From Polynucleobacter sp. (GTDB lineage Bacteria; Pseudomonadota; Gammaproteobacteria; Burkholderiales; Burkholderiaceae): a DNA stretch of 38,327 bases. The position numbers were made by a program, and so were the translations under genes. This document shows, one piece after another, positions 1 to 38,327 of the stretch. The notes below the pieces were generated by a model that did not search any database, was not told the DNA's origin, and saw only the letters and a program-made list of their open reading frames with translations. Within the stretch, counting starts at the first letter, position 1, and each line of letters starts with the position of its first letter. The DNA lies in the NCBI RefSeq assembly GCF_018500155.2, contig NZ_JAHBAK020000069.1, positions 1 through 38,327 on the forward strand, read 5' to 3'.

Positions 1-323
1 CCTTGATTCACTAAAGCGCCTGTGAAATAGAGCAAGATGTAATTTCGCAGACGTCCTTGAAAGCCCACTTTACGCATCAATAGCGCCCAACGACATCCAC
101 CACAAAAGCATGCAGTTGTAGCACTCAGGAGTGCAACTAAGAACCAGAGTGGCTCCATTTGGATTTCAGATTCAAATATGGCGTGCCAGTCAATTCCGCT
201 GGTTGCTTTCCACAACAAACCGATAGAAAGAAGGATGCGAATGGTGGGCCAAGCACGCTTGAGGGCTGCTTTCCAGCCCGCCGGAGGGGCTGAATTTGAC
301 TCTGAATGTAAGCTCATAGGCAT
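1..323 (-). CDS. YbhN/UPF0104-type (lysylphosphatidylglycerol synthase TM-like) membrane protein, N-terminal fragment
   Basis: The reverse strand is open from an ATG at 323 (or a second in-frame ATG at 317) to the window edge, giving about 107 residues with no stop. The end of the gene is outside the window. The visible part has a hydrophilic start, a first hydrophobic segment around residues 30-38, a second around 60-75, then an RWALLMRKVG stretch followed by YFTGALVNQG. That order (R-W-x-x-L-M, then Y-F-x-G-x-x-x-N) is how the flippase-like membrane domain of the YbhN/UPF0104 family begins. It lies 62 bases downstream of the GT39 gene on the same strand and is probably co-transcribed with it. 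Family members sit in lipid or glycolipid metabolism; the substrate here cannot be told. No convincing ribosome site separates the two start options. Confidence 0.7.
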   Translation of the reverse strand, partial: MPMSLHSESNSAPPAGWKAALKRAWPTIRILLSIGLLWKATSGIDWHAIFESEIQMEPLWFLVALLSATTACFCGGCRWALLMRKVGFQGRLRNYILLYFTGALVNQ

Positions 324-385
324 AAGGATAATGCCTAGCGCTTAAAAACTCCCAAATTTACGGTATCTGAGGGCTATTTGGTGCC

Positions 386-1870
386 TTACCAGCTTTTACA
401 GAGACTAAATTCGAATGTGGAGAGGGTGCGACCGAAGCGGACCATTTCTAGGGAATCAAGGGGTTCACAGTGCTCAAATTGAGCCCCACTAGCCTGGTCA
501 CCTACGGGTGGGTTGTGGGTCAGGCCTGACCAATTGATAAGGAGAATGTTTGTCCTGCGAGGCAATTGGCCAAACCACAGATCAAACTGATCTTGGCGTT
601 GATCTAAAACGAATACCGGAACGGGTTTGGCATACCATGCTGCACGACTCCCTAAAGTCCAATTGTGAACTGCAATACCTTCTGCATGAGTAGCTTGTGC
701 AAGTTGTGCTGCTTTTTGTCCGGCCATTTTCCAACCATAAAGATCGGCAATGGGGTTGGATTTGATAGCGGCAGAATTGATTCCGCCAGACAGTACATAA
801 GCAAAACCAATGCAACAAAGAGCGACTTGCGTAATGAAGAGGGAGCGAATAGCGAGATGATGTTGCGTAGACCATCGCTTTGCTAAACCAATACCAGCAA
901 ATGGCGCTAAGCAAAACCATGCTGGTGTTGTCCAGTGCGGAAGACCTCCACCGCCAGACAAACTGGTGAAGATTGCAAATGGAATGGCAAAAAATCCTAA
1001 TAAAGCCAAGACTGAAAAATAATTGCTTCTGATGCAGTTTTTAATAAAAAGGTAGGCGCCAAAAATGAGAAGGGGCCCATAAGCGAGAACCTGGATACCT
1101 AGATAAGCACTAAGGCGCGACCATAGCCATTCGCTACCGGCGCCATGGGCGATCTGATACTTGAAAGAGATCCAATCATTTGCCCAATTCCAAAAGAGAA
1201 CCGGAGTAATCAGTGTGAATCCGATACACATGGCTAACCAAAAACCTGCTTTCGTCATCCAAGGTTTTTGTGGTTGACTGAGAAAAATAAACAGCAGTGT
1301 CATTGCTGTAAAGAAGGCGGTGTATTTACTTAAACCAGCAAATCCGAGCAATGCGCCGGTGATCATCCAATCTGCAATGGTGAAGTGATCTTTAGTTAAC
1401 CATCTCAATGCCATCAACATCAAACCCAGACTGAGAGGTGCAAGTAGGGTATCGGGTAACAGGCCAATTGCTAAAACATGCGGGATGGGAGCGGCGATTA
1501 TTGCGAGTACGGCCATCAATCCACAGGCGTTAGCTGAAGGCAGGGCAGAGGTGAGATATCCGGTATGACGACCTTGCAAGAAATCATGAAGCTTCATAGT
1601 CACTTGAAATACCAGGATGCAAGAGATTGCCCAAAGTAATTCAGGGATCAGTCTGATGATGCCTTCTGAGTTTGTGAGTGCTACTACTGGCCACTGAATC
1701 CATCCCACTAGCGGCGGGTGATCAAAATAACTCCATGCTAAGTGCTGGGCATATAAGGCGTAATGCGCTTCATCTACCGAAAATTCAATGGCAAAGCCCA
1801 GAGCAAAATGCACTAGGGTTGCAATACCAATGCAAATCGCTGCCCAGCCTGAAGAAGAATATTGACGCAT
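386..1870 (-). CDS. GT39/ArnT-like integral membrane glycosyltransferase
   Basis: 494 residues, strongly hydrophobic, with about ten predicted membrane segments. The first helix is followed by a loop carrying VDEAHYALYAQ (about residues 32-42) and then FDHPPLVGW (about 48-56). An acidic D-E pair followed by H-P-P-L is the signature of the first periplasmic loop of PMT/ArnT glycosyltransferases (PMT_2 type), which use polyprenyl-phosphate sugars and act on the periplasmic face of the inner membrane. The acceptor could be lipid A, another lipid or a protein; the sequence does not say. The ATG at 1870 gives the usual N-terminal helix. The gene is divergent from the DUF3047 lipoprotein gene (47-base gap) and precedes the YbhN-like gene, so a small envelope-glycolipid unit is plausible. 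Confidence 0.8.
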   Translation of the reverse strand: MRQYSSSGWAAICIGIATLVHFALGFAIEFSVDEAHYALYAQHLAWSYFDHPPLVGWIQWPVVALTNSEGIIRLIPELLWAISCILVFQVTMKLHDFLQGRHTGYLTSALPSANACGLMAVLAIIAAPIPHVLAIGLLPDTLLAPLSLGLMLMALRWLTKDHFTIADWMITGALLGFAGLSKYTAFFTAMTLLFIFLSQPQKPWMTKAGFWLAMCIGFTLITPVLFWNWANDWISFKYQIAHGAGSEWLWSRLSAYLGIQVLAYGPLLIFGAYLFIKNCIRSNYFSVLALLGFFAIPFAIFTSLSGGGGLPHWTTPAWFCLAPFAGIGLAKRWSTQHHLAIRSLFITQVALCCIGFAYVLSGGINSAAIKSNPIADLYGWKMAGQKAAQLAQATHAEGIAVHNWTLGSRAAWYAKPVPVFVLDQRQDQFDLWFGQLPRRTNILLINWSGLTHNPPVGDQASGAQFEHCEPLDSLEMVRFGRTLSTFEFSLCKSW

Positions 1871-1917
1871 TTATCGATTTTAGACTCAGACGGCTCAAGA
1901 TTTGGGACAATGAATAA

Positions 1918-2712
1918 ATGCTTAAAAGTACTCTTCTGTATTTCTCTATTTCAATCTTGCTGATTCTGTCAGGATGCGCAGGTTTTGAAGGTTCAGTGCA
2001 AAACGAGTCAGGCCAAGCCCTCAATGTGGATCAATTGCCTGCTCAAGAAGAATTACCTAAATTTTCTGCAGGGGTTGCGCAACAGGGGTTGCCCGAGGGT
2101 TGGCACTTTTATCGCATAGCACCGTATAAAAAGAATACGGTTTATCGGTTGGAAAATTATCAAGGCAAGACCGTTTTGAGCGCTAGCTCTAAAACCTCTG
2201 CCTCTGGCTTAGCTGTCAAATTGCGTCCTCGTCAGGCGAGCAATTTATGGCTCAATTGGGAATGGAAAGTCTTATCTGCGCTGCCCGAGGCAGATAATGC
2301 CGAGAGTTCTCGTGATGATGCGCCTCTTCGCATACTAGTCGCCTTTGATGGCAATAAATCCAAATTGCCCTTGAAGGAAAAAATGAATTTTGAAATGGCC
2401 AACCTTATTAGCGGTCAAGAAATGCCATTTGCTACCTTGATGTATATCTGGTCTGGTAAGTCACCTGTCGACACGATCATTTCTAATGCGCATACTTCCC
2501 GAATCAAAATGATTGTGGTCGATTCAGGTTGGGATAATCTTGGCCAATGGCATAAACATCAGCGAGACCTCACGGCAGACTACAAACGCGCCTATGGAGA
2601 ATCACCCGGTCCAATCATTGGTATAGCCTTACTCACAGACTCCGACAATACAAAATCTGAAACTCGTGCCCTTTACGGCGATATTGAGTTGGTACGCAAA
2701 AATCCCAAATAA
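1918..2712 (+). CDS. DUF3047 family lipoprotein
   Basis: 264 residues. A hydrophobic signal peptide ends in LILSGCAG, a clear lipobox with the lipidated cysteine near residue 20, so the mature protein should be membrane-anchored in the periplasm. The remainder (WHFYRIAPYKKNTVYRL, then NLWLNWEWKVLSALP, then TLMYIWSG and later GDIELV) matches my recollection of DUF3047 proteins, a beta-rich family of unknown function common in Betaproteobacteria. The ATG at 1918 is preceded by a GGGA stretch about ten bases upstream. It is transcribed away from the GT39 gene and converges on copA, whose stop lies 33 bases beyond. No catalytic residues can be assigned. Confidence 0.8.
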   Translation: MLKSTLLYFSISILLILSGCAGFEGSVQNESGQALNVDQLPAQEELPKFSAGVAQQGLPEGWHFYRIAPYKKNTVYRLENYQGKTVLSASSKTSASGLAVKLRPRQASNLWLNWEWKVLSALPEADNAESSRDDAPLRILVAFDGNKSKLPLKEKMNFEMANLISGQEMPFATLMYIWSGKSPVDTIISNAHTSRIKMIVVDSGWDNLGQWHKHQRDLTADYKRAYGESPGPIIGIALLTDSDNTKSETRALYGDIELVRKNPK

Positions 2713-2745
2713 ATGAAACCGTATTGATGGTGGGTGTTGCTCAAA

Positions 2746-5019
2746 TTATGAATGTGTTGGGCGCCAACGTTTTAGAAGCAAGGCATTACTTAGAACGCAA
2801 AAACTAGAGAGCGCCATTGCGCTACCAGCAAGCATGGGCGAGAGATAGCCTAGTGCAGCCAATGGAATGCCTGTGGAATTGAATGCAAAAGCCCAAAATA
2901 AATTTTGACGAATTTTTTTCCAGGTTCTTTTAGATATATCAATTGCATCCGCCACCAAGGTAGGATCTCCTCGCATGAGTGTTATGCCTGCCGCTTGCAT
3001 GGCAACATCTGTGCCAGTAGACATGGCCATACCCACATCGGCAGTAGCTAGTGCCGGTGCATCATTCACACCATCTCCAACCATGGCGACATATTGTTGC
3101 GCATCATCTTTGCCAGAGTGTTGTAGAGAGCGAATAATTTGCGCTTTATCGCCCGGCAGAATTTGTCCAAATACTTCATCAATTCCTAACAGTTGTCCCA
3201 CTCGATTAGCTGCAGCTGTGTTATCACCGGAGAGCATGACTGTGCGAATCTGGAGTTGATGCAAGGAAGCAATAGCCGTCTTAGCGTTTGGCTTTAATTC
3301 ATCACCAAAGGCAATGATGGCAAGCGGGGTGGAAGTTTCTTGAGACATGAGCACCGAAACGGTATGACCTGCGTCTAAAAGCGTCTGGGCTCTATTGGAG
3401 ACAGAAGTAGCATTTGGGTTGTTGGCTAGTGAAGCAATACTCTGCAAAACTAGAGTCTGTCCAGCCCAGGGGCCAGTGCTGGGCTTGCCGGTAATTCCGA
3501 CTCCCGGAATCGCCTGACTTTCTATGGGTGGGATGGGGGTGATATGAGAGGACTTCGCGGCCTCTAATAACGCTTTAGCAAGGGGATGTTCACTGCCGGT
3601 TTGTAATCCGGCGGCAGTAGCAAGAAGAGCGCTTTCATCATCCTTATTTAATAGTGAAATCAATGAAAGAACTTGGGGCTTGCCGATAGTGAGCGTCCCT
3701 GTCTTATCAAATGCCACGATATGAATGCGATGGGCGAGTTCTAATACTTGAGGATCTTTAATCAGGATGCCAAAACGTGCTGCAACGCCTGTGCCTGCCA
3801 TGATGGCAGCAGGAGTGGCAAGACCGAGTGCACAAGGACAGGCAATTACAAGAACAGATACAGCACGTAGAATCGCGATGGATGTTGAATCTAAATACAA
3901 CCAATTCACAATGCCAGTAATCAAGGCAATGAGAATGACGGTAGGTACAAAGATCGCACTTACCCGATCGACCAATTTTTGGATAGGTGCTTTTTGTGTT
4001 TGCGCATCTTCCACTAAGGTAATGATTTGCGATAAAACACTTTCAACGCCTACTGCTTGCGCATCAATGATTAAGACGCCTTCGCCATTGAGGGAGCCGC
4101 CGATGACCTTTGACCCCAACAGTTTCTTGACGGGATCGCTCTCTCCAGTAATGAGGGATTCATCTATATGGCTATTGCCAAAGATAATGACGCCATCTAC
4201 TGGAATGCGCTCACCTGGCAAAACCACTACACGATCTTTTGGAAATACTTCATCTAAGGGAAGTTGACGGTATTGCTCTAGAAAAGCGCCCTCACCAATC
4301 ACTACAGACGGATCTAGGACTTTGGCGCTTTCAGGCCAAAGCTTTTGTAACGCACGAATGGCTTCACTGGTTTGCTGCTTTGCTCTGGCTTCTAGCCATT
4401 TGCCCAATAAGACCATGCAAATAATGACAGCAGAGCCCTCAAAATACAGTTCATGACTAGCATGAGGTGATGCCATCATTTGGTACACGCTTAATCCATA
4501 TGCGGCACTGGTGCCAAGAGCAACCAGCAAGTCCATGTTGCCTGCGCCGGCAAGAACGGATTTAAAACCCGCTTTATAAAAGCGCCATCCCAAAATAAAT
4601 TGCACTGGCGTGGCAAGCATGATTTGCCATTTGGGTGAAAGGGCCCAATGAATGCCAAAAGGCATGAGAAACATCGGGAAAAGAAGAGGGGCTGAAAGTG
4701 CAAAACTCAGAAGCACTCGTCCCAAACCATCAGAACCCCAAAAGGCATGGGAGAGGTTGCTTTGAGACCCTCCATGGGGATTGCTCAGTTTTGCCCCGTA
4801 ACCTGTTTTTTGCACTTGGGCAATGACTTCTGCCACGGAGGTCTCTGAGTCTGATTTGAGGCGCACTTTGGCCTGTTCAGTGGCCAAATTGACGCTGGCT
4901 GCCTCAACCCCGGGAATTTTATCGAGCGCTTTTTCTACCCTGCCAACGCATGAAGCGCATGTCATGCCTTCAATATCTAGGGTAAAAATTGAGGAATTTG
5001 AGGTGTTTTGGGCGCTCAT
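2746..5019 (-). CDS. copA: Copper-exporting P1B-type ATPase CopA
   Basis: 757 residues, the normal length for a CopA with a single N-terminal metal-binding domain. In order: an HMA domain with GMTCASC (near residues 18-24), paired transmembrane helices, the actuator-domain TGES motif, the membrane metal site CPC within ACPCALGLATP (near 393), the phosphorylated aspartate in DKTGT (near 437), and the hinge motif GDGVND (near 646). These features together identify a Cu(I)-translocating ATPase that exports cytosolic copper. It is divergent from a CopZ-like chaperone with 51 bases between start codons, the usual pairing for copper detoxification. No MerR/CueR regulator gene and no recognisable CueR palindrome is visible nearby. 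Ag(I) would be handled by the same family. Confidence 0.95.
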   Translation of the reverse strand: MSAQNTSNSSIFTLDIEGMTCASCVGRVEKALDKIPGVEAASVNLATEQAKVRLKSDSETSVAEVIAQVQKTGYGAKLSNPHGGSQSNLSHAFWGSDGLGRVLLSFALSAPLLFPMFLMPFGIHWALSPKWQIMLATPVQFILGWRFYKAGFKSVLAGAGNMDLLVALGTSAAYGLSVYQMMASPHASHELYFEGSAVIICMVLLGKWLEARAKQQTSEAIRALQKLWPESAKVLDPSVVIGEGAFLEQYRQLPLDEVFPKDRVVVLPGERIPVDGVIIFGNSHIDESLITGESDPVKKLLGSKVIGGSLNGEGVLIIDAQAVGVESVLSQIITLVEDAQTQKAPIQKLVDRVSAIFVPTVILIALITGIVNWLYLDSTSIAILRAVSVLVIACPCALGLATPAAIMAGTGVAARFGILIKDPQVLELAHRIHIVAFDKTGTLTIGKPQVLSLISLLNKDDESALLATAAGLQTGSEHPLAKALLEAAKSSHITPIPPIESQAIPGVGITGKPSTGPWAGQTLVLQSIASLANNPNATSVSNRAQTLLDAGHTVSVLMSQETSTPLAIIAFGDELKPNAKTAIASLHQLQIRTVMLSGDNTAAANRVGQLLGIDEVFGQILPGDKAQIIRSLQHSGKDDAQQYVAMVGDGVNDAPALATADVGMAMSTGTDVAMQAAGITLMRGDPTLVADAIDISKRTWKKIRQNLFWAFAFNSTGIPLAALGYLSPMLAGSAMALSSFCVLSNALLLKRWRPTHS

Positions 5020-5070
5020 ATAGAAGATAATCTAACAGTAAGCAGTCTATTTCAATCAAAAAAGGCCGAT

Positions 5071-5265
5071 ATGTTTACTCTTAAAGTATCTGGAATGACC
5101 TGTGGCGGCTGTATCAATGCCGTTACTAGAGCAATTCAATCTCAGGATCCAAATGCCAAAGTTCAGGCTGACTTGGGCGCACAGACTGTCAGTCTGGAAA
5201 CGGCGCTCACCCCAGCAATGGCCAGTCAGCTTATAACAGATGCCGGATTTCCAGTAGCTAACTAA
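5071..5265 (+). CDS. copZ: CopZ-like heavy-metal-associated copper chaperone
   Basis: 64 residues forming one ferredoxin-like HMA domain, with the metal site M-T-C-G-G-C at residues 9-14. The reading frame is open further upstream to an ATG at 5008, but the domain begins exactly at the ATG at 5071, which has an AAGG ribosome site and gives the family length. The longer start would add a non-homologous leader, so I reject it. CopZ proteins bind Cu(I) in the cytosol and hand it to the HMA domain of CopA. The divergent copA next door supports this. Confidence 0.9.
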   Translation: MFTLKVSGMTCGGCINAVTRAIQSQDPNAKVQADLGAQTVSLETALTPAMASQLITDAGFPVAN

Positions 5266-5333
5266 CCTATTGTTTAGAATGACGGCAATCTTGGCAAAAC
5301 CCGCAGTTTTTGTTCCCTAAAGGATCGTGTTTT

Positions 5334-5981
5334 ATGTTCTTCAGTAAGTTAATGCCTCACGATGGTAATTTCTTTGAATTGTTCAATGAGCATGCTGGAA
5401 ATATCGTTGCTGCTTCAGAGTCATTTTTGAAGTTTGTGGAACACTACAATGATGAAGTCTTAAGAGCTAAATACACCCAAGAAGTAGATAAAGCAGAACA
5501 TGCTTGTGACGACATTGTGAAAGAGGTTCATCGTCGCCTGCACAAGACATTTATCACCCCCATTGATCGCGACCAAATTTTTTCACTCATCAATACGATG
5601 GATGATGTTGCGGATTTATTGCAAAACGGTACCGAGGCAATGCATTTGTATGACGTCAAACAAATGACCCCTGAAATGTTGCAGATGGCAGAGTTATGCA
5701 ATCAGTGCTGTATCAGCATGAAAAATGCCGTTGGAACATTAAAAGACATTTCAAATCCTGAAGTTGCAAAGGCGGCCCTCAAGACGTGTGATGAGATTGA
5801 TCATCTCGAGTCAGGCGCTGACCGCTTGCTATCCACGGCGATTACGAGATTGTTCCGTGAGGATATCGAAGTGCGCGAACTCATTAAGTGCCAGCGTATC
5901 TACGAACTACTCGAGGAAGTAACCGATAAATGTGAGGACGTTGCCAATTTGGTTGAAGGCATCGTTCTAGAAAACTCTTAA
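5334..5981 (+). CDS. DUF47/PhoU-like phosphate transport regulator
   Basis: 215 residues, all alpha-helical in character and rich in charged heptads, with the DUF47 (TIGR00153) pattern: MPHDGNFFELFNEHA at the start, then repeated acidic motifs such as DRDQIFSLINTMDDVADL and ELLEEVTDKCEDVANLVEGI. The ATG at 5334 is chosen because AAAGGA lies at a proper distance; an upstream in-frame ATG at 5310 would add eight unrelated residues. The gene ends 11 bases before the Pit transporter start. This pap-pit arrangement is common: the DUF47 protein is thought to modulate the low-affinity phosphate transporter in a PhoU-like way. The detailed mechanism in this family is not settled. Confidence 0.9.
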   Translation: MFFSKLMPHDGNFFELFNEHAGNIVAASESFLKFVEHYNDEVLRAKYTQEVDKAEHACDDIVKEVHRRLHKTFITPIDRDQIFSLINTMDDVADLLQNGTEAMHLYDVKQMTPEMLQMAELCNQCCISMKNAVGTLKDISNPEVAKAALKTCDEIDHLESGADRLLSTAITRLFREDIEVRELIKCQRIYELLEEVTDKCEDVANLVEGIVLENS

Positions 5982-5992
5982 GGCGAATAACC

Positions 5993-7003
5993 TTGCCAGC
6001 GACTGAAGTAGCTTTTTGGGTAGTTGCGCTATTAGTCATATTAGCGCTCGGTTTCGATTTCATGAATGGATTTCATGATGCGGCGAACTCGATTGCGACA
6101 GTGGTATCTACTGGCGTTCTAAAGCCGCAGCAAGCGGTTGTCTTTGCAGCCTTCTTTAATTTTCTAGCGATCTTTATTTTTCATTTAAGCGTTGCAGCTA
6201 CTGTCGGTAAAGGTATTGTGCACCCGGCAGCTGTCGATTTGCACGTCATCTTTGGAGCACTCGTCGGCGCTATCGTTTGGAACGTCGTGACTTGGTATTA
6301 CGGCATACCATCAAGCTCATCTCATGCTTTGATTGGTGGATTGGTTGGTGCGGCCTTGCCCAAAGCGGGTGTTGATGGTCTGGTCTGGTCAGGCATTATC
6401 AAAACGGTTTCGTTTATCTTCATATCACCAATGGTGGGATTCCTATTAGGGTCACTCATGATGCTTTTGGTCTCATGGATTTGTAGGAATGCCACTTTAG
6501 CTAAAACGGATCGCTGGTTCCGACGTTTGCAGTTGGTATCCGCTAGTGCCTACAGTCTCGGTCATGGTGGTAACGATGCGCAAAAGACAATCGGCATTAT
6601 TTGGTTGCTCTTGATTATTACTGGCTATGCAGACGCGGGCGCAAAAATGCCGCCAAGCTGGACCATCATTAGTTGCTATGTTGCCATTGCTATGGGAACA
6701 ATGTTTGGTGGCTGGCGTATTGTCAAAACCATGGGCCAAAAACTTACTAAACTCAAGCCAGTAGGAGGTTTTTGTGCTGAAACGGGCGGCGCAATCACCT
6801 TATTTGCTGCTACGGCAATCGGTGTGCCGGTCTCAACTACCCATACGATTACAGGGGCTATTGTTGGCGTGGGCTCTACTCAAAGAGCGAGTGCGGTTCG
6901 ATGGGGTGTGGCTGGCAATATTGTTTGGGCTTGGATTTTCACCATTCCTGCTACAGCCCTGATGTCCATGATCGTGTATTACCTCAGCTTGCTGATCTTT
7001 TAA
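5993..7003 (+). CDS. pit: Low-affinity inorganic phosphate (metal-phosphate) transporter, Pit family
   Basis: 336 residues with about ten membrane helices. The two Pit signature repeats are present: GFDFMNGFHDAANSIATVVS near residues 20-40, and the later copy around SLGHGGNDAQKTIGI (about 185-200), with the usual SSSHALIGG and VSTTHTITGAI motifs after each. Pit proteins move phosphate with a divalent metal using the proton gradient across the inner membrane. The start is TTG at 5993, with AAGGCG ending seven bases upstream; no in-frame ATG fits better. It directly follows the DUF47 gene and is surely co-transcribed with it. Confidence 0.95.
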   Translation: MPATEVAFWVVALLVILALGFDFMNGFHDAANSIATVVSTGVLKPQQAVVFAAFFNFLAIFIFHLSVAATVGKGIVHPAAVDLHVIFGALVGAIVWNVVTWYYGIPSSSSHALIGGLVGAALPKAGVDGLVWSGIIKTVSFIFISPMVGFLLGSLMMLLVSWICRNATLAKTDRWFRRLQLVSASAYSLGHGGNDAQKTIGIIWLLLIITGYADAGAKMPPSWTIISCYVAIAMGTMFGGWRIVKTMGQKLTKLKPVGGFCAETGGAITLFAATAIGVPVSTTHTITGAIVGVGSTQRASAVRWGVAGNIVWAWIFTIPATALMSMIVYYLSLLIF

Positions 7004-7136
7004 CACTGTCACCACGCTATACATTCTTGTTTCAAGCAATTTTCGGCTGGTGCGGTTAATCTACCTACTATTAATAAAAATTACATCAAGTAATGTCTAG
7101 GTTTGTGCTGGGCATTGCACATCAAAGGAGAAAGTA

Positions 7137-8225
7137 GTGTCTGTTACTCTCGAGGCTGTTCAGAGCGCCCTTAAAAACGTGATCGATCCCAATACGAAGG
7201 TTGATTTTGTCACGGCAAAAAATGTGAAGAATCTCAAAGTCGATGATGGGGATATTTCTTTGGATATTGTGTTGGGCTATCCAGCAAAGAGTCAATTTGA
7301 TGCAATTCGTAAATCGATTATTACAGCGTTACGCGAATTGCCTGGTGTAAAAAATGTCAGCGTGAATGTCACAAGTCAAATCGTCGCACATGCTGTACAG
7401 CGTGGCGTGAAATTATTGCCTGGCGTTAAAAATATTATTGCAGTTGCAAGTGGTAAGGGTGGCGTAGGTAAGTCAACGACTGCAGTGAATTTGGCACTCG
7501 CACTGGCGGCTGAGGGCGCACAAGTGGGCATATTAGATGCAGACATTTATGGCCCAAGCCAACCCATGATGCTTGGCATTACCGGAAGACCTGATTCAGT
7601 AGAAGAAAATACGATTGAACCCATGGAAGGCCATGGTTTGCAAGCAAGCTCGATTGGCTTTTTGATTGAGGAAGATTCACCGATGGTATGGCGCGGACCG
7701 ATGGTGACATCCGCCCTCGAGCAGTTGCTGCGCCAAACCCGCTGGCGCGATTTGGATTACTTGATTGTTGATATGCCACCTGGTACCGGGGATATTCAAT
7801 TAACTCTATCGCAAAAAGTTCCAGTGACGGGATCTGTCATCGTGACCACCCCACAAGATATTGCTTTGCTGGATGCGCGCAAAGGTCTCAAAATGTTTGA
7901 GAAGGTCGGAGTACCCATCATCGGCATTATTGAGAACATGAGTACATATGTCTGTCCAAGTTGCGGTCATGAGGAGCATGTGTTTGGCACTGGTGGCGGC
8001 GAGAAAATGTGTAAAGAGTATGGCGTAGAATTTTTAGGCGCATTACCACTCAATATTTCTATTCGTGAACAAGCTGACTCTGGTAGACCAACATTGGTGG
8101 CTGATCCTGATGGGGCTATAAGCGCGATTTACAAAACCATCGCGCGCCAAGTGGCGATTAAAGTCGCTGCATTATCCAAAGACATGAGCAGTAAATTTCC
8201 CAATATTGTGGTTCAGAACACCTAA
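7137..8225 (+). CDS. mrp: Mrp/NBP35-type iron-sulfur carrier ATPase (ApbC)
   Basis: 362 residues. Residues 1-80 form the MIP18/DUF59 domain. The ParA-like ATPase follows, with the deviant Walker A SGKGGVGKS at 105-113, the switch aspartate in DADIYGPSQP, and DMPPGTGD further on. The family's cysteine pair CPSCG lies near residue 272 and holds a bridging Fe-S cluster in the dimer. Mrp proteins transfer 4Fe-4S clusters to apo-enzymes. The start is GTG at 7137 with an AAAGGAG ribosome site six bases upstream. The next gene (DUF3305) begins 14 bases after the stop, so this carrier heads, or at least reads into, the formate dehydrogenase maturation genes, whose products need many clusters. Confidence 0.95.
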   Translation: MSVTLEAVQSALKNVIDPNTKVDFVTAKNVKNLKVDDGDISLDIVLGYPAKSQFDAIRKSIITALRELPGVKNVSVNVTSQIVAHAVQRGVKLLPGVKNIIAVASGKGGVGKSTTAVNLALALAAEGAQVGILDADIYGPSQPMMLGITGRPDSVEENTIEPMEGHGLQASSIGFLIEEDSPMVWRGPMVTSALEQLLRQTRWRDLDYLIVDMPPGTGDIQLTLSQKVPVTGSVIVTTPQDIALLDARKGLKMFEKVGVPIIGIIENMSTYVCPSCGHEEHVFGTGGGEKMCKEYGVEFLGALPLNISIREQADSGRPTLVADPDGAISAIYKTIARQVAIKVAALSKDMSSKFPNIVVQNT

Positions 8226-8239
8226 GGATCGATAAGGGT

Positions 8240-8773
8240 ATGCGCTTTGCCGTATTGATGCGTAAACACAATCTGGATAATCCTTGGGTCTCTTATCGCT
8301 GGGCTCCACAGGAAGTGCTTCCAGATTTTGGTCAATATGGTGCACAGAGTAGTCAGTCAATCACTGGCCAATTTTTGGGTAAAGATCCAGAAGGCGAGTC
8401 CTGGCTTTTCACGGGCTTTGAGCTCAATTTATTTTTAGATGAGGCTGAAGGTTATTACCTGAATGTTTCTGCGACCAAGCCTTGTTGGTTTGTGATGTGG
8501 CGACTTGAAGAGGATATTGAGCGCTATATAGATTCGCAATCACTGGAAATGGCCAAGTCAGAGTCAACGATTGCCGTTCCGCATCGCATCTGTGTTAGTT
8601 ATAACGAAGCAGCGCGTTTATTAGATGGGGGCGAGTCTGTTGATACGGTGCCCATGAATAATGAACATGCTTCCTGGCTGCAAGATTATGTCAATGAGCA
8701 CTATCGACCTGAACCTAAAAAACGTCATAAGCCTGCCTCTTTTAAGGGTGCTGAACGTTCAGCGGAGGAATAA
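8240..8773 (+). CDS. DUF3305 protein, formate dehydrogenase accessory
   Basis: 177 residues, soluble, with no signal peptide or membrane segment. It has the DUF3305 look: an R-x-N-P-W-V-S-Y-R-W-x-P start (residues 10-22), WLFTGFELNLFLDEAEGYYLNV in the middle, and a C-terminal WLQDYVNEHYRPEPKKRH segment. Members occur in formate dehydrogenase loci of proteobacteria next to DUF3306, but no biochemical role is known to me. Its stop overlaps the DUF3306 start by one base (TAATG), which implies translational coupling. An AAGGAT site lies ten bases before the ATG. A role in cofactor or cluster assembly is only inferred from location. Confidence 0.8.
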   Translation: MRFAVLMRKHNLDNPWVSYRWAPQEVLPDFGQYGAQSSQSITGQFLGKDPEGESWLFTGFELNLFLDEAEGYYLNVSATKPCWFVMWRLEEDIERYIDSQSLEMAKSESTIAVPHRICVSYNEAARLLDGGESVDTVPMNNEHASWLQDYVNEHYRPEPKKRHKPASFKGAERSAEE

Positions 8774-9366
8774 TGTCCGAAGGTTTTTTGAGTCGCTGGT
8801 CTCGTCGCAAATCTGGTCAAAAAGAGCAATCAACTGATCCAGCAAAAGAAGACATTCAATCACCTGCCGTCCACGAGTCTGAATCTAAAGCCGAAGTTAC
8901 CGAGACACCGCCTCCACCAACGATGGAGGATGTTGAAAAGATAGACCGATTTGCGCCAGATTTTTCTGCTTTTATGAAGCCCGAAGTCGACCCCGCTGTT
9001 CAACAAGCAGCGCTAAAAAAAATGTTTAGTGATCCACACTTCAATGTGATGGATGGCCTTGATATTTACATTGATGATTACTCTAAACCCGACCCTTTAC
9101 CTCCTGGCATGCTCGCGCGTATGGTGCAAAGCGACATGCTCAAGTTGTTTCAAAAGACTGCAGATGATGCCACTAATGGCGTAGGTCAGAGGAAAGATGC
9201 CGCAATGCTTGAAGCTCAAGCAGATCCTCCCAATGCATTATCCAATGAGCCATTGCCCCAAAGTGATTTAACATCCACACCATCCCAAGCGCCGGATGAA
9301 TCTGTAAACCAAGATGGAATGCAGATTGCGCAGGATAAGAAAAAAACCTCAGAAGGTTCCCAATGA
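8773..9366 (+). CDS. DUF3306 protein, formate dehydrogenase accessory
   Basis: 197 residues. It starts with GFLSRWSRRK, a basic motif characteristic of DUF3306. A low-complexity acidic/proline linker follows, then the conserved core DFSAFMKPEVDPAVQQAALK and FNVMDGLDIYIDDYS (about residues 63-110). The C-terminal 60 residues are polar and probably disordered. No catalytic motif or cysteine is visible. It overlaps DUF3305 by one base upstream and the multi-cluster Fe-S gene by four bases downstream (ATGA), so the three are tightly coupled. It may act as a scaffold in dehydrogenase maturation; this is inference from context only. Confidence 0.8.
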   Translation: MSEGFLSRWSRRKSGQKEQSTDPAKEDIQSPAVHESESKAEVTETPPPPTMEDVEKIDRFAPDFSAFMKPEVDPAVQQAALKKMFSDPHFNVMDGLDIYIDDYSKPDPLPPGMLARMVQSDMLKLFQKTADDATNGVGQRKDAAMLEAQADPPNALSNEPLPQSDLTSTPSQAPDESVNQDGMQIAQDKKKTSEGSQ

Positions 9367-11453
9367 GTCAAAAATTTGTCTGTAACTGTAATGGCACGAT
9401 GCCCTTAGATGCAAAAGCGCTAGGCGTCTCTGTACACCAATCTTTGTGTCGGCAAGAGGTTGGAAGCTTTATAAAAGCACTAGATGGTTCAGAAGAACTG
9501 GTGGTGGCATGCACTCAAGAGGCGGCACTTTTTTCCGAACTCGCCGAGCAGTCTGAGAAGCCGTTAGTGGCACCACTTCGTTTTGTCAATATTCGTGAAG
9601 TGGCTGGTTGGACACAAGAAGCAAAAGTTTCTGGCCCGAAAATTGCCGCATTACTTGCGCTAGCAGACGTACCAGAGGCAGAGCCTGTACCAGTTGTTCA
9701 GTATGAAAGCCAGGGAAGATTGTTAATCATCGGTCCTGGTAGTAGCGCAATCCCATGGGCAGAAAAAGTGGCAAGCACCTTAGATGTTTCTGTCTTGTGT
9801 ACTGGGCCAGGGGATTTGCCTCTAACACGCAACTATCCGATTTACACAGGCTTTGTCACAAAGCTAGAGGGTTATCTAGGCAATTTTTCTGTCGATTGGG
9901 ATTTGCAAAATCCTATTGATCCTGAAATGTGTACTCGTTGTGGTGCTTGCATTGAAGCGTGCCCAGAAAATGCAATTGATTTGTCGTTTCAGATCGACCT
10001 CGGCAAGTGCAAATCTCATCGTGCTTGCGTCAGCGCTTGTGCCAGCATAGGTGCAATTGCGTTCGATCGTGCCCAACGCAATCGCAATGCAGAGTTTGAT
10101 TTGGTTTTGGATTTACGTACAGATCCAAAATTGCGTATGAGTCAAACACCACAAGGTTATTTTGCTCCAGGTAAGGATCCACTGGATCAGGCTCTAGCTA
10201 TTGGGCAGTTGATGGAAATGGTTGGCGAGTTTGAGAAGCCCAAGTATTTTGTCTATAACGATAAAGTGTGTGCGCATGGACGTAACGGTAAAGTGGGTTG
10301 CAGCGCGTGTATTGATGTTTGTTCAACTGGCGCCATTCAATCAGTTTTCAAAAATGGGCAAGGAACAGTTGAGGTCAATCCCAATCTTTGTATGGGTTGT
10401 GGTGCTTGCTCAACAGTTTGCCCATCAGGCGCAATGCGTTATAACTACCCCAGCGTTACGCATCAAGGCAAAGAATTAAAAACGCTCATCACCACATTCA
10501 GCGCTGAATCTGCAAAACCAAACCAGAAGGTAGCGCCTAGCTTGCTTTTTCATACATTAAAAGCTGGCACACAAATGATAGATGCGCTAGGGCGATTAGC
10601 TCACGTGGCCCCAAAACAGTATGAAGGCTTGCCATCCTTCCTCATTCCCTACGGCATTGAGCATATTGCTTCAACGGGTCTTGAGTTGTGGCTTGGAGCA
10701 TTAACTTTTGGTTTTGCAGAAGTCACCTTGCTGCTTAGTGGTGATGAGGATCCTGCTTATCGTGCAGCACTTGAGGATCAGACTAAATTAGCCAATGCAA
10801 TATTAAAAGCCTTTGGGTTTGACGAACGCATTCATTTGGTGATGGTAGATTCTGTAGAGGATTTACAAACACTTTCTAAAGCAATGGGAGTCTTGCGCCA
10901 AAGAGGCGCTCTGCCATCGATTTGCGCCTCTGCTAGTTTTGGCTTTTCCAATCAAAAGCGTGAAACCTTGGAAGCCGTGCTTGAGCATTTACAAAAACAC
11001 GCAATTACTCCATTGCCTGAGCAAGGCGCGACTCTGCCAAAAAGTGCTTTATTGGGCGGGCTAGCAATCAATGCAGATGCTTGCACTTTATGTATGTCTT
11101 GTGTGAGCAGTTGCCCTGAGGGCGCATTGATTGACAATCCGGATGAACCTATTCTGACGTTCATTGAAAAGCAGTGTGTGCAGTGCGGTATCTGTACGCA
11201 AACTTGTCCAGAGCAGGCCTTAACTCTTCAGCCTCGTTTAAAAACGGTTGAGCAACGAAAACAAAAAGTAGTGCTGAATCAAACCCAAATTTTTCATTGC
11301 ATTAGTTGTGGCAAGCCATTTGGGACGGCCAAAATGGTGGATTTGATGTTGGCAAAACTGGGAGCTCATGGCGCATTTGCAGGGGCTGCGATGGAGAGAT
11401 TGAAGATGTGTGGCGATTGTCGCGTTGTAGATATGGTGAAAAAAGAACTATGA
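9363..11453 (+). CDS. Multi-cluster 4Fe-4S ferredoxin-like protein of the formate dehydrogenase locus
   Basis: 696 residues. It has an N-terminal region with a C-N-C-N pair (Cys7, Cys9). A Rossmann-like patch LLIIGPGSSAIPWA (about 120-132) follows. Cys-rich motifs come next: CTRCGACIEACP (190-201), CKSHRACVSAC (216-226), the stretch 303-320 with CAHG and GCSACIDVC, and CMGCGACSTVCP (343-354). A roughly 200-residue domain without clusters separates these from CTLCMSCVSSCP (574-585) and CVQCGICTQTCP (605-616). A final C-x2-C pair (646/649) and CGDC (683-686) close the protein. There is no Tat or Sec signal, so it is cytosolic. Homologues recur beside FDH genes, but the function is unknown to me; electron transfer or cluster provision during assembly is likely. 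It is coupled at both ends by ATGA overlaps. Confidence 0.85.
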   Translation: MSQKFVCNCNGTMPLDAKALGVSVHQSLCRQEVGSFIKALDGSEELVVACTQEAALFSELAEQSEKPLVAPLRFVNIREVAGWTQEAKVSGPKIAALLALADVPEAEPVPVVQYESQGRLLIIGPGSSAIPWAEKVASTLDVSVLCTGPGDLPLTRNYPIYTGFVTKLEGYLGNFSVDWDLQNPIDPEMCTRCGACIEACPENAIDLSFQIDLGKCKSHRACVSACASIGAIAFDRAQRNRNAEFDLVLDLRTDPKLRMSQTPQGYFAPGKDPLDQALAIGQLMEMVGEFEKPKYFVYNDKVCAHGRNGKVGCSACIDVCSTGAIQSVFKNGQGTVEVNPNLCMGCGACSTVCPSGAMRYNYPSVTHQGKELKTLITTFSAESAKPNQKVAPSLLFHTLKAGTQMIDALGRLAHVAPKQYEGLPSFLIPYGIEHIASTGLELWLGALTFGFAEVTLLLSGDEDPAYRAALEDQTKLANAILKAFGFDERIHLVMVDSVEDLQTLSKAMGVLRQRGALPSICASASFGFSNQKRETLEAVLEHLQKHAITPLPEQGATLPKSALLGGLAINADACTLCMSCVSSCPEGALIDNPDEPILTFIEKQCVQCGICTQTCPEQALTLQPRLKTVEQRKQKVVLNQTQIFHCISCGKPFGTAKMVDLMLAKLGAHGAFAGAAMERLKMCGDCRVVDMVKKEL

Positions 11454-12082
11454 GTACAAAAGAAAATGCGGTAACTGAGGTGAGTGAGGTCGGCTTGCCT
11501 GAGGACTTAGCTAGAGCAGATCTCTATGGCTTAATAGCCCGCTTTTTTCATTTGCCACCAGATCAAGAGTTATTGGATCAAATTGCGGCAACTGCTGATC
11601 AGCAAGAGGTTGCTGAGGATGCACCCTTGGCTAAAGCTTGGATGAATCTGGTAGAAGTAGCCAAAAACAATCCTGCACAAGCCTGGCGTGACGAGTTTGA
11701 TGCGAATTTTATTAGTGTAGGTAAGCCCAACGTCATTCTGAATGGCTCTTTTTATATGGCTGGGCACCTCAATGAAAGACCCCTAGTCAATATTCGCAAG
11801 GCGCTAGAAGAATTTGGACTGGAGTCTGCGGAGGAAGTTACGGAAACCGAGGACCACATTTCCTCTCTTTGTGAGGTGATGAGATACCTTATCGCTGGGG
11901 ATGATGTAGAAATTTCCAATCTGACCAATCAGCGCATTTTCTTTAATGAGCACATTCGCCCTTGGTACGACGAATTGTGCGATGCAATAGAAGGGACTCC
12001 GGAGATGCATCTCTACCACCCCGTGGCTGCCCTGACTAGAGAGTTTCTGGCCATAGAGGGCCAAAGCTTTGACATGATTTAA
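11450..12082 (+). CDS. TorD/DmsD-family molybdoenzyme chaperone
   Basis: 210 residues, all helical, of the TorD/DmsD/NarJ fold: DLARADLYGLIARFFHLPP at residues 22-40, WRDEFDANFI and then ETEDHISSLCEVMRYLI in the middle (the E-x-x-D-H motif), and YHPVAALTREFLAIE at the end. These chaperones bind the twin-arginine leader of a molybdo- or tungstoenzyme and hold it until the cofactor is loaded. The frame stays open upstream to 11306, but the ATG at 11450 overlaps the preceding stop as ATGA and starts just before the fold, so it is the chosen start. Its client is presumably the Tat-tagged catalytic subunit encoded 430 bases downstream. Confidence 0.88.
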   Translation: MSTKENAVTEVSEVGLPEDLARADLYGLIARFFHLPPDQELLDQIAATADQQEVAEDAPLAKAWMNLVEVAKNNPAQAWRDEFDANFISVGKPNVILNGSFYMAGHLNERPLVNIRKALEEFGLESAEEVTETEDHISSLCEVMRYLIAGDDVEISNLTNQRIFFNEHIRPWYDELCDAIEGTPEMHLYHPVAALTREFLAIEGQSFDMI

Positions 12083-12191
12083 TGTTGCGTCGCATTAAAA
12101 AAAGAATTACTCAACCATTCAAATCAAGACTCAAAACCCTTATATCATTGCAGTTATATGAAAATGTCAAAAGTGCAATTACGAATTACAC

Positions 12192-12205
12192 TTGACTCAC
12201 ATCAA
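12192..12205. promoter_or_regulatory. FNR/Anr-like box
   Basis: TTGACTCACATCAA matches TTGAT-N4-ATCAA with one substitution, in the gap between the chaperone gene and the small Tat protein gene. Its centre is only 30 bases before the ATG at 12229. That is too close for standard class II activation of that start, so it could be a repressor site, could serve a different transcript, or could be chance. Confidence 0.4.
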
Positions 12206-12228
12206 GAATAATTAAAAAGGAGCATGCC

Positions 12229-12450
12229 ATGAGCACAAAATCTACAGCGACTTCTAGCGAAGAGAATCAGCCATCGCGCCGTAAGTTCTTTTTTGGTGCA
12301 GGCGCTGCCGTTGGTGCAGTTGCGGTCGCTTCACAAACTACCGTTGGTAAAGCGGTCATTCAAGAAATGAGTAGTGCAGTCAAAGAAAAAAGCGATAGTA
12401 AAACGATGACTGCACACATGCGCAAGTATTACGAAACTACATTGATCTAA
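12229..12450 (+). CDS. Small formate dehydrogenase-region Tat-target protein
   Basis: 73 residues: an N-terminal polar stretch, a twin-arginine motif S-R-R-K-F-F-F at residues 20-26, a hydrophobic Gly/Ala segment (GAGAAVGAVAVAS), then about 35 polar residues ending HMRKYYETTLI. This is the layout of the short formate dehydrogenase region TAT target family (TIGR02811 as I recall it), found just upstream of FDH catalytic subunits. The ribosome site AAAAAGGAG lies seven bases before the ATG. The role is unknown; it could escort the enzyme or act as a tiny subunit. It starts the structural operon and lies 64 bases before the catalytic gene. Confidence 0.85.
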   Translation: MSTKSTATSSEENQPSRRKFFFGAGAAVGAVAVASQTTVGKAVIQEMSSAVKEKSDSKTMTAHMRKYYETTLI

Positions 12451-12514
12451 GTTTGTATTTTCTGATCACTCGTTTTCATCGTTAATCAATAAAAACTTTT
12501 CTCAGGGACAACAT

Positions 12515-15493
12515 ATGAGTCTGACTCGTAAATCCAATACCCCACAAAGCAGCCGTACTACATCTCGACTTATTGGTAGCCTCTCGCGTGGACTAAAAGC
12601 AGCAGTTCCAACAATGGATCGACGCACTTTCCTTAAGCGTTCTGGCGTTGGCGTTGGTGCAGGTATTGCTGCAAGTCAGCTCAGTTTGGTGCAAAAGGCT
12701 GTGGCTGAGCCAAGCAAGGCAATGTTAGATGGCAAGGGAAAGATTGAAGTCAAGCGATCCATTTGTACGCACTGCTCAGTCGGTTGCGCCGTAGATGCGA
12801 CAGTAGAAAATGGCGTATGGGTTCGTCAAGATCCAGTATTTGATTCTCCAATTAATTTAGGCGCACACTGCGCGAAGGGTGCTGCATTACGTGAGCATGG
12901 TCATGGTGACTATCGTTTGCGTTACCCAATGAAATTAGTGGATGGTAAATATCAGCGTATTTCTTGGGATCAAGCGCTCACCGAAATCACTGCGCAGATG
13001 AAATCTATCCGTGAGAAATATTCACCTGATGCAATGTTCTTTATTGGATCATCGAAGCACAACAACGAACAGGCCTACTTACTACGTAAGTGGGTCTCTT
13101 TCTTTGGAACGAACAATACAGACCATCAAGCGCGTATTTGTCACTCAACCACTGTTGCAGGTGTTGCGAACACCTGGGGCTATGGTGCGATGACCAATAG
13201 CTACAACGACATGATGAATGCGAAGGCAGCTCTGTATATTGGTTCTAATGCTGCTGAAGCTCACCCAGTATCTATGTTGAGTCTTTTGCATGCCAAAGAA
13301 AATGGTTGCAAAGTGATTGTGGTGGATCCACGTTACACCCGTACTGCAGCTAAATCTGATCAGTACATTCGAATTCGCTCTGGTACAGATATTCCGTTCT
13401 TGTTCGGTCTGCTGTATCACATCTTCAAAAATGGTTGGGAAGATAAAAAGTACATTAACGACCGCGTCTATGGCATGGATGAGATCCGCAAAGAAGTCAT
13501 GGAGAAGTGGACTCCAGCCGCTGTTGAAGAGGCTTGTGGAGTGCCTGAGGCGCAAATGTATAAAGCCGCTGAAACCATGGCTAAGAATCGTCCAAGCACG
13601 ATTGTTTGGTGTATGGGTCAAACCCAGCACACCATTGGTAACTCTATGGTTCGCGCATCTTGTATTTTGCAATTGGCGCTAGGTAACGTTGGTAAGTCTG
13701 GTGGTGGTACAAACATTTTCCGTGGCCACGATAACGTTCAAGGTGCTACCGACGTTGGTCCTAATCCAGATTCCTTGCCGGGTTACTATGGCCTTGCAGC
13801 GGGCTCATGGAAACACTACGCAACCGTGTGGGGTGTTGATTACGATTGGATCAAAGGTCGTTATGCCCCAGATATGATGGAAAAGTCTGGTACGACTGTA
13901 TCCCGTTGGGTTGATGCGGTATTAGAAAAAAATGACATGATTGACCAGCAGACTGCTGTTAAAGGTCTGTTCTTCTGGGGTCATGCACCAAACTCACAGA
14001 CCCGCGGTCTGGATATGAAGCGTGCAATGGATAAGTTAGATCTGTTGGTGGTTGTAGATCCATATCCAAGTGCGACCGCTGCCATGGCTGCAATGCCTCC
14101 AGCAGAAGGGCAGACAGTAAACAAGAATCGCAATGTTTATTTGTTGCCAGCAGCAACCCAGTTCGAAACTTGCGGTTCTGCTACTGCTTCCAATCGCTCA
14201 TTGCAATGGCGTGAGAAAGTCATTGATCCATTATTTGAATCTGTACCAGATCATGTGATCATGCAAGCATTTGCAGATCGCCTTGGTTTTGGCGAAGAGC
14301 TATCTAAAAACTACAAGATGCTCAATTCCAAGTTTGCTGGTAAGCAGTGGAAAGAGCCGCAGATTGAAGATATCTTGCGTGAGATCAATCGTGCAGTTTG
14401 GACAATTGGTTACACCGGCCAAACTCCAGAGCGTCTTAAGGCTCACATGAGAATGGTGGCAGCTTTTGATCCTAAGACACTTAAATCTCGCGGTGGTGTA
14501 GATCCGGTCACTGGATATGACACCACAGGTGACTACTATGGATTGCCTTGGCCATGTTACGGTACTGCTGCTATTAAGCATCCCGGCTCACCAAACCTCT
14601 ACGACACTAGTAAGAGCGTGATGGAAGGCGGTGGTAACTTCCGTGCTAACTTCGGTGTTGAACGTGACGGCGTAAGTTTGTTGGCTGCTGATGGTTCTTA
14701 CTCAAAGGGTTCGGCAATTCAGACTGGTTATCCTGAGTTTGACCATGTATTTGTCAAGAAACTCGGTTGGTGGGATCAGTTGACCGAAGAAGAGAAGAAG
14801 CTTGCAGAAGGTAAAAACTGGAAGACCGACCTATCGGGCGGCATTCAACGTGTAGTCATGAAGAATGGTTGCCATCCATTTGGTAATGCAAAAGCCCGTG
14901 CGGTAGTTTGGAACTTCCCAGACCCAGTACCTATTCACCGCGAAGCGCTCTACAGTACTAACGCACCTATGATGCGCAAGTACCCAACTTCTGCGGATAA
15001 GAAGAACTTCTGGCGCCTGCCAACGCTCTATAAGACCGTTCAAGATCAAAACTTGAATGAGAAGCTTTATGAGAAATTCCCAATCATTCTGACCTCTGGT
15101 CGTTTGGTTGAATATGAGGGTGGTGGCGACGAGACACGTTCTAACCCATGGTTGGCAGAACTTCAACAAGAAAACTTTGTGGAGATCAATCCTAAAGCTG
15201 CGGCCGATCGCGGTATTAAGAACTGGGATTATGTCTGGGTTAAATCTCCAACCGGTGCCAAGATTAAGGTGCGTGCATTAGTGACTGAGCGTGTTGATCA
15301 AGGTACAGCTTGGGTGCCATTCCACTTTGCTGGCTGGTGGCAGGGCAGTGATTTGCGCAAGTACTATCCAGAAGGTGCAGCGCCGGTGGTCTTAGGTGAG
15401 GCGGTGAACACTGCAACGACTTATGGTTACGACCAAGTAACCATGATGCAGGAAACCAAAACCACTATGTGCCAAATCGAGAAATTTGCCTAA
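12515..15493 (+). CDS. fdhA: Formate dehydrogenase catalytic (alpha) subunit, Mo/W-bis-MGD, Tat-exported
   Basis: 992 residues. A 34-residue basic leader precedes the Tat motif DRRTFLKR (35-42) and its Gly/Ala h-region, with likely cleavage after AVAE near residue 65. The N-terminal 4Fe-4S site uses Cys84, Cys87, Cys91 and Cys119. The cofactor ligand is Cys209 in ARICHSTTVAG (codon TGT), so this is a cysteine, not selenocysteine, enzyme. The His210 that follows is the conserved partner. Large Mo/W-bis-MGD domains follow, and the C-terminal dinucleotide-binding domain includes PIILTSGRLVEYEGGGDE and WVPFHFAGWW. It oxidises formate to CO2 in the periplasm and passes electrons to the Fe-S subunit. 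The start at 12515 has AGGGA six bases upstream; the internal Met34 has none. AGGAG couples it to the next gene. Confidence 0.95.
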   Translation: MSLTRKSNTPQSSRTTSRLIGSLSRGLKAAVPTMDRRTFLKRSGVGVGAGIAASQLSLVQKAVAEPSKAMLDGKGKIEVKRSICTHCSVGCAVDATVENGVWVRQDPVFDSPINLGAHCAKGAALREHGHGDYRLRYPMKLVDGKYQRISWDQALTEITAQMKSIREKYSPDAMFFIGSSKHNNEQAYLLRKWVSFFGTNNTDHQARICHSTTVAGVANTWGYGAMTNSYNDMMNAKAALYIGSNAAEAHPVSMLSLLHAKENGCKVIVVDPRYTRTAAKSDQYIRIRSGTDIPFLFGLLYHIFKNGWEDKKYINDRVYGMDEIRKEVMEKWTPAAVEEACGVPEAQMYKAAETMAKNRPSTIVWCMGQTQHTIGNSMVRASCILQLALGNVGKSGGGTNIFRGHDNVQGATDVGPNPDSLPGYYGLAAGSWKHYATVWGVDYDWIKGRYAPDMMEKSGTTVSRWVDAVLEKNDMIDQQTAVKGLFFWGHAPNSQTRGLDMKRAMDKLDLLVVVDPYPSATAAMAAMPPAEGQTVNKNRNVYLLPAATQFETCGSATASNRSLQWREKVIDPLFESVPDHVIMQAFADRLGFGEELSKNYKMLNSKFAGKQWKEPQIEDILREINRAVWTIGYTGQTPERLKAHMRMVAAFDPKTLKSRGGVDPVTGYDTTGDYYGLPWPCYGTAAIKHPGSPNLYDTSKSVMEGGGNFRANFGVERDGVSLLAADGSYSKGSAIQTGYPEFDHVFVKKLGWWDQLTEEEKKLAEGKNWKTDLSGGIQRVVMKNGCHPFGNAKARAVVWNFPDPVPIHREALYSTNAPMMRKYPTSADKKNFWRLPTLYKTVQDQNLNEKLYEKFPIILTSGRLVEYEGGGDETRSNPWLAELQQENFVEINPKAAADRGIKNWDYVWVKSPTGAKIKVRALVTERVDQGTAWVPFHFAGWWQGSDLRKYYPEGAAPVVLGEAVNTATTYGYDQVTMMQETKTTMCQIEKFA

Positions 15494-15518
15494 GTAAAAA
15501 TAAAGTCAGGAGAACACA

Positions 15519-16175
15519 ATGGCAAGAATGAAATTTATTTGCGACACAGAACGATGCATCGAGTGCAACGGTTGTGTCACTGCATGTAAGAACGATAACG
15601 AAGTTCCTTGGGGTGTTAATCGTCGTCGTGTTGTCACGGTCAACGACGGCATTATCGGTCAGGAAAAATCGGTATCTGTGGCATGTATGCACTGTACAGA
15701 TGCGCCATGTATGGCGGTATGTCCGGTGGATTGTTTCTACCGCACCGACGAGGGTGTGGTGTTACATGACAAAGATATCTGCATTGGCTGCGGCTATTGC
15801 TCATTTGCATGCCCATTTGGCGCACCTCAGTTCCAGAGCAAAGGCGCATTTGGATCGCGCAGCAAAATGGATAAGTGCACATTCTGTAGTGGCGGTCCAG
15901 AAGAGAACGGCAGCGTTGCTGAATTCGAAAAATATGGACGCAACCGTTTGGCAGAAGGTAAGTTACCACTCTGTGCTGAAATGTGTTCCACCAAAGCATT
16001 GATCGGTGGTGACAGCGACATTATTTCTGGCATCTTTAACCAGCGTGTTGCTAATCGTGAGAAGAATGGTAAATATCCTGGTTCTAAGGCCTTTGGTTGG
16101 ACAACTGCTTATGGTGGTCCTGACACTCCGGCACCAACACCAACCCCTGCTGCAAAAATTCCAGGAGCTAAATAA
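15519..16175 (+). CDS. fdhB: Formate dehydrogenase iron-sulfur (beta) subunit
   Basis: 218 residues with sixteen cysteines arranged as four 4Fe-4S sites: Cys13/16/19/23, Cys56/59/64/68, Cys88/91/94/98 and Cys120/123/152/156. This is the DMSO-reductase-family electron-transfer subunit pattern. It carries electrons from the catalytic subunit to the membrane cytochrome b. It has no leader of its own, so it should be co-exported with the Tat-tagged alpha subunit. The last 18 residues form a Pro/Ala-rich tail (TPAPTPTPAAKIPGAK), and a similar tail ends the small protein at 17519. A TCAGGAG ribosome site precedes the ATG. The stop overlaps the next ATG by one base. Confidence 0.95.
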   Translation: MARMKFICDTERCIECNGCVTACKNDNEVPWGVNRRRVVTVNDGIIGQEKSVSVACMHCTDAPCMAVCPVDCFYRTDEGVVLHDKDICIGCGYCSFACPFGAPQFQSKGAFGSRSKMDKCTFCSGGPEENGSVAEFEKYGRNRLAEGKLPLCAEMCSTKALIGGDSDIISGIFNQRVANREKNGKYPGSKAFGWTTAYGGPDTPAPTPTPAAKIPGAK

Positions 16176-16411
16176 TGAAAGTCAATTTCAAAACTCTCGG
16201 TCTTTGTATTGCAGCAGGAGCTCTGCTAGCTGCGTGTTCTGAGCCTCCAGAAATTGCTGCCAAAGCTGCTAAACGGCCTGATGTCGCTCCTTACATGGGT
16301 GCTAATAACGGCTTTATGACGAAGAACTGGACGCCTGGTAATCAGGCGAGTTGGACTGAGTCTACAGACAAGCGTACTCAGGGTCAAAATGAATACAGTC
16401 GTATTAAGTGA
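16175..16411 (+). CDS. Small lipoprotein of the formate dehydrogenase operon
   Basis: 78 residues. A signal peptide ends in LLAACSEPP, a clean lipobox with lipid-modified Cys at about residue 21. The mature part is about 57 polar residues with MGANNGFMTKNW and TQGQNEYSRIK. I recognise no domain. The start overlaps the fdhB stop (TAATG), and the cytochrome b gene follows within 50 bases, so it sits inside the operon between two structural subunits. A small membrane-anchored accessory subunit that tethers or stabilises the periplasmic enzyme is a reasonable guess, but nothing in the sequence proves it. Confidence 0.7.
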   Translation: MKVNFKTLGLCIAAGALLAACSEPPEIAAKAAKRPDVAPYMGANNGFMTKNWTPGNQASWTESTDKRTQGQNEYSRIK

Positions 16412-16457
16412 TCATCTCAATAACAATAAATAAAGCAAAACATTTAAGGACATGAGT

Positions 16458-17510
16458 ATGAAACGATCATTTTCTAGAGCTCTCCGCACTCTGGTGTTGG
16501 CCGCAGGCTTATCACTGACGCTGGCTGGAGCCAGTTATGCTGAGCGCGGACCAATGGCGCCTTTGCCATCGCCAAGTGGAGTGGATATTCCGCCTGCATC
16601 GGTACCAGCTAACCCAAATGCATTAGCTAACGGTACTCAAGCGCAATCGCAGCCGGCTAATCCATCAATATTCACTACCGCGAATAGCGACCCGTATAAC
16701 TACGTTAGCATTCCAGATAAAGAGGCTAGCGTTCTTATTCAACGATCTGGTCAGCAATGGCGTGTGATTCGTAATGGCGTTATCACTGTATATGGTGGTT
16801 GGTTATTGGCAATCGCATTCTTGGCGATTATTGCTACCTACACTCTTAAAGGTCCAATGAAGTTGCATGAGCCTTTATCTGGAGTAAAAATCAAACGCTT
16901 TAGTGCTTTTGATCGTTTGATTCACTGGACTATGGCGTTTAGTTTCTTGGCGCTGGCTATTACTGGTTTGCTCATTCTGTACGGCAAATACTTTGTGATG
17001 CCTGTCATGGGTGGGGTGGCTTATGGATCATTCTTAAATATTTGCAAGAATATTCATAACTTCACCGGCCCATTATTTACTTTGTGTATCGTGATCTTCT
17101 TCTTACTCTTTGCTCATAAGAATGTTTTTGGTAAAGGGGATATGGAGTGGATTATGGGCTTTGGTGGAATTTTCTCAGGCAAGCACATTCCAGCAGGTTT
17201 CTTCAATTTCGGTGAAAAGTTCTGGTTCTGGTTTGGTATGACTTTCTTGGGTTTAGTCATTTCCGGATCTGGGTTTGTACTGGATATGATCGTGCCATTT
17301 ATGTCCATTGAGTACACCCGTGGAACTATGCAGATTGCTAACATCATTCACAGTAGCGCTGCGATCTTAATGACTGCAATGGCGATGGGTCATATTTACA
17401 TTGGTACCATCGGCTCTCAAGGTTCGATCGATGGCATGAAGACGGGTTATGTTGATGCTACCTGGGCAAAAGAGCATCATGAGCTTTGGTACAACAAAGT
17501 CAATAAATAA
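16458..17510 (+). CDS. fdhC: Formate dehydrogenase cytochrome b (gamma) subunit
   Basis: 350 residues from the ATG at 16458; the ATG at 16452 is only one base from AAGGA, while the second is seven bases away and gives a basic MKRSFSRA signal start. A cleavable signal peptide (ASYA at about 25-28) precedes a Pro-rich periplasmic segment, one helix near 112-130, then the four-helix cytochrome b core. Candidate haem ligands are His156 (RLIHWT), His200 (NIHNF), His220 (FAHKN), His298 (NIIHSS) and His312 (MGHIY). The subunit takes electrons from the Fe-S protein and reduces quinone. The first cleaved segment plus an extra helix is the long-form FdhC seen in Betaproteobacteria and epsilonproteobacteria. 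Confidence 0.92.
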   Translation: MKRSFSRALRTLVLAAGLSLTLAGASYAERGPMAPLPSPSGVDIPPASVPANPNALANGTQAQSQPANPSIFTTANSDPYNYVSIPDKEASVLIQRSGQQWRVIRNGVITVYGGWLLAIAFLAIIATYTLKGPMKLHEPLSGVKIKRFSAFDRLIHWTMAFSFLALAITGLLILYGKYFVMPVMGGVAYGSFLNICKNIHNFTGPLFTLCIVIFFLLFAHKNVFGKGDMEWIMGFGGIFSGKHIPAGFFNFGEKFWFWFGMTFLGLVISGSGFVLDMIVPFMSIEYTRGTMQIANIIHSSAAILMTAMAMGHIYIGTIGSQGSIDGMKTGYVDATWAKEHHELWYNKVNK

Positions 17511-17518
17511 GGATAGCC

Positions 17519-17818
17519 ATGAAAAAAATTATTGCTTTGACATTGTTTGCATTTGCAGGCACCTCAGCCATGGCTGCATTGCCACCATTGACACCCGAAC
17601 AAGCTGAAGCCGCTGCTTTAACGAAAGCAAAAGCAGCTTATGGTGATAGAGTGGGTGCGTATCAGTTGTGCCAAGCTCAAAACAGAGTTGCTGACCGTTT
17701 TAAAGTGGCCGGCACTCCAGCCCCAGCAGCATGTGTTGCGCCACCTCCGTTTGTGCCTCCTGTGGCTGCAGCACCGGCACCAGCAGCTGCCCCTGCAGCT
17801 GCACCAGCAGCTAAATAA
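17519..17818 (+). CDS. Small exported Ala/Pro-rich protein of the formate dehydrogenase operon
   Basis: 99 residues: a typical Sec signal peptide (MKKIIALTLFAFAGTSAMA, cleavage after AMA), a helical stretch LTPEQAEAAALTKAKAAYGD, then YQLCQAQNRVADRF and PAACVAPPP with two cysteines (Cys51 and near Cys73), and a low-complexity tail of Ala and Pro repeats. I do not recognise a family with confidence. AAGGA lies upstream of the ATG, and the fdhC stop is eight bases before, so it is the last gene of the operon. The two cysteines could form a disulfide in the periplasm. A structural or assembly role for the dehydrogenase is inferred from position only. Confidence 0.65.
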   Translation: MKKIIALTLFAFAGTSAMAALPPLTPEQAEAAALTKAKAAYGDRVGAYQLCQAQNRVADRFKVAGTPAPAACVAPPPFVPPVAAAPAPAAAPAAAPAAK

Positions 17819-17831
17819 CTGAAAAGTTATT
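17814..17831. terminator. Hairpin spanning both convergent stop codons
   Basis: AATAACT-GAAA-AGTTATT forms a 7-bp stem with a GAAA tetraloop. The stop codons of the small exported protein (TAA, 17816-17818) and of the convergent ABC ATPase (17827-17829) both lie in its arms. There is no long U-run, so its strength as an intrinsic terminator is uncertain. Confidence 0.45.
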
Positions 17832-18534
17832 CAGAAATAAATTCTCGCTGCAGATAGCGCTTCGCTGCGCTAGTCTGTGGATTGGAAAAGAAGGGGCCTA
17901 CGGCTCCTTTTTCTTTTATCTCGCCTTGGTCAATAAAAATAATGAATTGCGCTAGCCTTTGAACTTGAGCAAGTTGATGTGATGAAAAAATCACATCAGA
18001 TCCTTGATGATTGAATTCGCGAATGATGTCTTCAACTTGCTCAGTGGCTTGTGGGTCTAAGTTAGCGGTGGGCTCATCCAATAACACCAGATTGGGTTTT
18101 TGAAGAATGGCTCTACCAAGACATAGTTTTTGTCTCTCGCCAGCAGATAATTTATGTGCTGGACTATTAGCTAGGGTTGATAAGCCAACGCGCTCCATCA
18201 CTTCTTCTACATCATGGTCAGCAATGGTTGAATCAACATCCCTCACAAGACTGATGTTGGTTCTAGTGGATGCTTTAATCATGGGTGTGTGATGTAGAAC
18301 TAATGCTGTCTTATTTGCAAATGAGTACTGAACTGTTCCTGCATCGGGTTGGATTAAGCCGTCCAGGAGCTTGAGAAAGGTCGTTTTGCCGGCGCCATTC
18401 GGGCCTATGCAAGCAGTAATTTGATGCGCTGGAATGATCGCATGAGGAATATTCAGAATGGTGCGTCCATTACTGCGCACAATAATGTCTTTGAGTTCAA
18501 TATATTTTTCGAGATGCTCAGAGTGATTAGCCAT
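17827..18534 (-). CDS. tupC: Tungstate-type ABC transporter ATP-binding protein
   Basis: 235 residues. Walker A GPNGAGKTT, signature LSAGERQ, Walker B LVLLDEPT and the switch histidine in FSSHQL are all present. The frame extends to 18564, but the ATG at 18534, with GGAG just upstream, overlaps the permease stop by eight bases and removes a non-homologous leader; I take it as the start. Together with the TupB-like permease it should power uptake of tungstate (molybdate is less likely but possible). Its position beside the formate dehydrogenase operon fits supply of W for the bis-MGD cofactor. No molybdate-type TOBE tail is seen at the C terminus. Confidence 0.82.
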   Translation of the reverse strand: MANHSEHLEKYIELKDIIVRSNGRTILNIPHAIIPAHQITACIGPNGAGKTTFLKLLDGLIQPDAGTVQYSFANKTALVLHHTPMIKASTRTNISLVRDVDSTIADHDVEEVMERVGLSTLANSPAHKLSAGERQKLCLGRAILQKPNLVLLDEPTANLDPQATEQVEDIIREFNHQGSDVIFSSHQLAQVQRLAQFIIFIDQGEIKEKGAVGPFFSNPQTSAAKRYLQREFISE

Positions 18535-19222
18535 AACGCCTCTCCGCAATCTGACGAACAACAAAAGTCATTAAGTTAGCAATTAATACAATGCCCAGTA
18601 AAACGATGCCCAGGGCAAGTGCTAAAGGTAAGTCGCCCTTACTTGTTTCTAGTGCAATAGCGGTGGTCATCGTTCTCGTAGAATTTTGAATATTGCCCCC
18701 CACAATCATGACGGCACCAACCTCAGATATTGCCCTGGCAAGTCCGGCAAGGATGGCGATCGTTAGTGAAAAACGGCAATCCCAAATTAGCCACTTGTAG
18801 CGAGAGAGTGCTGGAAGACGTAAGCTTAAGAATGACTCTCGTTGGATCTTCCAGGAGTCTTCCAAAATTTGACGGCTCAGTGCTGCAATCAATGGGGTTG
18901 TCAGCAATGTTTGGGCCACTATCATGCCCTTGGGCGTAAATAGCCAACCCCAAGCTCCTAGGGGGCCTGAGCGGGATAGGAGTAGGTAAACAATTACGCC
19001 AACGATGACTGTAGGCACCCCCATCAGCGTATTCAGAGTGACGATGACCCACTTTTTACCCACAAATTCTTCTGTAGCCAAAAGGGCGCCTATAGGAAGA
19101 CCCAGAAGCGTTCCTATGAGGAGGGCAGTAAGGCTGACCTGAAGGGAGACCAAGACAATACCTAAGACTCCACCATCAAAGTGGGCAAGTAGTGCAATGG
19201 CTTCAGAAAAAGCGGTAAACAT
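18527..19222 (-). CDS. tupB: Tungstate-type ABC transporter permease
   Basis: 231 residues with about five membrane helices. The cytosolic EAA-like loop is recognisable around ESFLSLRLPALSRYKWLIW and ARAISEVGAVMIVGGNI (about 140-185). That last stretch, EVGAVMIVGGNI followed by RTMTTAIALETSKG, is typical of TupB/WtpB-like anion permeases. The ATPase gene overlaps its 3' end. No gene for the substrate-binding protein TupA lies on either side in this window: upstream is a divergent Bfd-like gene, downstream is the FDH operon. The binding protein must be elsewhere, or the system has been reduced. Confidence 0.85.
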   Translation of the reverse strand: MFTAFSEAIALLAHFDGGVLGIVLVSLQVSLTALLIGTLLGLPIGALLATEEFVGKKWVIVTLNTLMGVPTVIVGVIVYLLLSRSGPLGAWGWLFTPKGMIVAQTLLTTPLIAALSRQILEDSWKIQRESFLSLRLPALSRYKWLIWDCRFSLTIAILAGLARAISEVGAVMIVGGNIQNSTRTMTTAIALETSKGDLPLALALGIVLLGIVLIANLMTFVVRQIAERRYG

Positions 19223-19289
19223 GGGCTCGATTCTAACAAGGCGGTGGCAAAATGCGTTTTATGAGACTAATTTCCAGATCTATCCGCTA

Positions 19290-19490
19290 ATGGCCGAAGT
19301 CGTTTGCCTCTGTAATAACGTCTTTGACGAGGATTTACGAGATTATTTAGATGCCAACCCGATTGACTCGATTGAGGAGCTTCGGGAGCAAGCCTCTATT
19401 TGTAATAAGTGTATGCAATGCCAAGACTTGGTTGAGGGTGAGATTTATTTGGCCAGAGTAAGGCGCCAAAGGGCGGCGGGACAGTTTTGA
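19290..19490 (+). CDS. BFD-like [2Fe-2S] protein
   Basis: 66 residues. The four cluster ligands follow the bacterioferritin-associated ferredoxin pattern: Cys6-x-Cys8, 29 residues, then Cys38-x2-Cys41, with a further Cys44. The ATG at 19290 opens directly at the domain; the longer frame from 19197 would add an unrelated leader. Bfd reduces bacterioferritin to release stored iron; small Fer2_BFD proteins are also used as loose electron carriers. No bacterioferritin gene lies in the window. The stop overlaps the next ATG (TGATG), linking it to a phospholipid-metabolism pair, an unusual partner for a Bfd. Confidence 0.85.
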   Translation: MAEVVCLCNNVFDEDLRDYLDANPIDSIEELREQASICNKCMQCQDLVEGEIYLARVRRQRAAGQF

Positions 19491-20242
19491 TGACGCAACA
19501 CAATAGCAGCCGTTTTACCGTCATGAGCATGAATGTGCACAAAGGCCTCTCGCCTTTGCATCGTCATGCGACGATTTATCAATTGCGGCAAAGAATGCGC
19601 AGCCACCATCCAGATCTTTTATTTTTGCAAGAACTACAACAAGAGCATCGTGGCAGAGTGCGACGATTTGGTCAGTGGCCTTTGACCGAACTTACCCATT
19701 TTTTATCTGAAGACTTTTGGCATGATTGGCATTACGGCAAGAATGTTGAGTATCCTGATGGGCATCATGGCAATGCGATATTGTCTAAACACCCATTACA
19801 CAAAGGCAACAATTACGATATTTCTGCTTATCGTTTTGAAAAACGAGGCTTATTGCATAGTGTGATTCAGTTGAATGCTTCAAGCCCTCCTATTCATTGC
19901 TTTTGCGTCCATCTTGCGCTATTTGAAAGAGGGAGAGAGCGTCAGTTAGCGGAGATCATTCGCTATATTGAAGAGCTTACTCACGATGCGCCTACGATCG
20001 TGGCAGGAGACTTTAATGATTGGCGCAATCGAGTCAGTGCGCCTATGCGAGAAGCAGGTTTTACCGAAGTGTTTGAGACTCTGACAGGGGCTCCCGCACG
20101 CACTTTTCCTAGTGTGAAACCCATTCTACCAATGGACCGAATTTATGTACGGGGTTTAAAGATCCATTCAGCAGAAGTGTTGTATGAATGGTTAAAACTA
20201 TCAGATCATCTGGGTATTGCAGCCCAATTGGAGCTTGAATGA
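19490..20242 (+). CDS. Endonuclease/exonuclease/phosphatase-fold protein (YbhP-like)
   Basis: 250 residues with the EEP fold motifs in order: SMNVHKGL near residue 15, LLFLQELQQEHRG with the metal-binding Glu near 48, GNAILSKHP near 100, VHLALFERGRERQL near 140, VAGDFNDWRNR near 170, and the terminal SDHLG. The ATG at 19490 overlaps the preceding stop. This resembles E. coli YbhP, which is encoded next to a cardiolipin synthase (ybhO/clsB) just as here. The family includes nucleases, phosphoesterases and lipid phosphatases, so the substrate is open; the neighbour suggests phospholipids. The downstream cls gene overlaps by four bases (ATGA). Confidence 0.82.
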   Translation: MTQHNSSRFTVMSMNVHKGLSPLHRHATIYQLRQRMRSHHPDLLFLQELQQEHRGRVRRFGQWPLTELTHFLSEDFWHDWHYGKNVEYPDGHHGNAILSKHPLHKGNNYDISAYRFEKRGLLHSVIQLNASSPPIHCFCVHLALFERGRERQLAEIIRYIEELTHDAPTIVAGDFNDWRNRVSAPMREAGFTEVFETLTGAPARTFPSVKPILPMDRIYVRGLKIHSAEVLYEWLKLSDHLGIAAQLELE

Positions 20243-21714
20243 ATATCGTTGCGTTTCTATTTGAATCCGTTTTTGGAGTATCACTTGTATGGGTACCCAT
20301 TCTTCATGCACTGATTGTGATTTTGTTTGGTATTCGATTGATCTCTGTACGCAGGCCTGTTGGTGTTGCTTTTGCATGGTTCTTGATTGTGATTATCCTG
20401 CCTATTATTGGTATTAGTTTGTATATCTTGATAGGTGAACGCCCAGTTGGTCGAAAACTTACTCGCAAAATTGTGCGCATGAATCGGGAATACGAAGCTA
20501 TTACAGAAGCGATGCGTCAGGAATATATGGCTGATCGTGAAAAGCTACCGGCCGAGGGAAGGGCGCTGAGCCTATTGGCGGAGTCTCGTAATGGCTCTCC
20601 AGTGGTGGCGGGCAATAAAATTGAATTGCATACTGAGTCATTAAAGATTTTGCAAAACTTTATTGATGAGATCAATCAAGCTAAAAAAAGTTTGCATTTA
20701 GAGTTTTATATTTGGGCTCTTGGGGGTGATGCTGATCGGGTTGGAGAGGCATTAATTGCTGCTGCAAAACGGGGGGTTGCTTGCCGTGTCTTGCTGGACT
20801 CGCTGGGTAGTAAGGATTGGTTTAAATCCTCTTGGCCCAAGCGCTTCCGTAAGGCAGGCATACAGGTTACCGAGGCATTGCCAATTCAGGTGGGGCGCTT
20901 TCAATTTCGACGCGCAGACCTGCGGCTTCACCGCAAAATCTTTGTGATTGATGGTGCGATTGTTTGGACCGGCAGTATGAATATGGTCGATCCTCGTACT
21001 TTTAAACAAGACTCTGGTGTTGGAGAGTGGGTCGATGCCATGGTGCGGATTGAAGGCCCAGTTGCTGCTCAGTTCGAGCTTACATTTGCATTTGATTGGA
21101 GTGTAGATAATCCCAATATCAAGCACTTTAATGATCGCGAACCGCCTGCTTCGCCACATGAGGGGGCTGCGCTAGCCCAAGAGTTTTCTTCTGGACCTGT
21201 TTATCGTGATGATATTTTGTACCAGGTGCTGCTATCAGCCATCATGGATGCGCGCGAAGAATTAACGATTACAACACCTTATTTTGGGCCGGATGACGGG
21301 CTGATTCAGGCGCTGATGGCGGCAGCAGGCCGAGGCGTTCAGGTCACTTTAATTGTGCCTAAGTTAAATGATTCCACTCTAGTGGCATGGAGCAGCAGAA
21401 GTTTTTATGCTGACCTTATGAGTGCAGGCGTCAAGATTGCTGAATTTCATGGAGGCTTATTGCACACCAAGAGCTTGCTGATTGATAAGCGGGTTGCGAT
21501 CTTTGGATCAGTCAACTTTGATCAGCGTAGCCTACGTTTGAACTTTGAAATTAGTCTGATTGTGTATAACGAAGTATTTTGTAATAAGTTAGAACATCTG
21601 ATTGATTCTTACTTGGCTCAGTCAGATTTGGTAGACCCTAAAAAATGGGCTAAGCGTCCTCGCTGGCATCATTATTTAGAGAATGCGGCTCACCTGGCTT
21701 CCCCGTTGCTCTAG
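20239..21714 (+). CDS. cls: Cardiolipin synthase (phospholipase D family)
   Basis: 491 residues. Two N-terminal membrane helices (about 12-33 and 40-66, the second ending LYILIGERP) are followed by two PLD domains. The catalytic HKD motifs are HRKIFVIDG (near residue 231, followed by WTGSMNMVD) and HTKSLLIDK (near 409, followed by FGSVNFDQRS). The length and paired N-terminal helices are of the ClsA type, although the operon partner is of the YbhP type. It condenses two phosphatidylglycerol molecules into cardiolipin at the inner membrane. The ATG overlaps the EEP gene stop. Its own TAG lies in a CTAG palindrome shared with the stop of the convergent gene. Confidence 0.92.
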   Translation: MNIVAFLFESVFGVSLVWVPILHALIVILFGIRLISVRRPVGVAFAWFLIVIILPIIGISLYILIGERPVGRKLTRKIVRMNREYEAITEAMRQEYMADREKLPAEGRALSLLAESRNGSPVVAGNKIELHTESLKILQNFIDEINQAKKSLHLEFYIWALGGDADRVGEALIAAAKRGVACRVLLDSLGSKDWFKSSWPKRFRKAGIQVTEALPIQVGRFQFRRADLRLHRKIFVIDGAIVWTGSMNMVDPRTFKQDSGVGEWVDAMVRIEGPVAAQFELTFAFDWSVDNPNIKHFNDREPPASPHEGAALAQEFSSGPVYRDDILYQVLLSAIMDAREELTITTPYFGPDDGLIQALMAAAGRGVQVTLIVPKLNDSTLVAWSSRSFYADLMSAGVKIAEFHGGLLHTKSLLIDKRVAIFGSVNFDQRSLRLNFEISLIVYNEVFCNKLEHLIDSYLAQSDLVDPKKWAKRPRWHHYLENAAHLASPLL

Positions 21715-22895
21715 ATAGCACTACTTGAGCGCATTGATTCAATAGTTGCGCTATCGATGCCAAGTTCTCCGAGGATGCTTTCGGTGTGCTGACCAACTGC
21801 AGGTATGGGATCCATGCGGTATTGGTAGCTGTTGTTGAGACCTGGAGGTAGTAGGGCAGGAATCTGCCCGTTTGGTGTGTCTATTTCTGTCCAGCGGTTG
21901 CGTGCCTTCAATTGATCATGTTGCCATAAGCCTGCCATGTCATTGAGATGTGCGTTGGCAATTTGCGCTTTTTCTAGCCTTGCGATCAATTCGGTGGAAG
22001 AGAGTTTGCTAAAACAGGCATCGATAATCTGTAGCAATTCTGCTCGCCTTTCATTGCGCTTAAAGTTCTTATCGAAGCGTTCGTCAATAGCTAGCTCAGG
22101 TTTTTCAAGAACTGTTTCACAAAATTGTGCCCACTCACGTTCATTTTGAAGACCCAGCATGACGGTTTTGCCATCCCCTGCTTTAAAGGGGCCATAAGGA
22201 TAGATTGTGGCATGCGATGCGCCATTTCTCGGAGGCGCATCAGCACCATCATAGGCGTAATACAAAGGAAAGCTCATCCACTCGCTCAAAGACTCTAACA
22301 TTGATACATCAATGACCGAACCTTTGCCCGTTTTTTCTCTTTGCAATAAAGCCGCCAATACGTTGGTATAGGCGTACATGCCTGCTGCAATATCCGCAAT
22401 CGAATTGCCTGCTTTACTAGGGGTTTCTGGCGTGCCTGTTACTGATAAAAAGCCTGCCTCGCTCTGAATTAAAAGGTCATAAGCTTTTTTATCGCGATAA
22501 GGTCCATCATTGCCGTAACCAGAAATATCGCAGAGGATGAGTCGAGGATTGTCTTTTTGCAAAAGCTCTGCCGTAAGTCCCATACGCGCCGCCGCCCCAG
22601 GAGCCAGATTTTGTACTAAAACATCGGCTGTTTTCAGTAGCGTTTTTAATGCAGCTAATGCGGCTGGCTGTTTTAAATCGAGGGTTAAGCTCTCTTTTGA
22701 GCGATTAACCCATACAAAGTGAGACGATTGCCCCTTCACTTGTTTGTCGTATGCTCGCGCAAAGTCCCCGCTTCCTGGGCGTTCTACCTTGATCACACGA
22801 GCCCCTAGATCGGCTAATTGGCGGGTGCAAAAAGGTGCAGCAATAGCGTGCTCTAGAGAGACAACGGTAATGCCATCAAGTGGACGGGTGCTCAT
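21711..22895 (-). CDS. Class III CoA-transferase (CaiB/BaiF family)
   Basis: 394 residues, the family length. It begins LDGITVVSLEHAIAAPFCTRQLADLGARVIKVERP, the usual start of the family, with VWVNRSKESL, then DISGYG and DLLIQSEAGFLSVTG further on. Asp168 in IADIAAGMYA fits the position of the catalytic aspartate that forms the acyl-aspartyl adduct. It transfers CoA between organic acids; the actual acids are unknown. It follows an acyl-CoA dehydrogenase gene by 36 bases on the same strand, so the pair probably activates and then oxidises one acid. Confidence 0.9.
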   Translation of the reverse strand: MSTRPLDGITVVSLEHAIAAPFCTRQLADLGARVIKVERPGSGDFARAYDKQVKGQSSHFVWVNRSKESLTLDLKQPAALAALKTLLKTADVLVQNLAPGAAARMGLTAELLQKDNPRLILCDISGYGNDGPYRDKKAYDLLIQSEAGFLSVTGTPETPSKAGNSIADIAAGMYAYTNVLAALLQREKTGKGSVIDVSMLESLSEWMSFPLYYAYDGADAPPRNGASHATIYPYGPFKAGDGKTVMLGLQNEREWAQFCETVLEKPELAIDERFDKNFKRNERRAELLQIIDACFSKLSSTELIARLEKAQIANAHLNDMAGLWQHDQLKARNRWTEIDTPNGQIPALLPPGLNNSYQYRMDPIPAVGQHTESILGELGIDSATIESMRSSSAI

Positions 22896-22931
22896 ATTAG
22901 TTTAGAGATTGGATAATCTACGAAGAAGTGT

Positions 22932-24101
22932 TTAGAAGGATCTGGGTAAACCTAAGATATGTTCTGCAACATATGAGTAGATTAAGTTTGTTGAAATTGG
23001 TGCGACTTGATACAGCCGTGTCTCTCTAAATTTACGCTCTACATCATATTCATTGGCAAAACCGAACCCACCATGGGTTTGTAGGCAAGCGTTCGCCGCC
23101 TCCCATGAAGCTTTGGCTGCGAGAAACTTTGCCATATTTGCTTCGGGGCCACAGGGCTGGTGATTATCAAATAGTTCGCATGCCTTAAAGCGCATTAAAT
23201 TGGCTGCCTCAGTTTCGATATAACTATCTGCAATAGGAAATTGAATGCCTTGATTTTTGCCGATGGGACGGTCGAACACTACGCGATCATTGGCATAGCG
23301 ACGTGCGCGATCTATAAACCAATAGGCATCGCCTATACATTCGGCGGCAATTAGGGTTCGCTCAGCATTCAGACCATCAAGAATGTATTTAAATCCTTGG
23401 CCTTCAGTGCCGATGAGGTTTTCTGCGGGGATTTCTAGGTTATCGAAAAAAACTTCGTTCGTCTCGTGATTGACCATATTGGCAATCGGTCGGACCTCCA
23501 TGCCTTTGCCAATGGCATCCTTGAGATTGACAATAAAAATCGACATACCTTCGGACTTGCGTTGCACTTCGGATATTGGAGTGGTACGAGCTAATAAAAT
23601 CATTAAATCAGAATGTTGAATGCGAGAGATCCACACTTTTTGACCATTCACCACATACTTATCCCCTTTTTTGACGGCAGTCGTTTTGAGTTTCGTGGTG
23701 TCAGTGCCAGTCGTAGGTTCTGTAACAGCCATGCTTTGTAAGCGTAATTCCCCTGTGGCAATCTTTGGTAGATACATTTTCTTTTGTATTTCACTGCCAT
23801 GGCGAAGTAGGGTGCCCATGTTGTACATCTGTCCATGACATGAACCTGAATTGCCGCCCGAAAAATTAATTTCTTCCATAATGACCGAGGCCTCAGCCAA
23901 CCCTAAACCTGAGCCACCATATTCTTCTGGAATGAGTGCGGATAGCCAACCTGCCTCAGTCATAGCCCTTACAAAAGCCTCTGGGTAGTCGCGATCATGA
24001 TCAATCTTTTGCCAATATGCAGAGTCGAAGCTGCTACAGAGGCTGCGCAACGCTTCGCGCATATCTTGGTATTGATCGGGTTTGGGAATCGGGTGGTTCA
24101 T
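22932..24101 (-). CDS. Acyl-CoA dehydrogenase
   Basis: 389 residues. N-terminal helical domain, then the FAD/substrate region MAVTEPTTGTDTTKLKT (about 127-143), KVWISRIQHSDL, and the C-terminal QTHGGFGFANEYDVERKFRETR (about 343-364), where the Glu of NEYDVER sits near the position of the catalytic base in several subfamilies. This is a flavin-dependent acyl-CoA alpha,beta-dehydrogenase passing electrons to ETF. Substrate specificity cannot be read. The neighbouring class III CoA-transferase gene suggests the substrate is made by CoA transfer rather than by a ligase. Confidence 0.9.
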   Translation of the reverse strand: MNHPIPKPDQYQDMREALRSLCSSFDSAYWQKIDHDRDYPEAFVRAMTEAGWLSALIPEEYGGSGLGLAEASVIMEEINFSGGNSGSCHGQMYNMGTLLRHGSEIQKKMYLPKIATGELRLQSMAVTEPTTGTDTTKLKTTAVKKGDKYVVNGQKVWISRIQHSDLMILLARTTPISEVQRKSEGMSIFIVNLKDAIGKGMEVRPIANMVNHETNEVFFDNLEIPAENLIGTEGQGFKYILDGLNAERTLIAAECIGDAYWFIDRARRYANDRVVFDRPIGKNQGIQFPIADSYIETEAANLMRFKACELFDNHQPCGPEANMAKFLAAKASWEAANACLQTHGGFGFANEYDVERKFRETRLYQVAPISTNLIYSYVAEHILGLPRSF

Positions 24102-24255
24102 TTATGTCTCAGTTTTCTTGATTTAGGGCGATGTGGATCGCAAACCAATAGTTTAAGCAAGTTTCAAAAATCATGGAGGGGCTGTAAAACAAGGCAAAAT
24201 AGACCAAATGGGATTGATCTAATCCTAGAAAAGCATTGATAAAGGACTGCGTTTC

Positions 24256-24759
24256 ATGGAACACGCGCTTGCGCATTTTTTTGGATGGTTTGGCTTGCCT
24301 TCGGTAGGGCTACCGGCTGTCTTTGTAAGCGCATTTGTTTCTGCCACTTTATTACCTGTTGGTTCAGAGCCTATTCTTTTTGGCTACATCACCTTAAATC
24401 CTCATTTATTTTGGGTGGCTATTATGGTGGCAACTGTAGGCAATACGCTTGGTGGCATGTTTGATTGGTGGCTTGGATATATTGCCCGTAGTGGCATGAG
24501 AGCAGTTGGTGAGTCAAAGGATCCCAAGATGAAAGCCTGGCTTGAAAACTGGGGCCCAAAAATTCTGTTGCTTTCTTGGTTTCCTGGATTGGGTGACCCC
24601 TTATGCTTGGCAGCTGGATGGCTAAGACTCCCTTGGCAGTCTTGCATTATTTATATGTTTATTGGCAAATTGCTGCGTTATGTGACATTAACGTGGCTAC
24701 TGACCTTAGTTCCAGATAGCTTTTGGCACCAGTTAGGCCATTGGCTGCATATCATCTAA
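24256..24759 (+). CDS. YqaA-type VTT/DedA-like membrane protein
   Basis: 167 residues with four or five hydrophobic segments. The VTT/SNARE-associated core is visible as LPVGSEPILFGYI (about 34-46) and GNTLGGMFDWWLGY (about 62-75), then LLLSWFPGLGDPLCLAAGWLRLPW (about 97-120). This is the short YqaA branch of the DedA superfamily, inner-membrane proteins linked to lipid flipping and envelope homeostasis. AAAGGA lies nine bases before the ATG. It stands alone between a divergent acyl-CoA dehydrogenase and the 3-hydroxybutyrate dehydrogenase gene, whose start is 47 bases downstream. Confidence 0.85.
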   Translation: MEHALAHFFGWFGLPSVGLPAVFVSAFVSATLLPVGSEPILFGYITLNPHLFWVAIMVATVGNTLGGMFDWWLGYIARSGMRAVGESKDPKMKAWLENWGPKILLLSWFPGLGDPLCLAAGWLRLPWQSCIIYMFIGKLLRYVTLTWLLTLVPDSFWHQLGHWLHII

Positions 24760-24806
24760 TGTTATGCTTTGAGTTCTATTTTTTCTAAAACACCTGAGAA
24801 ATAATT

Positions 24807-25583
24807 ATGTCGACATTAAAAGGTAAAACAGCACTCGTTACGGGATCTACTAGCGGTATTGGCTTGGGCATGGCAATAGCTCTTGCAAAGCAGGGTGCCA
24901 ATATTATGGTCAATGGCTTTGGTGAAAAAGACGAGGCAATTGCGAAGATTAAAGCATGCGGTGTAGAGGTGGATTATCACGGCGCAGACATGAGTAAGCC
25001 AGCTGAAATTGAGGACTTGATTAAGCAAACAGAAAAGCGTTTTGGTACGTTAGATATTTTGGTGAATAACGCCGGTATTCAGCACACAGCGAATATTGAA
25101 GATTTTCCGACTGATAAATGGGATGCCATTATTGCGATTAACTTAAGTTCTGCCTTTCATACGACGCATCATGCATTGCCAGGTATGAAGAAGCGTAACT
25201 GGGGTCGCATTATTAATATTGCTTCTGTGCATGGCTTGGTAGCGTCAACACAAAAAGCGGCTTATGTTGCAGCAAAGCACGGCATCGTTGGTTTGACCAA
25301 AGTCACCGCTCTTGAAAATGCGCGCACTGGAATTACTTGCAATGCAATTTGCCCAGGCTGGGTATTGACGCCACTGGTGCAAAAGCAAGTGGATGCTCGT
25401 GCAGAGCGCGAGGGGATTTCAAATGAAGCGGCTAAGATAGCCTTAGTTTCTGAGAAGCAACCCTCTGGTCAATTTGTAACCCCTGAGCAATTGGCTGCTT
25501 TAGCAGTGTTTTTATGTGGCCCTGATGCCTCTGAAGTACGTGGCGTTGCCTGGAATATGGATGGTGGCTGGACTGCTCAGTAA
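24807..25583 (+). CDS. bdhA: 3-hydroxybutyrate dehydrogenase (short-chain dehydrogenase)
   Basis: 258 residues of the classical SDR fold: nucleotide motif TGSTSGIG (13-20), NNAG (87-90), Asn112, Ser140, Tyr153 and Lys157. The sequence VHGLVASTQKAAYVAAKHGI and the C-terminal CPGWVLTPLVQKQ and RGVAWNMDGGWTAQ are those of NAD-dependent D-3-hydroxybutyrate dehydrogenases, which interconvert 3-hydroxybutyrate and acetoacetate during use of polyhydroxybutyrate. Other SDRs of this branch act on related hydroxyacids, so specificity is likely but not proved. A strong terminator follows. Confidence 0.88.
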   Translation: MSTLKGKTALVTGSTSGIGLGMAIALAKQGANIMVNGFGEKDEAIAKIKACGVEVDYHGADMSKPAEIEDLIKQTEKRFGTLDILVNNAGIQHTANIEDFPTDKWDAIIAINLSSAFHTTHHALPGMKKRNWGRIINIASVHGLVASTQKAAYVAAKHGIVGLTKVTALENARTGITCNAICPGWVLTPLVQKQVDARAEREGISNEAAKIALVSEKQPSGQFVTPEQLAALAVFLCGPDASEVRGVAWNMDGGWTAQ

Positions 25584-25617
25584 GCAGTCTTTGCTAGCAT
25601 CACTTTCGACTTAAAAA

Positions 25618-25648
25618 ACCGCTGCGTAATTTTAAGTTACTCAGCGGT
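25618..25648. terminator. Bidirectional intrinsic terminator between bdhA and the Bug receptor gene
   Basis: ACCGCTG and CAGCGGT pair around one C/T mismatch and a further GTAA/TTAC pairing, with a seven-base loop. AATTTTT follows on the plus strand, and an A-run precedes it, which gives Us on the minus strand. It serves two convergent genes; the receptor's stop codon (25637-25639) lies inside it. Confidence 0.8.
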
Positions 25649-26617
25649 AATTTTTCTATCAGTAATAATTTTTCCCCACATCGCAGACTGACTTGCGATA
25701 TATTTTTGTAGATCTTCCCGGCTGCCGGGGTTAGGTGTAAGACCATGATCTGCAAGTTGTTTGTTAGTTGCTTTGTCATTGAGTACTGCAACCAGTGCTT
25801 TATTCCATTTCTCTAAAATACTATCCGGAGTTTTCCCTGGCGCTACAAAGGCATACCAATTGCTAGCATCAAAGCCGGGGTAACCTGATTCTGCGATGGT
25901 TGGCACGTTAGGGAGCGTGGGTGCGCGTTTTAAGCCAGTTGTCGCAATCGGAATGAGTTTGCCGTTTTTGATATAGGGATCTGCTGTAGCTAAAGCCGAG
26001 TAATAGGAAGATACTCTGCCACCAAGTAAATCCACCATTGCCGGGCTGCCGCCTTTATAGGGAACGTGCACTGTATCAATATCAGCGCGGGAATTTAAGA
26101 GTTCACCTTGCAGGTGCGAGGCCGAGCCGCTGCCGGTTGATGCAAAGGTGACGGTACCAGGATTTTTCTTTGCTAAAGCAATATATTCTTTTAAGTTCTT
26201 CACCCCAAGCTCAGGAGTCACTACTAAAACATTGGGAAAAGTAACGCCCATTGTTAGTGGCGCCAAATCTTTCTGAGGATCGTAAGGTAGCTTCATGAAA
26301 TGCGGAGCTATTGAGAGGGGGCCTATCGAGCCAAATAGAATGACCGAACCATCAGCCGGTGCTGTTGCGGTGTAAGCGTGGGCAATATTACCGCCTGCAC
26401 CAGGCTTGTTATCTACGATCACGTTTTGCCCAAGATCTTCACTCAATTTCTTGGCAATGACCCTGGCCGCATTGTCAGCAGACCCACCTGGTGCAAACCC
26501 AACCACAATCGTGATGGTTTTTTTGGGGGGGAACTCTTGAGCTTTAATGCTCGCTGAAAATCCAGTGATTCCTAGGACTGTGGCAATGAGCAGTTTATTT
26601 AGTAATGGCAGATTCAT
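25637..26617 (-). CDS. TctC/Bug-type tripartite tricarboxylate transporter receptor
   Basis: 326 residues. A Sec signal peptide (ends about residue 26, SASIKA-QEF) is followed by the Bug family start KTITIVVGFAPGGSADNAAR (about 33-53), NKPGAGGNIA, and TFASTGSGSASHLQGELL further on. Bug proteins are periplasmic Venus-flytrap receptors, very abundant in Betaproteobacteria, that bind carboxylates or related small acids. No TctA/TctB membrane genes are adjacent, which is normal for orphan Bug receptors. The ligand is unknown. The bdhA neighbour is convergent, so no shared operon is implied. Confidence 0.92.
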   Translation of the reverse strand: MNLPLLNKLLIATVLGITGFSASIKAQEFPPKKTITIVVGFAPGGSADNAARVIAKKLSEDLGQNVIVDNKPGAGGNIAHAYTATAPADGSVILFGSIGPLSIAPHFMKLPYDPQKDLAPLTMGVTFPNVLVVTPELGVKNLKEYIALAKKNPGTVTFASTGSGSASHLQGELLNSRADIDTVHVPYKGGSPAMVDLLGGRVSSYYSALATADPYIKNGKLIPIATTGLKRAPTLPNVPTIAESGYPGFDASNWYAFVAPGKTPDSILEKWNKALVAVLNDKATNKQLADHGLTPNPGSREDLQKYIASQSAMWGKIITDRKITAE

Positions 26618-26791
26618 AACAGTGTCTCGATTGAAGAATGAGTTGAGGGCTTGATAGTCGTTATAGTTTTAGCTGCTATTTTAGGTAAAAATTCAAAAAA
26701 AGGGGTCTTCAAACAAAAAAATCAGAATGGACTATAGTAAGCCCTTATAGGCACTTTAGCCTGAAATTTATTAAAAAAGCAAAGGAACGAA

Positions 26792-27370
26792 ATGGAACAT
26801 ACTTTACCGACATTGCCTTACGCGCTTGATGCTTTAGCACCTTATATATCTAAGGAGACTCTTGAATATCACTATGGCAAACACCATCAAACCTACATCA
26901 CCAATTTAAACAATTTAATTAAGGGCACAGATTTTGAAAATGCCTCTCTTGAAGAGATTGTTAAAAAATCATCAGGTGGTGTTTTTAATAACGCGGCTCA
27001 GGTTTGGAACCACACCTTTTATTGGATGGGAATGAAACCTAATGGTGGAGGGGAGCCAACTGGCGATCTGGCTAAGGCAATCAATGCTAAGTGGGGTTCT
27101 TTTGATAAGTTTAAGGAAGAATTCACTAAGTGTGCAGTTGGCACCTTTGGTTCTGGTTGGGCTTGGTTGGTGAAAAAACCTGATGGCTCATTAGATCTGG
27201 TCTCAACTAGCAATGCTGCAACACCATTGACAACAGATGCCAAGCCTTTGTTAACTTGCGATGTTTGGGAGCATGCCTATTACATAGATACACGCAATGC
27301 CAGACCTAAGTACGTAGAGAATTTTTGGAATCTCGTGAACTGGGATTTTGTTGCCAAAAATTTTGCTTAA
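26792..27370 (+). CDS. sodB: Iron superoxide dismutase
   Basis: 192 residues, the usual length. Metal ligands line up with the Fe-SOD family: His27 (EYHYGKHH), His74 (VWNHTFYW), Asp157 and His161 (DVWEHAYY). The motif [11 protein letters not shown] with Gln70 in the N-terminal half is the mark of the iron rather than manganese enzyme. It dismutates superoxide in the cytosol. AAAGGA lies five bases before the ATG. A gap of 174 bases upstream separates it from the divergent Bug gene, and a membrane protein gene follows after 16 bases and may be co-transcribed. Confidence 0.95.
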
Positions 27371-27386
27371 TGCAGCAGGAATAATC

Positions 27387-27980
27387 ATGTCATCGATTTT
27401 GACTTCTTTGGGGCGGACAGTATTGGCAGGATTTGTCCTCCTCATACTGATTATTTTTGCTTTAGGCGGAAACTTTAGCTCTCCTGAGTTGCCCTTTGTT
27501 TTTCGTTGGTTGCATGTCATGTTTGGGGTGATGTGGATTGGCCTGCTTTGGTACTTTAATTTTGTGCAGATACCTTCCATGCCAAAAATTCCAGATGAAC
27601 AAAAACCAGCGATTGGCAAAGTCATTGCGCCAACAGCATTATTTTGGTTTCGTTATGCAGCGCTGTTTACTGTGATTACGGGTCTAATCGTTGCTGGTTT
27701 GAATGGTTATTTGCATCAAGCGTTTACTTTGCAATCACCATTCCGTGCAATTGGATTGGGCATGTGGATTGCGTTGGTGATGGCAATTAATGTGTGGTTC
27801 ATTATTTGGCCTAATCAAAAGCGCGCTTTAGGTATTGTTACTGTCGACGCTGATGCAAAGGCAAAATCTGCTCGTATTGCCATGATGACATCTCGCATTA
27901 ATACGATACTGTCAGTACCAATGTTATTTTTGATGGTTGCTCAATCACACAACACCACTTGGTTTGTCATCATTTCTTAA
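27387..27980 (+). CDS. Membrane protein related to the N-terminal domain of urate hydroxylase PuuD (Urate_ox_N type)
   Basis: 197 residues with about five hydrophobic segments. FRWLHVMFGVMWIGLLWYFNF (about 39-59) is the recognisable part of the membrane domain found at the N terminus of PuuD (Urate_ox_N type). Full PuuD has an extra cytochrome c domain of about 200 residues, which is absent here, so a urate-oxidising role is doubtful. The frame begins upstream inside sodB, but the ATG at 27387 has AGGA six bases upstream. The sequence shows several membrane histidines, so a haem-binding or electron-transfer role is possible. Its proximity to sodB suggests coupling to redox stress. Confidence 0.6.
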   Translation: MSSILTSLGRTVLAGFVLLILIIFALGGNFSSPELPFVFRWLHVMFGVMWIGLLWYFNFVQIPSMPKIPDEQKPAIGKVIAPTALFWFRYAALFTVITGLIVAGLNGYLHQAFTLQSPFRAIGLGMWIALVMAINVWFIIWPNQKRALGIVTVDADAKAKSARIAMMTSRINTILSVPMLFLMVAQSHNTTWFVIIS

Positions 27981-27999
27981 TCATTTAAAGATGGCAATA

Positions 28000-28024
28000 A
28001 AAAGGCCTGCTATGCAGGCCTTTT
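28000..28024. terminator. Strong bidirectional terminator
   Basis: AAAAGGCCTGC and GCAGGCCTTTT form a perfect 11-bp stem around the loop TAT. It ends the sodB/PuuD-like unit on the plus strand and the FAD reductase gene on the minus strand. Confidence 0.9.
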
Positions 28025-28042
28025 GTTTATGCGCAACTAAGC

Positions 28043-29212
28043 TTAAGCTAGTAAAGGCGGCAATTCTTTTGTGAGTGCAGCACGCTGATTGGTTGCAGTC
28101 CCCATTAAAACAAAGCCTAGTAACTTACCGTCCTCTGACTCAAAGCGCGCCTCAAGGCCGTCCTCGGCGGAATGGGTTTTCCACTGACCAACCGCATCCT
28201 TTGCAGGCGGCGAAACAATAGTGGCAAACGCCGGAGTTTTCACCATGACTGGCATTGCAGGGTAGGTGAGTGCGGTATCTTGACCGGTTAGTGTCGCAGC
28301 CAATGCTCTTGCTGCTTGCATGATAGGCATGACATAAGGCAATACTAGACCTTCTACTTCAGCGCAATCTCCGATGGCATAGATATTTGGTAAGTTGGTT
28401 TCTAATCGACGGTTTACTTGAATCCCGATATGAGTCTTAATGCCGGCTGATTGTGCAAGCGCAATTCTCGGTTTAAGTCCCACTGCCGATAGGACTACAT
28501 CAGCGTTGATGGTATTGCCGTTGGTTAAGCTCATTCTATGCTGCTCGTTAGCGCGATCAATCGATTGCACGGTAGTGTTGAAATGCCAGCGCACTCCAGC
28601 TGAGCTGAGTTTGCTTTGTAATGCACTCGCTACATTTTCTGGTATCAGGCGTCCTAGGGCATGGGGAGCCATATCAATCACATCCACTTCAAAGCCGCCT
28701 GATATAAGATCGTTAGCAAATTCGCATCCTATTAAGCCGGCTCCCAGAATGGCAACCTTCTTTTTATTGGCAATCTGCTTGCGAAACTTTGCATAATCTG
28801 CAAGATCATTCACTGTTAATACTTCGCTGGCAGCGTTACCTTGTAAAGGAATGCGAATCTGATCAGCGCCTAAGGCTAGAACAAGCTTGCTGTATGGAAT
28901 ATCCCCTTTGTTGGTGAAGATGACTTGCTGATCACTACTAATTGCAGTCACATCTGTTTCAGAAAAAATTTGAATATTCAATTGCGATGCCATAGCGTCA
29001 GCTGGCGTGGTAATTAATTGGTTTGCATCCTTATTGCCTGCAATCGCAGTGGAAAGCATGGGCTTAGAATAAAAATATCCAGGCTCCTTGGTAACAAGTG
29101 TGATGGGTATCTCTTTATTAAGTTTGCGAATTTCGCGTATAACGGTATAACCGGCTAAGCCGCTACCAATAATCACAATTGGCGCTAGAGGGTGGATGGT
29201 GTTTTGATTCAA
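28043..29212 (-). CDS. FAD-dependent NAD(P)H oxidoreductase, rubredoxin-reductase-like
   Basis: 389 residues with two dinucleotide folds: FAD site IIGSGLAGYTVIREIRKLN (about 14-32) and NAD(P) site ILGAGLIGCEFANDL (about 152-166), plus the second FAD motif IYAIGDCAEVEG (near 275). The stretch FYSKPMLSTAIAG after the first fold is typical of rubredoxin-NAD reductases and related single-component electron donors. No rubredoxin gene is visible in the window, so the electron acceptor is unknown. The start is TTG at 29212 with GAGG upstream. It is divergent from oxyR with 164 bases between, suggesting OxyR control in response to peroxide. Confidence 0.88.
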   Translation of the reverse strand: MNQNTIHPLAPIVIIGSGLAGYTVIREIRKLNKEIPITLVTKEPGYFYSKPMLSTAIAGNKDANQLITTPADAMASQLNIQIFSETDVTAISSDQQVIFTNKGDIPYSKLVLALGADQIRIPLQGNAASEVLTVNDLADYAKFRKQIANKKKVAILGAGLIGCEFANDLISGGFEVDVIDMAPHALGRLIPENVASALQSKLSSAGVRWHFNTTVQSIDRANEQHRMSLTNGNTINADVVLSAVGLKPRIALAQSAGIKTHIGIQVNRRLETNLPNIYAIGDCAEVEGLVLPYVMPIMQAARALAATLTGQDTALTYPAMPVMVKTPAFATIVSPPAKDAVGQWKTHSAEDGLEARFESEDGKLLGFVLMGTATNQRAALTKELPPLLA

Positions 29213-29376
29213 GATGAGCCTCTTGTTGATAAATGAACATCGAGTTTAAATTTAATTTCATCTGAACCTGAGCCTTTGTATTAAAAGTCATTTGCAAATT
29301 GCTTACATTCTTCACTAATATCGCTATTCTGAATAATGATGGTAATATTTATCTAAATCTTCGATAAAAGAGCGTT

Positions 29377-30297
29377 ATGGCCTATTTACCGTCATTAAGA
29401 CAGTTAAGTTATCTAGTGGCTCTTGCCAAGGAGCTCAATTTCACACGCGCAGCAGAGACTTGTTTTGTGGGGCAATCCACTCTGAGTGCAGGTCTAAAAG
29501 AGTTGGAAGATGGTCTGGGTATTCAGTTGGTGGAACGTGATCGTCAAAATGTCTCCATTACGCCAGCGGGTTTAGAGGTGCTCGAACGCGCTAGAACAAT
29601 ATTGGCAGCCTCTGAGGATTTGGTGGAATATGCCAGCGCATCCGGTAAGCCTATGACAGCTACGATACGTTTGGGCGTAATTCCAACGATTGCACCGTTT
29701 TTATTACCATCGGTATTGCCAGAAATAAGAAAACGCTTTCCCGATCTGAAGATTACTTTGCGTGAAGATCTCACTGCGAATCTATTGACCAGACTTGCAG
29801 AACATAAGTTGGATTTTGCTCTCATAGCTTTGCCTTATGACGTCAGTGGACTACTAGTGGAAGAGTTGTTTGACGATCCTTTTTGGTTGGTTGCAAAAGA
29901 GGGTGATCCCGCATTGAAAGGCAAGGAGGTAACGTTGCCGGCCAAAATGGCTGAGAGACTTTTGTTGCTAGAGGAAGGGCATTGCCTGCGCGAGCATAGT
30001 CTACAGGCTTGCAAAAAGCCCGATATACGCAAAGATGATGGCATGGAAGCGACGAGTCTGCTAACGCTGTTGCAAATGGTGGAATCGGGATTTGGGATTG
30101 CGTTATTGCCGGAGATGGCCGTAAAAAGCAGTCTCTTAAATAACAGCGATTTGATTGCAAAAGCGATGGCAGCGCCAGCGCCAAAAAGAGTCATTGCTTT
30201 GGCGGCTAGATCCTCTACTGCGCATACTGCAGAATTTATGGCGCTATCTCGATGTATTCGCGATCAGTTTAGTGTGAGCCTACAAAAAGCGAAGTGA
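29377..30297 (+). CDS. oxyR: LysR-type peroxide sensor OxyR
   Basis: 306 residues, a normal LysR length. The N-terminal winged helix (about 5-65) is of the OxyR type (LRQLSYLVALAKELNFTRAAE, then STLSAGLKELEDGLGI). The regulatory domain carries the redox pair Cys203 and Cys212 in EEGHCLREHSLQAC, with the same nine-residue spacing as Cys199/Cys208 of E. coli OxyR. On peroxide these form a disulfide and the protein activates defence genes. It is divergent from the FAD reductase gene, and sodB lies nearby, making a small oxidative-stress neighbourhood. The intergenic region has ATAG/CTAT-like pieces but no clear OxyR repeat. Confidence 0.92.
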   Translation: MAYLPSLRQLSYLVALAKELNFTRAAETCFVGQSTLSAGLKELEDGLGIQLVERDRQNVSITPAGLEVLERARTILAASEDLVEYASASGKPMTATIRLGVIPTIAPFLLPSVLPEIRKRFPDLKITLREDLTANLLTRLAEHKLDFALIALPYDVSGLLVEELFDDPFWLVAKEGDPALKGKEVTLPAKMAERLLLLEEGHCLREHSLQACKKPDIRKDDGMEATSLLTLLQMVESGFGIALLPEMAVKSSLLNNSDLIAKAMAAPAPKRVIALAARSSTAHTAEFMALSRCIRDQFSVSLQKAK

Positions 30298-30318
30298 GTT
30301 GTTGCTGCTTTTAAAAAA

Positions 30319-30331
30319 AGCCCTAGGCGCT
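30319..30331 (-). terminator. Possible weak terminator of the b561 unit
   Basis: Read on the minus strand, AGCGCCTAGGGCT folds into a short imperfect hairpin followed by seven Ts, two bases after the stop of the small membrane protein. The stem is short and has a bulge. Confidence 0.35.
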
Positions 30332-30333
30332 GA

Positions 30334-30507
30334 TTATTTATCTTCAGGATCTTTGAGGAGATCATAATGATTCGCCACGAGCAATAAAGCCAAAGATGCG
30401 CACCCCATAGCAAAGAATTCCCATTGATGTAGCAGGGCGGTTCCAACGACAGTCATTAATACCGTCCATCCTACGGCCATCTTTGCTTTTTTAGAAAGCG
30501 GTTTCAT
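30334..30507 (-). CDS. Tiny membrane protein downstream of cytochrome b561
   Basis: 57 residues from the ATG at 30507 (59 from the in-frame ATG at 30513). GGAG lies eight bases before the inner ATG but only two before the outer one, so I choose the inner. The sequence starts MKPLSKKAKMAVGW, has a hydrophobic run VLMTVVGTALL and a second AMGCASLALLLVA, and ends NHYDLLKDPEDK. This gives two short helices with positive residues at the start. Only 12 bases separate it from the b561 stop, so the two are co-transcribed. I recognise no family; it may be a b561 partner. Confidence 0.6.
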   Translation of the reverse strand: MKPLSKKAKMAVGWTVLMTVVGTALLHQWEFFAMGCASLALLLVANHYDLLKDPEDK

Positions 30508-30519
30508 TGGCATTACTCC

Positions 30520-31062
30520 TTAAGCATGCGCCTTGACTTTGTTTAACATGCGACGCAATGTGTCGTCCTTAATAACGTAATGTTGCCATAAGCCAGCTAC
30601 GGCATGAAGACCAATAAGAAAATATAGCGAGTTTCCTAAAAACTCATGAATTCCTTCCATGAGTTTCTTGGTTTCAGGATTTGGAGTCACAAACTGAGGC
30701 CACACTAAACCAAAGAAATGAATTTCTTTTCCACCATATTGAAAATATAGAAATCCAAAGATGGGGGAAATTAACAATAGAGCATAAAGTATCCAGTGCA
30801 TCATTTTTGCCAAATTGGCGAATATGGGCATGGGATTGGTTGGGGTGGGTACGCCATACTTAAAGCGGATTACCAGTCGAATTGCCATTGCTATAAAAAT
30901 GAGTTGCCCAAAGACTCCATGGATAGACTTACAGAGCTCCCTAGCTTCGCTCCCTTTAGGGAACTGCCCCTTAAGTTCTATGGTGATAAATGCTGCAATC
31001 ACTAAAAAGAATACGAGCCAGTGCAGGAATATGGACGCAGGGTGATAGTGCTTTGATGACAT
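30520..31062 (-). CDS. Cytochrome b561 family protein
   Basis: 180 residues with four membrane helices. Likely haem ligands are His14 (FLHWL), His48 (SIHGV), His139 (GIHEF) and His153 (GLHAV), the pattern of the bacterial CybB/YceJ family. These dihaem proteins move electrons between quinol and other carriers in the inner membrane, and some act as superoxide:quinone oxidoreductases. A good Fur-type box lies 35-53 bases upstream of the start. With sodB and oxyR nearby, a role in oxidative or iron stress is plausible. No clear Shine-Dalgarno precedes the ATG. Confidence 0.88.
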   Translation of the reverse strand: MSSKHYHPASIFLHWLVFFLVIAAFITIELKGQFPKGSEARELCKSIHGVFGQLIFIAMAIRLVIRFKYGVPTPTNPMPIFANLAKMMHWILYALLLISPIFGFLYFQYGGKEIHFFGLVWPQFVTPNPETKKLMEGIHEFLGNSLYFLIGLHAVAGLWQHYVIKDDTLRRMLNKVKAHA

Positions 31063-31096
31063 AAGGAATAGCTAGTAAATGAGATTTCTCATAAAT

Positions 31097-31115
31097 GATA
31101 ATGAATCTCATTTGC
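31097..31115 (-). promoter_or_regulatory. Fur box upstream of cytochrome b561
   Basis: GATAATGAATCTCATTTGC matches the 19-base Fur consensus (GATAATGATAATCATTATC) at 14 positions. The longer context is an inverted repeat, AAATGAGATT (31077-31086) against AATCTCATTT (31104-31113). It sits where a promoter should be, just upstream of the minus-strand b561 gene, so iron-dependent repression is likely. Confidence 0.7.
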
Positions 31116-31136
31116 AATAGCAATCTCGACAGCAAA

Positions 31137-31155
31137 ACCCCTCTCATTAAGGGGT
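31137..31155 (-). terminator. Terminator after the lldD-like/DUF4239/small-ORF unit
   Basis: On the minus strand ACCCCT-TAATGAG-AGGGGT is followed by TTTGC: a 6-bp GC-rich stem with a seven-base loop and a short T-run, eight bases after the stop of the small ORF at 31163. It supports that ORF being the end of a transcription unit and insulates the b561 promoter. Confidence 0.6.
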
Positions 31156-31162
31156 AAATGGG

Positions 31163-31351
31163 CTAATTAAGCCTGACTTTGGCGCTTAATTCATTGAGAG
31201 AGCCCCGCTTGTCGACCTGGGATAGCCTTAAGGCTTCTATCTCAAAATCGACTTGAGCAGGATGAAAGTCTGCATCGTTGCGGAGAATGATGACATAAGT
31301 CCACACCAAATCGCGACCTCGGTTTTTATATACATCTACAAGACGTTTCAA
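31163..31351 (-). CDS. Small protein of unknown function
   Basis: 62 residues starting at TTG (31351), since an in-frame stop lies just upstream and there is no ATG. Most of it is polar with a central aromatic stretch LVWTYVIILRNDADFH (about 15-30), then EIEALRLSQVDKR and the end AKVRLN. I do not recognise a family. The codon use looks like the neighbours, and it is followed by a terminator, so I think it is real. It lies 35 bases after the DUF4239 gene on the same strand. Ribosome-site evidence is weak (AGGC). Confidence 0.45.
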   Translation of the reverse strand: MKRLVDVYKNRGRDLVWTYVIILRNDADFHPAQVDFEIEALRLSQVDKRGSLNELSAKVRLN

Positions 31352-31386
31352 ATGGGTTGCCTATGGGGATGAGTTCTAAAGTGAAC

Positions 31387-32187
31387 TTAGCGAAGCTTGA
31401 GGGAAGAATTTGATGCGCTGTTTTTGGCGCTTAAATTCTCTTTTAGGGTAATGAGGTTGCGAGCCTCTATGCGAATGACTCCACCTCTAGGGCTATCAAT
31501 ATCCGCTATCAAAAAGAAAGAGATGGAAGTAATAAAAGGGAAGATCATAAAGAGGGCAACATTCTTTTGAAAGTTGCGCGCACCAAATCCAACTAATACA
31601 TTGGCACACAGTGCAATGGCTGCCATCAGTGCCCATGCTGGGTAGGGGATGCGATTCCACCAAGCAGCCTGAACGTACCCTTGAGAATTTAAAACATCAT
31701 TCATGCCAGATACAACTAGCGCTGAAATAGGGCCAGGTTGTGAGCGGGCTGTCGGTAGGATCGATTGCCAAAGCGCATCTTGGAGTTCATCAGTTCTTTG
31801 GCGGATTTCTTGAACTTTTTCCTTGCTTTGTTTTGAATAAAACAGGATGCGTTGATCTAAATACTGCCGCAAAAGCACTTTTGTTTGTTCTGATGCATTT
31901 GCTGGTAGTAGATCTGCTCTTAAGTATTGTGTGCCGATAGCATTCGCTTCACCTTCCTCAAGGGTTTCGCGATTGTCATGGCGATCAATTGCCATAGAGA
32001 AGGTAAAGCCGATAATGAGCGCTAATAATGTGAGAGTTGCAGTCTGAATAATGCCAAGATCCTCAGAGGTCTCCGTATCTTTTGTTCGATAACGACTAAG
32101 AACAGCATTGCCAAACCAAACAGCAATAGAAAAGCTGAGGAATGAAATTCCAAAAACTAAAACGGGATGGTTGAGTAAATAAGAAAT
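31387..32187 (-). CDS. DUF4239 (bestrophin-like) membrane protein, probable ATT start
   Basis: 266 residues if translation begins at the ATT at 32187, immediately after the stop codon of the preceding gene. The first ATG in frame (31995) would give only 202 residues and would remove the first membrane helices and the start of the conserved segment IIGFTFSMAIDRHDNRETLEEG. That segment continues to EANAIGTQYLRADLLP, a hallmark of DUF4239. The upstream 64 codons contain no stop, no ATG, GTG, TTG or CTG, and read as two good helices. An AGGA lies nine bases before the ATT. Further helices lie around 192-208 and 215-233. Function is unknown; the family is related by fold to bestrophin channels. 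Confidence 0.65.
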   Translation of the reverse strand: MSYLLNHPVLVFGISFLSFSIAVWFGNAVLSRYRTKDTETSEDLGIIQTATLTLLALIIGFTFSMAIDRHDNRETLEEGEANAIGTQYLRADLLPANASEQTKVLLRQYLDQRILFYSKQSKEKVQEIRQRTDELQDALWQSILPTARSQPGPISALVVSGMNDVLNSQGYVQAAWWNRIPYPAWALMAAIALCANVLVGFGARNFQKNVALFMIFPFITSISFFLIADIDSPRGGVIRIEARNLITLKENLSAKNSASNSSLKLR

Positions 32188-33333
32188 TTAAAAAGTTCCT
32201 GGATATAAGATATCTTTGCCAACATTTTGAATGTCGCGATGCCCAGTAAAGGCCATAGTGATATCTAATTCGTTATGAATGAGTTCAAGGCATTTTGTGA
32301 CGCCCGCCTCCCCCATGGCGCCTAAGCCATACAGAAAAGGCCGGCCAATCATTGTGCCGCGTGCACCTAATGCCCAGGCTTTGAGGACGTCTTGACCAGA
32401 ACGAATCCCACCGTCCATCCATACTTCTATATCTTTGCCAACTGCATCCACAATACCAGGTAAGGCTTTAATACTAGAGATTGCTCCATCGAGTTGGCGT
32501 CCGCCATGATTCGAGACGATCAGTGCATCTGCGCCAGAGTTAGCTGCTAAGCGGGCATCGCCCTCGTCCAAGATGCCTTTAATAATGAGCTTGCCACCCC
32601 ACAGTTTTTTGATCCACTCCACATCGCCCCAATTCAGGCCAGGATCAAACTGCTCGGCGGTCCAAGATGAAAGGGAGGACATATTGCCAACCCCGGTTGC
32701 ATGACCCACAATATTGCGAAATGTTCTGCGTGGTGTCATTGCCATGCCCAGACACCAGCGTGGCTTGGTGGCCATATTGATCATGTTGGCAATTGTCAAC
32801 TTTGGCGGTGCAGATAAACCATTTTTTAGATCTTTGTGACGTTGACCTAATATCTGCAAATCCAATGTCAGAACTAGGGCAGAACACTTTGCGGCTTTGG
32901 CGCGTTCAATGAGTCGCTCAATAAAGCCTCGATCTTTCATGACGTATAACTGAAACCAAAATGGTTTAGTAGTGCGCTCTGCAACATCTTCAATCGAGCA
33001 AATGCTCATCGTCGACAGGCAGAAGGGCACACCAAATTTTTCTGCTGCTTTTGCTGCCAATATTTCACCATCGGCGTGTTGCATCCCAGTTAATCCGGTG
33101 GGTGCAAGAGCTACTGGCATGGCAACCTCTTGCCCGATCATTTTGGTCTTGGTGGTGCGATTGGTCATGTCAACGGCTACGCGTTGACGCAGTTTGATCT
33201 TCTGAAAATCGGACTCATTGGCGCGATAGGTGGACTCTGTCCAAGACCCGGAATCAGCGTAGTCATAGAACATTTTAGGGGTGCGTTTTTTATGTAAAAC
33301 CCGCAGATCTTCAATATTGGTAATAATTGGCAC
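32188..33333 (-). CDS. lldD: FMN-dependent 2-hydroxyacid (L-lactate) dehydrogenase
   Basis: 381 residues, the family length. The FMN-oxidase features are present: YDYADSGSWTE near the start, MPVALAPTGLTGM, FQLYVMKDRG, ALVLTLD, and the active-site loop SNHGGRQLDGA with its catalytic histidine near residue 275, followed by MDGGIRSG and GRPFLYGL. Start is GTG at 33333 with AAGGA five bases upstream. Most such membrane-associated bacterial members oxidise L-lactate to pyruvate and reduce the quinone pool. Related enzymes act on glycolate or mandelate, so the symbol is a likely rather than certain call. The DUF4239 gene follows with no gap. Confidence 0.82.
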   Translation of the reverse strand: MPIITNIEDLRVLHKKRTPKMFYDYADSGSWTESTYRANESDFQKIKLRQRVAVDMTNRTTKTKMIGQEVAMPVALAPTGLTGMQHADGEILAAKAAEKFGVPFCLSTMSICSIEDVAERTTKPFWFQLYVMKDRGFIERLIERAKAAKCSALVLTLDLQILGQRHKDLKNGLSAPPKLTIANMINMATKPRWCLGMAMTPRRTFRNIVGHATGVGNMSSLSSWTAEQFDPGLNWGDVEWIKKLWGGKLIIKGILDEGDARLAANSGADALIVSNHGGRQLDGAISSIKALPGIVDAVGKDIEVWMDGGIRSGQDVLKAWALGARGTMIGRPFLYGLGAMGEAGVTKCLELIHNELDITMAFTGHRDIQNVGKDILYPGTF

Positions 33334-33473
33334 AGTGATCCTTCATGGCTGCTTTGTTGGTAGAGCACGAATTTATTTAAGCCATATCTTAGCAATACCC
33401 AGGATTTGTTTCTAAAATACTAAGGATTACCGATAAATGGCGCATCTATTTGACGCCTTCTTGTGACGATTGC

Positions 33474-34394
33474 ATGCCCAAGCTTACCTTTGCTACAGCA
33501 ACTTACCTATTGATTGCCACTGCTTTATGGGCCGGAAATGCGATTGCTGGCCGTTTATTAGTCGGCAGCATTTCTCCCATTACCTTAAGTGCAGCCCGCT
33601 GGGGTCTAGCGGGGTTACTTTTATTGCCATTAGGATGGCGTGTATTTAAACCCCAAAGCGCTCTCTGGCAGAACAAGAAGCGGTTTTTACTATTGGGATT
33701 ATTTGGCGTTGGAAGCTATAACGTACTTTTATATTTAGCCCTGCAAACTTCAACGGCGATTAATGTCACCTTGATTGGTGCAAGCATGCCTATTTGGATG
33801 TTATTCATTGGTGCAGTGTTTTATCAAACAAAGCCTAATCTATTGCAATTAATTGGAGCTCTTGTTTCATTGCTCGGAGTGGCAATTGTATTAACGAGGG
33901 GTGAGTTAGCTACATTGCTATCGATGCAAATGGTTATCGGTGATTTATTGATTATGTTGGCCACTATATTGTGGGCTTTTTATAGTTGGATGCTCAGTCG
34001 TCCTGGATCCAGTACAGAGCGCCAATGGCCATGGGCGGAGTTTTTAATGGCACAAGTATTGATAGGCCTTCTTTGGACGGGATTTTTTGATCTCTTTGAG
34101 ATTGCCTCAGGTCATGCGCATCTGGAGCTCAATTGGTGGACGGGTTCTTTAATCGTATTTGTTGCCATTGGACCATCCTTAATTGCTTATCGTTGCTGGG
34201 GGTTGGGTGTAAATGGAGCAGGGCCTACCGTAGCAGCTTTTTTTGCTAATTTCATCCCCTTATTTACAGCGATTCTTTCTGCTGCAATGTTAGGGGAGCC
34301 GCCGCGGCTCTTTCACGGACTTGCATTTGCTCTCATTGTGATTGGTATTTGGGTGTCTTCTAAGCAGGGGCCGACCCAAAGCGCTTCTTCCTAA
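33474..34394 (+). CDS. EamA (DMT) family transporter
   Basis: 306 residues with ten predicted helices as two EamA halves. The first starts YLLIATALWAGNAIAGRLLVG with AARWGLAGLLLLPLGW. The second starts near LLIMLATILWAFYSWMLSR and ends GEPPRLFHGLAFALIVIGIWVS. The frame extends to a TTG at 33450, but the ATG at 33474 begins right before the first helix and gives the normal size. DMT transporters often export amino acids or other metabolites; the substrate is not readable. It precedes tcuA by about 56 bases and may share its transcript. Confidence 0.85.
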   Translation: MPKLTFATATYLLIATALWAGNAIAGRLLVGSISPITLSAARWGLAGLLLLPLGWRVFKPQSALWQNKKRFLLLGLFGVGSYNVLLYLALQTSTAINVTLIGASMPIWMLFIGAVFYQTKPNLLQLIGALVSLLGVAIVLTRGELATLLSMQMVIGDLLIMLATILWAFYSWMLSRPGSSTERQWPWAEFLMAQVLIGLLWTGFFDLFEIASGHAHLELNWWTGSLIVFVAIGPSLIAYRCWGLGVNGAGPTVAAFFANFIPLFTAILSAAMLGEPPRLFHGLAFALIVIGIWVSSKQGPTQSASS

Positions 34395-34450
34395 TCTCAC
34401 TAGGTTCGCCTAAAAACAGTAAAGTAATCTTTTCAAACACACTTTTAGCT

Positions 34451-35857
34451 ATGGTTGATGTTCTCGTAATTGGCGGTGGAAATGCAGCTTTGTGCGCTGC
34501 TCTGATGGCCAGAGAGGCTGGCGCGAGCGTGTTGTTATTGGAAGCGGCCCCAAAAGTGTGGCGTGGCGGTAATTCTTCGCACACACGTAATTTGCGTGCA
34601 ATGCATGATGGCCCTCAAGATGTTCTCTTGGGCACTTATTCGGAAGAGGAGTATTGGGATGATTTGCTCAAGGTTACAGGTGGACTTACCAATGAAAAGC
34701 TTGCTCGCTTAGTCATTCGCTCTTCTTCTAGTTGCCGTGATTGGATGATGAAACATGGCGTGCACTTTCAGGCTCCACTATCGGGCACATTACATCTCTC
34801 CCGCACAAACGCCTTCTTCATGGGTGGTGGCAAAGCACTGGTGAATGCGTATTACCGTAGCGCAGAAAAATTAGGCGTGCAAATTCGGTATGAATCACCA
34901 GTGGACTCTATAGAGGTCAAAGATGGTCAGTTCGTAGCGGCCCATATTGGTAAAGAGCGCATTCAAGCTAAATCTTGCGTGCTTGCTGCTGGTGGATTTG
35001 AATCGAACTTAGAGTGGCTAAAAGAGGCTTGGGGAAAAAATGCTTTAGGCGAATATCCTGCCGATAATTTTCTTATACGGGGCACCCGTTTCAATATGGG
35101 CGTCTTGCTGAAAAACATGATTAGTGCCGGCGCGGATTCAGTGGGCGACCCTACTCAAGCGCATATGGTGGCAATTGATGCCCGTGCTCCTTTATATGAT
35201 GGTGGCATTTGTACCAGAATTGATTGCGTCTCGTTAGGCATTGTGGTCAATAAAAATGGCGAACGTTTTTATGATGAAGGCGAAGATTTTTGGCCCAAGC
35301 GATATGCCATTTGGGGTAGATTGGTAGCGCAACAGCCAGGCCAAGTAGCCTATTCGATTATTGATTCCAAAGCTTTGGGTCGTTTTATGCCACCAGTTTT
35401 TGCTGGCGAAAAAGCAGACACTTTGGAAGAATTGGCTGATAAGTTGAGAGTTGATCGAGCAACATTGCTAAAGACAATTCAAGACTTTAACGCGGCTTGT
35501 GTTGAAGGCACTTTTGATCACACAGCCCTAGATGATTGCCATACCGAAAATCTCAACCCGCCCAAAACGCACTGGGCTCGTAGGATTGATGTAGGCCCAT
35601 TTTATGCTTATGCAGTAAAGCCCGGAGTGACCTTTACCTACTTGGGGCTAAAGACTGATCAAGATGCGGCCGTTTATTTTGAGGGTAAACCTAGTAAGAA
35701 TTTGTTTGTTGCAGGTGAGATGATGGCTGGCAACGTTTTGGGTAAAGGCTATACAGCAGGCATAGGCATGGCGATTGGCACGGTCTTTGGACGTATCGCT
35801 GGGGTTAGTGCCGCAAAGGCCGCCGCAAAAAAGGAGTCGATAGATGCAAAAGCTTGA
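34451..35857 (+). CDS. tcuA: FAD-dependent tricarballylate dehydrogenase TcuA
   Basis: 468 residues. N-terminal FAD-binding fold [20 protein letters not shown] (about 3-22), then [13 protein letters not shown] (about 38-50), the family's GGNS-x-HTRN motif, and a C-terminal flavin contact [25 protein letters not shown] (about 418-442). TcuA oxidises tricarballylate to cis-aconitate; TcuB, encoded immediately downstream, reoxidises its flavin. No TcuC transporter or TcuR regulator lies in the window. No Shine-Dalgarno is visible before the ATG at 34451, though the codon is well placed at the start of the Rossmann strand. The annotation of related flavoproteins as fumarate-reductase-like is possible, but the tcuB neighbour argues for TcuA. 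Confidence 0.88.
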
Positions 35858-36989
35858 TGCGCTCATCGAAGAGGCAAGTGATTTAGCTAATCCCAGTCCT
35901 GAAAAAGAAGTGGCACGCATTATGCAGATTTGCAATGCCTGTCGTTACTGTGAAGGGTTTTGCGCCGTATTTCCGGCAATGACTCGTCGGATCGAGTTTG
36001 GTACAGCGGATGTTCATTACTTAGCTAATCTTTGTCATAATTGCGGCGCATGTCTGCATGCGTGTCAATATGCGCCTCCGCATGACTTTGCTGTGAATGT
36101 CCCGCAAGCAATGGCGCGCGTACGCAAAGAAACCTATATTGATTTTGCTTGGCCATACACCATGGGGCAGCTTTATCAGTCCAATGGAATCGCGGTAGCG
36201 TTGGGCACTTCTATTGCCATCATGGGATTTTTGCTGCTTGCACTGACGCTAAATGGTAGTTTCTTTGGTGGTGTTCTTGACGGTAATTTTTATGCGGTTT
36301 TTCCGCACAATACCTTGGTGTTGATTTTTGGTAGCGTATTTACCTTTTCGATCCTGGCAATCCTGATTGGTGTGATGCGTTTTTGGCGTCAGATTACTCC
36401 AGGTGACCCATCAGGTGCAGCTGCTGCTGAAGCAATGCATGATGTGCTCTCTCTAAAATACTTAGGCGGTGGTCATGGCGAAGGTTGTAATAATGAGGAC
36501 GATGCTTTCTCGTTGTGGCGCAGACGCTTTCACCACTTTACTTTCTATGGATTCTTGTTGTGTTTTGCCGCAACAAGTGTTGCTACGATCTATCACTACT
36601 TCTTAGGGTTGCACGCGCCTTATGCGCTTAATAGTTTGCCAGTGGTATTGGGTACTTTAGGTGGTATAGGCTTGGTGATTGGTCCAATGGGATTGCTTTA
36701 CCTAAATATGCGCAGAGATCAGGCACATGGGGATATCACTCAACGACCGATGGATAGGGCATTCATACTGTTGCTACTGCTGATTAGCATTTCAGGACTC
36801 GGTTTGTTGGCCTATCGAGACACCGTCTATATGTCGATTTGGCTCGTCATTCATCTTGGCTTTGTGATGGGTTTATTTTTGACAATGCCTTATGGAAAGT
36901 TTGCCCATGGACCTTTCCGCGCTGCAGCATTATTGAAAAATGCCATTGAAAAACGGCAAAAAAACACCTTACAACTCGGTTCTGACTGA
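35844..36989 (+). CDS. tcuB: TcuB: 4Fe-4S and cytochrome b partner of TcuA
   Basis: 381 residues. N-terminal cluster motifs [11 protein letters not shown] (about 29-39) and [11 protein letters not shown] (about 64-74) are followed by about six membrane helices carrying histidines, for example [15 protein letters not shown] near 228-242 and [11 protein letters not shown] near 333. TcuB (also called CitB) takes electrons from reduced TcuA flavin and passes them to the membrane quinone pool. The ATG at 35844 overlaps tcuA by 14 bases and has AGGAG seven bases upstream, so translation is coupled. Confidence 0.92.
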
Positions 36990-37047
36990 TAAATCTTTCT
37001 CACAGACCTTTTAAAGAGGGATGCTTGAGCGCGGACATAGCAAAAAA

Positions 37048-37071
37048 CCCTTAAATCGGTATCATTTAGGG
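37048..37071. other. Hairpin in the tcuB to aminotransferase gap
   Basis: CCCTTAAAT pairs with ATTTAGGG with one bulged T and a seven-base loop. It is preceded by an A-run (TTTTTT on the minus strand), so as an intrinsic terminator it would act on minus-strand transcripts, although no minus-strand gene ends here. It may instead shape the leader of the downstream gene. Confidence 0.4.
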
Positions 37072-37099
37072 CTATTCACAGAATTACCAGGAAATCACT

Positions 37100-38248
37100 A
37101 TGCCAGGCTTGCTCCCCAATGTCGATCCAGATGGACTATTAGAGTTCTCAGTCGTTTATACCGACCGCTCCTTAAATCACATGTCAGAAGAATTTAAGCG
37201 TGTGATGGTAGATATCTCTAGTGTTCTTAAGGATGCTTATAACGCCAGTTCCGCTGTGATCGTTCCCGGTAGCGGCACTTTTGGCATGGAAGCCGTAGCG
37301 CGTCAATTTGCAAACAATGAAAAGTGTTTGGTATTACGCAACGGTTGGTTTAGCTATCGCTGGACTCAGATTTTTGACTTGGCACACATCACTAGTGACA
37401 TCACCGTATTGAAGGGTCGTCAATTAGAAGATTCGGCACAAGGTGTGTTTGCGCCAGCGCCGATCGAAGAAGTGGTTGCTTATATAAAAAAAGAAAAGCC
37501 TGCAGTTGTTTTTGCTCCGCATGTTGAAACTTCCGCTGGCATTATCTTGCCTGATGAATATCTCAAGGCTGTTGGTGAGGCGGTACGTTCAGTAAACGGA
37601 TTGTTTGTTCTAGATTGCATTGCTTCAGGAGCGATGTGGGTAGATATGAAAGCCTGCAATGTCGATGTGTTGATTACTGCGCCTCAAAAAGGTTGGAGTA
37701 GTTCACCTTGCTGTGCCTTAATTGCATTAGGTGATAGAGCGCGCGAGCGAATTGAATCCACTCAGAGCAGCAGTTTTTCAATGGATCTAAAAAAATGGCT
37801 CCAGATCATGGAGGCCTATGAAAAGGGCGGGCATGTGTATCACACAACCATGCCAACGGACGCATTAAAGATTTTGCGTAATGTAATGAAGGAGACTCAA
37901 TCCTTGGGCTTTGCTAATCTCAAAGCAAAACAGGTTGAGCTTGGCACTAAAGTACGACAATTATTGGAGTCCAAGGGATATCAGTCTGTATCCGCAAAAG
38001 GCTATCAAGCGCCAGGGGTAGTGGTGAGCTATACCAAAGACCCTGATATCCAATCCGGTAAAAAGTTTATTGCACTTGGCTTGCAAACTGCTGCAGGTGT
38101 TCCTTTGCAGTGTGATGAACGACCAGATTTCCGCACCTTCCGAATTGGACTCTTTGGTCTTGAGAAGTTAGGTCATGTAGATCGTACCGTGGGTCATCTA
38201 GCTGGGGCTCTCGAAAAAATCACTGAGAGCGAAGCTCAGCCTGCATAA
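37100..38248 (+). CDS. Class V PLP aminotransferase (alanine-glyoxylate/serine-pyruvate aminotransferase family)
   Basis: 382 residues. Fold type I motifs: IVPGSGTFGMEAVARQF (about 54-70), the cofactor-stacking and Asp region FVLDCIASGAMWVDM (about 169-183, with Asp172 as the pyridine-nitrogen ligand), and the Schiff-base Lys197 in APQKGWSSSP. These identify the alanine-glyoxylate/serine-pyruvate aminotransferase branch, which uses glyoxylate or pyruvate as acceptor. AGGA lies upstream of the ATG. It is separated from tcuB by 110 bases with a hairpin and likely has its own promoter. A terminator follows. Confidence 0.9.
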   Translation: MPGLLPNVDPDGLLEFSVVYTDRSLNHMSEEFKRVMVDISSVLKDAYNASSAVIVPGSGTFGMEAVARQFANNEKCLVLRNGWFSYRWTQIFDLAHITSDITVLKGRQLEDSAQGVFAPAPIEEVVAYIKKEKPAVVFAPHVETSAGIILPDEYLKAVGEAVRSVNGLFVLDCIASGAMWVDMKACNVDVLITAPQKGWSSSPCCALIALGDRARERIESTQSSSFSMDLKKWLQIMEAYEKGGHVYHTTMPTDALKILRNVMKETQSLGFANLKAKQVELGTKVRQLLESKGYQSVSAKGYQAPGVVVSYTKDPDIQSGKKFIALGLQTAAGVPLQCDERPDFRTFRIGLFGLEKLGHVDRTVGHLAGALEKITESEAQPA

Positions 38249-38264
38249 CTGCCAACGAAAGAGT

Positions 38265-38290
38265 AAAAGGCCGTCAACGGACGACCTTTT
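38265..38290 (+). terminator. Intrinsic terminator after the aminotransferase gene
   Basis: AAAAGG-C-CGTC and GACG-A-CCTTTT form a stem with one C/A mismatch and an AACG loop, followed by more Ts. It lies 16 bases after the stop. Confidence 0.75.
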
Positions 38291-38308
38291 TTATTTGCGA
38301 TCCATATT

Positions 38309-38327
38309 CTGTCTCTTATACACATCT
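38309..38327. other. Tn5 mosaic end / Nextera adapter remnant (artefact)
   Basis: The final 19 bases, CTGTCTCTTATACACATCT, are exactly the Tn5 mosaic end used in tagmentation library kits. No transposase or other transposon part is present, and it ends exactly at the window edge, so it is untrimmed adapter at the end of an assembled contig. Confidence 0.95.

Follow-up and report, generated by a model that had tools for sequence, protein, structure and literature searches.

A formate dehydrogenase operon of the FDH3 type in Polynucleobacter, with a putative maturation module that includes an HdrA-MvhD-HycF-like iron-sulfur protein

The formate dehydrogenase FdhAB of Shewanella oneidensis (PDB 9VAP) is a Cys-W enzyme whose FdhA carries one [4Fe-4S] cluster and whose FdhB carries four. 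A 2026 review describes it as oxygen tolerant, and enzymes of the FDH3 type as attractive oxygen-tolerant CO2 reducers (PMC13397495). Operons of the arrangement "DUF3305-DUF3306-fer4-fdh tat", with the same accessory genes as those described below, have already been mapped (PMC4464133). The operon reported here is of a known kind; what is new is the co-occurrence of four of its families, the likely identity of its multi-cluster Fe-S protein, and a repeated association with Mrp.

The window analyzed here is a stretch of 38,327 nucleotides from Polynucleobacter sp., whose genome assembly (G000) comprises 1.67 Mb in 78 contigs. Open reading frame (ORF) and family profile searches revealed eleven co-oriented genes at 7137-17818, running from mrp to the gene for a 99-amino-acid exported protein, with two transporter genes beyond them on the opposite strand:

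7137..8225, +, mrp/apbC, P-loop ATPase, Fe-S carrier (NF008669, 435 bits, cut-off 348)
8240..8773, +, DUF3305 protein (PF11749, 144 bits)
8773..9366, +, DUF3306 protein (PF11748, 111 bits)
9363..11453, +, multi-cluster Fe-S protein (HdrA-like 1-378, MvhD-like 388-527, HycF-like 564-693)
11450 (ATG)..12082, +, TorD/FdhM-type Tat chaperone (PF02613, 90.7 bits)
12229..12450, +, fdhX, small Tat-signal protein of FDH regions (TIGR02811, 38.6 bits, below the cut-off of 48.45)
12515..15493, +, fdhA, catalytic subunit, Tat-type (9vap_A, 1247.7 bits)
15519..16175, +, fdhB, beta subunit, FDH3-type (NF038355 FDH3_beta, 322.5 bits, cut-off 240; 9vap_B, 317 bits)
16175..16411, +, small lipoprotein (LAAC lipobox)
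16452..17510, +, fdhC, cytochrome b subunit with N-terminal extension (TIGR01583, 178 bits, cut-off 116)
17519..17818, +, small exported Ala/Pro-rich protein, 99 amino acids (signal-peptide-like ORF)
17827..18564, -, ABC ATPase, tupC-like, probably of a tungstate/oxyanion importer (PF00005; beside a TupB-like permease)
18527..19222, -, ABC permease, TupB-like (NF038017, 231 bits, cut-off 100; NF041773, 157.6 bits, below the cut-off of 320)

Read from the sequence, mrp and the DUF3305 gene are separated by 14 bases, the DUF3305/DUF3306 and fdhB/lipoprotein junctions each overlap by one base, and the DUF3306/multi-cluster and multi-cluster/torD junctions each overlap by four. The same-strand run with one- and four-base overlaps that a sequence-only reading of this DNA had described was thus borne out by the ORFs, the families and the junctions. 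That reading mentioned three small exported proteins in its text, in agreement with fdhX, the lipoprotein and the 99-residue protein, and two in its title, which does not agree.

FdhB exceeded the cut-off of the NCBI FDH3 beta model, and both FdhA and FdhB are homologous in sequence to 9VAP; FdhC matched 1kqf_C over residues 147-352 (73.6 bits). By FdhB, the genome is closest to betaproteobacterial metagenome-assembled genomes (MAGs) and to members of Polynucleobacter, among them P. brandtiae. FdhA has the motif ICHST, placing a Cys at what we presume to be the metal-ligand position, a site known from the E. coli enzymes. The enzyme is best explained as a quinone-reducing FDH3-type formate dehydrogenase, probably dependent on tungsten. 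The assignment of the metal is helped by the tup-like genes, which lie 8 bases past the gene for the exported protein, and by TupA-like proteins near two other FDH3 loci (L034 and L214), whose scores, like that of the window permease against the TupB model, fall below the model cut-off; the permease does belong to the subfamily NF038017. The expectation of about five clusters plus a metal in the enzyme agrees with the Cys-W site and the 1+4 [4Fe-4S] clusters of 9VAP (PMC13397495).

The distribution of the accessory genes was surveyed across one sample of 299 genomes from the window's phylum. DUF3305, DUF3306 and FDH3_beta above its cut-off were each present in 41 genomes, in identical sets, and the multi-cluster profile (E<=1e-40) matched those 41 plus a distant homolog in one more, G219. 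The FDH3_beta cut-off matters, since 283 of the 299 genomes match at E<=0.001, with scores dropping directly from 314.7 to 99.5 bits. None of the 14 control genomes had FDH3_beta, DUF3305 or DUF3306 over cut-off. Because the 41 genomes fall in 24 genera, any p-value for the co-occurrence would be inflated by relatedness. DUF3305 and DUF3306 were encountered in this sample only alongside FDH3, and an FdhABC of this type lacking DUF3305, DUF3306 and the multi-cluster protein, which the earlier reading had set as the case against itself, occurred in 0 of the 41 FDH3 genomes.

Among 200 Burkholderiales, FDH3_beta was found in 39 and DUF3305 in 40, with both in 38, while the multi-cluster profile matched 40, 37 of them with FDH3_beta. 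Three of the exceptions were inspected (G410, G448 and G363, leaving aside G343, G418 and G377), and in these a contig end lay inside the module genes found or within about 1.5 kb of them. The last ORF of G448 matches the fdhC profile. Profile matches were also counted in the 47 named Burkholderiales loci whose sequence extends 9,990 bases or more upstream of fdhB. The multi-cluster protein and torD each turned up in 44 of them, DUF3306 in 40, DUF3305 in 38 and Mrp in 13; genes outside the 20-kb stretch escape this count. Since the module recurs in other neighborhoods and the four marker families share the same 41 of 299 genomes, the arrangement is more than chance. The proposal of a dedicated FDH module is thereby well supported, and we consider it very probable that these genes form a maturation module specific to FDH3.

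The window DUF3305 protein is predicted to be cytosolic, and its structure model has a pLDDT of 92.3. Hydropathy revealed no strongly hydrophobic stretch in either it or the DUF3306 protein, whereas the operon mapping termed both families putative membrane proteins (PMC4464133). Alignment of 28 of the 72 length-filtered DUF3306 references with the window sequence showed a conserved N-terminal motif resembling F-L-x-R-W-S-R-R-K and a variable tail; the DUF3305 alignment held 65 of 72 references plus the window. The statement that this pair has no described role holds for the literature searched, where the one relevant paper maps operons (PMC4464133). In the open-licence papers searched, neither a function for either DUF family nor an HdrA/MvhD/HycF-like reading of the multi-cluster protein was encountered, which is weak evidence of absence.

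The chaperone belongs to the TorD/FdhM family by its PF02613 domain and its linkage to FDH. Under a loose positional rule applied without a chance control, 47 of 50 Burkholderiales loci had a lipobox ORF in the position of the lipoprotein, and 47 of 50 a signal-peptide-like ORF in that of the 99-residue protein; the Tat-like pattern of fdhX, a strict pattern, was present in 24 of 50. An iterated lipoprotein profile was also tried, and it matched out-of-frame ORFs within fdhA and fdhB, so its counts were set aside for the positional rule.

The multi-cluster protein was examined by comparison of its predicted structure. The closest folds were electron-transfer subunits, and the protein likely joins in one polypeptide an HdrA fold with its ferredoxin domains, an MvhD/FlpD delta-subunit fold, and a HycF dicluster ferredoxin with a C-terminal Cys ribbon. 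In an alignment of 61 of the 75 length-filtered references with the window sequence, the cysteine array was near-invariant. GxGxxG, which we take to be the FAD-binding motif of HdrA, was found in 0 of the 62 sequences (GxGxx[GA] in 10 of 62), and the protein is therefore HdrA-like and not an HdrA. The cysteines that presumably ligate the [2Fe-2S] cluster of MvhD/FlpD were not kept either, region 388-527 having 0 to 3 Cys per sequence and none in 33 of 62. The protein scored 71.6 bits against the curated HycF model NF009053 (cut-off 204) and is accordingly called HycF-like. These features suggest a fusion of electron-wiring proteins known from methanogens and E. coli, and in turn that electrons reach the enzyme during its assembly. 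The relative in G219, of 511 amino acids, follows genes for a Tat-type ArrA/PhsA-like molybdoenzyme, a dicluster protein, NrfD and a PF02613 chaperone, in a genome where the profile search found no DUF3305 or DUF3306; the family is thus not limited to FDH3.

Taken as a whole, the locus is best explained, to our minds at close to even confidence, as an FDH3 operon with its own cytoplasmic maturation set, in which the multi-cluster protein is an electron platform. The TorD protein, being FdhM-like, would hold the Tat signal of FdhA until the cofactors are inserted, a role based on FdhM of Campylobacter jejuni (PMC4148689). Immature FdhAB would meanwhile dock on the multi-cluster protein, and DUF3305 and DUF3306 may be FDH3-specific adaptors in this assembly. 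The step most likely served would be the supply of low-potential electrons for the sulfido ligand on the W/Mo-bis-MGD cofactor; an alternative would be redox proofreading of the cluster chain. Either would come ahead of Tat export. In vitro, sulfide alone reportedly did not suffice to sulfurate the Rhodobacter capsulatus FDH; the reaction succeeded once a low-potential reductant was present, even in the absence of a chaperone (PMC12140954). We infer from this need for a reductant that a cytoplasmic electron platform would be its natural source. The electron-donor mechanism for the multi-cluster protein is itself plausible but somewhat doubtful. Mrp would provide Fe-S clusters for the enzyme as well as for the platform; here the protein also serves the rest of the cell, and in some alphaproteobacteria it would be dedicated to FDH.

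The multi-cluster protein might also descend from a cytoplasmic Fdh-Hdr or formate-hydrogenlyase relay that has lost its flavin and now serves as an assembly station. The exported tungsten FDH would then have to trade electrons with it in the cytoplasm, by reductive sulfuration or a trial turnover along the cluster chain, for TorD to let the enzyme go to Tat. We regard this as unlikely; if true, electron flow would act as the checkpoint for export.

Another possibility dispenses with electron delivery to FDH altogether: iron or oxygen would set the cluster state of the multi-cluster protein, which would license TorD release and Tat export. The coding overlap of the multi-cluster gene with torD would fit such a checkpoint, and so would RyhB data in which transcripts for the Fe-S protein, chaperone and FdhAB move together (PMC5826389). 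Co-regulation by iron status is described for V. cholerae VC1510-VC1518 and S. oneidensis SO_4506, SO_4507, SO_4509 and SO_4510 (PMC5816637, PMC5826389), loci that we read from their gene names as the same module. The near-invariant cluster array and docking-type folds, however, suggest electron transfer, and we consider such licensing improbable.

The sequence-only reading had proposed a delivery line along which [4Fe-4S] clusters would pass from Mrp to the multi-cluster protein and thence to FdhA and FdhB. Several observations link Mrp to FDH. In 11 of the 42 named Burkholderiales loci that extend far enough upstream, Mrp is the gene just before DUF3305, co-oriented with it and within 300 bases (four Polynucleobacter, one betaproteobacterium, one Herminiimonas, one Ralstonia, two Cupriavidus, Polaromonas eurypsychrophila and one Burkholderiales MAG); the overlap shown at one of these, L153, is an artifact of start choice. 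A second strong Mrp occurs inside the FDH locus in 11 of the 41 FDH3 genomes (G067, G070, G083, G099, G115, G138, G174, G200, G217, G232 and G235), versus a second strong Mrp in 1 of 18 hand-picked FDH3-negative genomes (G175). In a rapidly built tree with 75 Mrp sequences, made after five identical rows had been dropped, the FDH-linked copies required 5 changes versus about 17 when shuffled. One FDH-linked group had modest support (81) and 12 rows representing 11 genes, L040 and L215 being the same gene; it includes three genomes of the window's class whose other Mrp sits elsewhere in the tree. From this the module may be read as having been transferred together with its Mrp. Of five annotated plasmid loci, two (Sagittula and Pseudosulfitobacter) include Mrp among the module genes; it is not listed in the stretch shown, from an incomplete gene table, for Microvirga, Sinorhizobium or Variovorax.

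Against this proposal, the window Mrp is a housekeeping copy. It scored above the Mrp/ApbC cut-off, and G000 has this single strong Mrp, the other match being a 25-bit partial; on the tree it groups with the Mrp of a congener, G150, rather than as a dedicated FDH paralog. In G150, DUF3305, DUF3306 and the multi-cluster protein have no match and FDH3_beta none above its cut-off, yet the region is collinear with the window, with a DUF3047 gene, mrp, tupC, tupB and a BFD gene but no FDH block. The FDH operon is therefore a present/absent block between housekeeping mrp and tup genes, which G150 retains without an FDH. By coordinates, Mrp adjoins DUF3305 in 3 of 40 DUF3305-positive Burkholderiales, although in several of them DUF3305 sits near the end of a contig; 1 of the 40 has no Mrp match. 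The multi-cluster protein, finally, matches electron-transfer subunits and no known Fe-S carrier, so a role as cluster carrier is not supported as drawn. Of the proposed line, then, the dedicated module stands, Mrp as its dedicated first step is weakened despite the recurrent link, and the carrier role is unsupported in that form; the line as a whole has a low probability.

The least probable reading is that a non-exported pool of FdhAB passes electrons from formate to the multi-cluster protein as in Fdh-Hdr or formate hydrogenlyase, since, although its three parts resemble subunits of FDH-containing complexes (7bkb, 7z0t), the operon encodes a Tat-type signal on FdhA and a TorD-type chaperone, has no HdrB/C-like or hydrogenase gene among its ORFs, and has a relative beside a Tat-type non-FDH molybdoenzyme in G219.

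With the electron platform as the preferred reading, the gene set and its HdrA-MvhD-HycF-like center provide a testable candidate for a missing reductive step in FDH completion, and the co-occurring genes a list for co-expression in heterologous hosts.

Compared with known systems, the window enzyme resembles the 9VAP FDH in its Tat-type signal, its cytochrome b subunit and the Cys where the metal ligand is presumed, and its operon also encodes the lipoprotein and the small exported protein. As in the C. jejuni FdhM system, a PF02613 chaperone gene adjoins fdh. Among Mrp/ApbC (NUBPL-type) carriers, the window copy is a housekeeping one beside the operon, whereas elsewhere second copies lie in the FDH locus. 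With HdrA and MvhD (7bkb, 5odh, 8rvy), the multi-cluster protein shares the fold and order of its N-terminal half followed by an MvhD-like domain, but it is a single polypeptide that has lost the flavin motif and the MvhD cluster cysteines. With HycF of E. coli formate hydrogenlyase (7z0t_F), it shares the dicluster ferredoxin and the Cys-x-x-Cys ... Cys-x-x-Cys ribbon at the C terminus, but here this part is fused to the HdrA/MvhD-like parts and paired with a Tat-type FDH.

On a tree of 75 Mrps, the Fe-S carrier ATPases from the formate dehydrogenase (FDH) modules of G070, G174 and G138 (loci L032, L033 and L035, respectively), genomes of the same class as the window, were found to group with FDH-linked Mrps of other classes, suggesting that the module was transferred as a whole. 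When locus L260 of the FDH-less congener G150 was compared with positions 1918-19490 of the window, the FDH block was missing, as were the Cu-ATPase, DUF47 and PiT genes, which are located upstream of mrp in the window; the rest of L260 was collinear.

At loci encoding FDH3, the enzyme type of the window's operon, a PF16917 lipoate-ligase-like protein, DUF6505, DUF6352 and DUF6494 were observed in varying combinations (L032, L041, L042, L057, L214, L251, L253 and L254). At L252 (Variovorax CP063167.1), fdhB and fdhC are separated by a small gene (16678-16929) that was labelled "CAE-1 beta-lactamase, 100%" by rgi in PLSDB, and that looks like a misannotated FDH operon lipoprotein.

The multi-cluster protein, encoded in the window between DUF3306 and torD, was aligned with 61 references (alignment A3). 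The N-domain and the inserted ferredoxin are both missing from 10 of the aligned proteins, and in these 10 the column of the window's cluster cysteine, Cys346, was occupied by V or A, hinting that the corresponding cluster may be of the 3Fe type or absent in these proteins. Within positions 5979-13332 of L261 (G219), a relative of the multi-cluster protein was adjoined by a Tat-type ArrA/PhsA-like molybdoenzyme, NrfD and a PF02613 chaperone, the last with its own Cys-x-x-Cys ribbon at its end.
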